NCBI RefSeq assembly: GCF_003933735.1
Contig: NZ_RSED01000001.1
Span: forward strand, 1-64,000
Direction: 5' to 3'
Length of the DNA: 64,000 nt
From: Aquabacterium soli
GTDB taxonomy: Bacteria; Pseudomonadota; Gammaproteobacteria; Burkholderiales; Burkholderiaceae_C
The number at the start of each line of letters is the position of its first letter. The first letter of the stretch is position 1. The translations under genes and the position numbers were made by a program. Under the pieces are notes generated by a model. It searched no databases and had not been told where the DNA came from. It worked only from the letters and a program-made list of their open reading frames with translations. Below, piece by piece: positions 1-64,000 of the stretch.

Positions 1-87
1 CACCTGGCCACGGCCATTGGTATCGGCGCGGACATGCTATCTGCTACCTGGCAGCTTCGATTTATGGTGGTGGATGATGCCTCGTAA
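1..87 (+). CDS. 3' end of an unidentified coding sequence (truncated by window edge)
   Basis: Frame 1 is open from the first base to a TAA at 85-87 and encodes 28 residues ending in FMVVDDAS. Codon choice is consistent with a real C-terminus, but the stretch is too short to assign to a family. The 186 bases that follow up to the exosortase gene contain no evident gene, RNA or strong terminator. Confidence 0.3.
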   Translation, partial: HLATAIGIGADMLSATWQLRFMVVDDAS

Positions 88-273
88 GCTGTTCGGCATA
101 TTCTCCTCAGATTAGGGAGTGACGCGTTAGAAATCGCCAACAAAGCGTTCCTGAGAGCGCGGACGCCTGAAATCTGATGAGGCGTATCTGCATTTTGCCA
201 ATTGCTGCAGGCGGTTCATGGAGTTGTCACGTCCCTGAAGTAATTTGTTTGGCTACATCCTCAGCAGAATCAA

Positions 274-861
274 ATGAACAGGCACCCCCTCCACGGTACG
301 CCTAAGGGCTCAGGCACAGTGCTTCGTGCTGCCACCTCCAGATCCAGCAACGCCATGATGTGGCGCGCTGCAGTCTTCCTGGCGATTTTTGCGGTATTGC
401 AGGGCTGGTACAGCACCGCAGCGCGAGACACGTGGATCGAGCGAATGGTCATTGATGAAGTCACCGTCAAATCGGCTGCGGCCTTAATACAAATCATTGA
501 CCCAACTACGGGCGTGCAGCCAGTGGGCTCTCGCCTGCAAGCGCCTGGTGGAGGCATCAACATCATCAACGGCTGTGAAGGCGTGGATGTCCTGTTTTTG
601 ATGATGGCCGCCATGCTGGTAGCGCCGATCTCCATCAGCGCCCGGCTCATGGGCATCTCGCTTGGTGTCTGCGTGGTTCTGGGCTTGAACCAGGCAAGGG
701 TCATCGGGCTGTTCTATGCCTACCGAGGGGATCGTAGCCTATTCGACATGCTGCACGGCGTAGTCGCGCCATTGATGTTGATCGTGGCCGTGTCAGCGTA
801 CTTCCTGCTCTGGCTCAACTGGCATGCCCCGGTTAAACGTGACTCGCCTGCCGAGCCATGA
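274..861 (+). CDS. Exosortase-family membrane transpeptidase (XrtH/XrtM-like)
   Basis: A 195-aa multi-pass inner-membrane protein. Exosortases recognise short C-terminal tails (PEP-CTERM and relatives), cleave them in the membrane and probably transfer the protein to a surface anchor. The family triad is present: Cys101 in NGCEGVDV, Arg142 in NQARVIG and His161 in DMLHG, each within or next to a hydrophobic helix. The protein is shorter than the EPS-linked exosortases (about 260-300 aa), matching the small stand-alone types. Its stop overlaps the next start as ATGA, so the pair is probably translationally coupled. The first downstream secreted protein carries a fitting sorting tail. Start 274 is the first ATG; an internal Met-Met near residues 28-29 is an alternative. 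The exact exosortase subtype is not resolvable by eye. Confidence 0.85.
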   Translation: MNRHPLHGTPKGSGTVLRAATSRSSNAMMWRAAVFLAIFAVLQGWYSTAARDTWIERMVIDEVTVKSAAALIQIIDPTTGVQPVGSRLQAPGGGINIINGCEGVDVLFLMMAAMLVAPISISARLMGISLGVCVVLGLNQARVIGLFYAYRGDRSLFDMLHGVVAPLMLIVAVSAYFLLWLNWHAPVKRDSPAEP

Positions 862-1493
862 TGAGCACGGATGCCCAAAAAAACTTGTCTGGGGTCGCTG
901 CACAGACGCTCATGCGTCTCGTGGTCACCGCAGTGGTATTGATCCCAGCTGCGGTGCTGTTTGGAGAGAGCATCGTCACGTGGCTGTTGCCATTGTTTGG
1001 CGCAGTCTTCGAAGCGATTGCCGGGGATTTCAAGCTGCTGCGCCTGGCCGTTGATCAAGAAGGTGCAGACCGCGTGCTGCGCGCCACCGTCATGTGGAAA
1101 CACATCGTTTTCATCGGCGGACACGTGGTTTATCCCGACCCACGCGGTACAGCCAATGCGTCGACCTTGCTGGCACATGCACTTCAGGGGCCACTGGTGG
1201 CATTGTTGGTGACATGTGCGTGGCCTTTGAGCGATTCGCCTCACCATACCTCCTGGAGAGAACTGGGCATTCGGGTGCTGGCACTGTGTCCGATGTTGGC
1301 ATTCCTGATCAGCGCAGACGTGCCTGTAGTGTTAGCCGGCGAGCTTTGGCAACTGGTATTGGAGGCGCTTGCGCCAGGTTCTGGCTCACCAGTGGTTCAC
1401 TGGAAGAACTTCCTTCATGACGGTGGCAGATACGCCCTTGGGTTGGCGGGCGCCGTGATAGCCATTCAGTTCGCGAAGCGGTTCAACGCTTGA
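858..1493 (+). CDS. Exosortase-associated integral membrane protein
   Basis: A 211-aa protein with about four hydrophobic segments (residues about 17-40, 41-55, 108-125 and 138-160) plus one near the C-terminus, and a loop of about 50 residues after the second. It starts inside the exosortase stop codon (ATGA). Small exosortases of the XrtH type are commonly paired with a membrane protein of this size, so I read it as the exosortase partner. That assignment rests on position and topology; I see no catalytic motif. An independent role cannot be excluded. Confidence 0.6.
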   Translation: MMSTDAQKNLSGVAAQTLMRLVVTAVVLIPAAVLFGESIVTWLLPLFGAVFEAIAGDFKLLRLAVDQEGADRVLRATVMWKHIVFIGGHVVYPDPRGTANASTLLAHALQGPLVALLVTCAWPLSDSPHHTSWRELGIRVLALCPMLAFLISADVPVVLAGELWQLVLEALAPGSGSPVVHWKNFLHDGGRYALGLAGAVIAIQFAKRFNA

Positions 1494-1659
1494 ACATTGG
1501 CTGGGTTGAGCCCACTTGGTAGCCGAAATGAAACAACGCACGTCAAACTGTCACAGCCCGTCTGTAACGTGCTCCCCATAAGGGTGGAGCCAAAGAGATT
1601 TCTTTTAAGCATTGTCATTGCAATGCGCCTCCACCGATCTATGGACGAGTGGAGGACCT

Positions 1660-2964
1660 ATGGGCAATCAGGTTGCGAGGTTGACGGTATGGCTTCGTGC
1701 GTTAAGTGTGGTCATCGTACTGACAGGGCAAGCGCCTATGTCTGCGCATGCGGGAATCTATGCGGGCCCAGCACAAAACGCAGCGATGTGGCTGGAATCA
1801 CAACAAGCCAAGAGTGATGGCAGTTGGCGCGATAGCTCTGAATCACGCACATTCCTGCAAACCGCCGAGGCAGTTCTCGCCCTGCATCAGGCCAATCGGC
1901 GCAACGCGACATACTACGCTGGCCAGGCTTGGATAGAGAACCACGATCCGCAGAACCTTGATGCTCGCGCTCGCCGGCTGCTTGTACTTAGGGCCACGCA
2001 GTCCAGCGCACAACAAGACATCGATGCGCTGCTTGCGGCGGTGAATACGCCTGCTGCAGGACAGTCCGGATGGGGGCTTTCCAAACGCTATCGGTCGTCG
2101 CCTTTGGATACGGCTCTGGCGCTCGATGCTTTGAGAACTGCGGGCGCTACATTCTCCAGTGCCCAGGCCATTGCTTACCTCAAGTCCTCGCAGTTGACCG
2201 TCAGTGGTGATCAAGGCTGGGCAGCCGCTACGGGCACCACCACAGATGCGTACACCACAGCCCGAGTGGTTCAAGCACTGGCTGCTTACAAATCGTCTGA
2301 CACCACCTTGGTGGTGCCGCTGAACAACGCTGTAGCCACACTCAAGACTAAGGTCACGGCCTCTTCAGCGCCACACGTTCGCGCCGCAGCGGCTCTGGCC
2401 TACCTGCGTCTGGACACTGCTTCCAACGACGCCAAGACGCTGCTGAACTCGCTGGTCACCATCCAGCGGCCAGATGGTGGGTTTGACTCTGGAGTCTTCG
2501 CCACCGGTCTTATCACCCAGGCATTCATTGCGGCAGATGGCAAGGATGCCAGCACCAGCCGCGAGCGCGTGGAGGTGAGCGATGCAGCGTTGCGCACAGC
2601 GATCAACGAAGCCTTGGGGCGCGGCGCCATGGACCAACTCAACCGGGGTGAACTGGCGGAACTCACCTCGCTGGACATTTCCAACCGGGGGGTGACCAGC
2701 CTCAACGGTTTGCAGCATGCCGTCAATTTGACAAGCCTGAATGCATCCAACAACGGCATCACCGATACGTCGCCCATCGCCGGGTTGACCAATCTGACTA
2801 ACACCGACATAAGCGGCAATCCATGCGCAGAACCAGGCTGTGGTACCCAGGTCGCGTCGGGCGACGGAGACACGCCATTGCCGCTGTGGGCATTGGGAAT
2901 CCTGGGCGCTGCATTAATGGGATTGATTGGCCGAACTGGACGCAGATCCGATTACGGCGCATGA
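1660..2964 (+). CDS. Secreted toroid-repeat/LRR protein with exosortase-type sorting tail
   Basis: A 434-aa protein. Start 1660 was chosen because GGAGG lies five bases upstream and the N-terminus is then a good signal peptide ending near APMSAHA. Residues about 30-290 contain alpha/alpha-toroid repeats like prenyltransferase/squalene-cyclase folds (repeated QxxDGSW- and GWG-type motifs). Residues about 335-395 hold two to three leucine-rich repeats (LTSLDISN, LTSLNASN, LTNTDISGNP). The C-terminus (405-434) has a tripartite tail: TPLPLW, a hydrophobic helix, then GRTGRR. That architecture matches exosortase substrates, and the tail resembles IPTL/PALPLW-type signals more than classic PEP-CTERM. 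It follows the exosortase pair after a 166-base gap. Likely role: a surface-anchored structural or docking protein for the locus (inference). Confidence 0.8.
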   Translation: MGNQVARLTVWLRALSVVIVLTGQAPMSAHAGIYAGPAQNAAMWLESQQAKSDGSWRDSSESRTFLQTAEAVLALHQANRRNATYYAGQAWIENHDPQNLDARARRLLVLRATQSSAQQDIDALLAAVNTPAAGQSGWGLSKRYRSSPLDTALALDALRTAGATFSSAQAIAYLKSSQLTVSGDQGWAAATGTTTDAYTTARVVQALAAYKSSDTTLVVPLNNAVATLKTKVTASSAPHVRAAAALAYLRLDTASNDAKTLLNSLVTIQRPDGGFDSGVFATGLITQAFIAADGKDASTSRERVEVSDAALRTAINEALGRGAMDQLNRGELAELTSLDISNRGVTSLNGLQHAVNLTSLNASNNGITDTSPIAGLTNLTNTDISGNPCAEPGCGTQVASGDGDTPLPLWALGILGAALMGLIGRTGRRSDYGA

Positions 2965-2981
2965 AAAAGGGGAGTTTACTG

Positions 2982-3707
2982 ATGAAAGATACACGCTGCA
3001 CCGCTGTGCTGTTGGCGCTGTCGATCTTGCTGCCACTTGCGCATGCAGAGAGAAGCGCCATGAAGCCATCCAATGCCTCGCAAAACTCTCCAGTAGTTGC
3101 TCGTGGGTTAAGTCCAGAGCAGATTTCGGCCATTCGCAAAGTCGGGCGCAATGTCCTGGCTGCCAAGAAGGGCGGCGCGGAAGACGCAACCGATGTCGAG
3201 CAACTTGCCCAATTGCGGGCAACCCTGAGCCGCGTCGTCGCAGCGGATGTGGGGCCGCAGAACCGCGGTGTCCTGAGTGCATCGGTTCAAAACGAAATGC
3301 AAAAACTAGGCAATTCAGCGGAAAACGATGCTCACCCTCAGCCCGAATCGCGCAGAGCAGCTCGCGCGAACGCACGCGCCCTGGTCGCGCAACTTAAGGG
3401 CAGAGGTGAATGGAAAGCCTCACGTTCGCGTTCCGTTCCGGAAGACGACACCCTATCGGCGGGCATGCCAATTGGCAAACAGCGAGCTCAGCTATTCGAA
3501 CGCTGGGCGGAAAAGCTCGACACCGCACTGGCCGACGATGGCCCTGATGGCCCGCGCGACCTGCTGGTATTGCATCAGCAACTGCAAGGTGAGTTGGGCC
3601 GCCCAAGCGATGTTCCCGCAGGCCGGGGCACGCCCACCCTCAAGGCCATGCCCGCAGAGACGAATCCTGCTCGGCGCGTGAAGGCATCCAAATCATCAGG
3701 GAACTGA
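2982..3707 (+). CDS. Small secreted protein of unknown function
   Basis: A 241-aa protein with a clear signal peptide (TAVLLALSILLPLAHA) and a charged, Ala/Arg/Gln-rich body predicted mostly helical, with no motif I recognise. Start 2982 has AAGGGGAG at a good distance. An in-frame ATG at 2961 overlaps the upstream stop as ATGA but has no ribosome-binding site. Its stop lies one base before the transglutaminase-like gene. The position between a sorted protein and the RHS gene suggests an adaptor or chaperone-like exported factor, but the sequence alone does not show this. Confidence 0.65.
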   Translation: MKDTRCTAVLLALSILLPLAHAERSAMKPSNASQNSPVVARGLSPEQISAIRKVGRNVLAAKKGGAEDATDVEQLAQLRATLSRVVAADVGPQNRGVLSASVQNEMQKLGNSAENDAHPQPESRRAARANARALVAQLKGRGEWKASRSRSVPEDDTLSAGMPIGKQRAQLFERWAEKLDTALADDGPDGPRDLLVLHQQLQGELGRPSDVPAGRGTPTLKAMPAETNPARRVKASKSSGN

Positions 3708-3708
3708 C

Positions 3709-6447
3709 ATGCTACAAAACAGCATCAACCCCGCGCGACACCTTGCGCGCACTGCGACGGGCCTGACGATCCTCGCTGTACTCACTTTTGGCTGGAACGG
3801 CACGCAGGCCCAGGTCGTTACCGAAACACCCGAGATCGTCTATTCCAGCGCAGAAGCTCAACCTCTGCGTGACAAGGCAGCACAGCTTGGCACGGCCGTG
3901 GCCATCTACGAGTATCTTCACAACACGATCGATTACGCTCCCTATCACGGCTCGCGCTCTGGCTCGGTTAACACGTTCCTTGGTCAGCGCGGCAGCGATA
4001 TAGATATTGCCAGCAGCCTGATCGCCATGCTGCGTGCGCAAAGCATTCCCGCCCGCTACGCAGTAGGGACCGTTCGCATGCCCGCTGCACAGCTGACCAA
4101 TTGGCTGGGCATTAGCAGCCTGGACGCTGCAATCCAAGTCTTGAAAGATCAAGGTATCCAAGGTGTGGCGCTGGCGAATGATCGAAGCACAGTCGATTTT
4201 GAGCATGCGTGGGCCGAAGCATTCGTACCGTTCGACCAGTATCGCGGCATCCATACCGTCACCCCCGCTATCGATTGCAGCCAGGCTGCCAACGCGTCGC
4301 GCTGCACTTGGGTGCCCCTGGACGCCAGCTTCAAGCAAAAGACCTACAACGGCTTGAACTTGGATCCCTATAGCGCGATCACCTTCGACTACACGGCCTA
4401 CTACAACGCAATCAAGAACAACGACGCGGCGCGGCGCGACAAGAACCCTCTGGCCATCTATGAGGAGCAGGTCGGTCAATGGCTACGAACCAATCACGCA
4501 GGCAAGACGCTGGAGGACGTGCAAGACGCCGGCAATATCGTCGAAATCCGCGAGGGCTTGCTGCCGGCCTCTCTGCCCTATCAGGTCATCGGCACCATTC
4601 GCCGCTATGACACGGTTGCTGCTCACGACGCTGCTGTACCCTCCACTGAAACCAAGAAGTGGGGCAAAACGCTGAGCATGAGGATGACCTACAGGGCCGT
4701 GTTCTCCGGCGGTGGCGTCATCAGCTTGAGCAGCGGAACTCCCAACATTCTTCTCGCCGAGATCGCAACCAAACGCTTGACCTTTGTCCCAGAATTCGAT
4801 CCGGGCGACGGCTTCCCCAGCATGGTGGTGCGGCTAGGCGGCATCGAAATCGCGCGCCCCATCGACAGCCGGGGCAGCAACGGTGATGTGCCCTTGGGCA
4901 GCGTCGTGACCATGGAAATAACGATGAGCGGTGCGCCTTCAGTGGTCTCCGGCCAGCCCGACCGGGACATCAGCGCAACCTATCAGGGTATGGTGGGCGG
5001 CTATTACCTCATCGCCACGGGCGGCGAGTCATCCAACTGGACCCAGGTTCATCGAGCGGCCGGAGAATTGTTGGATGCCAACGACCTCTACAAAGTCGTC
5101 TTTAATCCAACCGAAGCCGGTTGCCAGGCAGATGGCACCAACTGCACCCCCTACGTGGACGCCAACGGCAACGGCTGGGATAGCACGGATACTAAGCTGC
5201 TGGAGAACCGCCCAGCCCTGGACGCCCTGACGGGTGGATTGATCCATGTGGCTGCCACCCAGTATTACGCCAAATTGCGGGAACAGTTCGAGCGCGTCGA
5301 CCGGCTGAGAAAGGTCAAGACGCCGGTACTCGGGTTCCTAGGAGTGGTCAGTTCCGTCTACGAGGCTGAGTACATCAATGGCACGGCGTTCTCGATCCTG
5401 CCTGGCGGCCTGCTCATCGACATGAAAGGCATCACGATTGGCGGATCCTACCGCAGCAACGATACTGCGCTGAACTACTCCAGCAGCCAGTTTGAGTTCA
5501 TGGGGCATCTTACTTCTTCGCTGGAGCATGAAATCTGGCAGGAGCTGACCGGCTACGATGCGGTATCGACCGTGCGCGGCATCCAGATGGCTTTGGCCAA
5601 TGGGGCGACCCTACTCAACCTCAAGAAGAACGCCAGCATCGACACCCTGCCTGCGTCGTATCTTAGCTTGGGCTTCAGTGCCACCGTGCCCTCAGGCTTC
5701 ACCTATACGCCACTCACGGTCTACTCAACAGCGCCAGCAACGTGGACCCATGGGACGCAGGGCAAGACCTTCGACACGATGCTTCCCACAGTCACCACTG
5801 CTACCAGCGCCACGCAAAGGCGCGTGGGTCGATTCGTCTACTCCACCAGCACGGGAATATATGCTTGGTCGGAATGCGTCGATTACTGGGAAGGGCAATT
5901 GCAGGCGTACTACAACGCGAACGGCAATGCTTCGATTCTTCCGATATCGATGTGCAACCAGACGTTCTCCGGCCCTGTGCTCACCGTGATCAGCCAGTTA
6001 CAGAACTATTGGCTCTACACGATTATTCCGTATTACATCGGGCAAGTGGATTTCGATTACTACGACCGCAACAAGGGGTTCTCACCCACTGGTCGCATAT
6101 ATCGCGCTTATCCGCAGGCCAGCGATGCCTATGACACAACGACCATCGCATTCTTCCGTAATGATCTGTATCTGCGCGATCTTTCTCAGTCGTGGGTGGA
6201 GTACACCCTGCCTTCGAAATTGGCTACCGGATCGAACTACCGCTTCGAGGTAGACATTCGATCAGAGTGGGAGACTGAAACCGGTTACCTCATATCGATG
6301 GCGATGGAGATCATCAATCGAAGCATCTCCGCCGGAGGCGGCTACGTCGGCCTGGAGGGCCTGAAGATGCGGAGTGATCCGATTAACTCGTCCAAAGCGA
6401 TAGATGCCGACCCAGACAATACCAAAGCTGTTACGCAAGGGGACTGA
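3709..6447 (+). CDS. Secreted transglutaminase-fold protein, likely catalytically altered
   Basis: A 912-aa protein with an N-terminal signal segment ending near TQAQ. Residues about 60-210 match the transglutaminase-like core: a helix ending SSLIAMLRAQSIPARYAVG, then His166 in HAWAEAF and Asp205 in WVPLDASF. At the place where active enzymes have the nucleophilic Cys (GxCxDxA), this protein reads GSDIDIA (95-101). It may therefore be a binding or scaffold version of the fold. The remaining 700 residues are extracytoplasmic beta-rich sequence without a family I can name. It begins 1 base after the previous stop and ends 1 base before the RHS gene, with TGACATG at both junctions, so the three are almost certainly cotranscribed. 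Transglutaminase-fold genes beside large RHS genes are a recurring arrangement. Confidence 0.8.
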   Translation: MLQNSINPARHLARTATGLTILAVLTFGWNGTQAQVVTETPEIVYSSAEAQPLRDKAAQLGTAVAIYEYLHNTIDYAPYHGSRSGSVNTFLGQRGSDIDIASSLIAMLRAQSIPARYAVGTVRMPAAQLTNWLGISSLDAAIQVLKDQGIQGVALANDRSTVDFEHAWAEAFVPFDQYRGIHTVTPAIDCSQAANASRCTWVPLDASFKQKTYNGLNLDPYSAITFDYTAYYNAIKNNDAARRDKNPLAIYEEQVGQWLRTNHAGKTLEDVQDAGNIVEIREGLLPASLPYQVIGTIRRYDTVAAHDAAVPSTETKKWGKTLSMRMTYRAVFSGGGVISLSSGTPNILLAEIATKRLTFVPEFDPGDGFPSMVVRLGGIEIARPIDSRGSNGDVPLGSVVTMEITMSGAPSVVSGQPDRDISATYQGMVGGYYLIATGGESSNWTQVHRAAGELLDANDLYKVVFNPTEAGCQADGTNCTPYVDANGNGWDSTDTKLLENRPALDALTGGLIHVAATQYYAKLREQFERVDRLRKVKTPVLGFLGVVSSVYEAEYINGTAFSILPGGLLIDMKGITIGGSYRSNDTALNYSSSQFEFMGHLTSSLEHEIWQELTGYDAVSTVRGIQMALANGATLLNLKKNASIDTLPASYLSLGFSATVPSGFTYTPLTVYSTAPATWTHGTQGKTFDTMLPTVTTATSATQRRVGRFVYSTSTGIYAWSECVDYWEGQLQAYYNANGNASILPISMCNQTFSGPVLTVISQLQNYWLYTIIPYYIGQVDFDYYDRNKGFSPTGRIYRAYPQASDAYDTTTIAFFRNDLYLRDLSQSWVEYTLPSKLATGSNYRFEVDIRSEWETETGYLISMAMEIINRSISAGGGYVGLEGLKMRSDPINSSKAIDADPDNTKAVTQGD

Positions 6448-6448
6448 C

Positions 6449-9400
6449 ATGATGCGCCGCTTCACATCCTCAGCAGTGGATGGCTCTGCTGTCGCCTGCA
6501 CAAAGCCTTGGTCGACCCGTCATCGCAGGGCGCTGTGCACCATTACGCTAGCCTGTTTCACCTTGACGAACACAGCCCCCGCCTTGGCAGGCGGCTACGT
6601 TGATGGCAATATTGTTCTGACCCCTTCTCGATCAATCAACCTCCAGAATGCTGGCGTTGGTGGCGCAACGCCTTCCGTTGTCCCTACCTTCAACAACGAC
6701 CAGTTCAACGACCAAGTGCTGGTGGGCACCGTCAACAACGACCCCATCCGCACACCCTCCACAGCCGACCCGGTCTCTACCGTCACCGGCAACAACTACC
6801 ATGATGAAACCGATTTCGTCATTCGCGGGCGCAATGGCCTGAACACGGCTTTCACGCGCACTTACAACAGTGCGCCCAGCTCCACCAAGGTGGATCGCGG
6901 CCTGGGTTACGGCTGGGTGCACAGCTATATGATGCGACTGAAGTCCAACGACTTTGGCGACTGCCCCAACTGCACCACCAGCCAAAAACCCGAGAACGGC
7001 AACAGCAAAACCAGCTCTATCACCTACACCGACGAGCGCGGCGGTGAGCAAAGTTACCTGGTGAACGAAACCAGCTTTGCCGTCATGTCACCAAAGGGCG
7101 TGTACGACACGCTGGCGCTTGACAGCCCCAGCGCTGGTCAACACACGCTGACCTTTCGCAACGGCATCAAATACATCTTTGAGGTTCCGACCGGCAACCT
7201 CAAAACCACGCCCAACGTGGTTGCCCGCCTCAAGTACATCGACAACCCATGGGGTGACCGCCTGACGCTGACTTACGACGTCAACGGGCGCCTGTCCACC
7301 ATTACCGATAACCTCGGCATTAGTGGCCGCACAGGCATCACCTTTAGCTACCACCCCGATGGTCGGCTCAAGGATGTGACCGATTGGACCGCGCGCAAGT
7401 GGAGCTACGCCTACGACACGTCTGGAAACCTGCAGACGATGACCAACCCCTTGTCACAGGTGCTGACATACAGCTACGACGGACCCAAGCACCTGCTGAC
7501 CAACATTGCTAAGTCCCTACAGCGTGACGGTAAGACGGTGGCTACCAAGTTCAAGTATTACGAGAACGGCCGCACCTTCCAGCAAACCAACAGCTTCGAC
7601 GTGGGCGACACGCTGGACTATGACCTCTACCGCAAGAGCACCCGCGTGACCGACGCTCGAGGCGGGGTGCGCGAGTACCACTATGACGACAACGGCCGCA
7701 TGACCAAGCTCGTGGAACCCGACGGCGGCGTGCTGCTCTTCGAGAACCAGGGCGACGCCATCCGCAGCAAGAAGTACGACGCGCTGGGCTATGCCACCAC
7801 CTACAGCTACCGCGCTGACAAGGCCTTCACAGGCACGTCCGATGCCTTTGGCAACGTCACCCGCGAGCAAGATGCCCTGAACCGCACGGTGGACATCACC
7901 TACGGTTCACTGGACCAGGTGGCCACCACCCAGGACAAGCGCGGTACCACCAGCACCACCACGTTTGCCACCTCAACCTCGGCCTGTGATCACAACCAAC
8001 GTCCCAAGGAAACCCGTATCAGCGCACTGACATCGGCCGGCACCACCAGCACCAACGTGCTGCTGGCCAGCCTGTGCTGGAACAGCAATGCCACGCTGAA
8101 CTACAGCCGCCAGTACCTCGACGCCACCCGCTACCGCGAAACCCGCCTGACCTACCAGCCCGGCAGCAATGGCCTGAACGTCAGCCAGGAAGACATCGTG
8201 GGCATGCCCTCAGGCACCACCGTCACCAAGACCTACACCTACGACAGCCTGGGCCGCAAGAAGACCGAAACCCTCAAGCGCCGCACCAGCCCCACCAACG
8301 CCACGCTGATCGACCTGACCACCAGCTACGACTACGACGCGCTGGACCGCGTGATCAAGGTCACCGACAGCCTGGGCAACGAGGTCATCAACCGCTTCGA
8401 TGCCAATGGCATGCCCTGGCAGGTGACGCACCGCTACAAGCGCAGCAACGGCACGTTCGAGGAGCGCAACGTCGTCACCCGCACCTTTGACGCAGCCGAC
8501 CGCGTCAAGACCGAGGCCGACGCCCAAGGCAACACCACCACGTACGCCTACGACAACGCAGGCAACGTGATCACCGTGACGGACGCCGAAGGCCACATCA
8601 CGCGCTTCGAGTACGACGCCATGAACCGCCGCACCGCCGTGGTGGACGCCACCGGCTACCGCACGGAGACGATCTACAACCTGCGCGGCGACGTGGTGGG
8701 CGTCAAGAACGCCAACGACGAGAAGGCCAGTTTCGAGATCGACGAGCTGGGCCGCAAGAAGGCCGCCATCGACGCCAAGGGCTACCGCAGCGAGTTCCAG
8801 TACGACGAGAACGGCAACCTCCGCTGCGTGATCGACGCCAACGCCCAGGCGGGCTTGAAGCCCAAGAACACCCTGGGCTGCACAGAGCACCGCGCCTACG
8901 ACGAACTCAACCGCGTCACCAAGATCACCGACGCACTCAATGGCGAAACCAGCTTCACCTACGACCTGCTGGGCAACCGCCTGACGGTCAAGGACGCCGA
9001 AGCCAAGACCTGGAGCTTTGCCTACGACGACCTGGGCCGGCTGACCAGCGAGACCGACCACAGCGCCAAGGCCATCGCTTACAAGCCTGATCAGGCAGGC
9101 AACGTCTACGAAAAGACCAACCGCCTGAACGAAGTCACCCGCTACACCTTTGACAACGGCAACCGCCTGACCCGGGTGGACTACCTCAAGGACAACACGG
9201 CCGAGACCTTTGGCTACGACCCCGCAGGCAACCGCAGTGCCGCTGCCAACGGCAACGTGAGCTACACCTTCACCTGGGACAGCCTGAACCGCCTGGAGCG
9301 CAAGGACGACAGCCGGGGCCGCTTCATGGCCTTCACCTTTGACAAGGTGGGCAACATCCTGACCAAGACCACCTACCAGGGCTCAACCACCAGCTACGTG

Positions 9401-11173
9401 TACAACGCGGCCAACCGCCTGGTGATGCTGCGCAACCCCGACTACACGCAGGTGGACTACCAGTACGACCCGGCCGGCCGCCTGCTCAGCCGGGTGACGG
9501 CCAACGGCGCGCGCCTGACCCAGCAGTTCGACGCCAACGGCTGGGCCACGCAGTTGAGCCAGTATGACGCTGCCAACAACCTGGTCAGCCAGACCAGCTA
9601 CACACGCGACCGCGTGGGCAACATCACCAGCCAGACGGACGTCGGCGGCACCAGCAGCTACACGCTCGATGCGCTGTACCGCCTGACGCAAGCCGACCTG
9701 CCCGGTGCGGCCAACGACGAGCTGTTCAGCTACGACAAGGTTGGCAACCGCAAGACCTACACCAAAGGCAGTTTGAGCCAAGGTGGCAGCACACGTTTCT
9801 ACAACTACACCGCCAACACCAACCGCCTGGCCGACATCCGCATTGGCAGTGCCACGGGCACGGTGGAGTCGAGCTTCGCGCACGACTTCGAAGGCCGGCT
9901 CACCAGCCAGAGCGGCATCGGCGCCAAGACGCTGACCTGGGACGCCAAGGGCCGCGTCAAGACCGTGGGCGCAGAAAGCTACAGCTACGACCCGATGGAC
10001 TACCGCATCGGCAGATCAGGTGGCAGCCTGGGCAACCGCAGCTACTTCCTGGAAGGCGAGCACCTGGAGAGCGAGTACTCAGGCGAGCAACTGCAAGCCA
10101 AGTACTTCCGGGGCAGCAGCGTGGACGAGTTGGTGGCCGCGTGGATGTACGACACCGACAGCAAGCTCAAGCCCTTCTTGTTCCACCACGATCAGGTCAC
10201 CAGCGTGACGGCGGTGACGGGGCACAATGGTGGCACCACGCAAAGCGTGAAGTACATGGCCTTCGGGCAGGCGCAGTCCAGCACGGGGAGCAGTCCGAAC
10301 AGGCTCAAGTACACGGGGCGTGAGGACGATGGGAATGGGTTGATGCAGTATCGCGCCCGTTCGTATGATCCGGCAATTGGACGGTTCATCAGCGAGGACC
10401 CTTTGGGATTCGCGGCGGGTGATGTCAATTTTTACCAATACGCTGGAGCGAATCCGGTCAATGCGAACGATCCTAGTGGGCACGTACTGAACTTCGTTGC
10501 TGGCGCAGGGGCAAGTGTTGTTGCGGGTGGACTCATTAGATATGCAACTTCCGGGGGCAACTGGGATGCTGTTTTTGATTCCAAAGCTATCGCTGTTGAT
10601 GCTACATTGGGTGCAGTCGGCGTAGGCGTTGCAAACAAACTGAAATCATTAGCGGAACTTTCCGCTCGATCAGGCTTGGCGGGGCGAGCAAATCAGGTAT
10701 GGCAGGCTGTACCCTCAATAACTCAATCTAAGACAACGATTGCTGCAACACGTGCGATTGATGCCTCTGGCAAATCTGTCACGATTATTTCCTCCAGCGA
10801 AAAAGCGCTTAGACCCGCGCAACGAGCATTGTTGGTCGAAGGTGAAATTGCTGCCGTAGGGATGGGACACGCTGAAGTTACAGGCGTAAATGCCGCAATC
10901 AATGCTGGACTCAAGCCTGTTGCTACAGCAGCATCCCGTCCAATTTGTAGTGCTTGCCAATCCTTTTTGGATGATCTTGGGGTCGCTACAGCTTCGCCCT
11001 TGAAGTCAGGGGCATCAAATACGATTGGATTTAACTTGCCAAGTGTGACATTTGGAGAATCACTGGCTGTGGGGGGGGGCGTTGGTTCGCTTTTTGGTGC
11101 TGCCAACGGAGGTTTTTTGATCTACCCAAACAAAGCTAACACCAACTCCTCGGTCGGGGTTTATCAGAAGTAA
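6449..11173 (+). CDS. RHS/YD-repeat polymorphic toxin with C-terminal deaminase-like tip
   Basis: A 1574-aa protein with a long N-terminal signal segment ending near APALAGG, so it is probably Sec-exported rather than a PAAR-loaded T6SS effector. A DUF6531-type segment (residues about 100-165, RGRNGLNTAFTRTYNSAP) is followed by dozens of YD repeats forming the RHS cocoon. The core closes with the hallmark around residues 1300-1341: GRFISEDPLGF, then YQYAGANPVNANDPSG. The sequence then becomes visibly more A/T-rich. The variable tip (about 1342-1574) has a hydrophobic stretch and a zinc-deaminase signature: H1474-A-E1476, then P-I-C1500-S-A-C1503. This suggests a nucleic-acid or nucleotide deaminase toxin; the deaminase subfamily is not resolved. 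Start 6449 has AAGGGG seven bases upstream. The presumed immunity gene starts 7 bases after the stop. Confidence 0.93.
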   Translation: MMRRFTSSAVDGSAVACTKPWSTRHRRALCTITLACFTLTNTAPALAGGYVDGNIVLTPSRSINLQNAGVGGATPSVVPTFNNDQFNDQVLVGTVNNDPIRTPSTADPVSTVTGNNYHDETDFVIRGRNGLNTAFTRTYNSAPSSTKVDRGLGYGWVHSYMMRLKSNDFGDCPNCTTSQKPENGNSKTSSITYTDERGGEQSYLVNETSFAVMSPKGVYDTLALDSPSAGQHTLTFRNGIKYIFEVPTGNLKTTPNVVARLKYIDNPWGDRLTLTYDVNGRLSTITDNLGISGRTGITFSYHPDGRLKDVTDWTARKWSYAYDTSGNLQTMTNPLSQVLTYSYDGPKHLLTNIAKSLQRDGKTVATKFKYYENGRTFQQTNSFDVGDTLDYDLYRKSTRVTDARGGVREYHYDDNGRMTKLVEPDGGVLLFENQGDAIRSKKYDALGYATTYSYRADKAFTGTSDAFGNVTREQDALNRTVDITYGSLDQVATTQDKRGTTSTTTFATSTSACDHNQRPKETRISALTSAGTTSTNVLLASLCWNSNATLNYSRQYLDATRYRETRLTYQPGSNGLNVSQEDIVGMPSGTTVTKTYTYDSLGRKKTETLKRRTSPTNATLIDLTTSYDYDALDRVIKVTDSLGNEVINRFDANGMPWQVTHRYKRSNGTFEERNVVTRTFDAADRVKTEADAQGNTTTYAYDNAGNVITVTDAEGHITRFEYDAMNRRTAVVDATGYRTETIYNLRGDVVGVKNANDEKASFEIDELGRKKAAIDAKGYRSEFQYDENGNLRCVIDANAQAGLKPKNTLGCTEHRAYDELNRVTKITDALNGETSFTYDLLGNRLTVKDAEAKTWSFAYDDLGRLTSETDHSAKAIAYKPDQAGNVYEKTNRLNEVTRYTFDNGNRLTRVDYLKDNTAETFGYDPAGNRSAAANGNVSYTFTWDSLNRLERKDDSRGRFMAFTFDKVGNILTKTTYQGSTTSYVYNAANRLVMLRNPDYTQVDYQYDPAGRLLSRVTANGARLTQQFDANGWATQLSQYDAANNLVSQTSYTRDRVGNITSQTDVGGTSSYTLDALYRLTQADLPGAANDELFSYDKVGNRKTYTKGSLSQGGSTRFYNYTANTNRLADIRIGSATGTVESSFAHDFEGRLTSQSGIGAKTLTWDAKGRVKTVGAESYSYDPMDYRIGRSGGSLGNRSYFLEGEHLESEYSGEQLQAKYFRGSSVDELVAAWMYDTDSKLKPFLFHHDQVTSVTAVTGHNGGTTQSVKYMAFGQAQSSTGSSPNRLKYTGREDDGNGLMQYRARSYDPAIGRFISEDPLGFAAGDVNFYQYAGANPVNANDPSGHVLNFVAGAGASVVAGGLIRYATSGGNWDAVFDSKAIAVDATLGAVGVGVANKLKSLAELSARSGLAGRANQVWQAVPSITQSKTTIAATRAIDASGKSVTIISSSEKALRPAQRALLVEGEIAAVGMGHAEVTGVNAAINAGLKPVATAASRPICSACQSFLDDLGVATASPLKSGASNTIGFNLPSVTFGESLAVGGGVGSLFGAANGGFLIYPNKANTNSSVGVYQK

Positions 11174-11179
11174 AATGCA

Positions 11180-11779
11180 ATGATTCAATCGGAAGTTCAT
11201 GAGGCGATATCAAGGCTTTCTGCAAATAAATGTTATCTGGTTGGTGTCGGTCTTGTTCGCAGGCTTGCGCCCGGATTTGATTTTTTTGCAAAAAAACATG
11301 CCCAGCTTGAGCGTGGCGAAGATTTCCTGCGCGCCTTGTCGAGAATTCAATCAACTTATGATGTCGCGTTGTCAAAGCAAGGCGTATTTGGTGAAGTGGC
11401 ATCAGTGATTGCCCACCTCACCCCCGACACCAATGATTACGACGACTTGAGTGCGTCTTATGCGCTTGACGCAGCAAGTTCGGCATGGTTATTGGCAACT
11501 TGCCTTGGGAGCCCTATGCACGAAAAGGTTCTGCAGATATCAGTCTTATCTATTGACTCTGCGGATAGGGTGATACAGGAATTGGAGCGGATTGATTTTT
11601 TTGACAAAAATATTGAAAAACTCATTCAGAATCATAAAATAATGCTGAAAGAGTTGATGGCGCAAGCCAAAATTATCGAGATCGCGAGCGGGAACCATTC
11701 TGAGGAAATTATATTGAGCGAGATCATTGGGTATGCCGATTCGAATCTCGGCTCGGTGGCGCTTCGACAGATGGACTAG
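11180..11779 (+). CDS. DUF416-like protein, putative immunity factor for the RHS deaminase tip
   Basis: A 199-aa, helix-rich, cytoplasmic protein without signal peptide. Its pattern follows DUF416 (E. coli YjaG family). It has an N-terminal RLxPxxxFF segment, a central DDLSASYALDAASSAW stretch aligning with the family's DxYGVYPAIDA region, and a C-terminal SNLGSVALRQ resembling the family's SNIG ending. It starts 7 bases after the RHS stop and shares the low GC of the toxin tip, the standard position and composition for an immunity gene that travels with its tip. The immunity role is inferred from context; no DUF416 structure-function link is visible here. Confidence 0.7.
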   Translation: MIQSEVHEAISRLSANKCYLVGVGLVRRLAPGFDFFAKKHAQLERGEDFLRALSRIQSTYDVALSKQGVFGEVASVIAHLTPDTNDYDDLSASYALDAASSAWLLATCLGSPMHEKVLQISVLSIDSADRVIQELERIDFFDKNIEKLIQNHKIMLKELMAQAKIIEIASGNHSEEIILSEIIGYADSNLGSVALRQMD

Positions 11780-11846
11780 ACGCACGCAGTGATGTCATTT
11801 AAGCCAACAAAGTCAATTCCGACATGAGGGAATCGGCGTAAAGCAA

Positions 11847-12626
11847 ATGACCCAGAGGAATTTTTTCTTGCGGCGATGGGATGATTTTACTAACTTCATC
11901 GATTCATATCGAGCTATTCAGTTCAAGTTGTCTCCAAAGCCCAAGCATGAGCCATTGACAACAAAGCAAATGAAAACTCGACTGCAGGAGGAGCTGAGTC
12001 GGGCACTGGAGGAATATGGCTTTTGCTTAGTCGCTTCCAACTCGGAGGTGGTCACATGGGGGCGTGCACACCCTTTGGTGGGGCAGGATGGGCTGTCAAT
12101 TCATTTCCTCACCAAACATGCCCCGGAAATATTGCGAGTTGACATAGTAGTAGGATTCATTGTCCCCTTAATACAAGAATCTCTGACCAAAGTCAGCGGC
12201 GAAAATCTCGATCCCGACGGAAAGGCTGTTGTCGGAAGTTTTTTCTCTGGAACCAGGCTCAGTCGCGCGTACGACGATCCCCTCCGCCCCAAGCGGCGAC
12301 ACCCTTTCCCAGACAGCTTTACTTTCAGGAACACTGACTTTCGTATGGAGGAAGTCGAATTTCTGAAGCAAACAATCCGACAATACGCACTGCCTTACTA
12401 TGCTCGGTTCAAGTCGCTTGGCGATTTGAGAACGATTAGCAAATCAGCAGAGAATCAAGCTGCGCTTCTTGTCTGGTTGGGCGATTCAGAATCGGCAGTC
12501 AGCCTGTTGAATGAAGAGTTGGGAAAGCCCATCAGGCGGTACAGCTCCAATATGCGCGCCAGATTAGAGTGCTTGCGAAATAGCATTGTGACGGGGGAAC
12601 TGCAAAAGCTTCTGGCAGAAAATTGA
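11847..12626 (+). CDS. Hypothetical protein in RHS-downstream cassette (possible orphan immunity gene)
   Basis: A 259-aa protein with no signal peptide, membrane segment or recognised domain. It is A/T-rich like the RHS tip and unlike the ABC genes beyond it. It is bounded on the right, immediately after its stop, by a short stretch of rhs core DNA. That layout is typical of a displaced tip/immunity cassette: a former tip is lost and its immunity gene retained. Start 11847 is the first in-frame ATG; the ribosome-binding site is weak. The function is unknown and the immunity role is inference only. Confidence 0.55.
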   Translation: MTQRNFFLRRWDDFTNFIDSYRAIQFKLSPKPKHEPLTTKQMKTRLQEELSRALEEYGFCLVASNSEVVTWGRAHPLVGQDGLSIHFLTKHAPEILRVDIVVGFIVPLIQESLTKVSGENLDPDGKAVVGSFFSGTRLSRAYDDPLRPKRRHPFPDSFTFRNTDFRMEEVEFLKQTIRQYALPYYARFKSLGDLRTISKSAENQAALLVWLGDSESAVSLLNEELGKPIRRYSSNMRARLECLRNSIVTGELQKLLAEN

Positions 12627-12714
12627 CTGAACGTCAGCCAAGAAGACATCGTGGGCATGCCCGCTGGACTGCGGGATCAATGGCACTGACATGTCCCTTG
12701 CAGGTGACACACCG
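12627..12714 (+). pseudogene. Remnant of rhs core sequence
   Basis: Bases 12627-12662 match the rhs core at 8174-8209 with one mismatch in 36. After a large internal deletion, 12678-12714 resembles rhs 8404-8433 (CAATGGCA, then GCAGGTGACRCACCG). It starts directly after the preceding stop codon and has no open frame of its own. It marks the old junction of a displaced RHS tip. The rest of the gap to 12927 shows no gene, RNA or strong terminator. Confidence 0.65.
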
Positions 12715-12927
12715 TGGCCGTGTTGCCATTTAGTTTGCAACACCGGCCCCCTGCGCTTGAAAACCTCGACCTTCAGCTCCCAATCCAGGCCCACCGTCGC
12801 GCAAAGACGCAACGGGGCTGCCGATGCTTCATGCCTGGCCGAACATGTCGGTCAATGACCTTGGCGGAGACTCGTCCTATGTCGAATCCGCTGGTTATCC
12901 TGAGGATTCCCGGGCTCTCAAGGTTCA

Positions 12928-13554
12928 TCAACCCTGCGCCTGAAGCTCGTCAAATGAAATCACGCCGGCGCCGACAATGCGGGCGAACTCGGCGTCGTGG
13001 GTGGACATGATCACCACGCAACGCTCGCGCAGGGCTTGCAGGCATCCGGCCAGCACCTCGCGGGTGGTCTGGTCCAAGCCGTTGCTGGGCTCGTCCATCA
13101 GCAGCACGGCCGGCGCGCCGATCCAGGCCGCCACCAACATCGTCTTCTTCTGGGTGCCCAGCGACATGTGCCCGAAACGCGTGTCCAGGTAGGGCCGCAG
13201 GCGGAAACGGTCCACCAGGGTCTCGACCTCGGGGCCGATCACCGTGCACTTGGCGCCTGCGATGAATTGCAGCAGCTCCCGGCCTGTCATGAAAGGGTAG
13301 AGGGGGCACTCATCCGGCACGTAGGACAGCCGGGCCTTCGCCGCCACCGGATCGCTCTGCAGGGAGTGTCCGTCGATGTGGACCTCGCCTTCATCGGGAT
13401 CGAGGATGCCCGCCAGGATGGCCAGCAGCGTGGACTTGCCGATGCCATTGGGGCCATGCAGCGCATAGAGCCCGGGCGCGAAGCTGTGGCTGGCGCCTTG
13501 CAGCACACGGCTACGCCCAAAGGCCTTGGAGACTCGGTGGAAACGCAGGCTCAT
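12928..13554 (-). CDS. ABC transporter ATP-binding protein
   Basis: A 208-aa single nucleotide-binding domain. Walker A is GPNGIGKST, the signature loop is the variant LSLGTQKK-like HMSLGTQKKT, Walker B is AVLLMDEPSNGLD, and the switch His is in MSTHD. The compact size and the SYVPDECPLYPF segment after the Q-loop are typical of CcmA/NatA-type exporters acting with a separate permease. Start 13554 is followed upstream after 5 bases by the permease stop, so both are one operon. The substrate cannot be read from sequence. The gene has the high GC of the core genome, unlike the RHS cassette to its left. Confidence 0.9.
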   Translation of the reverse strand: MSLRFHRVSKAFGRSRVLQGASHSFAPGLYALHGPNGIGKSTLLAILAGILDPDEGEVHIDGHSLQSDPVAAKARLSYVPDECPLYPFMTGRELLQFIAGAKCTVIGPEVETLVDRFRLRPYLDTRFGHMSLGTQKKTMLVAAWIGAPAVLLMDEPSNGLDQTTREVLAGCLQALRERCVVIMSTHDAEFARIVGAGVISFDELQAQG

Positions 13555-13559
13555 GGGTG

Positions 13560-14789
13560 TCAGGGATGGATAACGCTCGCCGCGCCAAACGTCCACAGGC
13601 TGGCCAGCACGGTGCTGGCAAGGACGGCGTGGCGGTTGGAGAACAGCTGAGGTGGCCTCAGCGCGGCAACGAGCAGCAGGAAGCTGATCAGAAAACCCAC
13701 CGCGGTGAGGATGGACAGCCCCGCGTTGGACACCAGGTACCCGCCCAGGCACAGCGCGAAGGGCGCACCAAAGCTCAGCACCACCAGCGTGTCGGCCCAT
13801 CGCCACCAACGCGGCGCCAGCGGCAAAGCCGCGGTGAAGGGCAACGCGGCTTCGTGGGCCATCTGCAGCGGCCTGTACAAGCCGCTGGTGGCCAGCGCCG
13901 TGAGGCCCGCCGCGATGAAGGCCATCGGCAGGCAGCGGCCATCGAAATCCCACACCGACATCAGGCCGGCACTGGCAAAGACGATCAGCATGCAGGTGAA
14001 GAACTTGGCCAGCATGGATGACAGGTGCTGCCTGTAGAGAACCCCCAACGAGAGCCGCACCATCGGAGACAACGGACGCAGCAGCCACGACACCAAGTCT
14101 TCACCGGCCTGTGTCAGTTGGCGCAGGGCTTGGGCCGTGCGAGGCGACAGCGGCGGGACATTGGCGATCAGGGCCCCCAGGCTGGCCAGGGTGGGCAGGG
14201 TCAGGAGCACGACCGACCCAAAGGGCGGCATGGGCAGGCCGATGGCCGTGGCTACCCACGCATCGACCAGCACAAAGCCGGCGATCACCGCCGTGCGCCC
14301 CTTGAGCACGGCGAGCTGAGCGCAGAGCTGTGAGGCCAGCATGAACACCAGCACAAGCGCGCCCCGCGCGCAGACCCAAGGTTCTGAGTCACTTGCGGCG
14401 AGCGCCAAGGCGCTGGCCACAAAGGGGATCAGCAACGGTGTGTCCGAGACGAGCAGCACGACCAGATCGACGACACGGCAAGTGCGGTGCGGCAGCGGAA
14501 AGGACTGCGCGAAATCCGCGAACCGCCCCCCTCGGACCTGCTCACGCTGCATGAGCGCCCACAGCGCCCAGAACCCCTGCCAGAGGCCCAGCGCCCCCAT
14601 GAGCCAGATGACTCCATGCTGGCCCGACAGCAGCACCATCACCGGGTACGCCGCTTCCCGGAGCAGTGAGCCACCCACCGGCGTGAAGGTGCCGAGGATC
14701 AGCACAATGGCCTGCCAACGCCGCAGCAGAAGCAAGGCGGTGGCTTCGCTGTACCAGCGGAGACGCAGGGCAAGCAGGCGGTAAATCAT
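13560..14789 (-). CDS. ABC transporter permease (DUF6136-like)
   Basis: About 409 aa with ten or more hydrophobic helices spread over the whole length and few charged loops, fitting the membrane half of an ABC-2-like exporter paired with the adjacent ATPase. I chose ATG at 14789 (MIYRLLALRLRWYSEA), which gives a natural cytoplasmic N-terminus. An in-frame TTG at 14846 would add 19 residues, and neither has a convincing ribosome-binding site. The 240-297 bases between this gene and the tniQ debris hold nothing I can identify. Confidence 0.75.
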   Translation of the reverse strand: MIYRLLALRLRWYSEATALLLLRRWQAIVLILGTFTPVGGSLLREAAYPVMVLLSGQHGVIWLMGALGLWQGFWALWALMQREQVRGGRFADFAQSFPLPHRTCRVVDLVVLLVSDTPLLIPFVASALALAASDSEPWVCARGALVLVFMLASQLCAQLAVLKGRTAVIAGFVLVDAWVATAIGLPMPPFGSVVLLTLPTLASLGALIANVPPLSPRTAQALRQLTQAGEDLVSWLLRPLSPMVRLSLGVLYRQHLSSMLAKFFTCMLIVFASAGLMSVWDFDGRCLPMAFIAAGLTALATSGLYRPLQMAHEAALPFTAALPLAPRWWRWADTLVVLSFGAPFALCLGGYLVSNAGLSILTAVGFLISFLLLVAALRPPQLFSNRHAVLASTVLASLWTFGAASVIHP

Positions 14790-15086
14790 CGAATGGAAGA
14801 AAGAGAACGCGGATTGTGCCGCACCACCGAGCTCCGTCAATCTCAAGGAGCGATTTGCGAAAGCTCAGCGGATTGGCAAACAAGTAGGTATGCGCAAAGC
14901 CTTGGAAATGGCCGCTCTGGAAATGCAGGGCATGCATCATCGTGCCCTGTCCGACGCTTTGAACACTGCATGCCTTCTTACATGGGCAATCGGCGGGCGA
15001 CCCCTGAGGTAGTAGCCGTGCTTCACGTTTGACGATGAGCATCGCCACCTTCGTTTTACGGCGGCTTTAAATTTTTACGTCAGCGG

Positions 15087-16347
15087 CTAGTGACCATTGC
15101 GGCTTTGCAGGGATTTAACTGATTCGGCATGTTCGACGGATCGTCGGTCAAAGGTGATCCGATTTTCCGCCGCGAGTCCTTCAAGCAGAAGGAGAACGTT
15201 GGCCGATCCCACCATCTCGACTGCAGCTTGACGTTGTCCTTTGCCAAGTAGCTGCGCAGCAACAAGCGGCAGGTGCAGCCTTCGGGCAGCATTCTCCAGT
15301 TCCTGGAGAAGAGGGGCCTCGCCTATATTCGGTCGGAGACTAAAGATATCAAGTTCAGTCGTTTCTTGACTCAGGAGCCGTGTTTTGCCCGTCTCGGAGG
15401 TGTGCGACCAGGCGAATGCTATGGCTGCCAGCAAGAACGGCGTACTTACTTGGGTGTAGCCTGTGCGAAATAGCTGTTCGGCTTCGGACAGCTTAATCTC
15501 CGTGTTTAAGAGTCCTTCCAGCTGTGTCAGATCTCGAACTGACCACCATTTCAGGAACAGTTTTAGAAGGGACGTGTCTCCTGATTTGGCCGTATCAATG
15601 AGGTGCTGCATTAAGCGATGGCGTACGTGCGGCGAAACCTCTTCAGTGTCACGAGTTAGTGTGCGCGTGACAAGATCACTATAGGCGCTATACCCCCGCG
15701 CTTCGAACCGGGAGTTTGCTGGAGGCGGCGGCGGCCCGTGAACCACAAGCTGGGCAGGGATCACCAGGTAGCTGTAGCGCCAACTTGGCGTCAAAGAACT
15801 GGCCACATTTTCCGCAATGATCTTGTAGTTGCTGATCATGGGCCTGGCAGAGGTAAACGGCTGGTAGTTGATGGCAAACATGCCAGTGTGCGGCCCCAAA
15901 ATACGCGACGTCGTTGTCTATGCAAGTTGGACACTGGCGCAAGGCATGCGAGGACTTTATGCCTCTCATCGCAATAGAGAAGTGGCTTGGCCGGAAAACA
16001 TCGTTGTGACCACGAACTATGGCAGTGCGCCACCTGGCAATCATGTCGGATGTAAGCAGACTGGACACGAATGGAAAAAGAGAATGCCGTTCTATCAACT
16101 GCTCTGCAGGAGCGGTTCCTCGCAAAATTATCGAAACAAAGTTCTCAGCTTGGTATCCGTAACGGTTGCTGATGCTCCAAGAGGCCGGTGACCTATAGAC
16201 TTTTCGTGCCGACGATTGAATGCTAGCGTCGATGCCGGCGCGAACACATGCGAGATGGATGGACATGATCGTCGCATCTGCCGGGAAAGCTGGAATCATC
16301 AATGTCTTTACCTCTGTTGGAGCTCTGTCGCCAATCAGGTGCCACAT
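15087..16347 (-). pseudogene. tniQ: Frameshifted tniQ/tnsD-like transposition targeting gene
   Basis: Two overlapping minus-strand frames together make one TniQ-family protein. The upstream frame (16347-15688) carries the N-terminal domain and zinc-binding motifs CPTC, HWHVCHQLPAVYLCQAH, CGKCG and CPACGS, typical of TniQ/TnsD, which choose target sites for Tn7/Tn5053-like transposons. It ends soon after CPACGS. The sequence continues sensibly only in the other frame, which is open to 15087 (ARGYSAYSDLVTRTL onward). The switch falls at or near a GCC run at about 15724-15735, a natural slippage site. No transposase (tniA/tnsB) or ATPase (tniB/tnsC) is nearby, so I call it a dead remnant. A base-calling error in the GCC run is the alternative. 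Confidence 0.7.
16246..16305 (-). repeat. tniQ 5'-end segment repeated at 16885-16944
   Basis: This 60-base stretch inside the start of tniQ encodes IPAFPADATIMSIHLACV. It is similar, roughly two-thirds to three-quarters identical by eye with small indels, to 16885-16944. See the partner entry for the interpretation. Confidence 0.5.
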
Positions 16348-16400
16348 CGGTCACAGGGTAAATGGCTGCGCTGCCTGATGGCTTCAGCTATTCTATTGAC

Positions 16401-16589
16401 ATGGAAAAATCGCAACAGCCGCCTCACATGACCGACTCAGCCAAGCAGGCAGCGCTGGAGGAGTTGCGTCGTCGCTACGATGAACGACTGAGGTGTCTCA
16501 GCGAGGAGTCTGCCAGGGCGCGACTGGACGCTTTCATGGAGCAAGACTTAAAGCTGGGTGGCTCGGTGCTTGCTGGCGAAGGGTTCTAG
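16401..16589 (+). CDS. Small hypothetical protein
   Basis: A 62-aa, strongly charged, helical protein (ALEELRRRYDERLRCLSEES, then ARARLDAF), suggesting a short coiled coil. No family was recognised. Codon use is gene-like, but there is no clear ribosome-binding site. A start at 16449-16450 is not available in frame; a later ATG at 16428 is. It lies between the tniQ remnant and a non-coding stretch and could be a leftover of the mobile element. Confidence 0.35.
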   Translation: MEKSQQPPHMTDSAKQAALEELRRRYDERLRCLSEESARARLDAFMEQDLKLGGSVLAGEGF

Positions 16590-16884
16590 CCCTTTGCTCC
16601 TCATTGAGCCAGCCGGCAAGCAGCTTTAGGGTTCATCATCACTTACGGACCGCGACTGAGGCACCTTGATCGCGGCAGTTCGGTGTTCGCAGTGTTTGAT
16701 CACCTTCAAGACCTGCCACGATCAGGACTGTTATGCCAATCCCCCTGATTGGCGGGCATAGTCGGACGTCGTTAAGTGAACCTCGCGTGAATGCTTCGGA
16801 TCTATAGCCAAAGTGGCTGCTGGCTTCTATTGGGGCAGTTGAGAACTTGATTTTGCCGGCCGTCGCGGCGTGCTTTGCTCGGAA

Positions 16885-16944
16885 ACATGCGAAGTAGATG
16901 ACTTGATTATGGCATCTCGCGGAAGGCTGGAAATCACCAACTGT
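16885..16944 (-). repeat. Diverged second copy of tniQ 5' end
   Basis: Read on the minus strand it encodes LVISSLPRDAIIKSSTSHV, echoing MIPAFPADATIMSIHLACV of the tniQ remnant, and then runs into a stop. It suggests that two related elements, or a duplicated element, once occupied the site. Confidence 0.45.
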
Positions 16945-16952
16945 GACGGCGG

Positions 16953-17080
16953 GTTTTGAGACTATGTTTTGGCGCGATCCACAAACGGCAGCTCGGATAC
17001 CCGGAAATTTTGAGACTTTGCGACGACTTCAATTGGTGCAAATCGACGCTTGCTGCCTCTGAGACCGTTTTGAAACTTTG
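16953..17080. repeat. Three spaced 14-bp direct repeats (GTTTTGAGACTTTG-like)
   Basis: The copies are at 16953-16966 (gttttgagactatg), 17007-17020 (attttgagactttg) and 17067-17080 (gttttgaaactttg). Spacings are 54 and 60 bases. Regularly spaced short repeats near tniQ debris resemble transposase-binding sites in Tn7/Tn5053-type transposon ends. That function is inference. Confidence 0.45.
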
Positions 17081-17263
17081 TTATCCGTTACCTGTGAGCT
17101 CAAAACAAAGTATCGACGCGACCTGATGCAACGGACTGATTCAGCCCTGTTCCTTCGTCATGGAGGCATCCGTTGCCTGTCAAGCGGAAACAAATGTGGC
17201 GGTTAATTCTAAAGATGGTGCGGCTGCGTTTGTCTTCTCCTCGCATATTCCGCCGCGTACGCA

Positions 17264-18280
17264 TCACCCTTGCTTAAGGTACGCGTCGCGCTCATCTTGT
17301 GGCGACTTGCCCGTCCATTCCTTGTAGGCCCGGGTGAACGCGCTGTGCTCCGAATACCCGACCAGCAATGCAACGTCGACCACCTTGAGCCGGGGATCCC
17401 GAAGGTATGACCGGGCCAGTTCATGGCGCACGAGGTTCAGCTCCTGGCGGTAATGCGTGCCAGCCGCGCTGAGCTTTCGCTGCAAGCTGCGCGTCGGGCA
17501 GTGAAGCTTCGCGGCGACATGGTCGATGTGTGGCTCGCCCAAGGTGATCAGCCGTGCGATCTCGCGCCTGACCGCTTCGACAAAGCCGTCCTCCTGCGGC
17601 AGCTTGCCCAATTGCTCGTCCGCATGTTTGGCCAGCAGCGCGATCAGGCCAGGATCACGGGTCTTCAGTGGCAATGCCAGAAGCGCAGCATCGAACGTCA
17701 CAGTGGCTTCGGGCTGAGCGAACAACACCGCACAGCCGAAGTGATCTTCGTAGGGCCTGATGTCTGCAGGCCCTGCATGCAGAAAGCTCACGGCGCGAGG
17801 CGATGCAGGCCCTTGCGCCAGCATGCGGGCGACTTGCGTCATCACCGCAAAGCCGGCTTCATTGACCAGGGGGCCGGGCGTGTAGTCGTGCACATCCCAG
17901 CGCAAGGCCACGCCCCCGGGCACTGGCTGGCTCGACATCTGCACCACGTCGAAGATCAGCCGCTGGTAGTGCTCGAAGCGCTCCATCGCCTGGCCCAGGT
18001 TGTCACATGCGAGCAGTACGGCGCCCAGCACACCCAGGTGCCGGGTCTGCACGGTTTGCGCCATGTGGATGGCAATGAGCGGGTCTTGCAAATGTGATCG
18101 GGCCGCTTCCAGCATGCCTCCCCAAAGCTCGACATCGACACCACCGAGCCCGTGTGGATCCGGGGTGGGCCATGCGTGGCCAAGCACACCTTGCGGATCG
18201 TGCCCCTGCGCACCCAGGTACTCGTAGAGAAGCTGTACGTAGGTTGCCGGCACCACACGGCGAAATCGCGGCTTGCCCAT
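17264..18280 (-). CDS. AraC-family transcriptional regulator (arabinose-binding-like N-domain)
   Basis: A 338-aa regulator. The N-terminal two-thirds is the OruR/ArgR-type ligand domain (LGVLGAVLLACDNLGQAMERF region, then DxTPGPLVNEAGFAVM). The last 100 residues are a double helix-turn-helix, with HIDHVAAKLHCPTRSLQRKL and VVDVALLVGYSEHSAFTRAY as the recognition motifs. Start 18280 (MGKPRFRR) fits family N-termini; a longer start is possible but would cover the operator region. It diverges from a hydrolase-dehydrogenase pair. Two direct repeats 22 bp apart lie just upstream, so autoregulation and control of the pair are likely. The ligand is unknown; lipid, ester or alcohol compounds fit the neighbours. 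Confidence 0.9.
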   Translation of the reverse strand: MGKPRFRRVVPATYVQLLYEYLGAQGHDPQGVLGHAWPTPDPHGLGGVDVELWGGMLEAARSHLQDPLIAIHMAQTVQTRHLGVLGAVLLACDNLGQAMERFEHYQRLIFDVVQMSSQPVPGGVALRWDVHDYTPGPLVNEAGFAVMTQVARMLAQGPASPRAVSFLHAGPADIRPYEDHFGCAVLFAQPEATVTFDAALLALPLKTRDPGLIALLAKHADEQLGKLPQEDGFVEAVRREIARLITLGEPHIDHVAAKLHCPTRSLQRKLSAAGTHYRQELNLVRHELARSYLRDPRLKVVDVALLVGYSEHSAFTRAYKEWTGKSPQDERDAYLKQG

Positions 18281-18301
18281 GGAACGCGCTCCACTCAAAT
18301 G

Positions 18302-18338
18302 GCGCAAAGTATCAAGGTCGTGTGCGCCAAGTGTCAAG
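18302..18338. promoter_or_regulatory. Putative AraC operator: two direct repeats 22 bp apart
   Basis: GCGCAAAGTATCAAG (18302-18316) and GCGCCAAGTGTCAAG (18324-18338) match at 13 of 15 positions. Their start-to-start distance of 22 bp is about two helical turns, the usual AraC-dimer half-site geometry. They sit in the gap between the divergent AraC and hydrolase genes. Confidence 0.5.
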
Positions 18339-18418
18339 CGGTGCTGGCCGAAGTTCACAAAAATGGCGCGGTGCCCAAGTCGGGCACTTTGCTTGTAGCG
18401 GGCACCTTCCGCGCATTC

Positions 18419-19333
18419 ATGAACAGATCACCGATGTCCACATCCGCAGAGTCAGTCGAACTACGCTTCAGCTCTGGCGACAGTTGGTGCGCGGCCACCT
18501 TCTACCGCCCCGTCCGACGTGGGCCGTGTCCGGTCATCGTGATGGCCCACGGCGTTGGGGGTGTCAAAGCGATGCGCCTGCCCGCCTTCGCGGAACGCTT
18601 TGCGCGAGCGGGCTACGCCTGCTTCGTCTTCGACTACAGGCACCTGGGCGAAAGCGGTGGTGAACCGCGTCAACTCGTCGACATCTCCAGGCAGTTGGAA
18701 GACTGGAAGGCCGCCATGGCCTGTGCCCGCGCCCAACCCGAGGTACTGCCTTCTAAGCTGATTCTGTGGGGCACCTCATTCAGCGGGGGGCACGTCTTGT
18801 CGGTGGCCGCAGACACGCCCGATGTGGCGGCGGTGGTCTCGCAGTGCCCCTTCACCGACGGCCTGGCTTCCAGCTTGGCGCTGGACTTTGCCACCTCCAT
18901 CAAGGTGTCTGCTTTGGCGATCCTGGATCGCGTGGGCTCATGGCTTGGCAGACAGCCGGTCCATGTTGCGCTCGCGGCGCCGCCAGGCCAGACAGCATTG
19001 ATGAACGCGCCCGATGCCTTCACTGGCTTCCGTGCCCTTCATCCCGCTGGCTCGCACATTCCCGACTACATTGCCGCGCGCTTCGCGCTGGACATCGTCC
19101 GCTACCACCCCGGGCGGCGAACCCGTGACATCAAGGCGCCGGTCCTCTTCTGTGTTTGCGAAACCGATTCGGTCGCACCGGCCAAAGCGACCCTGCGCCA
19201 TGCGGCAAGAGCGCCTCACAAAGAGATCAAGCGCTACGCCGAGGGCCACTTCGAGATCTACCTGGGCGCCGCGTTCGAGCGCGCGGTGGCCGACCAGCTC
19301 ACATTCCTTCAGCGCGTGGTCCCCGTGCGTTGA
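18419..19333 (+). CDS. Alpha/beta hydrolase
   Basis: About 304 aa. The alpha/beta-hydrolase triad can be seen: the nucleophile in GTSFSGG, an Asp in CETDSVAP, and a His in YAEGHFEIY. The oxyanion segment is MAHGVGG. There is no signal peptide, so it is cytoplasmic. The resemblance is to dienelactone-hydrolase/DUF-type esterases, and the substrate is unknown. ATG 18419 (MNRSPMSTSAESVELRF) was chosen because the frame farther upstream lies within the operator and the antisense of araC; ATG 18434 is a close alternative. An SDR gene follows after 25 bases, presumably in one operon under the divergent AraC protein. Confidence 0.82.
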   Translation: MNRSPMSTSAESVELRFSSGDSWCAATFYRPVRRGPCPVIVMAHGVGGVKAMRLPAFAERFARAGYACFVFDYRHLGESGGEPRQLVDISRQLEDWKAAMACARAQPEVLPSKLILWGTSFSGGHVLSVAADTPDVAAVVSQCPFTDGLASSLALDFATSIKVSALAILDRVGSWLGRQPVHVALAAPPGQTALMNAPDAFTGFRALHPAGSHIPDYIAARFALDIVRYHPGRRTRDIKAPVLFCVCETDSVAPAKATLRHAARAPHKEIKRYAEGHFEIYLGAAFERAVADQLTFLQRVVPVR

Positions 19334-19358
19334 CTTTCCGTATCACTGGAGCAGAACG

Positions 19359-20204
19359 ATGAAGCAGTATGAGTTGAAAGACCGCGTGGTGGTCATCACA
19401 GGATCGACAGGTGGGCTGGGGCATGCCTTGGCCAAGGCATTGCACGCCAAAGGGGCCAAGCTGGCGCTGTTCGACTTGAATCTGGATGCAGCGACCAAGC
19501 AGGCTGCGGAACTGGGCCCCTTGAACCTTGCGCGCGGATGGCAGGTCGATGTGTGCTCCCTTGAAGACCTGGAGTCCGCCTTTGCCGCTGCGGCCGCGCA
19601 CTTCGGCGGTGTCGATGTCGTCGTTGCCAACGCTGGCATTGGTGTGCTTGGCCCGTTGGCCAAATTGGACCCCAAACTGATGGAGCGCCACACCGACGTC
19701 AACCTCAATGGTGTCTGGCGCACCTTCCGCGCTGCGCTGCCGCATGTGCGGACTCGTCGCGGCTACATGATGGCCATCTCGTCCATGGCCGCATTCGTGC
19801 ATAACCCGCTCAACGGCATCTATGCCGCGACCAAGGCTGGCGTGTGGGCGCTGTGTGACAGCGTGCGCGTGGAGTTGCGTCATCTGGGCGTTGGCGTGGG
19901 CAGCGTGCATCCCACCTTCTTCAACACGCCCATGGTCGATGCCCTTTTGGCCGACCCCGCTGGACACAAGATCTTCAATGGCAACACTGGCTTGTGGAAG
20001 TGCATTGAGCTTGAAGAGGTGGTGGCGGGGGTGGTCAAGGGCATCGAACGCCGCAGTGACATGGTCGTGGTGCCGAAGCATCTGACGCTGATCGCGCGGA
20101 TGCCTGGGGTGTTTCGGCGGATCATCGATGCCATTGGATACAGCCGGGGGCGGGTAGAGGAAAGCATCCGTCTGTCCGCTTCCAGTTCAGACCGAGGAGC
20201 ATGA
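19359..20204 (+). CDS. Short-chain dehydrogenase/reductase
   Basis: A 281-aa classical SDR. The nucleotide-binding motif is GSTGGLGHA (residues about 12-20), the Asp after beta-2 (LFDLNLD) favours NAD(H), NAG is in VVANAGIG, and the catalytic Ser (ISSMAAF) and Tyr-x3-Lys (IYAATKAG) are present. GGAG precedes the ATG. It oxidises or reduces an alcohol/ketone; the C-terminal extension with HLTLIARMPGVFRRII is typical of SDRs acting on lipid-like substrates. Together with the hydrolase it suggests ester cleavage followed by alcohol oxidation under AraC control. The 215 bases after it hold nothing identified. Confidence 0.9.
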   Translation: MKQYELKDRVVVITGSTGGLGHALAKALHAKGAKLALFDLNLDAATKQAAELGPLNLARGWQVDVCSLEDLESAFAAAAAHFGGVDVVVANAGIGVLGPLAKLDPKLMERHTDVNLNGVWRTFRAALPHVRTRRGYMMAISSMAAFVHNPLNGIYAATKAGVWALCDSVRVELRHLGVGVGSVHPTFFNTPMVDALLADPAGHKIFNGNTGLWKCIELEEVVAGVVKGIERRSDMVVVPKHLTLIARMPGVFRRIIDAIGYSRGRVEESIRLSASSSDRGA

Positions 20205-20419
20205 CGGGCGCGGTCGTCCGACCTTGGCTACAAAGCCGGCAGGAACTCAAGCGCAGTTCCGTCGCAATGCGCGCCCGGCCGTGCAGCGCAGCGACAATGG
20301 TGCATGGAACAAGAAATTGGTAGCCGGCCGCTCATCGGCAGCCTTTGGCCCGCAAGCATGGCACTGGGCAACGCGCGCACTGGCGAGTGTTGCCAGAGCG
20401 CCGTTGCCAGAAACGACTG

Positions 20420-21742
20420 ATGTCAATGCCCGCTACTCCGATCCTCCGCACACTCCCCAACGGCGTCCGGCTGTTGGCCCTTCCCATGCCCCACGTGCAG
20501 AGCGCCAGCGTGGGTGTGTTCCTGCGCGTCGGCTCCCGCGACGAGACGCCCGCCACCAATGGCATCAGCCATGTCCTGGAGCACATGGCCTTCAAGGGCA
20601 CGACCACGCGCTCTGTGCAGGCCATCAATCTGGATGCGGAACGGCTGGGCGCGGACGTCAACGCCTACACCGGCAAGGACAGCACCGGCTACTTCATGAC
20701 CGGTCTGGGAGAGCACGCGCAGCAACTGCTCGGCATGGTGGCCGACATCGTGCTCCACAGCACATTTCCCGAGATCGAGCTGCAGCGCGAGCTGGAGGTG
20801 ATCCGCCAGGAAGCCATCGAGTACGACGAGGACCCCGAGGACAGTTCCAGCGACCTGCTCGACCGCGCCCTCTGGGGCGCCGCTTCCATGGGCATGCCGG
20901 TGATCGGCACGGTCGACAACATTGTGGGCTTCACACGCAACGATCTGGTTCGCCATGTGCAGCAGCATTACGTGGCACACAACACCGTTGTCGCAGCCGC
21001 CGGCCACTTCGATGTCGACGCCTGGATGAGCCTGGCCGAGGATCTGTTCACGGCGATGCCCGCATCGGCCGACAGTTTCGGGTCGCATCCCCCAGTGCCC
21101 GCAGCGTATGCCTGCCAGGCCGTGTCCCGGCGCTTCACGCAGGTGTCGCAGGTGTTCCTGAACATCGCCTATCCCCTGACGCCCACGGGCCCGGACGGCA
21201 CGCCATCGCAGCGCCGGCGCCTGGCCGCCGCGCTCGCGGCCAATCTTTTCGGCGGCGGGATGTCGGCACCGCTGGTCGACACGGTGCGGGAGCGGCTCGG
21301 CCTGGCCTACACGGCCGATGCCACGCTCGACAGCGGAGACAACTGGCTCAACTTCGTGGTCCATGCCGTGACCACCCCGGACAAGATCGAGGCGCTGGTC
21401 CAAGCCACGGGCGAGCTGCTTCATGCCCAGGCGGCCACCATCGACCCGGTCCATCTGGAGAGGGCGAAGAACCAGTTGACCGTCTCCCACGTGCGCGCCA
21501 GTGAACGCCCCTTCGCCACGATGGAGCGGGCCGTCGAAGAGCTCTGGGCCAGTGGAACCGTGACGCTGCTGGCCGACACCATGGCCCTGATCGACGACAT
21601 CCGCTCGGAAGAAGTACGGGACGTCTTCGCGCGGATGCTCGTCCATCCCCCGGCGCTGTCGATCACGGGCAAGGGCGTCAGCGCCAAGTCTGCGCGGCAG
21701 CTGGCGGCCTCTTTGGCCGCCAGCGTCCTTCAGGCGCCTTAG
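20420..21742 (+). CDS. M16 family zinc metallopeptidase
   Basis: A 440-aa single-chain M16B-type peptidase. The inverted zinc motif HVLEH (HxxEH) lies near residue 52 and the third zinc ligand Glu is in VIRQEAIEYDED about 75 residues later. The GADVNAYTGKDST segment and the C-terminal half with RERLGLAYTADATLDSG complete the fold. Such proteins degrade short peptides or signal peptides. There is no signal sequence. ATG 20420 was chosen; an upstream in-frame start at 20345 would add a poorly conserved Arg-rich leader. It is convergent with the SGNH hydrolase gene. Confidence 0.9.
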   Translation: MSMPATPILRTLPNGVRLLALPMPHVQSASVGVFLRVGSRDETPATNGISHVLEHMAFKGTTTRSVQAINLDAERLGADVNAYTGKDSTGYFMTGLGEHAQQLLGMVADIVLHSTFPEIELQRELEVIRQEAIEYDEDPEDSSSDLLDRALWGAASMGMPVIGTVDNIVGFTRNDLVRHVQQHYVAHNTVVAAAGHFDVDAWMSLAEDLFTAMPASADSFGSHPPVPAAYACQAVSRRFTQVSQVFLNIAYPLTPTGPDGTPSQRRRLAAALAANLFGGGMSAPLVDTVRERLGLAYTADATLDSGDNWLNFVVHAVTTPDKIEALVQATGELLHAQAATIDPVHLERAKNQLTVSHVRASERPFATMERAVEELWASGTVTLLADTMALIDDIRSEEVRDVFARMLVHPPALSITGKGVSAKSARQLAASLAASVLQAP

Positions 21743-21794
21743 AAGAACCGGAAGTCGCAGAGGGCTTCTTGCGCGGAGCACTGCTTGCTCCAAA

Positions 21795-21810
21795 GGCCTG
21801 TGGGCAGGCC
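21795..21810. terminator. Possible bidirectional terminator hairpin
   Basis: GGCCTG-TGGG-CAGGCC forms a perfect 6-bp stem in the 86-base gap between two convergent genes. There is no T-run on either side, so it is a weak candidate. Confidence 0.3.
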
Positions 21811-21828
21811 CTGGCGCCTTACATCGCA

Positions 21829-23088
21829 TCAGCGCGCGTTCTTCGGCACCTCCGTGTCGGTGTTGCCAAGCAGCGCCCGCAAGTCGATCGCCTCGGCCAT
21901 GCGGCGGTAACCGACATCGCCGGGGTGAAGGTGGTCGCCAGAGTCGAGCGCGGGATCCAGGCGCGACGGATGCGTGGGGTCTCGCAACACGGCGTCAAAG
22001 TCGACGATGCCGTCGAACGCGCCTGCCTTGCGGATCCATGCGTTCAGCGCTTGCCTCAGCGCTTCCTTCTGCGGGCTGTAGTGGCCCTGCAGTGGCGTGC
22101 CCGCCAATGCATGCTCGAAGGGCGGCACGGTGGCGGCGATCACGCGCACGTCGCGTGCATGCGCCTGCTCGACCAGCTGGCGGAACGCCCCGGTCAGTGT
22201 CTCCAGCGAAGCCGGTGCCTCGTGCGGCGCGAACGGGCTGCCCGGGAAGCCGATGTCGTTGGTGCCCAGCAGTACGACCACCGCGCGCACGCCCGGGTGG
22301 CGCAGCACGTCACGCTCGAAGCGTGCGAGCGCGCTGTCGCCCCAGCCGCCGCGCAGCAGCCGGTTGCCTGCGATGCCGGCGTTGAGCACCGCCACGCCCT
22401 GCGGCGCCAGCCGGCGCGCGAGGTGATCAGGCCAGCGCTGGTCGCGGCCGATGCTGGAACCGTTGCCGTCGGTGATCGAGTCGCCGATCGCGACCACGGT
22501 CTGCGGCGGGCGTGTTCCAGCGACGCGCAACTCGGCAATGAAGGCGCGCGTGGTGAGGGTCTGCGTCGGCGCGATGCCGCGGCGGCCGATCGCGTGGCCC
22601 GGCAGGATCCGGGTGGTGTCCTGCGCGTTCCAGTGGAAGCCGGCGACCGCCGTGGTCTGCGGCAGATAGAGCGCTGTCTCTAGCCGCTCCCCCGCGCGCA
22701 GCGGCAGGGGGGCCGCGTCGCTGATCACGCGCGCACCGGGCGCCACGGTGATGGCGTCACGGCCCTGGAAGCGCACGGGAACGGCAGGCCCCCTTCCCGT
22801 GGCACGCACGGCCAGTGCACCGACCTTCAGCGGCCCCGTGCTGTACTCGTTGCTGATCACGAGCCGTACACGCTCACCGCCAAGGGATGTGCGCAGCGGT
22901 TGCTGCAGCGTCACGTCGCGAAGGCTCGTCGGCATGCCGAGCGGCAGCACCCAGCTCTCGCCCCACACGGGCTGCGGGCTGGAGATCCAGGTGGTTTGCC
23001 AGTGTTCGGCGGGTGCGGTGGCCTGAGGCGCTGCCGCGGCGCCAGCGACCAGGGTCACCAGCAGGGAGGAGGCGATGAACTGTTTCAT
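21829..23088 (-). CDS. Secreted SGNH/GDSL hydrolase
   Basis: A 419-aa esterase/lipase-type protein with a signal peptide (MKQFIASSLLVTLVAGAAAA). Residues about 25-195 are a beta-rich domain. The SGNH catalytic domain follows: block I GDSITDG, the Gly/Asn blocks AGNRLL and GTNDIG, and block V with the catalytic Asp-His pair in DSGDHLHPGD. It likely removes acyl groups from carbohydrates or lipids outside the cytoplasm. Start 23088 gives the signal peptide; the longer frame upstream lies in the divergent promoter. It diverges from a LysR gene 76 bases away, which is its probable regulator. Confidence 0.87.
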   Translation of the reverse strand: MKQFIASSLLVTLVAGAAAAPQATAPAEHWQTTWISSPQPVWGESWVLPLGMPTSLRDVTLQQPLRTSLGGERVRLVISNEYSTGPLKVGALAVRATGRGPAVPVRFQGRDAITVAPGARVISDAAPLPLRAGERLETALYLPQTTAVAGFHWNAQDTTRILPGHAIGRRGIAPTQTLTTRAFIAELRVAGTRPPQTVVAIGDSITDGNGSSIGRDQRWPDHLARRLAPQGVAVLNAGIAGNRLLRGGWGDSALARFERDVLRHPGVRAVVVLLGTNDIGFPGSPFAPHEAPASLETLTGAFRQLVEQAHARDVRVIAATVPPFEHALAGTPLQGHYSPQKEALRQALNAWIRKAGAFDGIVDFDAVLRDPTHPSRLDPALDSGDHLHPGDVGYRRMAEAIDLRALLGNTDTEVPKNAR

Positions 23089-23092
23089 GGCC

Positions 23093-23158
23093 CCACTTTC
23101 GTCAATTCCGGTTGCGATGGGAAGATGGCAAGATGGAAGGCCAACCATTCGAAAGTGG
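23093..23158. promoter_or_regulatory. Candidate LysR operator region: 9-bp inverted repeat
   Basis: CCACTTTCG (23093-23101) and CGAAAGTGG (23150-23158) are perfect inverted arms separated by 48 bases within the 76-base divergent gap. The second arm also lies in CATTC-N7-GAATG (23146-23162), a T-N11-A-like LysR box almost touching the lysR start. Confidence 0.35.
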
Positions 23159-23164
23159 AATGCC

Positions 23165-24049
23165 ATGGACCGGCTGCGTGCGATGAACGTCTTCGTGAGG
23201 TCGGCCGAGCTGGGCACCTTGTCGGCGGCGGCGCGGTCGCTGTCGACCACGCAGCCCACGGTCAGCAAGCTGATCGCGTCGCTGGAGGCATCGCTCGGCG
23301 TGCGCCTGCTGGAGCGCGGGCCCGCGCGCGTGATGCTCACCGACGAGGGCCTGCGCTTCCTTGAAAGCGCGCGCCGTCTGCTCGAAGACTACGAGGAGGC
23401 GGTGGCCGACCTCGACGAGCGCACGCGGCAGCCGCGCGGGCTGGTGCGCATCTCGGCGCCGATGGCGCTGGGCGAGCTCAAGCTCAACCCGCTGATGCTG
23501 CGCGCGCTGCAGCAGTACCCCGAGCTGCAGGTTGACCTGATGCTGGAAGACCGCTTCGTCGACCCGGTGGAGGAGCGCTTCGACCTCACGGTGCGCATAG
23601 GCGGCGCGCTGCCACCCGACCTGGTCGCGCGCGAGCTGGCCACCTGGCCTCGCTACATCGTGGCCTCGCCCGAGTACGTGAGGCGGCACGGCCGGCCGCG
23701 CGCGCTGAAAGACCTGGCGCGCCACTGCTTCCTGCGCTACCCGCTCCAGACGGACGACGCGGTGACGCTGACCGGCCCTGACGGCGCGGTGGACCTCCCG
23801 ATCAACTCGCGCTACCGCATCAACCATGCGGTGGCGCTGCTGGATGCCGTGCGCGACGGCGCTGGCATCGCATTCCAGCCCTGCTGGATGGTCAATGAGC
23901 TGATCCAACGCAAGCAACTGGTGCGGCTGCTGCCGCAATGGACCGGCCCGTCGCAGACGGCACACATGGTGTACCCGCGCCGCCGCCGACAGCCCATGCG
24001 GGTGCAGGTGATGATGGATCTGCTCACACGTGAGATCCAGTCGCTGTAG
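23165..24049 (+). CDS. LysR-family transcriptional regulator
   Basis: A 294-aa protein with the standard layout. The N-terminal winged HTH (residues 1-60) includes GTLSAAARSLSTTQPTVSKL and LGVRLLERGPARVMLTDEG. After a linker helix comes a two-lobed effector domain. ATG 23165 begins MDRLRAMNVFVRSAELG, the canonical N-terminus. It diverges from the SGNH hydrolase gene and probably controls it and itself. The effector is unknown. Confidence 0.92.
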   Translation: MDRLRAMNVFVRSAELGTLSAAARSLSTTQPTVSKLIASLEASLGVRLLERGPARVMLTDEGLRFLESARRLLEDYEEAVADLDERTRQPRGLVRISAPMALGELKLNPLMLRALQQYPELQVDLMLEDRFVDPVEERFDLTVRIGGALPPDLVARELATWPRYIVASPEYVRRHGRPRALKDLARHCFLRYPLQTDDAVTLTGPDGAVDLPINSRYRINHAVALLDAVRDGAGIAFQPCWMVNELIQRKQLVRLLPQWTGPSQTAHMVYPRRRRQPMRVQVMMDLLTREIQSL

Positions 24050-24098
24050 CGGCGTGCGCCGCGCTCTCCAGGCCGTCGGCCGCGTCTACGCGCAGCCT

Positions 24099-24719
24099 TC
24101 ATCCCTCACTGCTCATGGCCGGTCGCGCCTGCACCTTGCCAAGCCAGGCCTGCACATGCGCATGCTTGGCCACCGGCGCGCCGATGAACACGCTGTACCC
24201 GATGACCGATGCCACGAGCAGATCGGCCATCGAGTAGCCCGCACCCAGCATCCACGGCTGCACCGCGAGCCGCTCGTCCAGCAGTCCCAACAGCCCGTCG
24301 AGCCCCTCGCGCGCGGCATCGGCATGCGCCGCACTGCGCAGCGCCTCGTCGCCCATCGTGGCCATCTGCAGGCGCACCAGCACCGTGCCATAGGTGACGT
24401 AGGCCCAGGCGCACCACGACATCGCCTGTAGCCGCTCGGGCGTGCCGGCGGCGGGCCACAGACCCTTCGCCACGCCGTATTCTTCGGCCAGCCAGAGCTG
24501 GATCGCCAGCGCCTCGAACATGGGCGCGCCATCCACCGTCAGTGTCGGCACCTTGCCGTTCGGGTTGAGGGCCAGGTACGCCGGCTTGTGCTGCTCGCCA
24601 GCCTTGATGTCGACCTTCACGCGCTGGTGAGGCACACCGAGTTCGGCCAACGCGCAAGCGACCGGCGTGGCGCTCGACATGGGGTGCCAGTACAGGACGA
24701 TGGAATGTTGCTGGGACAC
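24099..24719 (-). CDS. Glutathione S-transferase family protein
   Basis: A 206-aa protein with an N-terminal thioredoxin-like GST domain (VLYWHPMSSATPVACALAELG, NPNGKVPTLTVDG with the cis-Pro, then the glutathione-binding FEALAIQLWLAE) and a C-terminal helical domain (YSMADLLVASVIGY). The start is a GTG at 24719: AAGGAG lies seven bases upstream and the protein then begins right at the first beta strand. It may conjugate or reduce electrophiles in the cytoplasm. It diverges from a WYL regulator. Confidence 0.9.
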   Translation of the reverse strand: MSQQHSIVLYWHPMSSATPVACALAELGVPHQRVKVDIKAGEQHKPAYLALNPNGKVPTLTVDGAPMFEALAIQLWLAEEYGVAKGLWPAAGTPERLQAMSWCAWAYVTYGTVLVRLQMATMGDEALRSAAHADAAREGLDGLLGLLDERLAVQPWMLGAGYSMADLLVASVIGYSVFIGAPVAKHAHVQAWLGKVQARPAMSSEG

Positions 24720-24739
24720 AAGAATTCTCCTTCGGTTGG

Positions 24740-24755
24740 GTGACGGGCTCGTCAC
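24740..24755. promoter_or_regulatory. Inverted repeat in the GST/WYL divergent gap
   Basis: GTGACG-GGCT-CGTCAC is a perfect 6-bp inverted repeat 21 bases upstream of the GST start codon, within the 107-base divergent intergenic region. It is a plausible operator for the adjacent WYL/HTH regulator. Confidence 0.27.
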
Positions 24756-24826
24756 GGGTTGATGGGATTCACTGTAGGCACCATTGCGGACAGAATCGGC
24801 CCTCGATGTGGGCTAGAGTGCGGCGC

Positions 24827-25843
24827 ATGCTCACCTCGTCTTCCCGCCTGCTGCGCTTGCTCTCGCTGCTGCAAGCCCGCCGCCACTGGGCTGGCGCCGA
24901 GCTCGCCGAGCGGCTCCAGGTTCATCCCCGCACCGTGCGGCGCGACATCGACCGCCTGCGAGAGCTGGGCTACCCCATCGAGGCCAGCAGCGGCGTGGCC
25001 GGCGGCTACGCCTTCCGCCCCGGCCAGGCGCTGCCCCCGCTGCTGCTGGACGACGATGAGGCGCTGGCCGTGACCATCGCGCTGCGCACCGCGGCCTTGG
25101 GCATGGTGAGCGGCATCGAAGAGACGGCACTGCGCGCGGTCGTGAAACTCGAGCAAGTGATGCCCTCTCGCCTGCGCAAACGTGCCGATGCCCTGCGCAC
25201 CACCATCACGCCGCTCGACAGCATCGGCCCCGTCATCGACGCGACCCTGCTCGCTACCCTGGCCGGCGCCTGCCGAGACCAGCTCAGCGTGCGCTTCACC
25301 TACACCGACATCCGCGGGACCGCGAGTGAGCGCTGGGTGGACCCGCAAGGCGTGGTCTACACGGGCAGCCGCTGGTACCTCGTGGCGTGGGACCGCGGGC
25401 GAGAAGACTGGCGCACCTTCCGCCTGGACCGCATTCAGCCGCCAGCCACCATCGGTGCGCATTTCGCGCCGCGCCCTGGCCCGCAAGGCGGTGACCTCAA
25501 GGCCTTTGTGTCTCGCTCACTGGCCGTGTCGCCCTATCCCACGCAGGCGCGTGTCGTGCTGCACGCGCCCCGCGAGGTGATGGCCCAGCGCATCCCGCCT
25601 GCCTACGGGCTGCTCGAGGCGATCGATGATGAGCGTTGCCTGCTGCAATGCGGCGCCCATGCACTCGATCACCTGGCCTACTGGCTGCTGGCGTTCGATG
25701 TGGATTTCGAGGTGCTCGGGCCGGTGGAGTTGAAGGAGCGCTTGATCAGGGCAGGGGAAAGGGCAGCGCGGCACGCGACAGGTGCCCTTCATAATCAAGA
25801 CCTGCCCCCGCTTGTTCGAGATGCCGACCTTCATGATGGATAA
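24827..25843 (+). CDS. HTH-WYL domain transcriptional regulator
   Basis: A 338-aa DeoR-like regulator. The N-terminal winged HTH has AELAERLQVHPRTVRRDIDR, the middle helical segment is LLLDDDEALAV, and the WYL domain includes RWYLVAWDRGREDWRTFRLDRI, followed by a WCX-type C-terminal domain. WYL domains bind nucleic acids or small ligands. The gene diverges from the GST gene, which it probably controls. Its last 23 bases overlap the start of the GreA/B-like gene. Confidence 0.9.
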   Translation: MLTSSSRLLRLLSLLQARRHWAGAELAERLQVHPRTVRRDIDRLRELGYPIEASSGVAGGYAFRPGQALPPLLLDDDEALAVTIALRTAALGMVSGIEETALRAVVKLEQVMPSRLRKRADALRTTITPLDSIGPVIDATLLATLAGACRDQLSVRFTYTDIRGTASERWVDPQGVVYTGSRWYLVAWDRGREDWRTFRLDRIQPPATIGAHFAPRPGPQGGDLKAFVSRSLAVSPYPTQARVVLHAPREVMAQRIPPAYGLLEAIDDERCLLQCGAHALDHLAYWLLAFDVDFEVLGPVELKERLIRAGERAARHATGALHNQDLPPLVRDADLHDG

Positions 25844-26318
25844 ATTCTTGCTACAGCAGCAGGTGCTGGAACGGCTCGCCGAAGACCTGCGGCAAGCCGA
25901 ACAGGCCGCGCGGGCGGCCCATGAAACGGCGACCCACGAAGAAAACATCGCCGAAAACAAATACGACACCTTGGGGCTCGAAGCCGCCTACCTGGCCACC
26001 GGCCAGGCTCGTCGCGCCGACGCCATCCGCCAGGCGATGGCCCATTGGCATCAATTCCGCCCGCGCCCCTACGATGCCAGCAAAGGCATCCAGCTCGGTG
26101 CGCTGGTCTGCCTGGTCGATTCCGACGACAAGCAACAACAGCTCTTTCTCGGCCCGGATGGGGGCAGCATGAAGTTGGTCATCGGCGCTGAAATCGTTCA
26201 GGTCATCAGCAGCGAAACCCCCTTGGGCAGGGCCCTGCTGGGTAAATGCGAGGGTGATGAGGTGTCGATACAGGTGGCGCCCAGCCGACTACACTTTGAG
26301 GTGCTGCGGGTTCATTGA
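25821..26318 (+). CDS. GreA/GreB-family elongation-factor-like protein
   Basis: A 165-aa protein. An N-terminal alpha-helical hairpin (residues about 8-75, acidic, with EENIAENKYDTLGLEAAYL) is followed by a GreA/B-like C-terminal beta domain ending TPLGRALLGKCEGDEVSIQV. Gre factors insert the hairpin into the RNA polymerase secondary channel; paralogues of this size often have altered tips and regulatory rather than cleavage roles. It starts within the 3' end of the WYL gene. ATG 25833 is an alternative start. Confidence 0.75.
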   Translation: MPTFMMDKFLLQQQVLERLAEDLRQAEQAARAAHETATHEENIAENKYDTLGLEAAYLATGQARRADAIRQAMAHWHQFRPRPYDASKGIQLGALVCLVDSDDKQQQLFLGPDGGSMKLVIGAEIVQVISSETPLGRALLGKCEGDEVSIQVAPSRLHFEVLRVH

Positions 26319-26378
26319 GCCGCAAGCAAGTTCACGCCGCGTGGTTCGCTGAGTGACTGTCGTGGGGCGGCTGCAGCC

Positions 26379-26945
26379 TCATTCTTTGGCAACAGCCTCC
26401 ACCTGGATGCGAAGCCCCACATCCATCTTGAAGCCCCAATCCTTCCCGGCCCCCAGCCCGAACTCCTCGCGGTTGAAGCTGCCCGAAGCATCCGCCCCAC
26501 AGAAGTCGCGCTTGAGCATCGGATGCGGCATGCACTTGAGCTGGTGGATGGTCAGGGTCATCGGCCTGGTCTTGCCGTTCAGCGTCAGCACACCCACCAC
26601 CTGAGCCGGCACGCCGCCCTTGGCCCCATCAAAGCGGCCCTTGAACGTGGCGCTCGGGTTCTTCTCCACGTTGAAGAAATCTTTGCCGGTGGCCCAGGCG
26701 TTCATCGCGTCCAGCCCGAAATCGATGCTGGCCAGGTCCATCTTCACGTCGACGCTGCCCTCGCCCGTGGCCTTGTCGTAGACGATGGTGCCGGTGTTCT
26801 TGTTCAGTTTGCCGCGCCAGTAGGACAAGCCCATGTGGTCGGCTTCGAAGCTGGGGTATGTGTGCGTCGGGTCGATCTCATAGGTCACGGGGGCGGCCTG
26901 GGCGGCCAGGGCGAGCAGGGCGGGAACGAGCAGCAGCGACTTCAT
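26379..26945 (-). CDS. YceI-family periplasmic lipid-binding protein
   Basis: A 188-aa protein with a signal peptide (MKSLLLVPALLALAAQAA) and the YceI lipocalin-like beta barrel: YEIDPTHTYPSFEADHMGLS, VDVKMDLASIDFG, and TLTIHQLKCMPHPMLKR. The family binds polyisoprenoids such as ubiquinone-8 in the periplasm. The ATG at 26945 was preferred over the one at 26948 because AAGGAG then has better spacing. It has no obvious operon partner. The polyisoprenoid link is worth remembering given the rubber locus farther right, but no direct connection is shown. Confidence 0.92.
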   Translation of the reverse strand: MKSLLLVPALLALAAQAAPVTYEIDPTHTYPSFEADHMGLSYWRGKLNKNTGTIVYDKATGEGSVDVKMDLASIDFGLDAMNAWATGKDFFNVEKNPSATFKGRFDGAKGGVPAQVVGVLTLNGKTRPMTLTIHQLKCMPHPMLKRDFCGADASGSFNREEFGLGAGKDWGFKMDVGLRIQVEAVAKE

Positions 26946-27138
26946 CATCTCTCCTTGAGCAGTGGCTTGGCAGGGGCGCCAACCCAACGACGATCCGGGT
27001 GGGCGGTTTTCGACATACTGGCATCTGAACGTCAGTCAGGCTTTCCTGAAGGAAGCGCTGGCCAATTGCCAAGTGTCAATGATGCGTCATCCCCTACCGG
27101 CCGCTGCTCAGGCGTCACTCAGCCTGAACCCGGAGGTC

Positions 27139-27342
27139 TCACGCGTGCGCGATGATGATCTCGCTTTTCACGCCCAGCCCGAAGTTCCCGGTGGACACGA
27201 CCTGCCAGCCGAACCCCGCCAGTTGATTGAGAACCACGTAGAGGTTGTTCCCAAGCGGCGCATTGTTGCTCGCCAAGACCCATTGCGGGAAGTCCGCTGG
27301 AGCTGCCGTGGTTTCCTTGGCGTAAAGGATGTCGTATTTCAT
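27139..27342 (-). CDS. Small hypothetical protein (DUF4177-like)
   Basis: A 67-aa protein. The pattern LNQLAGFGWQVVSTGNFG, then EIIIAHA, resembles DUF4177 (LNxLGxxGWElV followed by a beta strand), a small alpha-beta fold of unknown function. AGGAG precedes the start. It lies 16 bases after a larger hypothetical gene on the same strand, so the two are probably cotranscribed. Confidence 0.55.
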   Translation of the reverse strand: MKYDILYAKETTAAPADFPQWVLASNNAPLGNNLYVVLNQLAGFGWQVVSTGNFGLGVKSEIIIAHA

Positions 27343-27358
27343 GGAATGGCTCCTGTGC

Positions 27359-28027
27359 TCAAGCCAGGCCCAAGGTGGCTTTGGCTTCTACGGTTGCGTA
27401 GTGCCGGTCGATCCCAGCAAGTCCACCCTGGATCCTCCCGGAGCTCAGCACTGAATAGACGACAAAGCCATCAGGAACGGGCAAAGGCGAAGACGTGAAT
27501 TGCGCCACGGCGTGGTCCAGGGCGGCCTGAAGTGAAGGGCCATAGCCGGTCTTCACGTGTGCGGATCCGTCCTTGTGCAGCAAGGTGGGCGCCAAGGCAG
27601 ACGTGACATCTGAGATCTCGTGCGCGTGTGGCCCATCGGCGCTGTGGATCACGACATGCGAGACATCGAGTGGAAAGCCGAAGTGTTCAGTGAAGTTGAA
27701 CCTCCTCACCGCAGGCGATGTGATGGGTGGGGTATAGAAGAAGAGCCCGAACTGGGGTGGCCAGATGCGGATCTCCAGCTGCCGCAGATCCGCCAGGGTC
27801 TGAACGTTCGGCACCTCTCCGCTGGCCGTGATCAGCAGCGTGGTTCCCACTCGCTTGACATCGAACTTGCCTTTACCGGGTACCTCAGCATGGCCTGGAG
27901 GGGCGCCTGTGTGAGCGCCGCCATCTCGCCCTCCGCGCTGGCTTCCTGGCTGATCTTGCTGGGCCGAGAAAGAGTCATCACCAAAGGAAGATTGTCCCCA
28001 TGGAACGGGAATGAAGCTGTCGCCCAT
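27359..28027 (-). CDS. Hypothetical protein
   Basis: A 222-aa protein without signal peptide. A low-complexity Gly/Gln/Ser-rich N-terminus (residues 10-48) precedes an alpha-beta body. The C-terminal third (SLQAALDHAVAQF, then VVYSVLSSGRIQGGLAGI) reads as a compact domain, but I do not recognise the family. It is followed by the small DUF4177-like gene. The function is unknown. Confidence 0.55.
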   Translation of the reverse strand: MGDSFIPVPWGQSSFGDDSFSAQQDQPGSQRGGRDGGAHTGAPPGHAEVPGKGKFDVKRVGTTLLITASGEVPNVQTLADLRQLEIRIWPPQFGLFFYTPPITSPAVRRFNFTEHFGFPLDVSHVVIHSADGPHAHEISDVTSALAPTLLHKDGSAHVKTGYGPSLQAALDHAVAQFTSSPLPVPDGFVVYSVLSSGRIQGGLAGIDRHYATVEAKATLGLA

Positions 28028-28148
28028 AAGGCCCCCTGTGTTCGATGGATGTGATTGTGAGCGCGCCTGATCTGCGCGGTTTCACGTTATCTCAAGCGCC
28101 CATGGGTGTCGCTCCCTAGGTCGTGGGAGATGCAGTTGGGTCAACGGG

Positions 28149-28616
28149 TCAGTTCCCGCGTTTCTTCTGAATGCTGATCGTGCCGTCGGTCTCCAGGAAC
28201 GCGTAGCGCATTTCGTGGAGGTCACAGTCGGCTTCACGCAGCGATTTCTGGACATCGCCGTCGCCTACGTGATGACGTTTGAGGACCTGCTCGAAGAACT
28301 GTCCATCCCGACCGATGAGCACGGGGTTGCCTTCGAACATCACCTCCAGACGTTTGCTGCGGGAAGAGGCCATGGCCACCAGCAGGTTGAGCCCGATCAG
28401 CGTGGTCACCACCAGAAGGCCGCCGCCTACAGAGTCGTCGCCACCCGTCAAGCCTGCACTGACCCCTTCACTGAGCAACAGCACGACGATCAGATCGAAG
28501 GGTGTGAACTGCCCAACGGTGCGCTTTCCCGAGACACGCACCAGCACCAGGAGCGCCCCATAGATGATGGCGCCGCGCAAGATGAACTCCCACCATGGCA
28601 GGTCTAGGTCAAACAT
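28149..28616 (-). CDS. DUF421/YetF-family membrane protein
   Basis: A 155-aa protein with three N-terminal transmembrane helices and a cytoplasmic YetF-type domain. Family landmarks are LRGAIIYGALLVLVRVSGKR, QFTPFDLIVVLLLSE and EGNPVLIGRDGQ. The ATG at 28616 (MFDLDLPWW) is preferred to a longer upstream reading. The family is of unknown function, often stress- or sporulation-associated. It diverges from the catalase gene across a 283-base region that contains no other gene. Confidence 0.85.
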   Translation of the reverse strand: MFDLDLPWWEFILRGAIIYGALLVLVRVSGKRTVGQFTPFDLIVVLLLSEGVSAGLTGGDDSVGGGLLVVTTLIGLNLLVAMASSRSKRLEVMFEGNPVLIGRDGQFFEQVLKRHHVGDGDVQKSLREADCDLHEMRYAFLETDGTISIQKKRGN

Positions 28617-28899
28617 GGCAGATCTCTTTTGTCGGTTGATTTTTCCTTTGCCAGCTGGATGAACATGGCTCTTCCTTGATGGGTAGAAATTTCGAGGGGC
28701 CGTTAGGCAAACGCCGTGCCCGCATTCCGTGTCGGATGGACGCGGCAATGAAGCAATGGATTGCGTCAAGCTAAATCGTAAGCATTATTTTCATTTCGGC
28801 ACTTCACGATTCGATCCCGCTAGCATGGATCTGTTGTGGCGACTCGATGCATTGCCGGTATCGGGTCGTGCCGTGATTTCTAATTAAAGAGGAACATCA

Positions 28900-31140
28900 A
28901 TGACCGCCCCTGATACCCCCGAAGAACAAGTTGTCGCAGATGCCTCTCGTCGCCGATTCCTGGGCACTGCTGGTGTGACGACCGCAGGTGCCGTCGTGGC
29001 CCCAATGGTCGCAAACCGCGCTGTGGCCGCTCAACCGGCAGGGCCGGTGGCTGCGGGGGCGCCCATCGCGAACAAGCTTGAAGACCTGGCCCGGGAGACG
29101 TCGATCGATGCCGGCCAGGCGCTGACCACCAACCAAGGTGTGAAGATCGCCGATCACCAGAACACCCTGAAGGCGGGGCTGCGTGGGCCCGCGCTCCTGG
29201 AAGACCAGCTGTTCCGCGAGAAGCTCACCGCTTTCGACCACGAGCGCATCCCCGAGCGCGTCGTCCATGCCCGCGGTGCCGCGGCCCACGGGGTCTTTGA
29301 GTCGTACGCCTCGCTGTCACAACTCACCAAAGCGAGCTTCCTGGCTTCGGCGGGGAAGAAAACGCCGGTGTTCGTACGGTTCTCGACGGTGGCTGGATCA
29401 AAGGGCTCGGCCGACACGGCCCGCGATGTGCGCGGCTTCGCCGTCAAGTTCTATACCGACGAAGGCAACTACGACCTGGTTGGCAACAACATTCCCGTCT
29501 TCTTCATCCAGGATGCCATCAAGTTCCCCGACCTGATTCACGCGGCCAAGCCCGAGGCCGACCGCGAAATCCCTCAAGCTTCCACAGCACATGACACGTT
29601 CTGGGATTTCATCTCGCTGATGCCTGAGTCAACGCACATGGTCATGTGGATCATGTCTGATCGAGCTATTCCCCGCGCGTACCAGATGATGGAGGGATTC
29701 GGCGTCCACACGTTCCGGATGATCAATGCTCAAGGCACGAGCCGCTTCGTCAAGTTTCACTGGAAGCCGTTGAAGGGGGTGCACGGCTTGGCTTGGGACG
29801 AAGCGCAGAAGCTGGCGGGCAAGGACCCCGATTTCCATCGCCGCGATCTGGCCGATGCGATCGTGGCCAAGGACTTCCCGGAATGGGAGCTGGGCGTGCA
29901 AGTGGTCGAAGAGGCCGACGCCACACGTTTCGGATTTGACCTGCTCGATGCAACCAAGCTCATTCCGGAAGAGCTGGTGCCCGTGCGGCCGATTGGCAAG
30001 ATGACGCTCAACCGGAACCCCGACAACTACTTCGCCGAAACCGAGCAGGTGGCATTTCACACCGGCAACCTGGTTCCAGGCATCGATGTCACGGACGATC
30101 CGCTGCTGCAGGGGCGCATGTTCTCATACGTCGATACGCAACTCACACGATTGGGTGGGCCGAACTTTCACGAGATTCCCATCAATCGGCCCCTTTGCCC
30201 CTTCCACAACTTGCAGCGTGACGGATTTCATCGCCAGACCATCGCCAAAGGTCGGGTGAACTATGAGCCGAGTTCGATCGATGTGCCTCCGATTCAGGAG
30301 GTGCCACCCTCGCGAGGCGGCTTCGCGTCCTATCCGGAGCCGATCTCTGGCAACAAGGTGCGCCACAGGTCGGAAACCTTTGCGGACCACTACTCGCAAG
30401 CCACCCTGTTCTGGCAGAGCCAGACCAAGCCGGAGCAGCAGCACATCGTCGAGGCGCTTCAGTTCGAACTGGGCAAGGTCAGCGTGCCTGCGGTGCGACT
30501 TCGGATGCTGTCCAACCTCGTCAACGTCGACCGGGATCTTGCGGCGCGTGTGGCGGCCGTGCTGGGTGTGCCTGTGCCGCCAGCCAGTCCCCGCGTGGGC
30601 AACAGGAAATACGCGCCGTCGCCTGCACTGAGCATGATCGCGCGCGGGAACCCCAAGAGCATCGTGGGCCGCAAGATCGCCTTCCTGGCGGCAGACGGTG
30701 TCGATGAGGCGGGGCTGCAGGCCGTGAAGGCCGAGTTGACCAAATCGGGCGCGGTCGTGAAAGTGCTCGCGCCGCACCTGGGCAACCTGCGCGGCGCGAA
30801 CGGGGGCGCAGTCAAAGTCGACGACCTGATCGTCACGATGCCCTCGGTCGTGTTCGACGCGGTGTTCGTTCCTGGCGGTGACGCCAGTGTGAAGGCCCTC
30901 AAAGCTTCCGGAGACGCCGTCCATTTCGTCCGGGAAGCCTTCAAACACGCCAAGGCGCTTGCTGCACTTGCAGGCGCAAGCGACTTGCTGAGTTTCGCCG
31001 GGATCCCTGCCGCCGCTGGGGCCACCGTCCCAGGCGTGAGCACTTCGCTCGACACGAACGCGCTTGTCCGCAAGTTCATCGCCGACATTGGTGTGCACCG
31101 GCATTGGGAGCGTGCTCAGAAGGACTCCATCGCCGCATGA
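28900..31140 (+). CDS. katE: Large-subunit (HPII-type) catalase with Tat signal
   Basis: A 746-aa haem catalase, 2 H2O2 to 2 H2O plus O2. The catalytic core is residues about 80-560: active His123 in [11 protein letters not shown], distal Asn in [12 protein letters not shown], proximal haem Tyr410 in [13 protein letters not shown]. Residues about 600-746 are the class-I-glutaminase/DJ-1-like domain found only in large-subunit catalases. The N-terminus carries a twin-arginine signal ([10 protein letters not shown] plus hydrophobic stretch, cleavage near AVAA), implying export of the folded enzyme to the periplasm. GAGGAA precedes the ATG. It is convergent with the LLM gene, with only 12 bases between stops. 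Confidence 0.95.
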
Positions 31141-31152
31141 TCCTGTCAACGT

Positions 31153-32148
31153 CTACGCGTTGCCTGTGGAGCGCTCTCTCAGCCTCAAGGGCGGAATAAC
31201 GCTTGAGCCCACCGTGCTGATGAAGGCTGGCTGCTGAATTCCGACGTGATGAAGGTTGATTGCACCGACGCCCATTTGGATGCACGCCCACAGATGGTCG
31301 ATCAGTTCTTGGGCATCGGTCCAGATGAGGACATGGCGATCCATGTCCTCGACTTTCAGCGTGTGGCTTTCGGCTTCGAATGCTTCAGGCGTTCGAAGAT
31401 CATGATGCTTGCAGCGTTCCACGCAGGCGTACCGCCATTGCCGGTGGGCCTCTTCAAGCGCCGATGGCCGGCTCTTACCGTGGCAAGTGTCGATCTTTAC
31501 ATGGACCGGCTTTCCTCGACCCCCACCTTGCCTGAAGGCATTGATGATCTTCGAGAGCCCGCCCAGATCGGTACCAAGCGTCAGTAGGCCGTCTGCCCAG
31601 CCGCCGACCCAATGGGCGGTGGCCTCCGTCATGGCCGAGCCAAAGAGCTGAGGGCTGTTCTTGGACCCCACCCAGATTCGCGCGTCGTGGAGATCGAACA
31701 TCCCTAGATCGGTGACACTTTGCCCTCTCATCAACTGGCGGATGATGCCGGCCGCCTCCTCCAAGCGCTGATTCCGCTGTGGCGCAGGCGGCCAGTCTCC
31801 TCCCAGGGCGGCTTCGTTCAGCGCCTCCCCACTGCCAAACGCGATCCAGGGCAATCTGCCAGGAAACATCTCTTCCAAGGTCGCCATGGCCTGGGCCACC
31901 ATGACTGGGTGATGGCGCATGCCGCCAGGGACCGTGATGGTGCTGAAGGCGATGTGGTGGGTCGCCTGCATGGCGGCGCCCAGCCAGGACCAAAGGTGAC
32001 CGGAATTGCCCTGAGTGGTGGCCCACGGTTGCAGATGGTCGGAGCAGAAGACCGCGTCGAATCGATGGTTCTCCGCCAGTTTGCAGAAGGAAACCAACTG
32101 GCTTGGGGAGAACTGTTCGTGCGATGCGTGATAGCTGTACTTGGTCAT
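31153..32148 (-). CDS. LLM-class flavin-dependent oxidoreductase (TIGR03885-like)
   Basis: A 331-aa luciferase-like monooxygenase fold: RFDAVFCSDHLQPWATTQG near the N-terminus, TVPGGMRHHPVMVAQ, ATLEEMFPGRLPWIAFGSGEALNE and WVGGWADGLLTLGT. The resemblance is strongest to the FMN-dependent TIGR03885 group; the substrate is unknown. It begins 8 bases after the patatin-like gene's stop on the same strand, so both are one operon. Confidence 0.88.
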   Translation of the reverse strand: MTKYSYHASHEQFSPSQLVSFCKLAENHRFDAVFCSDHLQPWATTQGNSGHLWSWLGAAMQATHHIAFSTITVPGGMRHHPVMVAQAMATLEEMFPGRLPWIAFGSGEALNEAALGGDWPPAPQRNQRLEEAAGIIRQLMRGQSVTDLGMFDLHDARIWVGSKNSPQLFGSAMTEATAHWVGGWADGLLTLGTDLGGLSKIINAFRQGGGRGKPVHVKIDTCHGKSRPSALEEAHRQWRYACVERCKHHDLRTPEAFEAESHTLKVEDMDRHVLIWTDAQELIDHLWACIQMGVGAINLHHVGIQQPAFISTVGSSVIPPLRLRERSTGNA

Positions 32149-32155
32149 GAGAGTC

Positions 32156-33172
32156 TCAGACCCAGTGTGGCTCTTTGATGGTGGCGGGCAAAGGGAGGCC
32201 AGCTTCGTCTATTGCTTGAATGGCTTGTCGCTCGCCCAACGCGATGAGCTCGTCCACCCGCTCTGGCGAGAAGTCGAGCTGCCCGGAAATGGCGTCATGC
32301 TCCAATGGCGGTCTGCGTATGGCAAGCACGTGGCTGAATCCTGCCAGCGCCTCGGCGGGCAAGCTCATCTTGCCGTGCGCCATGAGCTCCTGGACTCGGT
32401 GCGCAATCTCGATGCCGGAAGAAGGAAGCCGCGCAGCCTCCTCAGACATCTGATCAATGGTGACCAGGATGCTCTGGATTCCCCGGTTTGCACTGGAGGC
32501 CAATCGCCCGGTGCGTCTCAGGGCCTCCAGCAAGAGCGGCAGTGCCGCCTGACGTGTGACATCGCCGTCCCAATACATTCGGCCACCGATGTCCACCGGG
32601 TCGAACAGCATCGGGATGGCCGAGCTGGCCCCCAGATGGGCGGCGCCAAGCGTCATGTCCACGTTGTTGAAAAGGACCAACTGGCCGCTCACGACGTCGA
32701 CGGCGCCGACCCCGAGGAGCGGGTCCGCAGGGGTTGCTGCGGTCAGATCCCCAATCCCGGACAAGAGGCCCCACATCCGGCTGCGATCCATCAATGGATA
32801 GGTAAAGCGATCCATGCCCATGACGGGGTTCCAGACGAGCGGGTTCGGCGCCCCAAGCCCGCGTGTGCCGCACAGCAGGCCGGTGAGCAAGCCATTCCAA
32901 CTCTGCGTCAGCCGATGCATCGGCATGCCCGCGAAAGGCAAGGATGGCGTGGCCAGCGCCTCCCGCCAAATGGTCTCCATCGCCCTTGCTCCAGCCATGA
33001 GGTCCTGCCCATGCTTGACTGCGATGGCCGCGTTGATTGCACCGATCGAGGTTCCCCCCGCACCGACGAATTTGCTGCCTTGAAGCCGTCTTGACAAGGC
33101 TCTCCAGACGCCGCATCCGAAGGCGCCCAGTGCGCCTCCGCCGCCGAACATGACGACAACACGAATGGCCAT
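32156..33172 (-). CDS. Patatin-like phospholipase
   Basis: A 338-aa serine acyl hydrolase. It has the oxyanion motif GGGGALGAFGCG (residues about 9-20), the nucleophile Ser in GTSIGA, and the catalytic Asp in YWDGDVTR (DG/A motif). There is no signal peptide. It hydrolyses acyl esters of membrane lipids in the usual family reading. ATG 33172 has GGGGGA upstream; an in-frame ATG at 33211 would add 13 residues. It is followed by the LLM oxidoreductase, and diverges from the DUF892 gene over 242 bases. Confidence 0.88.
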   Translation of the reverse strand: MAIRVVVMFGGGGALGAFGCGVWRALSRRLQGSKFVGAGGTSIGAINAAIAVKHGQDLMAGARAMETIWREALATPSLPFAGMPMHRLTQSWNGLLTGLLCGTRGLGAPNPLVWNPVMGMDRFTYPLMDRSRMWGLLSGIGDLTAATPADPLLGVGAVDVVSGQLVLFNNVDMTLGAAHLGASSAIPMLFDPVDIGGRMYWDGDVTRQAALPLLLEALRRTGRLASSANRGIQSILVTIDQMSEEAARLPSSGIEIAHRVQELMAHGKMSLPAEALAGFSHVLAIRRPPLEHDAISGQLDFSPERVDELIALGERQAIQAIDEAGLPLPATIKEPHWV

Positions 33173-33414
33173 GGATCCCCCGTTGCTGGCATATGCCAGT
33201 CCACTTGCCAAAGCACAAAGCCGATAAAACCAGGTTCGTGGTTCTTGCCTGGAGAACTAAAGGGTATACGCGGGCAACACCTTGAGTGCGGCGTGTGGTC
33301 AATGGCTTCGCATGGCCGGCATGCGTAGCAGGCCGACGCCACCTTGTTGGGGTCTGACCGGGTTTGGGCATGCAGGTTGCTGGAGAGAGGGATCCCTTAC
33401 CCAAGGAGCCAAGC

Positions 33415-33909
33415 ATGCCCATCAAGACAGTCCACGATTTATTCGTCCACGAACTCTCGGACATGTACAGCGCCGAGAAGCAAATGACCCGTTCGCTTCC
33501 CAAGATGGCCCGAGCCGCCGCAGACCCGCAACTGGCGGCGGCGTTCGAGCAACATCTGGAGGAAACTCAGGGACAGGTCGAACGTATCGACAAAATTGTT
33601 GAACTTGCAGGGATCAAGCTCAAGCGCATCAAGTGTGTGGCCATGGAGGGCCTCATCGAAGAAGCCAAGGACACCATTGACGAAGTGGAAAAAGGACCGG
33701 TCCTTGATGCCGCCTTGATCGGATCCGCCCAGAAAGCAGAACACTATGAGATCGCAAGTTACACGACATTGATCGTCCTGGCGACCAAGCTTGGCCTCGA
33801 CGACGCTCGAAAGCTATTGTCTGAGTCGTTGGCCGAAGAGAAGGCCACAGACGAAAAGCTGGGCACATTGGCGACCGCCGCAAAGCTTGATGAAGCCGAA
33901 GCCGCTTGA
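33415..33909 (+). CDS. DUF892 ferritin-like protein (YciE/YciF family)
   Basis: A 164-aa four-helix ferritin-like protein: LFVHELSDMYSAEKQM on helix 1, HLEETQGQVERI on helix 2, then AQKAEHYEIASY and LAEEKATDEKL, which supply the carboxylate/His metal ligands. CAAGGAG precedes the ATG. Members are induced by general stress and sit next to catalase and rubrerythrin-type genes. The role in iron or peroxide handling is inferred. Confidence 0.92.
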   Translation: MPIKTVHDLFVHELSDMYSAEKQMTRSLPKMARAAADPQLAAAFEQHLEETQGQVERIDKIVELAGIKLKRIKCVAMEGLIEEAKDTIDEVEKGPVLDAALIGSAQKAEHYEIASYTTLIVLATKLGLDDARKLLSESLAEEKATDEKLGTLATAAKLDEAEAA

Positions 33910-33960
33910 TCATGTCCGCCTGTTTGAACGCCCTGAGGCATACACCATGGTAGGCGCAGC

Positions 33961-34623
33961 ATGAACGCCGCTGAGAAGACGCGTCATTTGGCGGCGGGAG
34001 AAACCCCGCCACCAAATGACGCATCGAAATCGCCACTCGCCCGCCAGGAGGCCCCGGCGGGAACCGCATTGCTCGTGGTCGATATGCTGGGCGCATGGAG
34101 TTTTCCTGAGGCAGACAGCCTGCTCAGCAGGGCGCTGGCTATCGCACCGGCGACCCAGGCACTCAAGAGGCGCTGCAAAGCGAACAGCGTTCCGGTCATC
34201 TATGCGAATGACAACCACGGGCACTGGCGCACAGACTTCCGGGGGCTGGTGGAGCAAGGGCTTCGCTCGGGAGGCGCGCGCGCCCGGCTCAATGAATTGC
34301 TTTTTCCAGATGAAGAGGACTATTTCGTCCTGAAGCCAAAGCAATCGGCCTTCTTCGCCACCCCCTTGGACATGCTGCTCAGCCATCTGAAGGTTAGGCG
34401 GTTGCTTGTCACCGGTGTGGCCACTGATCAATGCGTGCTTGCCACGGTTCTCGACGCACGCATGCGCGATTACAGCGTCCACTGCCCGTCTGACTGCCTT
34501 GCCACGCATGACGATCGTCGTCAGGCTCAAGCGGTGCGTCACTTGGCCGATGTGCTTGAGCTGGATGTCACGCCGTCGCATGCGCTCGACGTCAAAACAC
34601 TCGGGGCAATCGATCAGCGGTGA
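33961..34623 (+). CDS. Isochorismatase-like cysteine hydrolase
   Basis: A 220-aa protein with the Asp-Lys-Cys triad: Asp in [10 protein letters not shown], Lys in VLKPKQSAF, and Cys in [11 protein letters not shown], with the non-prolyl cis peptide at VAT. The first 30 residues are a poorly conserved leader. These enzymes hydrolyse amides or isochorismate-like ethers; the substrate is unknown. It is part of the stress-type gene group. Confidence 0.86.
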
Positions 34624-34694
34624 GCGGATTTTGTCTGATTGATGCGTCGTCTGCATGCGGCGCACCTGTGGCTTGCCTTCTCAGGAGACACATC

Positions 34695-35900
34695 ATGAAA
34701 GCCTTGACTTACCACTCAGCCAAAGACGTCCGCTTTGAATCCGTGCCGGACCCGGTCATCCAGGACGACCAGGACATCATTCTGCGGGTGACGGCGACCG
34801 CCATTTGCGGATCGGATCTGCACATATACCGGGGCAAGATCCCTGGCATGAAGGCCGGCGACGTGTTGGGCCATGAGTTCATGGGCATCGTCGAAGAGGT
34901 CGGGGCTGGCGCTACCCGTTTGAAAAAGGGTGACCGGGTGGTCGTGCCCTTCACCATCTCTTGTGGCGACTGCTTCTTCTGCAGCAAGACACTGTTCTCC
35001 GCTTGCGAAAACACCAATCCGGGCCGGGGCGCCATCCTCAACAAGAAGAACGTCCGCTCTGGAGCGGGCATGTTCGGCTACTCCCATCTCTATGGAGGCT
35101 ACGCAGGCGGCCAGGCCGAGTATGTACGGGTGCCGAAGGCCAACGTCGGCCCGATCGTTATACCGCCAGGTCTGTCTGACGAGAAAGTGCTCTTCCTGTC
35201 AGACATCCTTCCCACGGGCTACCAGGCCGCTGTCAATGGACTGGTAGGGCCGGGCTCGACCGTGGCCATTTTTGGAGCAGGGCCGGTGGGACTCATGGCA
35301 GCGGCTTCGGCCAGGTTGCTTGGCGCAGAGCGCATTTTCATGGTGGACCACCACGCCTATCGGCTCGAGTTTGCCAAGCAGACCTATGACGTGATTCCGA
35401 TCAATTTCGATGACATCGAGGATCCTGCGGAGTTCATCGTCGAACAGACGGATTTTCGTGGAGTGGACGCGTCCATCGATGCCGTAGGCTTCGAGGCCAA
35501 GGGTAGCGCGCTTGAAACGGTGCTGACCGACCTCAAGCTCGAAGGATCGAGCGGCAAGGCCTTACGTCAGGCGATTGCAGCCACGCGGCGCGGCGGCGTG
35601 GTCAGTGTTCCGGGCGTGTATGCAGGCTTCATCCATGGGTTTCTATTCGGTGACGCATTCGAAAAGGGGCTGAACTTTGCCTCTGGGCAAACCCATGTGC
35701 AACGCTACCTGCCGGAGTTGCTCGCCCATATTGAGGAAGGCCGCATCAGCCCTGAGGTGATCATCAGTCACCACCTCCCACTGTCGCAGGCCGTGCGCGG
35801 ATACGAGGTCTTCGAGAAAAAGCAGGAAGCCTGCCGCAAAGTTGTCTTGACGCCGGATGGCCCCTCCCTCGCCACGCATCCCGCGCCGCTGGAGGTTTAG
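34695..35900 (+). CDS. Zinc-dependent alcohol dehydrogenase (formaldehyde-dehydrogenase-like)
   Basis: A 401-aa medium-chain dehydrogenase. The catalytic zinc ligands are in ICGSDLH and GHEFMG, structural-zinc cysteines in [16 protein letters not shown], and the NAD site is [12 protein letters not shown] followed by MVDHH. Length and the long insertion after the NAD domain match the glutathione-independent formaldehyde dehydrogenase/FdhA-like group. CAGGAG precedes the ATG. It lies 71 bases after the isochorismatase-like gene and may be cotranscribed. Confidence 0.92.
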
Positions 35901-36033
35901 GTTGAAAGGCTGGCGCGCTGCCTGAGCATCTCAGATGTCCGTGACAATGTGCGGCCTCTAAACGACAGTTGATCGCGGAGGGCCTTCGGCGAAGGGATGC
36001 TACGCTCCGGGGCATGCAAGCGCCCTGTCCATC

Positions 36034-38229
36034 GTGAAAATCCGCAGTCGACTACTTTGGCTGGTGTTTGTGGCATGGCTGCCCTCTGCGCTGGCCATTG
36101 GCATTGTGGCCAGGCTGGCCTATGTGGATCAGCACAACGCTGCGCTCGATGACGTGCAGAAGATGGCCGACAGCGTCGGAGGCATCGTCGAACGTGAGGT
36201 CGACAAGCGGTTCTTCATGGCGAAGACGCTCAGCGCTTCCAGCGCCCTGAATGTGAGTGATCTCGAGCGCTTCTACGAAGAGGCCAGGAGCGCAACGCGG
36301 GGAACGGACAGCTGGGTCATGTTGCTGAGCGCTGAGCAGCAGATTCTGGACACGTACCGCCCTTACGATCCGCGGTTGTCGATCTCGATATCGGAAGGCA
36401 GCCCATGGCTCGAGTCGGGCGAGAACGTCTACTTTTCCATGAAGGGGCCGGTGCTTTCGAAGCCTGTGGTGGGCGTCACCGCCGCCCACGCCGCCAGCCA
36501 TCCGGGTTACAGCGTCGTCGTGGCGTTTGACCCGGCGGTGCTGCAGTCCATCGTGAGCCAACAAGTCGGACCGCATGGCGCACTGGTCACGGTGATGGAC
36601 AAGCACTTGCGGGTGCTGGCACGAAGCGTGAACCCCGCGAAGTGGCTTGGCCGGGACGTGACGACACCTGTCAGGCAGCGGGTCCGGGAAGGCAAGTGGG
36701 GATTTGGCAAGGGGTTCACGCTGGACAACATCCCCTCTCTGACATACCTCAGCAGACCGAACCGGTATGGCTGGTACACGATCGTGGCTGTGCCGGAGGC
36801 CGCACTGAACGCGCAGGCGCGCGAGGCGGCCCTCAATGCGGTCAGCCTTGCCGGCGGGTTGCTGGCACTCAGCCTGCTGTGCGCGCTGTACGTGGCCCGC
36901 AGCATCGGCCGGCCCATCCTGGCCTTGCAGAGTGCCGCTGAAGAGCTGGCCCATGAGCAGGTGCCCACCTCCGTGAAGACCGGACTGTTCGAGACCGACA
37001 AGGTGGCAGACGCCTTGCGCGACGCCGGGCTGCGGGCAAGGGAATCGACCGAGATCCTCGAAGCGCGAATCAATGATGCGGTCGCGCGCACGGCGGACGT
37101 TCAGGCCAAGCTGGCGGAATCCCAGAAGCGGGAAGCGGTCGGCCGCCTGGCGGGCGGTGTCGCGCACGATTTCAACAACCTACTCCAGACGATCAGCGCC
37201 GCACTTCATCTGCTGTCTGCCACCACCCCCGATGGTCCGCCGCGCAGGATGCTCGACTCGGCCAGCCGGGCGACGGGAAAGGCGACCAACCTCGTCAAGC
37301 AGATGCTGGCCTTCGGGCGAGCCCATGCGCTGGAGCCGGAGCCGGTGGACCTCAGCGACTTCGTGCTCAAGATCAGCGAACTCAGCGCCAAGGCTGCCGG
37401 TGCCAATGTCACGCTCCGTGCGCACATCGAGCCGGGGCTGCCGGCCGTGTTCGTGGATCCGACCCAACTGGAGCTCGCGCTGCTCAACCTGATCTTCAAC
37501 GCACGAGATGCCATGCCCCAGGGCGGGCAGATCGACCTGCGTGCAGCCTTGACCGATGCAAGCGAGACCGGGTTGCCCGAATCGGTGCATCGACATTACG
37601 TTCGGTTGGAGGTCCGGGACGATGGGCCCGGGATGGACGCCGCAACGCTGCACAAGGCGTTTGATCCATACTTCACGACCAAGCCGGTGGGGGCTGGCTC
37701 GGGCCTGGGCTTGGCCCAGGTGCTGTCATTCGCCCGGCAGTCGGGCGGCGATGCCCGCATCCTCAGCGATGCCGGCCGCGGGACGACCGTGGTGCTGTTC
37801 CTGCCGCCCACCGCCCACAGCCCGGTCCAGAATCCGGACGCACCGGTCAAGTCAAAGATCGATTGCAGGGCACTGAGGGTGTTGATGGTCGAGGATGACC
37901 CGCTGGTCGCTTCCGTGGTCGTGCCAGCCATCGAGGCCGCCGGGCACACCGTCACGCATTGCCAGAGCGGTGACGAGGCCAAGCGCATCCTGGCGGAGAA
38001 CAACGTGTTCGACGTGATCTTCAGTGATGTCGTCATGCCAGGGGCCACCACGGGCGTCGATCTGGAGAAGTGGTGCCGTACGGCGCATCCGCATATCGCC
38101 GTGGTGCTTGCCACGGGCTACAGCGCCCAGGCGCCTCAGTCCGACGTGGCGGTGCTCAGGAAGCCCTATCACCTGGATGACCTTCTTCTTGCGCTGCAGA
38201 AGGCTGTGGCTGGTACGTCCGCCAGTTGA
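36034..38229 (+). CDS. Hybrid sensor histidine kinase with C-terminal receiver
   Basis: A 731-aa protein. Residues about 8-28 form a transmembrane helix, and a periplasmic Cache/CHASE-like sensor follows to about 265. A second membrane helix (269-288), a HAMP-like linker, a coiled coil (330-365) and the H-box EAVGRLAGGVAHDFNNLL with His378 come next. HATPase motifs follow: N-box FNARDAMPQGG, G1 DDGPGMD, G2 GSGLGLA. Residues about 610-725 are a receiver with phospho-acceptor Asp665 in FSDVVMPG and Lys in VLRKPYH. The start is GTG 36034, with no strong ribosome-binding site. No response-regulator gene is adjacent, so its partner is elsewhere. Confidence 0.92.
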   Translation: MKIRSRLLWLVFVAWLPSALAIGIVARLAYVDQHNAALDDVQKMADSVGGIVEREVDKRFFMAKTLSASSALNVSDLERFYEEARSATRGTDSWVMLLSAEQQILDTYRPYDPRLSISISEGSPWLESGENVYFSMKGPVLSKPVVGVTAAHAASHPGYSVVVAFDPAVLQSIVSQQVGPHGALVTVMDKHLRVLARSVNPAKWLGRDVTTPVRQRVREGKWGFGKGFTLDNIPSLTYLSRPNRYGWYTIVAVPEAALNAQAREAALNAVSLAGGLLALSLLCALYVARSIGRPILALQSAAEELAHEQVPTSVKTGLFETDKVADALRDAGLRARESTEILEARINDAVARTADVQAKLAESQKREAVGRLAGGVAHDFNNLLQTISAALHLLSATTPDGPPRRMLDSASRATGKATNLVKQMLAFGRAHALEPEPVDLSDFVLKISELSAKAAGANVTLRAHIEPGLPAVFVDPTQLELALLNLIFNARDAMPQGGQIDLRAALTDASETGLPESVHRHYVRLEVRDDGPGMDAATLHKAFDPYFTTKPVGAGSGLGLAQVLSFARQSGGDARILSDAGRGTTVVLFLPPTAHSPVQNPDAPVKSKIDCRALRVLMVEDDPLVASVVVPAIEAAGHTVTHCQSGDEAKRILAENNVFDVIFSDVVMPGATTGVDLEKWCRTAHPHIAVVLATGYSAQAPQSDVAVLRKPYHLDDLLLALQKAVAGTSAS

Positions 38230-38232
38230 AGG

Positions 38233-38430
38233 TCAAGGCCTGATCGGCGCCTCATGCTGCACCTTCAGTGGCTTGATCGGTGTGCCATCGCTCCACACCC
38301 CCATCGACCGATGCTCAGGTGTGTCACCCAGCGCGAACTCGGTGTTCGTGCCGTGATACGCGGTGTCGCGAAGTGCGTCCCACACCTTCCAGACGAAGTT
38401 CCAGTCGTAGGCGTCTACCCTGGACACCAC
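38233..38430 (-). pseudogene. Possible 3' fragment of an alpha/beta hydrolase gene
   Basis: A 65-aa frame whose C-terminal half (YHGTNTEFALGDTPEHRSMG, then WSDGTPIKPLKV) has the look of the last strands of an alpha/beta-hydrolase-type protein. There is no matching upstream part on the minus strand and no ribosome-binding site, and it ends 3 bases from the kinase stop. I call it a decayed fragment with low certainty; a short independent protein is possible. Confidence 0.35.
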
Positions 38431-38546
38431 GATCTTTCCTTCGTCGGTTGATCCTGAGCTGTTCGTGCTGCTTCACAGGGCCGCTCTTCATCGTACAGCG
38501 CACACAGGCCCGACTCGACCCCTGTGACGGGTTGCTGGTGGACACC

Positions 38547-38957
38547 TCAGCCACGGCGCGCCTGGATCATCTTCCAGCCGTTGCCCGACGGGTCTCGAAA
38601 GCCGGCGTCCACCGTGCCGTAGCGATCCACGGGCTCCTGCGTGAACTCCACGCCCCGGCCAAGCCATTGCTCGTAGGTCGCGCGGCAATCATCCACGGTC
38701 AGCACCAGCGGCGGCATGGCGCCCTTGGCCACCAGCGCGCGCAGGGCCTGCGCTGTCGCTGTGTCGAGCACCGGCGGGCCGGGTTTGAACAGCCCCAGCT
38801 GGAACGAGGGCTGCTCGGGGTGCTGCACCGTGAGCCAGCGGTAGTCGCCGTTGCCCACGTCCGTGTGGACGCGGAACCCGAGCTTGTCGACATAGAACGC
38901 GAGCGCTTCGTCCTGGTCGTGCACGTACAAACCAACCACTTCAACACCTTGGGTCAT
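38547..38957 (-). CDS. VOC-family (glyoxalase/bleomycin-resistance-like) protein
   Basis: A 136-aa vicinal-oxygen-chelate fold with two beta-alpha-beta-beta-beta modules: VGLYVHDQDEALAFYVDKLG and YRWLTVQHPEQP, then YEQWLGRGVEFTQEPVDRYG and FRDPSGNGWKMIQ. Typical metal ligands (His/Glu) are partly visible. The start overlaps the upstream AraC gene's stop as ATGA, so the regulator and this protein are translationally coupled. It likely binds or converts a small electrophile or drug; the substrate is unknown. Confidence 0.88.
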   Translation of the reverse strand: MTQGVEVVGLYVHDQDEALAFYVDKLGFRVHTDVGNGDYRWLTVQHPEQPSFQLGLFKPGPPVLDTATAQALRALVAKGAMPPLVLTVDDCRATYEQWLGRGVEFTQEPVDRYGTVDAGFRDPSGNGWKMIQARRG

Positions 38958-39430
38958 GGGATCTCCTGTTGTTCGGGCTCGTTTGTACCGCTGCCGGCTT
39001 GTCGGCGCTTCTCCGAAACTGCTGTCGTCAGCCCAGGGCGGTGCGCGGCGCTGACGATGCAGGCCGGCACGCGTGCGAGTTCGTGCGGTGCCTGTCTGGC
39101 GCGCGCGCGGACCGCACTGGGGCTGTCGCCGGTGACGTCGTGGAAGGTGCGCCCGAAGGTGCCCAGGCTGCTCCAGCCCGTGTCGAAGGCGATGGCCGTG
39201 ATGGACAGGTCGGTGTCGCGCAGCAGGGCCATCGCCCGCTCGATGCGCCGTGTCAGCAGGTAGCGGTGCGGTGGTATGCCGAAGGCCTGCTTGAACGATC
39301 TGGCGAAGTGGGCCTGCGAGACGCCGCTCACCTGCGCCAGCCGCCCGACAGGCCAAGCCTCGTGCGAGGCGGCGTCCATCCGGTCCTTGGCGCGCAGCAG
39401 CCGGCGCAGCAGGTCGGGATCCTGGTCCAT
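38954..39430 (-). CDS. Small AraC-family regulator
   Basis: A 158-aa protein that is mostly the DNA-binding domain: two HTH units in residues about 20-115 (VGRLAQVSGVSQAHFARSFK and ITAIAFDTGWSSLGTFGRTF). No ligand domain precedes it; a basic, disordered tail follows. It is the first gene of a two-gene unit with the VOC protein, overlapping by four bases. Confidence 0.88.
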   Translation of the reverse strand: MDQDPDLLRRLLRAKDRMDAASHEAWPVGRLAQVSGVSQAHFARSFKQAFGIPPHRYLLTRRIERAMALLRDTDLSITAIAFDTGWSSLGTFGRTFHDVTGDSPSAVRARARQAPHELARVPACIVSAAHRPGLTTAVSEKRRQAGSGTNEPEQQEIP

Positions 39431-39456
39431 GGATCTTCGCCGGGGCGCCGCCTGTC

Positions 39457-40302
39457 CTAGCCCTGCTGCATGCGCAGCCGGCGCATTGTTTCCTCGTCCC
39501 GCGCATCGTCGATCTCGCGCAGGACACCGCCCAGGTCCACCGGCCCTGCGGCGCCGTCGAAGCGGCCCGTGAGCGGGGTCTCCGGGGTCAGGCCGCCTTG
39601 CTCGTACAGGGCCCAGATCTCGGGGCCGTAGTGGCTGGACAGCAGGTCAGGCGCGAAGCCGCCGAAGAAGTTGCGCAGGTTCTCCACATCCCGGAGCAGC
39701 ATGCGCTTGGCGTGGTTGTTGCCCGCTGCATCGACCGCCTGGGGCAGGTCGATGATGACGGGGCCGTCGTGCGCGAGCAGGATGTTGAACTCGGAAAGGT
39801 CGCCATGCACCACGCCTGCGCACAGCATGCGCACGACCTCGGTCAGCAGCGTCAGGTGATGTGCGCGTGCTTCTTCGGCGGTGAAGACGACGTCGTTGAG
39901 GCGCGGGGCCGCCTCGCCGTTCGCATCGGCCACCATCTCCATCAGCAGCACGCCGTCCAGGAAGTTGTAGGGCCTGGGCACCCGCACGCCCGCCGCGGCC
40001 AGACGGTACAGGGCATCGACTTCTGCGCTCTGCCAGGCGGCCTCCTGGGCCTGGCGCCCGAAGCGCGTGCCCTTGGCCATGGCGCGGGCCTGGCGGGTGT
40101 TCTTGGTCTTGCGGTTCTCGGTGTAGTCCACCGCCTGCCGGAAGCTGCGGTGCGTGGCTTCCTTGTAGATCTTGGCGCAGCGCGCTTCGTCGCCGCAGCG
40201 CACCACGTAGACCATGGCCTCCTTGCCGCTCATGAGCTGGCGCACGACCGAATCGATCATGCCTTCTTCGATGAGCGACTGCAGTCGAGGTGGTACTTTC
40301 AT
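39457..40302 (-). CDS. RIO1-like serine/threonine protein kinase (PA4780 type)
   Basis: A 281-aa protein. The RIO signature is present: a nucleotide loop SGKEAMVYVV with the ATP-binding Lys in CAKIYK, catalytic VHGDLSEFNIL and metal-binding IIDLPQAVD. RIO kinases are known from archaeal and eukaryotic ribosome biogenesis; a bacterial branch including PA4780 is widespread in proteobacteria with a poorly known role. It diverges from a VOC gene across 157 bases. Confidence 0.9.
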   Translation of the reverse strand: MKVPPRLQSLIEEGMIDSVVRQLMSGKEAMVYVVRCGDEARCAKIYKEATHRSFRQAVDYTENRKTKNTRQARAMAKGTRFGRQAQEAAWQSAEVDALYRLAAAGVRVPRPYNFLDGVLLMEMVADANGEAAPRLNDVVFTAEEARAHHLTLLTEVVRMLCAGVVHGDLSEFNILLAHDGPVIIDLPQAVDAAGNNHAKRMLLRDVENLRNFFGGFAPDLLSSHYGPEIWALYEQGGLTPETPLTGRFDGAAGPVDLGGVLREIDDARDEETMRRLRMQQG

Positions 40303-40459
40303 CCGGTAGGTCGCTGAGGGTGGCTGGGCTGGAAGAGGCGCGGTGCTGGGGGGCGCATCGCCCGATCACATCCATGATAAGGCGTCGGGATCCGCGGCAC
40401 TGATCGGTGGGCTGCCCGCCGGGTACAGTCGTGCTCCAACCCCAGCCTGAAAGCGCCTG

Positions 40460-40858
40460 ATGAGCACCCAACGCAAGCCCAAACCCAGCGCCGTGATCTT
40501 CGCCAAGGACATCACCGCGCTCGCCCACTTCTATGCGGAGGTGGTGGGGATGAAAGAGGCCCACCGCGACAAGGACCACATCGTCCTGGACACGGATGTC
40601 TTCCAGCTGGTGATCCATGGCATCCCGAAGAAGGTGGCCGCGCAGGTGCAGATCACCGTGCCACCGCAGGTGCGTGAGAACACGCCGATCAAGGTCTGCC
40701 TGCCTGTCGACAGCATCGAGCAGGCCCGCCTGCGTGCCGCGGCGCTGGGCGGCCAGGTCGGTGCCAAGGGCAAGGAATGGGAGGCCAGGGGCTTTCGCGC
40801 GTGCGATGGCTTCGATCCCGAGGGCAATGTCTTCCAGGTGCGGGAAGGCGTGGCCTGA
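40460..40858 (+). CDS. VOC-family protein
   Basis: A 132-aa glyoxalase-fold protein: AVIFAKDITALAHFYAEVVG at the first beta-alpha unit, DHIVLDTDVFQLVIHG, and FDPEGNVFQVREG at the end. It is not a close relative of the VOC gene at 38547. The substrate is unknown. It diverges from the RIO kinase gene. Confidence 0.88.
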   Translation: MSTQRKPKPSAVIFAKDITALAHFYAEVVGMKEAHRDKDHIVLDTDVFQLVIHGIPKKVAAQVQITVPPQVRENTPIKVCLPVDSIEQARLRAAALGGQVGAKGKEWEARGFRACDGFDPEGNVFQVREGVA

Positions 40859-40961
40859 CGCGCTGTCTGCGGGCGCATGAGCAAGCGCGGAAATCTCATT
40901 TGGTCGATCTCCGCAGGCTCCCTAGGATGTCAGGCTCGTTGTGATGTCCCTGAGGAGGCGC

Positions 40962-42299
40962 ATGGTGTTCATCAAGCCTGTTTCGTTCTGGGCGGCCTGC
41001 CTGCTGGTGATGGCGGCCCAGGTCCCGGCCATGGCGGCGGAATGGTCCCCCCTGGCCACGGCCGATCAACTGGCGCTGGACCAGCGCGCTGTGCGCGTGG
41101 ACCAGGCCTATCCCTTCCCGGTGGCGCGCCTGCAGGCCAAGGCGGCCTACCAGCTGGCCCATGGGCTGCCCGTCAGCGCCGAGGCGCAATCCCGGCTGGA
41201 CCAGGCCATCGACGAGCTGGCTTTCAGCGCCGTGCAGAAGGCGGTCAACGGCGATCCGCTGTATCCGCAGGTCTACTGGCTCAATGCGCCGCCGCACCGG
41301 TGGTTCGGCACGGTGGTGCAGGGCGGCCGCTATTCCTACGACAACCCGGACAACATCTACCGCACCATCCCCATCGAGGGGGGCTCGCGCTATGTGCTGA
41401 AGGGGCGGCGCTTCGGGGCCGGTCCGACCGATGTGACCTTCTCGTTGATCAGCAACGTCAACTCGCAGAACACCATCGCCTACCTCACCGGCAAGGACCT
41501 GGTGGTGGGGCCTGATGGCCGCTACGAAGTCACCATCGACAGCGACCCGGCCAACGGGCGCGTGAACCACATCCAGTCCACCAGCGCGGCCAAGCAGCTG
41601 TTCGTGCGCAACAACCTGGGCGACTGGTCCACCGAAACCCCCGATGCACTGACCGTGCAGCGGCTGGGCGCGGCACCCACGCGCGCGCCCCGCGGCGATG
41701 CGGCCGTGGGCCTGGAGGCCTGGGCCAACCTGCAGGAATCCATCATCACCTACGGCGTGGGCGCGCTGGGCCTCAAGACGCACCTCAACCGGGTCAACAC
41801 GCTGTCCACGCCCAGCACCTCCAGCACGCTGGGCACGCTGGTCACGCAGACCAGCGCCTTCGGCCACTTCAAGCTGGCCGATGACGAGGCCCTGGTGATC
41901 ACGCTGCAGGCCGGCGGGGCCGGCTACTTCGTGGTGCCGGTGACCGACCCATGGCTGGTGTCGGGTGATCCCATCCGGCGCCAGACCAGCCTGAACAACA
42001 AGCAGTCGGTGGCCGATGCCGATGGCGCCTATACCTTCGTGGTGGCCGCGCAGGATCCGGGTGTGTACAACTGGCTGGACACGGAGGGGCGCCACGAAGG
42101 CACCATCATGGTCCGCTGGCAGGACCTGCCCGCGCAGACCGTGGGCAACGGGCCTCAGGTGGTGGCCAAGGTGGTCAAGCTGGCGGCGCTGCCCTCGGTG
42201 CTGCCCCAGGGCACCCGCACGGTCAGCGCGGTGGAGCGTGCGCGCCTGCTGGCCGTGCGCGAGGCCGGCTATCAGCGCCGCGTGAGCCTGGGGTTCTGA
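40962..42299 (+). CDS. Secreted protein, DUF1214/DUF1254-like
   Basis: A 445-aa protein with a signal peptide (MVFIKPVSFWAACLLVMAAQ, cleavage near AMAA). ATG 40962 was chosen because GAGGAGG sits just upstream; in-frame starts at 40941/40944 would lengthen the leader. The C-terminal part (TSLNNKQSVADADGAYTFVV, PGVYNWLDTEGRHEGTIMVR) resembles the DUF1214 beta-sandwich tail; the middle has YDNPDNIYRTIPIEGGSRYV. Such proteins are periplasmic and of uncertain function. It ends convergently with the flavin reductase gene. Confidence 0.65.
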   Translation: MVFIKPVSFWAACLLVMAAQVPAMAAEWSPLATADQLALDQRAVRVDQAYPFPVARLQAKAAYQLAHGLPVSAEAQSRLDQAIDELAFSAVQKAVNGDPLYPQVYWLNAPPHRWFGTVVQGGRYSYDNPDNIYRTIPIEGGSRYVLKGRRFGAGPTDVTFSLISNVNSQNTIAYLTGKDLVVGPDGRYEVTIDSDPANGRVNHIQSTSAAKQLFVRNNLGDWSTETPDALTVQRLGAAPTRAPRGDAAVGLEAWANLQESIITYGVGALGLKTHLNRVNTLSTPSTSSTLGTLVTQTSAFGHFKLADDEALVITLQAGGAGYFVVPVTDPWLVSGDPIRRQTSLNNKQSVADADGAYTFVVAAQDPGVYNWLDTEGRHEGTIMVRWQDLPAQTVGNGPQVVAKVVKLAALPSVLPQGTRTVSAVERARLLAVREAGYQRRVSLGF

Positions 42300-42305
42300 G
42301 GCGCA

Positions 42306-43196
42306 TCACAGCCCGAACATCAGCGAGCGGTGCACCGCCGCACCCGCCATGGCGCCATCGCCCACGGCCAGCGCGATCGAGCCGGCAGGCCGGGCCACAT
42401 CCCCGCAGGCGAACACGCCGGGCACGGTGGTGGACTTGAGCGCATCGGTCTTGACGAAAGGCCCCATGGGGCTGGTGTCCATCTCGCAGCCCAGTTGGGT
42501 GGCCAGCGGCCCCGGCAAGATCTGCGTGGCGATGAACAGCCCGGCCATCTCGAAGCGCCGCTGATCCTGCATGACCACCTGCAGGGCCTCATCGCCCTCC
42601 AGCCGCGCCACTTGGCCGCTCACCAGGGTCACGCCGCGCGCCTGCAACGCCGCCAGCGTGTCGGTATCGGGTTCGGCAACGTCGTTCAGGAAGAAGGTGG
42701 TGGGGCCCCAGTCGGGCAGCATCAGGGCCTGGTGCGATGACAGGGCCGAGGTGGCCAGCACGCCCACCGGGCCTTGCTGCAGTTCGTAGCCGTGGCAGTA
42801 GGGGCAGTGGAACACCTGCCGGCCCCAGCGTTCGGCCAGGCCGGGCAGTTCGGGCAAGGTGTCGCTCACACCGGTGGCCAGCACCAGGCGGCGGGCGGTG
42901 TGCTCGGTGCCATCCTGAAGCCGCACCGAGAAGGCATCGGCCTGGCCGCTGACCTGGGCGACGGGCGTGGCGGACCAGTCCACCGTCTCATAAGCCTTCA
43001 GCTGAGCCTGGCCGGTGTGTGCAACCTGGTCGGGCGGCGCGCCATCCTGCGTCAGAAAGCCGTGCGAGAACGCCGCGAAGCGGTTGCGCCGCACGCCCGC
43101 ATCGACCACCAGCAGTGAGCGCCGGGCGCGTGCCAGCGGCAAGGCGGCGGACAGGCCCGCATAGCTGCCGCCAATGATGATGACGTCGTGGGTCAT
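42306..43196 (-). CDS. Thioredoxin-reductase-like NAD(P)/FAD oxidoreductase
   Basis: A 296-aa two-domain flavoprotein. The FAD motif is IIIGGSYAGLSAALPLARAR at the N-terminus, the redox pair is Cys-Pro-Tyr-Cys in HCPYCHG, and the second FAD motif is VFACGDVARP. It is shorter than true TrxB and lacks a clear NADPH GxGxxA motif, placing it with the small TrxB-like/HI0933-type reductases. AAGGA precedes the ATG. An Rrf2-family regulator gene lies immediately upstream on the same strand, with GATA/TATC repeats between, so the regulator probably controls this gene. Confidence 0.9.
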   Translation of the reverse strand: MTHDVIIIGGSYAGLSAALPLARARRSLLVVDAGVRRNRFAAFSHGFLTQDGAPPDQVAHTGQAQLKAYETVDWSATPVAQVSGQADAFSVRLQDGTEHTARRLVLATGVSDTLPELPGLAERWGRQVFHCPYCHGYELQQGPVGVLATSALSSHQALMLPDWGPTTFFLNDVAEPDTDTLAALQARGVTLVSGQVARLEGDEALQVVMQDQRRFEMAGLFIATQILPGPLATQLGCEMDTSPMGPFVKTDALKSTTVPGVFACGDVARPAGSIALAVGDGAMAGAAVHRSLMFGL

Positions 43197-43209
43197 GGTG
43201 GGTCCTTTC

Positions 43210-43232
43210 GATATTCGTATCTTTTGATGATA
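43210..43232. promoter_or_regulatory. Candidate Rrf2 operator with GATA/TATC inverted repeats
   Basis: GATATTCGTATC (43210-43221) and the overlapping TATC-TTTTGAT-GATA (43218-43232) form A/T-rich inverted repeats in an otherwise GC-rich 96-base gap between the Rrf2 gene and the flavin reductase it precedes. The stretch also looks promoter-like on the minus strand. Confidence 0.35.
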
Positions 43233-43292
43233 CATAAATGGCAAAAGGGATGGCGCCGCCGGGGCAATGCGTTCTTCAGCGTATTGGCAGGC

Positions 43293-43814
43293 TCAGTGCG
43301 GGTGGCCGGCGCGGGGGCGCTTGCCGCGCTTGCGGCATTGCAGGTCGAACTGCTGGGCCAGGTCGGCCAGCGAGACCGATCCCAGGCGTTGCAGCAGCAG
43401 GGCCTCGGCCTCGCGCAGGGTGTCGGCCAGGGCCGCGTTGACCACGCGCTCGACGGCGCAGTCGGGGTTGGATCGGTCGGAGCCGATGGCGAACAGGGTG
43501 GGGCCGCCCACGGCCTGGTGCACATCCAGCAAGCTCACCTGCTGCAGGTCGCAGGCCAGTTGCCAGCCGCCCTGGGGGCCGCGCTCGGACGAGACCATGC
43601 CCGCCTTGCGCAGGCCGGCCATCGTGCGCCGCACCACCGCGGCATTGGTGCCCAGCATCTCGGCGATGCGTTCGGAGGTGAAGGGCTGGTCTTCGCGGGC
43701 CATGTGCAGCAGCACGTGCAGCATGCGGGAGAGGCGGCTGTCGGTTCTCACGGGGGCGGTGATGGAGCGTTTGGGTGGCGGCCCCTCGATGCGGTGCCGT
43801 ACGCGAGGGAGCAT
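43293..43814 (-). CDS. Rrf2-family transcriptional regulator
   Basis: A 173-aa protein: winged HTH SRLSRMLHVLLHMA, FTSERIAEMLGTNAAVVRRT, SERGPQGGWQLACD, then an effector helix. It has one Cys in LACDLQQ and one in PDCAVE, plus a C-terminal QCRKRGK, so it could sense redox state but lacks the classic three-Cys iron-sulphur cluster spacing. The start is uncertain: ATG 43814 gives 21 extra residues, and GTG 43751 (VRTDSRLSRML) matches usual N-termini better. It is 32 bases after ccmH on the same strand and 96 before the flavin reductase. Confidence 0.85.
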   Translation of the reverse strand: MLPRVRHRIEGPPPKRSITAPVRTDSRLSRMLHVLLHMAREDQPFTSERIAEMLGTNAAVVRRTMAGLRKAGMVSSERGPQGGWQLACDLQQVSLLDVHQAVGGPTLFAIGSDRSNPDCAVERVVNAALADTLREAEALLLQRLGSVSLADLAQQFDLQCRKRGKRPRAGHPH

Positions 43815-43846
43815 ACCTCGCGTCCCGCCTGGCAAGCGCCTGCGGC

Positions 43847-44320
43847 CTACCAGGTGTCGTCGTCCAGGGCCTCGGCGTCGTCCTTCGTGTCGGTGCGGGC
43901 ACGGGCGCGTTGCTGGCTCAGGAGCAAGCCGCCCAGCAGCAAAAGCAGCAGCGGCCCGCCCCACAGCAGCCAGGTCAGCTGCGTCACCGGTGGGCGGTAC
44001 AGGATGAAGTCGCCGTAGCGCCGGGCCATGAAATCGCGCACCTGCTGCTCGCTGGCCCCCCCGGCCAGCTGGGTGCGCACCTCGGCCTTGAGCTGCCTTG
44101 CCAGCGGCACGGACGATTCGGCGATGGTCTGGTTCTGACAGACCAGGCAGCGCAGCTCGCCCGCCAGGCGGTTGACGCGCTCATCGAGCTGCGCATCGGT
44201 GCTGGGTGACGCCACGGCCGGCGTGAGGGCCGTGGTCATCGCATGGGCGTGGGCCGAGGGGGCGACCGTGCCGGTCAGCGCGGTGCAGATCAGCACGGGG
44301 AGCAGCATGCGCGTCGCCAT
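43847..44320 (-). CDS. ccmH: Cytochrome c maturation protein CcmH
   Basis: A 157-aa periplasmic membrane-anchored thiol-disulphide protein with a signal segment at the N-terminus. The LRCxxC motif is LRCLVCQNQ (Cys58, Cys61), followed by ARRYGDFILYRPP and a single membrane helix (TWLLWGGPLLLLLLGGLLLS). It reduces apocytochrome CxxCH thiols for haem attachment. The CcmI half is not fused here. It begins one base after the ccmG stop and is the last gene of the ccm run. Confidence 0.95.
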   Translation of the reverse strand: MATRMLLPVLICTALTGTVAPSAHAHAMTTALTPAVASPSTDAQLDERVNRLAGELRCLVCQNQTIAESSVPLARQLKAEVRTQLAGGASEQQVRDFMARRYGDFILYRPPVTQLTWLLWGGPLLLLLLGGLLLSQQRARARTDTKDDAEALDDDTW

Positions 44321-44321
44321 G

Positions 44322-44876
44322 TCAGCCGCGCTCCAGTTCGGCGATCAGCGGCAGCAGCGATTGCTGCAGCACCTGCGGCGTGATGGGGCCGGCGTGGCGC
44401 AGCCGGATGCGGCCCTGCTTGTCGATGACGAAGGTCTCCGGCACGCCGTAGACGCCCAGCTCCATGCCCGCGCGGCCGTCCACATCCTGCGCCGTCACCT
44501 GGTAAGGGTTGCCATGCTGGCGCAGCCAGGCCTGGCCCCGCAGGGGATCGTCCTGGTAGTTCAGGCCGACGATGGGCAGCTGCCGGCTGCGCGACAGATC
44601 GACCAGCAGGGGATGCTCATCCCGGCAGGCCGCGCACCACGAGGCCCACACATTGAGCATCCAGACGCGGCCGTGGAGCTGCGCGGGGCTGAAGGATGTG
44701 TTCGGCGTGGTGGCCGCCGTGGCTGGAGGGTCGTCCGGCAAGGTGGCCAGCGTGAAGGCGGGCACGGGCTGGTTCACCAGCGGTGAAGGCAGGGCCGAGG
44801 GTGCGCGGCCCAGTGGCTGCCACAGCAGCGCGGCCAGGCCCATGAACAAGGCCAGGGGAAGGATGTAGCGGATCAT
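44322..44876 (-). CDS. ccmG: Thiol:disulphide interchange protein CcmG/DsbE
   Basis: A 184-aa membrane-anchored thioredoxin-like protein: N-terminal helix (YILPLALFMGLAALLW), then LHGRVWMLNVWASWCAACRD with the redox pair Cys81-Ala-Ala-Cys84, and the cis-Pro in GVYGVPETFVID. It supplies reductant to CcmH/apocytochrome c. Start 44876 lies 5 bases after the ccmF stop. Confidence 0.95.
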   Translation of the reverse strand: MIRYILPLALFMGLAALLWQPLGRAPSALPSPLVNQPVPAFTLATLPDDPPATAATTPNTSFSPAQLHGRVWMLNVWASWCAACRDEHPLLVDLSRSRQLPIVGLNYQDDPLRGQAWLRQHGNPYQVTAQDVDGRAGMELGVYGVPETFVIDKQGRIRLRHAGPITPQVLQQSLLPLIAELERG

Positions 44877-44881
44877 GTGGG

Positions 44882-46870
44882 TCAGGCGGTGTGAGGGGCC
44901 GGCGAGGCCGGAGCGTCGCTGGGCAAGAGCGCGTGGGCCGTCGTGGGCTGGGCACGCCGGCGTCGGCGGTCGCAGGCCGAGACCAGGCCACCCGCCCCCA
45001 TCAGCAGGCAGCCGGCCCAGATCCAGCCCATGAAGGGCTTGACCTGCAGACGCACGCCCCAGCGGCCTTCGTCCGTGGTGCCGCCCAGCGAGACATACAG
45101 GTCGCGCAGCGGGCTCCGGTCGATCGCGGCCTCCGTCATCGGGGTGCGCTGCACGGTGTACAGGCGCCGCTCGGGATGCAGCGTGGCCACGGGCATACCG
45201 TCCTGCGTGACCTCGAAGGTGGCGCGCGCCGCCAGGTAGTTGGGGCCGTTGACCTCGTCGACGGCCTGGAAGGCGAAGCGGTAGCCGCTCACCTCCACCG
45301 CCTCGCCGACGCGCAGGCTCTGGTCCTGCGAGTGCTCCAGGCCCTTGAGCAAGGTGACGCCCAGCACGAACACGCCGATGCCCGCATGGGCCATCACCAT
45401 GCCCCAGTAGGCGGGTGGTTGCTGACGCAGGCCGGTGGTCCATCCCTGTGGGTCTTTGAGTCGCGACACGGCATGGCCCACGGTGGCCAGCAGGATCCAG
45501 CTGCCCAGCATCACGCCCAGCGCCATGGTGGCCGAGCCCAGCCGGCTGGCCAGCAGCCCGGCGGCCAGCACCACCGACGCCAGGGCCGCGCCCCTCAGCG
45601 CGCGCCAGGCGCGCACCGGATCGGCCTGGCGCCAGGCCAGCCAGGGGGCGATGGGCATGAGCAGCAGCACCGGCAGCATCAGCGGCACGAACACCGCCTC
45701 GAAGTAGGGCGGGCCCACGGAGATGCGGCCCATGTCCAGCGCGTCCACGGCCAGCGGGTAGAGCGTGCCCAGCAGCACGGTGCCGGCGGCCACCAGCAGG
45801 AACAGGTTGTTGAGCACCAGGAAGGCCTCGCGCGAGAACCAGCCGAAAGCCGGACCGCTGGACCACTTCGGCGCGCGCCAGGCGTACAGGCCCAGCGAGC
45901 CGCCGATCACCAGCGACAGCATCACCAGGATGAAGCGGCCCCGCGCCGGATCCGACGCAAAGGCATGCACCGAGGTCAGCACGCCCGAGCGCACGAGGAA
46001 GGTGCCCAGCAGCGCGAGCGAGAACGCCAGGATGGCCAGCAGCACCGTCCAGCTGCGAAAGGCCTGGCGCTTGTGCGTCACCACCAGCGAGTGCAGCAGC
46101 GCGGTGCCCACCAGCCAGGGCATGAAGGACGCGTTCTCCACCGCATCCCAGAACCACCAGCCGCCCCAGCCCAGCTCGTAGTAGGCCCAGAAGCTGCCCA
46201 GCAGGATGCCCAGCGTCAGGCAGGCCCAGGCGGTCAGTGTCCAGGGGCGGGCGTGGCGTGCCCACTGTGGATCGGGCGTGCCATCGAGCAGGGCCGCGAT
46301 GGCGAAGGCGAAGGCCACCGACAGGCCCACATAGCCCATGTACAGCAGCGGCGGGTGGAAGATCATGCCCGCGTCCTGCAGCAGGGGGTTCAGGTCGGCG
46401 CCATCGGCCGGCACGGGCCACACCGGCCGGAACGGGTCGGAGGTGAAGAGCATGAAGCTCAGGAAGCCCATGCTGATCAGCCCCAGCACGCCGAGCACCC
46501 GGGCGCGCGTGGGCGGGGGCACCTCCCGGCTCAGCAGGGCCACGGCCAGGGTCCAGGCATTGAGCATCAGCTGCCACAGCAGCAGCGAGCCTTCATGGCC
46601 GCCCCAGGTGGCCGCGATGCGGTAGTGCAGCGGCAGCAGCGAGTTGGCGTTGCGCGCCACATAGGCCAGGCTGAAATCCATCGCGACGAAGGACGCCACC
46701 AGGCAGCCGAAGGCCACGGCCACCAGCGCACACACGGCGATGGCCAGTGGGCGGGCCAGGGCCATCCAGCTGGGCAGGCCGCGCGCGGCGCCCCACAGCG
46801 GCAGCAGGCCCAGCAAGATGGACAGGCTCCAGGCCAGCACCAGGGCGATCTGTCCGAGCTGCGCGGTCAT
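44882..46870 (-). CDS. ccmF: Cytochrome c haem lyase subunit CcmF
   Basis: A 662-aa protein with about 14-15 membrane helices. The WWD haem-handling segment is [20 protein letters not shown], with conserved His residues in flanking loops ([26 protein letters not shown]). With CcmH it transfers haem from CcmE to apocytochrome c in the periplasm. Its start overlaps the ccmE stop as ATGA. The large open frame on the opposite strand here is a codon-bias shadow. Confidence 0.96.
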
Positions 46871-47325
46871 CGGGTGGCCTCCTTGGGATCCTTGCGCTGG
46901 TTGGCGGCCTGCTTCAGTGCTTCACCGGCTTCGGGCGGCATGTAGTTCTCGTCGTGCTTGGCCAGTACCTCGTCGGCCATGAAGACCCGGTCCTGGCCCA
47001 GCCGGCCCTGGGCCACCACGCCCTTGCCTTCCTTGAACAGGTCGGGCAGCAGGCCCTTGTAGCGCACGGGCACCTGCTGCACCGTGTCGGTGATGACGAA
47101 GCTGACGCTCAGGCCGTCGGCATGGCGCTGCACGCTGCCGGCCTGCACCAACCCGCCGACACGCAGGCGCTGCCCGGCAGGCGCCTCGCCCGACAGGACC
47201 TGGGCAGGCGTGAAGAAGAACACCAGGTTCTTCTCGAAGGCCGACAGCACCAGGGCGGCCGAGGCGCCCATGCCCAGCAGGCTCAGCAGCACCAGGGCCA
47301 GTCGCTTGCGCCGGGGGCTGGTCAT
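46867..47325 (-). CDS. ccmE: Haem chaperone CcmE
   Basis: A 152-aa periplasmic haem chaperone: N-terminal membrane anchor ([20 protein letters not shown]), beta-barrel with [19 protein letters not shown] and [12 protein letters not shown], and the covalent haem-binding His124 in [12 protein letters not shown]. The start overlaps the ccmD stop and the stop overlaps the ccmF start, both as ATGA. Confidence 0.96.
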
Positions 47326-47534
47326 GCCGTCTCCTTCGTCGCGGTCGCGCCGTGTTGGCGCCGGTCCGGGTGGCGTGCCTGGATGGCCCGGATGGCCGCG
47401 CGGCGGCGCGCGGCCAGGGCGATCTGCTCGGCCGCGATCACGGCCAGCACCATGCCCAGCGATCCCCACACGTACAGGCCGTGGCCACCCATGGCGATCA
47501 AGTCCCGCCAGCTGTTCCAGTTCATCGCGGTCAT
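47322..47534 (-). CDS. ccmD: Haem exporter protein CcmD
   Basis: A 70-aa single-pass protein: [20 protein letters not shown] followed by a membrane helix and a basic cytoplasmic tail ([14 protein letters not shown]), the normal CcmD plan. It holds CcmE to the CcmABC complex. The ATG at 47534 overlaps the ccmC stop as ATGA, deciding the start over an internal ATG at 47525. It is somewhat longer than average CcmD. Confidence 0.93.
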
Positions 47535-48325
47535 CGCGCCACCTCCGGCAGCCGGGCCACCCACAGCGTGGATTGCTCTCGCTCGAGCACCAGGCAGCGC
47601 AGACGCCGCAGGGTGGCGGCGATGGCGTAGGCCCACAGGCCGGCCGTGCACAGCACCAGGCCCAGCAGCATGGTGTCGGCCATGGAGGGCGCCTCGGTGA
47701 GCCGGATGGTGGCGCCTTGGTGCAGGGTGTTCCACCACTGCACCGAGAAGTAGATGATGGGGATGTTGACCACGCCGACCAGGGCCAGCAGCGCACCGGC
47801 CCGGTCGCCACGGCGCTGGTCGTCGGTGGCGGCCTGCAGCGCCATGAAGCCGATGTAGAGGAACAGCAGGATCAGCTCGGAGGTCAGCCGCGCATCCCAG
47901 ACCCACCAGGTGCCCCAGGTGGGCCGGCCCCACAGGGCGCCCGTCCACAGCGCCAGGAAGGTGAACAGCGCACCGCTGGGCGCCAGCGCTCGTGCCATCA
48001 GCGACGACAGCCGGGTGTTGAAGATCCAGCCCACCGCGGCCCAGAAGGCCATCAGCAGGTAGATCAGCATGGACAGCCAGGCCGCGGGCACATGCACGAA
48101 GATGATGCGGTAGGCCTCGCCCTGCTGGTGGTCGGTGGGGGCCACGAACAGCCCGATCCACAGGCCCAGCACGGTGAAGGCCACGGCCAGCACCATGAAG
48201 CCGGCGGCCAGTTGCCCCGCGATCGGGTAGAAGCGCTGGGGCGCTGCGAACTGCAGGGCCCACTGCAGTGCCAGGCGGGGCGGTCGCCCCGGCGAGGGGC
48301 TGACGGTGGTGTGGGGTGTGGTCAT
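47531..48325 (-). CDS. ccmC: Haem export/handling membrane protein CcmC
   Basis: A 264-aa protein with six membrane helices and the WWD motif [20 protein letters not shown], plus conserved His in [11 protein letters not shown] and [11 protein letters not shown]. It loads haem on CcmE with CcmD. An N-terminal Pro/Thr-rich extension of about 20 residues precedes the first helix. It starts 31 bases after the ccmB stop, the widest gap in this part of the run. Confidence 0.96.
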
Positions 48326-48355
48326 GGGGTCTTGTCTCCTTGGATCGCGGCGAGG

Positions 48356-49024
48356 TCATTCAGCCGCCAGGCGCAAGGCGGCGGCCACCGCCCAGGGGCA
48401 CAGGGCCGCCGCGCCCATCAGCAGGCCGGCCAGCAGCGACAGGTGGGCCGACGGGCCTTGGGGGGCAGACCACGCGTCCACCACACCCGCCCCGAAGATC
48501 AGCACCGGCATGCACAGCGGCAGTACCAGCAGGGCCACCAGCACGCCCGAGCCGCGCAGCCCCAGCGTCAGGGCCGCCCCGATGGCGCCGACCAGGCTGA
48601 GCACCGGCGTGCCCAATGCCAGGCTCAGGGCGAGCGCGCCCACCGCTTCGGCCGGCAGGCCGAACTGCAGGGCCAGCACCGGCGACAGCAGCACCAGGGG
48701 CAGCCCTGAAAGCAGCCAGTGCGCCAGGACCTTGGCGGCCACGATCACTGCGAGCGGGTCGGGCGACAGCAGCATCTGCTCCAGCGTGCCGTCGGCCCAG
48801 TCCTGCTCGAACAGCCGGCCCAGTGACATCAGGCTGGCCAGCAGGCCCGTGACCCACAGGATGCCCGGTGCCAGGGTGCGCAGCAGCGCGCCTTCCGGGC
48901 CGATGCCCAGCGGGAACAGCGAGGCCGCCATCATGAAGAAGAACAGCGGCGTGAGCACTTCGGCGCGGCGCCGCCGGGCCAGCAGCAGGTCGCGCCACAG
49001 GGTCACCCTGAAGGTGCGCAGCAT
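48356..49024 (-). CDS. ccmB: Haem ABC exporter permease CcmB
   Basis: A 222-aa protein with six membrane helices. Family landmarks are TPLFFFMMAASLFPLGIGPE, PGILWVTGLLASLMSLGRLF and DGTLEQMLLSP. It forms the CcmAB ABC complex that powers haem release from the CcmC-CcmE complex. The start shares one base with the ccmA stop (TGATG). Confidence 0.95.
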   Translation of the reverse strand: MLRTFRVTLWRDLLLARRRRAEVLTPLFFFMMAASLFPLGIGPEGALLRTLAPGILWVTGLLASLMSLGRLFEQDWADGTLEQMLLSPDPLAVIVAAKVLAHWLLSGLPLVLLSPVLALQFGLPAEAVGALALSLALGTPVLSLVGAIGAALTLGLRGSGVLVALLVLPLCMPVLIFGAGVVDAWSAPQGPSAHLSLLAGLLMGAAALCPWAVAAALRLAAE

Positions 49025-49668
49025 CAGCAGGTCTCGGCTTCATGGGGCTGCCCCAGACGCAGTTCATGCACATGGGCGCTCAGCGAGGGCGTGGCCTGGT
49101 GGGTGGTGTAGACCAGGATGGCGCCCGAGGCCAGGTGCGCGTTCAGCAGCTCGATCAGCGATGCGGCGGATTCCGCGTCCAGCGCATTGAAGGGTTCGTC
49201 CAGCACGATCAACCGGGGGGCCAGGGGCAAGGCCAAACGGGCCAGCGCGGCGCGGCGCTTCTGCCCCTGTGAGAGTGTTCGAGCCGGCACGTCCAGGTGG
49301 TCGGCCAGGCCCAACCGTCCAAGGGCGTGGGCGGCGGCTTCGGGCGAGCAGCCGTGGCCGGACAGGGCCGAGGCGATGCGCAGGTTCTCGCCCGCGGTGA
49401 GGTCATCCTTCAAGCCACTGCTGTGGCCGATGTAGACCAGTGTCTGGCGAAGGGTGTCGCGCTGGTCCGCATAAGGGCGGCCTTGCCAGCGCAGTTCGCC
49501 GTCCCTGGGCGGCACCAGGCCGCACAGCACGCGCAGCAGACTGGTCTTGCCGCTGCCATTGCGGCCGGTCACGTGCAGCGCCTGACCGGGCGCCACATCG
49601 ATGTCCAGGCCATCGAACAGCCAATGGTTGCCGCGGGCCAGGGCCAATTGTCGGGACTGCAGGCTCAT
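49024..49668 (-). CDS. ccmA: Haem exporter ATP-binding protein CcmA
   Basis: A 214-aa ABC ATPase: Walker A GRNGSGKTS, signature LSQGQKRR, Walker B LIVLDEPFNALD and the switch His in YTTHQ. Size and the short C-terminus are as in other CcmA. It starts 6 bases after the GFA-domain gene stop, which ties the ccm genes to the aldehyde dehydrogenase/rubber oxygenase transcription unit. Confidence 0.95.
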   Translation of the reverse strand: MSLQSRQLALARGNHWLFDGLDIDVAPGQALHVTGRNGSGKTSLLRVLCGLVPPRDGELRWQGRPYADQRDTLRQTLVYIGHSSGLKDDLTAGENLRIASALSGHGCSPEAAAHALGRLGLADHLDVPARTLSQGQKRRAALARLALPLAPRLIVLDEPFNALDAESAASLIELLNAHLASGAILVYTTHQATPSLSAHVHELRLGQPHEAETC

Positions 49669-49674
49669 GGGCGT

Positions 49675-50157
49675 TCAGCCGCCGCTCGGTGGCTGGGTGG
49701 ACAGACACGGCAGGTCGGCGGGCAGGGCCACCCACGGCTGCGCGCTGTCGCACCACAGGTGCATGCGCGGGCGCAGCCAGGTGGGGTCGTCCAGCGTGCC
49801 GGCCTTGACCACCACCAGGCCCGGGCGGGCCGGCAGCTCGGTGGTCACCGGCGAGCCGCACTCGGGGCAGAAGCGGCGGTGCACCGTGTTGCCGCTGTCG
49901 GCCGTGCCCACGTAGGTGCGCAGCTCGCCCTGCAGGGCCAGGTCGACGGCGGGCAACGCGAACAGCACCGAGAAGGCCGAGCCCGATTGCTTCTGGCAAT
50001 CGCGGCAGTGGCACACCATGGCCGCAGCACGGCCGGTCTGCGCGGTGTAGCGCACCTGGCCGCACAGGCAGCCGCCGCTGAGCAGGGCGGCCGTCTTCTG
50101 CGGAGCGGCGGCCGGTGCCGCTGTGCCGGCGTCGGTGGTCGTGGTGGCCGAACTCAT
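49675..50157 (-). CDS. GFA/CENP-V-domain zinc protein
   Basis: A 160-aa protein. The zinc-binding cysteines of the GFA fold are all present: GGCLCGQVRY, VCHCRDCQKQSGSAF and RFCPECGSPV. The first 25 residues are an Ala/Thr-rich leader. The family includes glutathione-dependent formaldehyde-activating enzyme, but most members are uncharacterised. The start overlaps the aldehyde dehydrogenase stop as ATGA, so the pair are coupled. A role in handling reactive aldehydes from the same pathway is plausible inference. Confidence 0.9.
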   Translation of the reverse strand: MSSATTTTDAGTAAPAAAPQKTAALLSGGCLCGQVRYTAQTGRAAAMVCHCRDCQKQSGSAFSVLFALPAVDLALQGELRTYVGTADSGNTVHRRFCPECGSPVTTELPARPGLVVVKAGTLDDPTWLRPRMHLWCDSAQPWVALPADLPCLSTQPPSGG

Positions 50158-51593
50158 GCGCCGGCTCCCGATGCCTGCCCGCCGCGCTTGAGCGAGACGG
50201 TCTGCGGCAGCGTGTACTCCAGCAGGCCATCCTCACCCTGTTCCACACCCAGGCCCGACTGCTTGTGCCCGGCCATGGGCTTGATCGGCGAGATGGTGTG
50301 GATCTCGTTGACCCACACCGTACCCGCCTGCAGGCGCCGGCCGATGGCCAGGCCCTGGGCCTCGTCGGCCGTCCACACCGAGGCCCCCAGCCCGTAGGGC
50401 GAGGCGTTGGCGCGCGCGACGGCATCGTCGATGTCGGTGAAGCGCAGCAGCGGCAGGATCGGGCCGAAGGGCTCTTCCTGCACGATGCGGCTGGATTCGG
50501 GCGGGTTGTCCACCAGCGTGACGGGGAAGAAGTAGCCTGGCTGCTGGGCCACCTCGCCACCCGCCAGGAGGCGCAGGCCCTGCGCCTTGCAATCGGCCAG
50601 CAGGCCCTTGAGCCGCTCGAACTGCGCCTTGTTCTGCACGGGGCCCAGCTCCACGCCGGCCTCGGTGGCCGCGCCCAGCTTCACGCTGCCGGCCAGTTTG
50701 GCCAGCGCCTGCGAGAGCCTGTCGTAGACGGCGTCGTGGATGTACAGGCGCTTGATGGCCAGGCAGAACTGCGCGCTGTTGGCGAAGGCGCCCCAGAAGA
50801 TCAGCGGTGCCACGGCGTTGACGTCGACATCGGGCAGCACGATGGCCGCGTCGTTGCCGCCCAGCTCCAGCGTCAGCCGCTTGAGCGTGGCCGCGCCGCT
50901 TTCCATCACCTTGCGGCCGGTGGCGGTCGAGCCTGTGAAGCTGATCTTGTCGATGCCGGGGTGGGCCGTCATCCAGGGGCCCAGGGCATCGCCGCCGCTG
51001 ACCACGTTGAACACACCGGGCGGCAGGGCATCGCGCAGCAGCTCGCCGAACTTCAGCGCCGTGAGCGGTGTCAACGGCGAGGGCTTGAGCACCATGGTGT
51101 TGCCCGCCAGCAGGGCCGGCGCGATCTTGAAGAAGGCCAGCGCCACGGGAAAGTTCCAGGGCACGATGGCGCCCACCACGCCGATGGGCACGCGGTGCAC
51201 CTGCACCAGCGAGTCGGGCGTGTCGGCCAGGGTGTCGGGCTCCAGCGGCAGCTTGGCCACCTCGGCGCACCAGTGAGCAGAGATCAGCACCTCTTCCTGC
51301 GCCTTGGCCAGGGGCTTGCCCTGCTCTTGCGACAGCAGTTCGCCCAGCGTGGCGGCGTTGGCCGCCAGGACGCCGGCCATGCGGCCCAGCACGGCCCGGC
51401 GCTCGTTCAAGGGCGTGGCCGACCACGCGCTGAAGGCATGGCGGGCGGCGGCCACGGCCTGGTCGAGCTGTTCGCGCGAGCAGTCGGGCGCCGTGCCGAC
51501 CACCTGCTCGGTGGCGGGGTTGACCGCGTTGATCGTGGCGGCGGCGGTGACGGCCTTGCCGTCGATGGTCATGGTGTGGGTGGCAGTGCTCAT
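50154..51593 (-). CDS. Aldehyde dehydrogenase (NAD(P)-dependent)
   Basis: A 479-aa ALDH-superfamily enzyme. Catalytic residues are Asn147 in VPWNFP, Glu243 in LELGGNDAA and Cys277 in NSAQFCLAI; the Rossmann motif is FTGSTATG. It oxidises an aldehyde to an acid. Coupled by ATGA overlaps to the ccmI-like gene before it and the GFA gene after it, and downstream of the rubber oxygenase, it is the natural candidate to oxidise the oxo-aldehydes released from polyisoprene. In actinobacterial rubber pathways an aldehyde-oxidising step plays this part. The substrate is inferred from context. Confidence 0.93.
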   Translation of the reverse strand: MSTATHTMTIDGKAVTAAATINAVNPATEQVVGTAPDCSREQLDQAVAAARHAFSAWSATPLNERRAVLGRMAGVLAANAATLGELLSQEQGKPLAKAQEEVLISAHWCAEVAKLPLEPDTLADTPDSLVQVHRVPIGVVGAIVPWNFPVALAFFKIAPALLAGNTMVLKPSPLTPLTALKFGELLRDALPPGVFNVVSGGDALGPWMTAHPGIDKISFTGSTATGRKVMESGAATLKRLTLELGGNDAAIVLPDVDVNAVAPLIFWGAFANSAQFCLAIKRLYIHDAVYDRLSQALAKLAGSVKLGAATEAGVELGPVQNKAQFERLKGLLADCKAQGLRLLAGGEVAQQPGYFFPVTLVDNPPESSRIVQEEPFGPILPLLRFTDIDDAVARANASPYGLGASVWTADEAQGLAIGRRLQAGTVWVNEIHTISPIKPMAGHKQSGLGVEQGEDGLLEYTLPQTVSLKRGGQASGAGA

Positions 51594-52420
51594 GGGCGTT
51601 GCGGCGAGGCGGTGGTGGTGGGAGGGGGGCCGGAAGGCGTGCCGGTGGAGGCGGCGGGCACCTTGGGCGAGGCGGTCGTTGCAGGCTGTGCGGGCGGTGA
51701 GGCCTGCGGCTCCGTCATCTGGATGGCGTTGCGCAGCTGGTCCGCGAACGGGTGCTTGGGATCGAGGTGGGCCAACGCGGCTTCCCAGTGCTGGCGCGCC
51801 TTGAGGGGCTGGCCCCGTTCCAGCTCGGTCTTGCCCAGCAGGGCATGCGCCATGACGTTGCCTTCGTCCTTCTGGATGGCCCTGTTGAGCAAGGACTCGG
51901 CCTCCTCATTGAGCTTGCGGCCGTTGGCGTAGCCGATGGCCCGGCCCAGGTCGGACAGGGCCTGTGAATCGTCGGGCTTGAGCCGCACCACCTGGCGGTA
52001 GGCCTTGACGGTGTCGGCGGGCTGGTCGAGCACGGTGTAGGCGCGGGCCAGCCGGTCCCAGCCTTCGGCATCGTCGGGCTCCTTCTCCAGCCGTGCGGCC
52101 AGACGGGCCACCATGACGGCGGGGTCGGGGGGCGGTTGCAGCGCGGCGGATGCGCCCGGCACAGCAGCGGGGGATGCTGCGGTGTTCTCGGCCGGTGCGG
52201 CGAGCGGCTGTGCGGCTTCTTCGCCCATGCCGTTGCCTGCCGCAACCGTCTCCGGCGCCTGGGCCTTGTCCCCCGTGCCATTGGCCACGGCGCCCGACGG
52301 GTGGCCCAGCAGGGCGATGCCGGCACCGCTGGTGACGGCGACGAACGTGATCATGCCCGCCAGCAGTCGCAAGGACGGGCGGGATCCTGGAGAGTCTGGG
52401 CTGGTGGAGGGAGAGGTCAT
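51590..52420 (-). CDS. TPR protein, CcmI-like cytochrome c maturation factor
   Basis: A 276-aa protein. One N-terminal membrane helix (LLAGMITFVAVTSGAGIALL) is followed by a Pro/Ala-rich linker (residues 45-100), three to four TPR units (WDRLARAYTVLDQPADTVKA; ALSDLGRAIGYANGRKLNEE; AHALLGKTELERGQPLKARQ) and a Pro/Thr-rich tail. This resembles the periplasmic TPR half of CcmI/CcmH, which binds apocytochrome c C-termini. The position upstream of ccmABCDEFGH supports that reading, though it is separated from ccmH by the whole operon. Its stop overlaps the aldehyde dehydrogenase start. Confidence 0.75.
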   Translation of the reverse strand: MTSPSTSPDSPGSRPSLRLLAGMITFVAVTSGAGIALLGHPSGAVANGTGDKAQAPETVAAGNGMGEEAAQPLAAPAENTAASPAAVPGASAALQPPPDPAVMVARLAARLEKEPDDAEGWDRLARAYTVLDQPADTVKAYRQVVRLKPDDSQALSDLGRAIGYANGRKLNEEAESLLNRAIQKDEGNVMAHALLGKTELERGQPLKARQHWEAALAHLDPKHPFADQLRNAIQMTEPQASPPAQPATTASPKVPAASTGTPSGPPPTTTASPQRP

Positions 52421-52474
52421 GGTGGGGACATGGGCTTGAAGAGGTGGATGACTCGGGCGTTGCCGTTGCGCCTG

Positions 52475-52510
52475 CGGCCGGGGAAGAAGCGCAAGCTCCT
52501 TCCCCGGCCG
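52475..52510 (-). other. Strong GC-rich hairpin between rubber oxygenase and ccmI-like genes
   Basis: CGGCCGGGGAAG (52475-52486) and CTTCCCCGGCCG (52499-52510) form a perfect 12-bp stem with a 12-base loop in the 112-base gap. No U-run follows in the transcript direction, so it is not a classic terminator. It could attenuate read-through or stabilise the upstream mRNA 3' end. Confidence 0.55.
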
Positions 52511-52532
52511 GGGGCTCAGGTGGGTGGGTGCC

Positions 52533-54569
52533 TCACAGGGTCTTGAGGTACTCCAGGAGGGCCCAGCGCTCTTCGTCGGTCAGCGACTGCACGAAGTCGT
52601 GGCCGCCATTGCCCTGGCCGTACAGGTGGCTGTTGAACACCATGCGCGACTGGATCTGCTTGTCCGTGACCGGCGGGGGCGACTGGTAGGCCAGCGAGTT
52701 GTTCGCACCCACCGCGTTGGCGATGCCGGCGAACAGCTGGTCGATGGTCGCCATGCCGTTGGAGCAGGGCAGGTAGGGCGATGCGGTGGCCTGGCTGTTG
52801 TTGCACGGCAGGTCCTTGACCTTCCACCCCAGCTTCTTGAAGTCGTACGAAGCGAGGCTGGCGTCGTAGCCCTGGTTCTTGCCGCCGATGCCGGGGGCCG
52901 TGTACTGGCGCTGCCAGATCTTGGGCCGTGCCGACGAGGGCTGGAGCACATCCCACAGCGTGGGCACGCTGCCGTTGTGGAAGTACGGGGCACCCTGCCA
53001 TGCGCCGTACAGCGGCGGTGCCACGTAGCCGAAGGGCTTGAGCCATTCGTTGGGGCCTGTGGGCGAGTAGGTGGGTGGCGCGCCGTAGCCCAGGTCATAG
53101 GTGCGGCGGGGAATGCGGCGCAGCTGGCTGATCAGCTGGTTGTCGTTCCAGCCTTTCCACTTCGGGTTGAGCTCGTTGTAGGCGAACCAGGAGGTCTGCC
53201 AGGCGCGGCGCTTGCGCTCGTCCTGCATCAGGCCGACGCGCTTGTCGTCGGTCAGGATGGTTTCGTACGGCGTGATGACGCCGGCCACGCCCTTGAGGCG
53301 CGGGTCGGGCAGGAAGCTCGGGTTGGCCGCGTGGCGTGGCGAGTAGACGCCGTGGCAGCTGGCGCACGAGCCATTGCCGGGCTGCTTGGGGATGCCCGCA
53401 TTGGCGCCGTTGGCCCACAGGTCGCGCTCGTGGAAGATCACGGCGCCCTTCTCGGCCAGCGGCGTGTCGATGGGGCCCTGGTCCCACTTGGGGGGCGACA
53501 GCGAGATCAGCCAGATGTTGATGTCTTCGAACTCGTAGTAGATGGCGCGGCGCTCGGCGGCGCTGCGCATCACGTTGGCCACCGCGAAGGCCATCTCCGA
53601 TCGCACGTTGTCGGACGTGAGTGCGCCGTCCCAGAACTGGCGGGGCTTCCAGGCCCGGTGCCACCAGTGCGGCGCCTTGGACATGCCGGCCGCATGGCTC
53701 GGGAACCACTCCATCAGGCTGGGCGACAGCAGGATGGAGTCCATGTCCCAGATGGCGGGCAGGGCGTCCACGATGCCGATGGCATCGGTGGTGCCGCGGC
53801 CCACGCTCCAGGGGATGGGCGCCAGCTGCAGCACGGCTGTGACGCCGTTGGCGCGGAAGATGTCCGACTGGGTCACGCCCGCGTCGTTGGCATCGTTGGA
53901 GCGGCCCCAGGCGAAGGGACGCTCGCCGGGGTTGCCGACGCGCGAGTCGTGGCAGGCCGAGCACGTCACGCCCACCAGGCCGTTCCACTTGCCGTCCTTG
54001 CCCTTGTCCTGCATGAAGCCCAGGGGCAGCTGGCCGCTGCCGCCATTGGTCTTGTTGGGGTCCTCGCCCGGCAGCGGGTAGGGGTTGCGGTATTCGGCAG
54101 AGGTGTAGCCGTAGCGCTTGATCACCTGTTCATCGAAATCCGCGGGGCGGCTCTTGAGCCCCCACACCTTCCACAGGTTGGCATAGCCGGTGGCCGTGCT
54201 GAAGGGCTGGAAATACTGTTTGCCGGTGATGTACTTGTAGCCGCGGTACGCGGCTGCACGGTACTGGCCGCAGGTCTGCGGCCGCGCTGGCAGCTTGGCC
54301 ACGTAGGGCTCGGGCGGGTTGTGCAGATCCACGTAGAAGGCGTTGAACTGGATGGCCGTGCCCGGCTTGTTGACACCTTCCTTGACCAGCATGCGCGGGT
54401 CCACCGGCAAGGGTGTCGCATCGGGCTTGCCTTCGCAGGCCGCGGCCCAGGGCGCGCGGATGTCCTGCATGTCGAGCAAGGGGAGGTCGGCGGCCAGGGC
54501 ATGGCCTGCCAGCGTCAGGAACGCAAGGGCGGCGGCGGGCTGGACGGCCCGCCTGGGGGATGTGTTCAC
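52533..54569 (-). CDS. Rubber oxygenase, RoxA/RoxB (LatA) family dihaem c-type cytochrome
   Basis: A 678-aa secreted protein with a signal peptide ending near GHALAA. Two c-type haem sites are Cys203-Ser-Ala-Cys206-His207 and Cys402-Ala-Ser-Cys405-His406. RoxA has the same CSACH and CASCH sites, at His195 and His394. Between them lie Phe312-Trp313 (RQFWDGAL) and Phe328 (EMAFAV), matching RoxA Phe301-Trp302 and Phe317 in identity and 16-residue spacing. RoxA-type enzymes cleave the double bonds of cis-1,4-polyisoprene with O2, giving oxo-aldehydes (ODTD). The start is GTG 54569, with AGGAG eight bases upstream; the length equals the family norm. It is head gene of the ccm/aldehyde dehydrogenase run and diverges from CoA-metabolism genes across two operator palindromes. 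RoxA versus RoxB is not decided here. Confidence 0.9.
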   Translation of the reverse strand: MNTSPRRAVQPAAALAFLTLAGHALAADLPLLDMQDIRAPWAAACEGKPDATPLPVDPRMLVKEGVNKPGTAIQFNAFYVDLHNPPEPYVAKLPARPQTCGQYRAAAYRGYKYITGKQYFQPFSTATGYANLWKVWGLKSRPADFDEQVIKRYGYTSAEYRNPYPLPGEDPNKTNGGSGQLPLGFMQDKGKDGKWNGLVGVTCSACHDSRVGNPGERPFAWGRSNDANDAGVTQSDIFRANGVTAVLQLAPIPWSVGRGTTDAIGIVDALPAIWDMDSILLSPSLMEWFPSHAAGMSKAPHWWHRAWKPRQFWDGALTSDNVRSEMAFAVANVMRSAAERRAIYYEFEDINIWLISLSPPKWDQGPIDTPLAEKGAVIFHERDLWANGANAGIPKQPGNGSCASCHGVYSPRHAANPSFLPDPRLKGVAGVITPYETILTDDKRVGLMQDERKRRAWQTSWFAYNELNPKWKGWNDNQLISQLRRIPRRTYDLGYGAPPTYSPTGPNEWLKPFGYVAPPLYGAWQGAPYFHNGSVPTLWDVLQPSSARPKIWQRQYTAPGIGGKNQGYDASLASYDFKKLGWKVKDLPCNNSQATASPYLPCSNGMATIDQLFAGIANAVGANNSLAYQSPPPVTDKQIQSRMVFNSHLYGQGNGGHDFVQSLTDEERWALLEYLKTL

Positions 54570-54701
54570 GGTGTGTTCTCCTGGATCACCTGGTGGGGAT
54601 CGCTGTCTCAGCGAGGGGACCTTGTGCGCCGCCGCGGGCAAATACCGGCCGAGGTCGGTGGCGCAGGGTCGAACAGTAGGGCTTGGCTCCTGCGCCAGCT
54701 C

Positions 54702-54717
54702 TCGTCAGATCTGACGA
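54702..54717. promoter_or_regulatory. Operator palindrome 1 of the rubber regulon
   Basis: TCGTCAGATCTGACGA is a perfect 16-bp palindrome, 132 bases upstream of the rubber oxygenase start and 136 upstream of the racemase-family start. Related copies are at 54768-54783 and 61694-61709. Confidence 0.7.
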
Positions 54718-54767
54718 TTTTTGGGGCGGCCATTGCGCGTGCGATGGACCCCGTTTCCGGGTGCGCC

Positions 54768-54783
54768 TCGTCGGTTCTGACGA
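54768..54783. promoter_or_regulatory. Operator palindrome 2 of the rubber regulon
   Basis: TCGTCGGTTCTGACGA matches operator 1 at 13 of 16 positions. It lies 70 bases upstream of the racemase-family ATG, centre-to-centre 66 bp from operator 1. Confidence 0.65.
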
Positions 54784-54853
54784 TGGCTTGTTGGCCGTGC
54801 TTGAGCCACCATGCGGCCCTCGGCCAGGGTTGCTGGCTTGCAGGAGGCACTTG

Positions 54854-56008
54854 ATGTCGGGTCCCTTGACAGGGCTGAAGGTGATAGAGATGGCCGGCGC
54901 CGGCCCCACCCCCTTCGGCGCGATGATGCTGGCGGACATGGGTGCCGCCGTGTTGCGCATCGCGGGAGCAGGTGCTCCCACGCAGGACGACCCGCGCGAC
55001 GTGACGACCCGCGGGCGCCAGACCCTGCCGCTGGACCTGGCGCGGCCCGAGGCGGTGGACACCTTCCTGCACCTGGTCGAATCGGCGGATGTGCTGATCG
55101 AAGGACACCGGCCTGGCGTGATGGAAGGCTGGGGCCTGCCGCCCGAGGTGTGCCTGGCCCGCAACCCCCGCCTGGTCTATGCCCGTGTCACGGGCTGGGG
55201 CCAGTACGGCCCGCTGGCGCACACCGCCGGCAATGACATCAACCACATCGCCATCAGCGGCGCCCTGCACGCCATGGGCCGCGACAGCGACACCCCGGCG
55301 CCGCCCTTGAATGTGCTGGGCGATGCCGGAGGGGGCGGCATGCTGCTGACCTTCGGCGTGCTGGCCGCGCTGTACGAGGCGCAGCGCTCGGGCCATGGGC
55401 AGGTCGTGGATGCCGCCTGTGTCGACGGCGCGGCCCTGATGTCCTCGGCCCTGTACGGCTTCAAGGCCGCGGGCCAGTGGAGCAACCAGCGTGGCGCCAA
55501 TCTGCTCGATGGCGGCGCGCACTTCTACGACACCTACGCCTGTGCCGACGGCAAGTACGTGGCCATCGGGGCGATCGAGCCGCGCTTCTACGCCCAGTTG
55601 CTGGAGCTGTGCGGCGTGCAGGACCAGGCCTTCGACGTGCAGATGGATGCCGCGCGCTGGCCGCTGCTCAAGCTGCGCATGGCCGATGTGTTCCGCACCC
55701 GCACCCGCGACGAGTGGTGCCGCATCCTGGAGGGCAGCGACGCCTGCTTCTCGCCCGTGCTCGACTGGGACGAAGCGCCCCGCCATCCCCACAACCGCGC
55801 CCGCGAGACCTTCGTGTCCGTCGATGGCGTGGTGCAGCCTGCGCCCGCGCCCCGCTTCAGCCGCACACCCGCGACACCGCCGCGCCGCCGAGTTCCCCAG
55901 CAGCCGGACCACGTGCTGCGCGACTGGGGCCTGAGCGAGGCGGGCCTGGCCCGCTGGCGCGGCGGTCCCGGCCAACCAGAGTCGTCAGTACCCACCGAGG
56001 GCCGCTAG
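54854..56008 (+). CDS. CaiB/BaiF family protein, alpha-methylacyl-CoA racemase-like
   Basis: A 384-aa protein that starts at ATG 54854 after CAGGAGG. Residues 1-35 ([20 protein letters not shown]) and [20 protein letters not shown] are diagnostic of the alpha-methylacyl-CoA racemase (AMACR/Mcr) branch. These enzymes interconvert 2R/2S-methylacyl-CoA so beta-oxidation of methyl-branched chains can proceed, and Mcr is part of actinobacterial rubber catabolism. The catalytic Asp is present (Asp157), but the usual catalytic His of AGHDINY is Asn127 here (AGNDINH). Activity or stereochemistry may differ. It is first in a three-gene run with acyl-CoA synthetase and acyl-CoA dehydrogenase and diverges from the rubber oxygenase. 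Confidence 0.9.
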
Positions 56009-56037
56009 GCCCCGGACACAACGAAGGAGACCTCCCC

Positions 56038-57594
56038 ATGCAACTGACCCAAGCCTTGCACAAGGCCGTGCGCGAATGCCCCAACGCCCTGGCCGTGGCC
56101 TGTGGCGACCAGGAACTGAGCTTCCGGCAACTGGCCGACCGCGTGGCCCGCCTGGCCGGCGTGCTGCGCCAGCTGGGCATGCAGCCCGGCGACCGTGTCG
56201 GCATGATGGCGCTGAACTCCATCCGCTACGTGGAGTACCTCTACGGCGTGTGGTGGGGCGGTGGCGTGATCAACCCCGTCAACGTGCGCTGGAGCCCGGC
56301 CGAGGTCGGCTATTCGCTCGACGACTGCGACACCCGCATCTTGCTGGTGGACCGCTACTTCGCGCCGCAGGCAGCCTTGCTGCGCGAGACCTCGCAATGT
56401 CTCAAGACCCTGGTGTACTGCGACGATGGCGAAGTGCCGGCCGGCATGCTGGGCTACGAGCAGCTGATGGCCGAGGCCCAGCCCGCGCAAGACCGTCGCC
56501 ATCAAGGCGAGGACCTGGCCGCGGTGATGTACACGGGCGGCACCACTGGCAAGCCCAAGGGTGTCACGCTCACGCACACCAACCTCTACCTCAATGCCCT
56601 GAGCGCCGTGGCCGCTGTGCCCCGCCCGGGCGACAAGGTGGGCCTGGTGGTCGCGCCGTTCTTCCATGTGGCCGGCTGCGGCCTGTCGCTGCAGCTGATC
56701 CAGCGCCTGGCCACGCAGATCGTCGTGCCCATGTTCGACGAGGTCGTGATCCTGCAAGCCATCGAAAAACGCAAGGTCACCGAGAGCTTCCTGGTGCCCA
56801 CGATGATCAAGCGCCTGGTCGACCACCCGCGCTTCAAGGAGTTCGACCTGTCCAGCCTGGGCATGCTGCTGTACGGCGCGGCCCCGATCGATGAGGCCTT
56901 GCTCGACCAGGCCATGAAGGCCCTGCCGCACACCGAGTTCTGCCAGGCCTACGGCATGACGGAGCTGGCGCCCACCATCTCGGTGCTGCTGCCGCAGGAC
57001 CACCGGCCCGGCCCGGACCAGGCGCGCCGCCTGCGCTCGGCCGGCCGCCCCGTGCCGATCGCCGAGGTGCGCATCGTCGACCCCGCCGGCCAGGAGGTGC
57101 CCGCGGGCACCGTGGGCGAGATCGTGGCCCGCGGGCCCATGGTGATGAAGGGCTACTGGAACAAGCCCGAGCAGACCGCGGCCGCCCTGCGCGATGGCTG
57201 GATGCACACCGGCGATGGCGGCTACATGGACGAAGAGGGCTACCTCTACGTGGTCGACCGCATCAAGGACATGATCGTGACGGGCGGCGAGAACGTCTAC
57301 ACCGCCGAGGTGGAGAACGCCATCGCGCAGCTGCCGCAGGTGTCGATGTCGGCCGTGATCGGCGTGCCCGACGACCACTGGGGCGAGCGCGTGCACGCCG
57401 TGGTGGTGCTGCGCGAGGGCGCCTCGCTGGACGAGGCCGCGCTGATCGCCCATTGCAAGGCGCTGATCGCCGGCTACAAGTGCCCGCGCAGCGTCGAGTT
57501 CCGCAAGGAGCTGCCGGTGTCGCCGGCCGGCAAGCTGCAGAAGTTCATCCTGCGCGAGCCCTTCTGGGCCGGCCGCACGCGCGCCATCAACTGA
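56038..57594 (+). CDS. Acyl-CoA synthetase (AMP-forming)
   Basis: A 518-aa ANL-superfamily ligase. The P-loop is YTGGTTGKPKG (residues about 165-175), then YGMTE, HTGDGGYMDEEGYLYVVDR, and the C-terminal catalytic Lys in SPAGKLQKF. It activates a carboxylic acid with ATP and CoA. AAGGAG precedes the ATG, 29 bases after the racemase-family stop. In this setting the acid is presumably the oxidised rubber-cleavage product; the length and motifs fit medium/long-chain or aromatic acid ligases equally. Confidence 0.93.
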   Translation: MQLTQALHKAVRECPNALAVACGDQELSFRQLADRVARLAGVLRQLGMQPGDRVGMMALNSIRYVEYLYGVWWGGGVINPVNVRWSPAEVGYSLDDCDTRILLVDRYFAPQAALLRETSQCLKTLVYCDDGEVPAGMLGYEQLMAEAQPAQDRRHQGEDLAAVMYTGGTTGKPKGVTLTHTNLYLNALSAVAAVPRPGDKVGLVVAPFFHVAGCGLSLQLIQRLATQIVVPMFDEVVILQAIEKRKVTESFLVPTMIKRLVDHPRFKEFDLSSLGMLLYGAAPIDEALLDQAMKALPHTEFCQAYGMTELAPTISVLLPQDHRPGPDQARRLRSAGRPVPIAEVRIVDPAGQEVPAGTVGEIVARGPMVMKGYWNKPEQTAAALRDGWMHTGDGGYMDEEGYLYVVDRIKDMIVTGGENVYTAEVENAIAQLPQVSMSAVIGVPDDHWGERVHAVVVLREGASLDEAALIAHCKALIAGYKCPRSVEFRKELPVSPAGKLQKFILREPFWAGRTRAIN

Positions 57595-57625
57595 CCCCGT
57601 TCTTCACTTCAGCCAGAGAGGCGTC

Positions 57626-58774
57626 ATGACGCTGGACACCCGTCGCTCCTGGAGCGACCCCGACCTTGATCTGTTCCGTGACAACGTGGCGCGCTTCGTC
57701 GAGAACGAAGTGCTGCCGCACGATGAAGAGGCCCGCCGCCGCGGGAATGTGGGCCACGCGCTGTGGCACAAGGCCGGCGCCAACGGCCTGCTGTGCACGG
57801 ACATCCCCGAGCAGTACGAAGGCGGCGGCGGTGATTTCCGCCACGAGGCCATCGTGTACGAGGAGCTGGCACGCCGCGCCCTCACCGGCATCAGCACCTC
57901 GGTGCATGCCATCGTGGCGCACTACATCCTCAACCACGGCACAGAAGCGCAGCGGCAGGCCTACCTGCCGCGCATGGCGCGTGGCGAGCTGGTGGGCGCC
58001 ATCGCGATGACCGAGCCCGGCACTGGCTCGGACCTGCAGGCCATCCGCGCCAAGGCCGACAAGCGTGACGGGGGCTATGCGATCTCCGGCACCAAGACCT
58101 TCATCACCAACGGCTACCTGGCCGGGCTGGTGCTGGTGGTGGCCAAGACCGATCCGGCGCAGGGGGCGCGCGGCACGTCCATCCTGATTGTCGAGACCCA
58201 GGATTGCAAGGGCTACAGCGTGGGCCGCGTGCTCGACAAGATCGGCCTGAAGGCGCAGGACACCTCGGAGCTCTTCTTCGACGAGGTGTGGGTGCCCGAG
58301 GACCGCATACTGGGCGGCGAAGAAGGCAAGGGCTTCTTCCAGCTGATGAGCGACCTGCCCTACGAGCGCCTGATCATCGGCGTGACGGCCCTGGCCGCCA
58401 TGGAAGGCGCCTACGAGGCCACGCTGGCCTACACGCGCGAGCGCAAGGCCTTCGGCAAGCCAGTGGCCGATTTCCAGAACACGCGCTACAAGCTGGCCGA
58501 GGTGGCCACGCAGATCAAGGTGGGCCGGGCCTTCATCGACCAGTGCGTCGAGCGCCTGGTGGCCGGCACGCTGGACACGGCCACGGCCTCCATGGCCAAG
58601 CTGTGGGCCACCGAGGCCCAGGGCCGCGTGGTCGACGAGTGCCTGCAGCTGTTCGGCGGCTACGGCTACATGAACGAGTACATGATCGCCCGCATGTACG
58701 CGGATGCGCGGGTGCAGCGCATCTACGGCGGCACCAACGAGATCATGAAAGAGGTGATCGCCCGGGCGCTGTGA
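57626..58774 (+). CDS. Acyl-CoA dehydrogenase (IVD/LCAD-type active site)
   Basis: A 382-aa FAD enzyme introducing the 2,3-double bond in acyl-CoA. Signature segments are AMTEPGTGSDLQAI, FITNGYLAG, TRERKAFGKPV and QLFGGYGYMNEY. The C-terminal position that holds the catalytic Glu in MCAD/SCAD (YEGT) is Gly368 (YGGT). Instead Glu247 in LPYERLIIG occupies the helix-G position used by isovaleryl-CoA and long-chain acyl-CoA dehydrogenases. That arrangement is typical of enzymes for branched or bulky acyl chains and fits methyl-branched isoprenoid intermediates. It follows the ligase after 31 bases and is convergent with the LuxR gene. Confidence 0.95.
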   Translation: MTLDTRRSWSDPDLDLFRDNVARFVENEVLPHDEEARRRGNVGHALWHKAGANGLLCTDIPEQYEGGGGDFRHEAIVYEELARRALTGISTSVHAIVAHYILNHGTEAQRQAYLPRMARGELVGAIAMTEPGTGSDLQAIRAKADKRDGGYAISGTKTFITNGYLAGLVLVVAKTDPAQGARGTSILIVETQDCKGYSVGRVLDKIGLKAQDTSELFFDEVWVPEDRILGGEEGKGFFQLMSDLPYERLIIGVTALAAMEGAYEATLAYTRERKAFGKPVADFQNTRYKLAEVATQIKVGRAFIDQCVERLVAGTLDTATASMAKLWATEAQGRVVDECLQLFGGYGYMNEYMIARMYADARVQRIYGGTNEIMKEVIARAL

Positions 58775-58810
58775 AGCGACCCAGCGTGCCGCTGACCCGC
58801 GCGGGCGGGA

Positions 58811-61564
58811 TCAGCGGATGACCGCCAGCTTGCGCGCGATGGCCACGGCCTGCGTGCGGCTGTGCGTGCCCAGCTTGAGGTTGATGTTGCGCAGGTGGGT
58901 GCGCACGGTGCTGTCCGAGACGAACAGCTTCTCGGCCATGGCGCCGTTGGAGTAGCCCTCGGCCAGCAGCTGCAGCACGCGGATCTCCTTGCGCGTCAGC
59001 GGCTCGGCCAGCGGCTGGGTGGCTGCGCCGGCCGGGTCCGCATCGCCCATCGACACGGGGCCGACGATCTTGAGCAGGCGCTGCAGGTACTCGTCGAAGA
59101 TGGGGTCGGTGGGCTCGTGCGCATGGGCGGGTGCCTGTGCCCGCGATTGCAGGTGGGCGTGGCAACGGTGCAGCAGCACGGCCACGGCCGGGCCTTCGTC
59201 CAGGATCAGGCGGATGAAGCCGTCGTGGCAGGTCTGGCGCAGCACGGCCAGCAAGGTTTCGGTGGCGCCGAGGATGTCGCCTGTTCGCTGCTGGGCCAGG
59301 GCCTGCAGCACGCGCAGCTTGAACACGCGGCCATGACGCGTGCGTGACTGCGCATCGACGATCTCTTCCTGCAGCGCGCCCATGGCCTGCTGTGCATCAC
59401 CGAAGCAGATGTCCCAGCGCAGGCGCGCCAGGCGCAGGTCATGCAGCTCGTGCGCGGGCAGGCGCTGCCGGGCCACCCGTTGCCACAGGATCTGGTCGTT
59501 GGCCCGGGCCAGTTCGTCACGCGATGCCTGGGCATGGCCCTGCAGCAGCAGCATGCGCGAGCGCTCGAGCTTGGCGCTGGCCACCACGCGCGGCAACTGG
59601 CGGTGATGCCCCAGGTACTCCAGTTCGGTCAGCACGTGGAAGGCGGCGTCGATGTCGCCGCGCTGGAAGGCGATGCGCGAGCGCAGCACATGGCTCAGGA
59701 TCATGTGGTCGGGCAGGCCCACGTCGCGCGCCAGCGGCAGGTACACATTGAGCAGGTGCTCCGACTGATCGAGCTGATCGAGCTCGTACACCACCGAGGC
59801 ATAGAAGATGCCCGCCCAGGCGTGTCCGTTGGTGTGGTTGTAGGTGCTGGTGCCACCCGTCACGGCCATCCGAAAGCGCGCCGTGGCCTGGCGCAGCCGG
59901 CCCTCCTGCAGATCGAGCAGGCCTTCCATCGACTCCGTGTACATGCGCACGAACAGGCTCGAGCCCTGCGTGGCTCGGGCCGCATCGAGCAGGCGGTGCG
60001 CCTCGTGGTGGTGCCCCATCACGGACACCACGTTGGCCATGGCGTTGGTGAGCACGCTGTCGGCGAAGGGGCTGGCGCTGGGCAGCGTGGCGAGGCTTTC
60101 ATGGCCGACGCGGTAGGCATCCTCGTAGCGGTCCATCATCGCCAGCAGCAGTGGCCGCAGCGCATTGACATTGGCGCTGACGGCCGGGTCGCTGCCTGCA
60201 TCGGGGTGGATGCACTCCAGCTGCGCCATGGCCTGCCAGGGGCCCTGCGTGAAGCAGGTGGCCCAGACCCGGATGGCCTGCAGGCGTGGATGGGAGCTCA
60301 GGGCCTCGTCGGGGATCACGCTGAACCACCGGCCCAGCAGCCGCAACTGGCCCTTGAACAGGAACTCGTCCGCGTGCGGTTCGAGCAGGGACAGGGCGTG
60401 GGGAAAGTCTCCGCCCTCGATGGCATGCTCCACGGCGGGCACGGTCTGGCCCTGTGATTCATGCCAGGCCGAGGCTGCCAGGTGCAGGCGCGGCAGATCT
60501 TCAGGGTGCTCGCGCGCCAGCTGGTTGCGCAGGAAGTCGGCGAACAGGCTGTGGTAGCGCCAGCGCGGCCCCGTGTCGTCCGTGGGCGTGACCGGCGTGA
60601 GGAAGAGGTTGGCGCTGTCGAGCTGTTCAAGGATGCGGGCGCTGTCCAGGCGCGGGTTCAGCGCCTGGCACACCGAGGTGTTGAGCTGGCGCAGGATGCT
60701 GGTGCGCATGAGGAACTCGCGCACCTCCGGCCCCTGATGGGCCAGCACGTCCTCGGCCAGGTAGTCGGCGATGGCCCTGTTCGATCCCGAGAAGCGCTCG
60801 ATGAAATCGCTGTCGGTGCCACGGCGGTCCAGCGCCATCGAGGCCAGCCACAGCGCGGCCACCCAGCCTTCGGTCTTGCTGTGGAGCTGTGCCAGCGATT
60901 CGGCCGGCAGGGCATGCGCGCTGCGCAGCTGGAAGAAGTGCGTGGTCTCTTCCAGGCTGAAGCGCAGGTGTTCGGTGTCCACCTCGACCAGCTGACCACG
61001 CGCCCTCAGACGTCCCATGCCCAGGTCGGGCAGCCCGCGCGACCCGATCACGAGCTGGCCCCGGCGCGGCAGGTGGTCGATGATCTCGCGCACCAGGCCC
61101 AGCACCGCCGGCTCCTGGATCAGTTCGAAGTCATCGAGGAACAGGGCGAAGGGCCCGCTGTGGCGGGTCAGCGATTCGACCACGTCCACCGGCGTGCCAT
61201 GGGCCATGGGCTCCAGCGCGAGGCGGGTGGCGGCGGCGTTGAGCCCCAGCAGGAAGCGCGACACGTCGTTGTCGGCCCGGTCCAGTGTGAGCCAGGCGGT
61301 GGCAACGCCCTGTTCTTCGAGGCCGGCGCGTGCCTGCAGCATGGCCGTGGTCTTGCCGAACCCGGCGGGCGCACGCACCAGCACCAGCTTGGCGGCTGTG
61401 GCCTGCACGATCCGCTCGCAGGCGGCCGTGCGCAGCACCTGCAGGGCGCTGGCGCCCAGGGGGTTGAGTTTCGAGGCCAGTGCGGGCGATGGCGGCGTCA
61501 TCGGCGTGTTCATGTCCGTGGCGCTCGGGTCGGCGGGGGCGGTGGGCGAGGAGACGGGAGGCAT
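58811..61564 (-). CDS. MalT-type large LuxR-family regulator (LAL/STAND ATPase)
   Basis: A 917-aa protein. The N-terminal STAND NTPase has Walker A APAGFGKTT, Walker B ALFLDDFEL and sensor GSRGLPDLGM; a long helical/TPR-like middle (residues about 330-800) follows. The C-terminal LuxR HTH is LTRKEIRVLQLLAEGYSNGA then SDSTVRTHLRNINLKLG. Such proteins bind an inducer, oligomerise with ATP and activate catabolic operons. Start ATG 61564 has AGGAA upstream; ATG 61513 is an alternative. It sits between two parts of the rubber locus and diverges from the thiolase gene over an operator palindrome, so it is the prime candidate regulator. Confidence 0.92.
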   Translation of the reverse strand: MPPVSSPTAPADPSATDMNTPMTPPSPALASKLNPLGASALQVLRTAACERIVQATAAKLVLVRAPAGFGKTTAMLQARAGLEEQGVATAWLTLDRADNDVSRFLLGLNAAATRLALEPMAHGTPVDVVESLTRHSGPFALFLDDFELIQEPAVLGLVREIIDHLPRRGQLVIGSRGLPDLGMGRLRARGQLVEVDTEHLRFSLEETTHFFQLRSAHALPAESLAQLHSKTEGWVAALWLASMALDRRGTDSDFIERFSGSNRAIADYLAEDVLAHQGPEVREFLMRTSILRQLNTSVCQALNPRLDSARILEQLDSANLFLTPVTPTDDTGPRWRYHSLFADFLRNQLAREHPEDLPRLHLAASAWHESQGQTVPAVEHAIEGGDFPHALSLLEPHADEFLFKGQLRLLGRWFSVIPDEALSSHPRLQAIRVWATCFTQGPWQAMAQLECIHPDAGSDPAVSANVNALRPLLLAMMDRYEDAYRVGHESLATLPSASPFADSVLTNAMANVVSVMGHHHEAHRLLDAARATQGSSLFVRMYTESMEGLLDLQEGRLRQATARFRMAVTGGTSTYNHTNGHAWAGIFYASVVYELDQLDQSEHLLNVYLPLARDVGLPDHMILSHVLRSRIAFQRGDIDAAFHVLTELEYLGHHRQLPRVVASAKLERSRMLLLQGHAQASRDELARANDQILWQRVARQRLPAHELHDLRLARLRWDICFGDAQQAMGALQEEIVDAQSRTRHGRVFKLRVLQALAQQRTGDILGATETLLAVLRQTCHDGFIRLILDEGPAVAVLLHRCHAHLQSRAQAPAHAHEPTDPIFDEYLQRLLKIVGPVSMGDADPAGAATQPLAEPLTRKEIRVLQLLAEGYSNGAMAEKLFVSDSTVRTHLRNINLKLGTHSRTQAVAIARKLAVIR

Positions 61565-61693
61565 GGCGGTTCCTGCGTTCTGTGGGCGTGCCGCATCACC
61601 GCGGGCGGCGTGCACCAGGATCTGCCGGGATTCTCCGCCCGCATTAATGTGCTTGTCTGTTCGGGCAATACCTAGGCCCGGGTGCACGCCATT

Positions 61694-61709
61694 CCGTCGG
61701 TTCCGACGA
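61694..61709. promoter_or_regulatory. Operator palindrome 3 of the rubber regulon
   Basis: CCGTCGGTTCCGACGA, with perfect arms CGTCGG/CCGACG, lies 58 bases upstream of the thiolase ATG and 129 bases upstream of the LuxR start. It matches operator 2 at 14 of 16 positions. Confidence 0.65.
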
Positions 61710-61767
61710 TGGGCGTGGGGTTGGGGGTTGCCTAGAGTCGGGCGGCCATCTCAGCCCAGGGAACCGC

Positions 61768-62973
61768 ATGAACGATGTGTTTGTCTATGACCATGTGCGC
61801 ACGCCGCGGGGCAAGGGCCGCCCGGACGGGGCGCTGCATGCGACCACCCCGGTGCGGCTGGCCGCCCGCGTGCTGCAGGGCCTGCGCGAGCGCAATGGGT
61901 TCCAGGCGGCCGACATCGATGACGTGGGGCTTGGCGTCGTCATGCCTGTGGGCGAGCAGGGCGCCGACATCGCGCGCGCGGCCTTGCTGGAGGCGGGGTA
62001 TGGCGACCATGTCACGGGCTATCAGCTCAACCGCTTCTGCACCTCGGCACTGGACACGGTCAAGATGGGGCATGCGCTGATCGCGGCCGGCCAGGCCGAT
62101 GCCGCGATCGGCGGTGGCGTGGAATCCATGTCGCGCGTGGCCATCGGCAGCGACGGCGGCGCCACCTACACCGATCCCGCGGTGGGCCGGCACCATCCCT
62201 ACATCCCCAACGGCGTGGCGGCCGATCTGATGGCCACGCTCGAGGGGCTGACGCGCGAGCAGCTCGACGCCTATGCCTGTGAAAGCCAGCGCCGCGCGGC
62301 GGCAGCGCAGGCCGGCGCTTACTTCGATCGGTCCCTGCTGCCGGTGCTTGACGAACTCGGTCGACCGGTGCTGACGCGTGACGAAGCCCTGCGGCCCAGC
62401 ACCACGATGGCCGATCTGGCCAAGCTCAAGCCCGTGTTCGCTGGCCTGGGAGAGGAGGGCTTCGACAGCATCGTGCTGCGGCGCTATCCACAGCTGATGG
62501 GCGTTGAACACCTGCACACCAGCGGCAACGCCAGCGGCATCGTCGATGGGGCCTGCGCCGTGCTGCTGGGCAACCATGCCTTCGGCCAGCGGGCGGCCCT
62601 GCGGCCGCGCGCACGCATCCTGGCCAGCGCCAGTGGCGCCTCCGAACCCCTGCTGAGCCTGGGCGGGCCCATGCCTGTCACCCAGCGGGCGCTGGACCGC
62701 TGTGGCATGAGCATCCGTGACATCGACCTGTTCGAGGTCAACGAAGCCTTCGCGGTCGTGCCCCTGGCCTACATGCGCCACTTCGACATCGACCCGGCGC
62801 GCGTGAACGTCAATGGCGGTGCCATTGCGCTGGGCCACCCGCTGGGGGCCACCGGCGCCATCCTGCTGGGCACCGTGCTTGACGAGCTCGAACGGCGCGG
62901 TGCCTCCACCGGCCTGGTCACCCTGTGCGCGGCGGCCGGGCAGGCCACGGCCCTGATCATCGAACGGACCTGA
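61768..62973 (+). CDS. Acetyl-CoA acyltransferase (thiolase)
   Basis: A 401-aa thiolase. The nucleophilic Cys91 is in NRFCTSALD, with GGGVESMSR, NEAFAVV, His357 in NGGAIALGHPLGATG and the second Cys387 in TLCAAAGQATA. The last motif is normally CxGGGxG; the CAAAG form is unusual. It cleaves 3-ketoacyl-CoA with CoA, the last step of a beta-oxidation round. It diverges from the LuxR gene over operator 3 and is followed after 11 bases by the enoyl-CoA hydratase-type gene. Confidence 0.93.
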   Translation: MNDVFVYDHVRTPRGKGRPDGALHATTPVRLAARVLQGLRERNGFQAADIDDVGLGVVMPVGEQGADIARAALLEAGYGDHVTGYQLNRFCTSALDTVKMGHALIAAGQADAAIGGGVESMSRVAIGSDGGATYTDPAVGRHHPYIPNGVAADLMATLEGLTREQLDAYACESQRRAAAAQAGAYFDRSLLPVLDELGRPVLTRDEALRPSTTMADLAKLKPVFAGLGEEGFDSIVLRRYPQLMGVEHLHTSGNASGIVDGACAVLLGNHAFGQRAALRPRARILASASGASEPLLSLGGPMPVTQRALDRCGMSIRDIDLFEVNEAFAVVPLAYMRHFDIDPARVNVNGGAIALGHPLGATGAILLGTVLDELERRGASTGLVTLCAAAGQATALIIERT

Positions 62974-62984
62974 GGACACGGGCC

Positions 62985-64000
62985 ATGCGCGAACAACAGT
63001 GGGACAACCTGAGCCTGTCCGTCGATGCGAACGGGGTGGCCTTGCTCACCATCGATGTCAAGGGACGCTCGGACAACGCCTTCACCCCGGGCTTCCTGGC
63101 CGATCTGGGCGCCGCGATCGCCCACGTGACGGGCCATGCCGAGATCTGCGGCCTGGTCCTGGCCTCGGGCAAGCTCACGGGCTTTTGCAGCGGTGCGGCG
63201 CCCGAAGACCTGCTGGCCGTGCATGAGGCCGGCCTCACGCCCCCGCAGATCCTGGAGGTGCTGGCCCCGGCCCAGCAGTTGATCCGCGCGCTGGAGCGGT
63301 GCGGCAAGCCCGTGGCGGCGGCCATCCAGGGCCCGGCCCTGGGCGGCGGGTTCGAACTGTGCCTGGCCTGCCACCACCGCGTGCTGGCCGACAGTTCGCG
63401 CGCCGTCGTGGGCCTGCCGGAGGTCGGTTTCGGCGTGCTGCCGGGCGGTGGTGGTACCCAACGCCTGCCACGCCTGATCGGCATCCCGGCGGCCTTGCCG
63501 CTGCTGCTGTCTGGCCGACAGGTGGCCCCGACCGAGGCCTTGCAGATCGGCCTGGTGGACCAGGTGGTGAATGCCAGGGATGTGATCCCTGCCGCGCGCC
63601 GTTGGGTGCTGGCCAATGCCGAGGCCGTGCAGCCCTGGGATGTCAAGGGCTTCAAGCTGCCGGGAGGCGCTGGTGCGTTGGCGCCGCATGCCTCGGCCAG
63701 CTTTGGCCTGGGCGTGGCCCGCGTGCGCCGCGACACGCAGGACAACGAGCCCGCGCCTCTGGCCATCCTGTCGTGCGTTTATGAAGGCACGCAATTGCCG
63801 ATCGACCAGGCCCTGGCCCTGGAGGCACGCCATTTCAGCCTGCTGCTGGCCGGCGCCGTGGCCCGCAACCGATTGCGGACCCTGTTCGTGAACGGCCCAC
63901 GCCTGACGCGCCAATGGGCCGCGGCCACCCGCTATCCGGCCGACCGCTGCGCGGGCAGGCTGGTGCGGGCCCATGCGGATGAAGCGCAGGCCCTGGCCGC
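62985..64000 (+). CDS. Enoyl-CoA hydratase / 3-hydroxyacyl-CoA dehydrogenase (FadB/FadJ-like), 3' truncated
   Basis: Open from ATG 62985 to the window end (338 residues so far). The crotonase domain has KPVAAAIQGPALGGGFELCL and VGLPEVGFGVLPGGGGTQRL, containing both catalytic Glu positions. Continuation without a stop beyond 330 residues, longer than a stand-alone hydratase (about 260), suggests the bifunctional protein with a C-terminal hydroxyacyl-CoA dehydrogenase. That dehydrogenase part lies outside the window, so I infer it. GAGGAC precedes the ATG. With the thiolase it would complete beta-oxidation of the rubber-derived acyl-CoAs. Confidence 0.88.
   Translation, partial: MREQQWDNLSLSVDANGVALLTIDVKGRSDNAFTPGFLADLGAAIAHVTGHAEICGLVLASGKLTGFCSGAAPEDLLAVHEAGLTPPQILEVLAPAQQLIRALERCGKPVAAAIQGPALGGGFELCLACHHRVLADSSRAVVGLPEVGFGVLPGGGGTQRLPRLIGIPAALPLLLSGRQVAPTEALQIGLVDQVVNARDVIPAARRWVLANAEAVQPWDVKGFKLPGGAGALAPHASASFGLGVARVRRDTQDNEPAPLAILSCVYEGTQLPIDQALALEARHFSLLLAGAVARNRLRTLFVNGPRLTRQWAAATRYPADRCAGRLVRAHADEAQALA

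Follow-up and report, generated by a model that had tools for sequence, protein, structure and literature searches.

The stretch of DNA analysed here (the window) comprises 64,000 nucleotides of Aquabacterium soli (assembly GCF_003933735.1, contig NZ_RSED01000001.1, forward strand, positions 1-64,000; genome G000). A gene for a dihaem rubber oxygenase of the RoxA type was found to be followed on its 3' side by genes for a TPR protein resembling NrfG/CcmI, an aldehyde dehydrogenase (ALDH), a GFA-family protein and CcmABCDEFGH, and to be flanked on its other side by genes related to acyl-CoA metabolism. These belong to an island of approximately 50 kb (contig 43.8 to ~94 kb) that extends past the end of the window. 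No tRNA genes were identified in the window or in loci L114, L115, L073 and L077.

Among 42 genomes of the genus, RoxA was identified in three, and an orthologue (at least 84%) of the acyl-CoA synthetase (FACS) of the island in the same three. In one of the other two RoxA genomes (G681) the order ccmH to ccmA, gfa, aldh, TPR gene and roxA, followed by AMACR, facs, acad, malT, thiolase and ech, is as in A. soli, with synteny spanning 43.8-93.4 kb; in the other (G666) it is the same up to the end of its contig. The initial annotation had predicted 52533-64000 to be a complete polyisoprene degradation locus. The neighbours it listed (ALDH, CoA-transferase III/AMACR, acyl-CoA synthetase, acyl-CoA dehydrogenase, thiolase and enoyl-CoA hydratase) are present, the ALDH gene lying outside that range, and the conserved gene order, the co-occurrence of FACS with RoxA and common promoter palindromes bear out its view of the genes as one unit. 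Completeness was not supported, as beyond the window the island also includes fadB together with genes for a FabK/NMO-like flavoprotein, an ameABCD-type transporter and a GMC oxidoreductase. The annotation had also passed over the ccm cluster at 43847-49668, the TPR gene adjoining roxA and the palindromes.

RoxA is known to cleave polyisoprene to the C15 oxo-aldehyde ODTD. The roxA gene (52533..54569, minus strand; the plus-strand reading of these positions is not a gene) has a GTG start and encodes a protein of 678 aa with a signal peptide discernible by eye (..AGHALA/ADLP). It scored 1274.6 bits against the NCBIfam RoxA model (cut-off 1000), with the RoxC (595.6 bits) and RoxB (510.8 bits) models both under their cut-off of 900, and shares 63% identity with RoxA of Steroidobacter cummioxidans 35Y (structure 4b2n; phmmer E=2.7e-281, far beyond chance). 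Residues identified were CSACH (H207), FW (312-313), F328, CASCH (H406), PYFHNGSVP (H531) and H657; the F of the FW pair is the counterpart of F301 of RoxA35Y. The counterparts of the others are H195, W302, F317, H394, H517 and H641 (most numbers from PMC6311187), so that both haem motifs (CSxCH and CASCH), the axial histidines at 394 and 641, the MauG motif, W302 (W313 here) and F317 (F328) are all kept, at the RoxA spacing that the initial annotation had claimed.

In a tree of RoxA and RoxC-like rows only, with RoxB and MauG rows left out, the protein was placed inside the RoxA clade with support of 100/100. By every sequence test run the protein is a RoxA-type rubber oxygenase, and the placement with MauG or cytochrome c peroxidase-like proteins that would have spoken against this was thus not found. 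That the gene encodes instead a dihaem protein of RoxC-like or MauG/CCP-like type lacking rubber activity, for which there are a common fold family and a precedent in two RoxC proteins that were inactive as expressed so far (PMC10837239), is highly improbable given the model scores, the clade and the retention of residues that are changed in six of six (W302) and three of six (F317) RoxC-like rows.

Strain 35Y also has roxB, whereas no RoxB or second Rox gene was found in A. soli, nor a RoxB partner in the 42 genus genomes searched with the RoxA model, which counts against the preferred explanation given below. A search for plasmid-borne RoxA gave matches in 10 of 72,556 records, of which eight had 26-29% identity and two had 51% over 7% of the query; in none did coverage reach 80%. 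Aquabacterium did not appear among the matches listed for rubber, polyisoprene or latex literature.

Divergent from roxA, genes were identified on the plus strand for an AMACR-family protein (CoA-transferase III; 54854..56008), FACS (56038..57594; NF004837, 523.9 bits, cut-off 476; start set by eye), an acyl-CoA dehydrogenase (57626..58774; profile matches), a thiolase (61768..62973; NF006090, 557.9 bits, cut-off 514) and an enoyl-CoA hydratase-domain protein (62985..64000, continuing past the window to contig position 64439). Catalysis by AMACR relies on a His126/Asp156 pair with Glu241. The AMACR-family protein matched AMACR/Mcr of Mycobacterium tuberculosis (1x74, E=1.7e-111), with which it has Asp127 and Glu241 in common, but His126 is replaced by Asn. 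Across the three RoxA species of the genus this residue is N, N and C and Asp156 is D, D and E, with Arg38 and Arg91 lost and Asp127 and Glu241 kept, while all 29 homologues taken from other genera for comparison retain His126. Owing to the replacement of His126 and the loss of both arginines the protein is probably not a racemase, and the AMACR step of the initially proposed pathway is not supported, yet the protein is conserved. It may have been repurposed, being kept because trisubstituted double bonds spare rubber acids a racemisable centre in beta-oxidation; alternatively, its present role may be that of a CoA-transferase, for which Asp127 is retained. Although Mcr was reported to be required for rubber utilisation in other systems (Arenskotter 2008, cited in PMC8538451), the island presents a natural example of an AMACR that has lost the catalytic base alongside a rubber oxygenase gene.

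A palindrome, TCGTC-N2-WW-N2-GACGA, was identified before roxA and at five more promoter regions of the island. Between roxA and the AMACR-family gene it occurs twice (TCGTCAGATCTGACGA, 54702..54717, and TCGTCGGTTCTGACGA, 54768..54783), and a copy with one mismatch (CCGTCGGTTCCGACGA, 61694..61709) lies between malT and the thiolase gene. Eight boxes with the WW core were counted in the 49,590 bp of the island, all in intergenic gaps, against none in 1,295,125 bp elsewhere, the scan covering about one quarter of the genome; dropping the WW condition gave eight against six, and control scans with other spacers and permuted half-sites gave 0-1 in the island. Boxes were also found at the RoxA loci of G681 (eight), G666 (three), Roseateles (five) and Povalibacter (two), with none at the other six loci scanned. 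A MalT-like (LuxR-type, TPR) regulator is encoded at 58811..61687 (minus strand; profile matches, start uncertain), and the two MalT-like proteins are candidate readers of the palindrome. As a DNA motif, the box could be used to search for additional regulon members.

Similar CoA genes with the same palindrome were identified in genomes where RoxA was not found, which indicates that these genes are not rubber-specific and counts against the preferred explanation given below. In other Burkholderiales genera a box-bearing AMACR-ACAD-MalT cluster has homologous genes (~48-84%) and the same palindrome, situated 53-113 bp 5' of AMACR in 14 of 29 loci, but there roxA was not found and AMACR is intact. 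By gene content and palindrome, the CoA genes of the island are part of a broader Burkholderiales regulon, present also where no roxA was found, for the breakdown of acyl-CoA that is probably methyl-branched. The CoA genes might serve a different methyl-branched substrate, be it a sterol side chain, an acyclic terpenoid or phytol-type acids, with RoxA as a late add-on that feeds in or is unrelated. This is less likely than not, though it would fit the presence of the box in 16 of the 18 AMACR neighbourhoods retrieved from genomes in which RoxA was not found (acad at 69-80% in 13, malT at 48-64% in nine, facs at 58-72% in seven, SDR1 and thiolase2 in six each, fadB in two). Against it, the FACS orthologue was found only in the three RoxA genomes among the 42 of the genus, boxes stand at roxA itself, and in Povalibacter, a gammaproteobacterium, orthologues of fadB, NMO, thiolase2 and TLP1 and a box lie beside roxA. 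The suggestion that all genes serve one pathway was supported by the conserved block with its palindromes; rubber specificity of the CoA genes and an AMACR step were not supported.

The TPR protein (51590..52420, minus strand) possesses one N-terminal transmembrane stretch and a TPR domain (PF23914, 63.9 bits, cut-off 42; NrfG model 40.4 bits, under its cut-off of 306), and is proposed to be a CcmI/NrfG-like chaperone of apo-RoxA. Canonical CcmI consists of a two-TM CcmI-1 part and a TPR part. Such a protein was not found in the rox-linked set, where the TPR protein encoded 5' of ccmA has a single TM stretch as opposed to two in the canonical CcmI on contig C24 of the same genome. Its gene adjoins roxA in G666, G681 and Roseateles. 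In the NrfEFG principle a haem lyase is dedicated to the nitrite reductase NrfA, and an NrfG-like TPR protein tied by gene order to one cytochrome is a likeness to that system; the differences are that here there is a whole CcmA-H set, a client with ordinary CxxCH motifs and an NrfG match below cut-off.

The ALDH gene (50154..51593, minus strand; PF00171, 491.9 bits; motifs ELGGN and NSAQFC) overlaps each neighbour by 4 bp, and its product is a candidate for ODTD oxidation. In the published pathway aldehyde oxidation is expected outside the cell (PMC5979037), and no signal peptide was seen on the ALDH, which counts against the preferred explanation given below. The GFA-family gene (49675..50157, minus strand; PF04828) has a 56% orthologue in the Povalibacter roxA locus.

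The ccm genes, all on the minus strand, were assigned as ccmA (49024..49668; NF010061, 224.4 bits, cut-off 195), ccmB (48356..49024; PF03379, 237.8 bits, with no motif checked), ccmC (47531..48325; PF01578, motif WGTWWVWD), a ccmD candidate of 70 aa by position (47322..47534), ccmF (44882..46870; motif WGGWWFWD) and, by motif and position, ccmE (46867..47325; HDENY), ccmG (44322..44876; WCAAC) and ccmH (43847..44320; RCLVC). This corresponds to a System I with its catalytic motifs, those of ccmA, C, E, F, G and H being present in all three rox-linked sets. Because roxA and the TPR gene are separated by 112 bp, a single transcript can only be inferred. Joint transcription of roxA and ccm would nevertheless agree with the lack of any box with up to one mismatch from 46986 to 54701 and with the lack of a terminator-like site on the minus strand in 52300-54950, where sigma-70 consensus promoters were likewise not found. 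In strain 35Y the ccm cluster is described as its own transcriptional unit (PMC5979037), while here it adjoins roxA. The roxA-ccm link was found only in this genus, in three of the nine distinct RoxA genomes whose loci were examined (over ~10 kb around roxA, less in locus L025), which counts against private maturation, and the gene row was not found in the literature searched, which leaves out most subscription papers. New here, as far as gene order and phylogeny indicate, are the roxA-TPR-ALDH-GFA-ccm row and a separate rox-linked Ccm clade; the RoxA enzyme itself is of a known kind.

It is proposed that the rox-linked Ccm set serves RoxA as a private maturation system, its client specificity being indicated indirectly by gene order, the separate clade and a second Ccm set. 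The ccm operon may instead be an ordinary one for general cytochrome c maturation upstream of which roxA merely landed, an alternative given about one chance in three. The rox-linked CcmF copies, of which that of G681 has a long branch, group together (100/99) to the exclusion of 27 other copies from the genus, but this clade is sister to ordinary genus ccmF (90/82), from which the set was probably recruited locally and not carried along with roxA. Also in favour of an ordinary role, ccmF was found in 25 of 42 genus genomes and with two matches in six of 39 RoxA-less ones, and in Povalibacter and Roseateles ccmF and roxA are on different contigs. The dN/dS against G681 (ccm 0.30-0.50, roxA 0.23, CoA genes 0.17-0.28) suggests weaker constraint on ccm and so counts against private maturation. 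In its favour, the genome also contains System II and another Ccm set, whose genes follow the canonical order; each of the three RoxA species of the genus has TPR-ALDH-GFA interposed between roxA and ccmA; and Roseateles has TPR and ALDH genes adjoining roxA without ccm.

The preferred explanation, held at a probability of roughly 0.7, is a RoxA-type rubber degradation island in which an older Burkholderiales acyl-CoA regulon gained roxA and the ccm set, with the TPR protein and Ccm maturing RoxA. A regulator, possibly one of the MalT-like candidates, would read the TCGTC-N6-GACGA boxes and switch on the transporter and the CoA genes as well as roxA and the genes downstream of it. Apo-RoxA would reach the periplasm via Sec and be held by the TPR protein while CcmA-H attach two c-type haems, after which RoxA would exit the cell and cut polyisoprene to ODTD. 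This would be oxidised by the ALDH or the GMC oxidoreductase and taken up; the acyl-CoA synthetase would activate the product and the ACAD/FadB/thiolase set would shorten it, possibly allowing growth on rubber. A bolder version, with a private maturation machine (a truncated CcmI/NrfG-like chaperone and a diverged CcmA-H co-evolved with roxA, all controlled by a regulator that reads the box) and a repurposed AMACR, is tentative and somewhat less probable than its negation.

Recombinant Escherichia coli was reported not to yield active RoxA, not even when a ccm plasmid is supplied, and a need for another maturation system was assumed (PMC6311187). If the bolder version is true, the private Ccm would be that "different maturation system" for MauG-motif dihaem proteins, and private haem-attachment genes could help explain the difficulty of making RoxA in standard laboratory bacteria. 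The aldehyde-oxidising enzyme is described as unknown, and the Gram-negative uptake route as possibly different from the known one (PMC5979037). For these steps the island provides named candidates: the TPR protein and rox-linked ccm for maturation, the ALDH or GMC oxidoreductase for oxidation and the ameABCD-type transporter for uptake.

Genes for DUF1302, DUF1329, YCF48-like and HAE3 RND proteins stand in a row at contig 80105-86984, beyond the window, and by gene content make up a putative AmeABCD set. The four-gene row is shared with the monoterpene transporter of Castellaniella defragrans, which is reported as an exporter (PMC6394551). No link of rubber or oligoisoprene with RND/DUF1302 was found in the literature searched, most subscription papers being outside it. 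An Lcp/MpaB-domain (Pfam) protein at contig 79083-80117 was considered as a latex-clearing protein and rejected, as it matched no Lcp structure at E<=1, its one structure match being a weak one to trans-anethole oxygenase (E=0.0012). G681 and G666 were found to carry a gene designated roxA2. At the matching place of the A. soli contig (80-112 kb) tblastn gave no match for a second roxA copy, and a reading frame for the GMC oxidoreductase stands there.

The 678-aa protein encoded at 52533-54569 (minus strand), annotated initially as a RoxA-family oxygenase, was confirmed to be RoxA, and is itself of an already known kind. Its score was 1274.6 bits with the curated RoxA model, for which the cut-off is 1000, and far lower with the RoxC and RoxB models, both times below their own cut-offs. 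It shares 63% identity with the RoxA structure 4b2n from Steroidobacter cummioxidans 35Y. Alignment showed both haem motifs, the F301-W302 pair (F301 being what we take as the 35Y position of its F), F317, the MauG motif and the H641 ligand to be kept. Residue numbers other than F301 are those given for 35Y in PMC6311187. In a tree of 18 rows, all of them RoxA or RoxC-like proteins, the window protein and 11 other RoxA rows were separated from six RoxC-like rows with support of 100/100. Searches of the A. soli genome found neither RoxB nor a further Rox gene.

RoxA lies in a probable rubber degradation island extending from 43.8 to about 94 kb of contig NZ_RSED01000001.1, past the window end. 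Our overall account of this island is given a probability of about 0.7. The island is unusual in three respects: it has, next to roxA, a Ccm set that evolved separately and comes with an NrfG-like TPR protein, a common promoter box extending to genera in which RoxA was not found, and a conserved AMACR-family protein without the catalytic base. Upstream of roxA and divergent from it are genes for the AMACR-family protein, an acyl-CoA synthetase, an acyl-CoA dehydrogenase, a MalT-like regulator (minus strand), a thiolase and ECH. Downstream on the same strand as roxA are those for the TPR protein, ALDH, GFA and ccmABCDEFGH, with the TPR gene through the ccm genes overlapping or at most 30 bases apart. 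Past the window are a FabK/NMO-like flavoprotein, FadB, SDRs, thiolases, ECHs, acyl-CoA dehydrogenases, a second CoA-transferase III and an ADH. Also encoded there are an RND set of the same make-up as AmeABCD (DUF1302-DUF1329-YCF48-HAE3) and another MalT-like regulator, 51% identical to the first.

RoxA above the cut-off was identified in 1 of 299 family genomes, 1 of 369 class genomes (G323 of the class sample having two matches, both below it) and 3 of 42 genus genomes, namely A. soli with one roxA copy and genomes G666 and G681 with two each. The entire roxA block has an identical order in G681, with synteny to A. soli from 43.8 to 93.4 kb, and in G666 is present to the limit of its contig, from which thiolase and ech are absent. 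The second roxA copies (CSGCH type; G666 C95 and G681 C13:50403-52415) lie beside malT2 and acyl-CoA dehydrogenases, their place being taken in A. soli by a GMC oxidoreductase frame (contig 92423-94069, named from a 66% Roseateles relative). G681 genes past its roxA2 had no match at 80-112 kb of the A. soli contig. Of the 42 genus genomes, the three with RoxA and no others hold an orthologue of the acyl-CoA synthetase (at least 84%); a fourth match is a 56% paralogue in G673, a genome without a RoxA match.

Beta-oxidation genes adjoin roxA in more distant loci too. The Roseateles YR242 locus contains orthologues (53-73%) of malT, acad, facs, TPR and ALDH, with no AMACR gene or ccm found in the stretch around roxA, and that of Povalibacter has fadB, NMO, thiolase2, TLP1 and GFA orthologues at 56-72%. 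The loci of two Corallococcus and of Comamonas sp. KCTC 72670 hold a different ECH-thiolase-ACAD-ACAD-synthetase set. This Comamonas locus (RoxA 80-82%, neighbours mostly 75-91% identical to Corallococcus/Myxococcaceae), from a 9 Mb genome whose CcmF is as far from the query as that of Corallococcus, may reflect either a recent transfer or a mislabelled assembly. In Spongiibacter pelagi (L029 7439-14262), three tandem RoxC-like genes were observed, two with an equivalent of F317.

Two 16-bp palindromes were identified in the roxA-AMACR intergenic region, as well as in G666, G681 and Roseateles. When up to 2 mismatches were allowed in a looser pattern, the window gave 5 matches against 0.68 expected, two of them (each with 2 mismatches) outside the island. 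TCGTC-N6-GACGA occurred 8 times in the 49,590-bp island versus 6 times in 1,295,125 bp outside it, about 24% of the remaining genome (p 8e-9). Requiring a central A/T pair (TCGTC-N2-WW-N2-GACGA) changed the counts to 8 versus 0 (Fisher p 3e-12); this condition was chosen after the sites were seen, so that 8 versus 6 is the cleaner test. Controls with 29 permuted half-sites and other spacers of 0-12 gave at most 1 each in the island. Rough gene calls placed some boxes inside ORFs; with likely start codons all eight are intergenic (two roxA/AMACR, one before fadB, two TLP1/CoA-transferase, one ADH/MpaB-like, one DUF1302/malT2, one ACAD/GMC). Among the other loci scanned, the A/T form was found 8 times in G681, 5 in Roseateles, 3 in G666 and 2 in Povalibacter (one just before roxA), with none in the two Corallococcus, Myxococcaceae MAG, Comamonas, Spongiibacter and Zhongshania loci.

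The box was also found 53-113 bp upstream of intact AMACR genes of other genera in 14 of 29 loci, and in 16 of the 18 of these loci taken as wider stretches. These stretches hold matches to acad (69-80%, in 13), malT (48-64%, in 9), facs (58-72%, in 7), SDR1 (79-84%, in 6), thiolase2 (74-82%, in 6) and fadB (63-65%, in 2), and their genomes are part of the 299-genome sample, where A. soli gave the sole RoxA match at a threshold of E 1e-100. The box and CoA genes occurring in genomes without a found RoxA lead us to conclude that roxA was inserted into an older regulon, one that probably served methyl-branched acyl-CoAs. At 79083-80117 of the contig, a protein with an MpaB/Lcp rubber-oxygenase catalytic domain (PF09995; L113:19083 onward) was observed, with a box at 79002, a weak match to trans-anethole oxygenase and no G681 counterpart among the matches listed; it is possibly an intracellular C=C cleaving enzyme of the island.

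An AMACR step had been proposed initially, reasonably so because rubber use is reportedly lost when mcr is disrupted (Arenskotter 2008, as cited in PMC8538451). The closest relatives of the window protein are 2-methylacyl-CoA racemases. At positions presumed by us to be functional sites (126, 127, 156, 241, 38 and 91), His126, Asp127, Asp156, Glu241 and Arg38 were present in all 29 homologues compared (the best 29 with loci from a longer match list, 58-72% identity), with position 91 held by Arg in 26 of them and by Lys in the other 3. The three RoxA-locus proteins carry Asn, Asn and Cys at 126 and D, D and E at 156; neither Arg38 nor Arg91 remains in them. A distant paralogue in G673 (31%) has the His and acids, with the arginines gone. 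With His126 and both arginines lost, a racemase step by the window protein appears unlikely. Its dN/dS (NG86) was 0.10 against G666, the lowest among 14 valid comparisons (excluding thiolase of G666, where the match was to a paralogue), and 0.26 against G681, a mid-range value, with dS high for that genome. These values indicate that the protein is being maintained rather than decaying. Scoring 6 of the 16 A. soli candidates revealed no further AMACR at E 1e-70 or better.

For cytochrome c maturation, A. soli encodes System II, a second Ccm set on contig C24 (canonical order, CcmI last) and the rox-linked set. A tree built from 30 of 34 CcmF matches (four without loci being left out) placed the three rox-linked copies in one clade (100/99) separate from the other 27, which include the second copies of the RoxA genomes themselves. 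In a second tree (20 of the 30 plus Roseateles and Povalibacter) they again formed one group (100/100), with nine ordinary genus copies as its sister (90/82), the G681 copy having a long branch and a less sure placement. From this sister position, local recruitment of the set followed by divergence is probable. Two ccmF matches were found in all three RoxA genomes and in 6 of 39 other genus genomes, and CcmF somewhere in all seven RoxA genomes searched besides A. soli. Dedication of the set to RoxA is tentative, at slightly below even odds. With a single TM stretch, against two in the C24 CcmI, the TPR protein resembles NrfG at a score below that model's cut-off, and its gene adjoins roxA in Roseateles without ccm there, which would fit a client-specific chaperone. 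Both the TPR protein and the rox-linked set bear on the reported failure to produce RoxA in E. coli even when ccm genes are supplied, for which the authors of PMC6311187 assume another maturation system.

The ccm cluster of 35Y is described in PMC5979037 as its own transcriptional unit, whereas in A. soli ccm adjoins roxA; the Roseateles and Povalibacter genomes each carry ccmF and roxA on different contigs. The physical linkage is therefore a trait of the A. soli lineage and not a general RoxA rule. Directly past ccmH, an Rrf2-family regulator was observed (window 43293-43964, minus strand), with none seen after ccmH of G666. The first 20 kb of the window has a G+C of about 0.57-0.60, versus about 0.69 in the island, and contains Rhs-repeat and transglutaminase proteins at 3709-11173.
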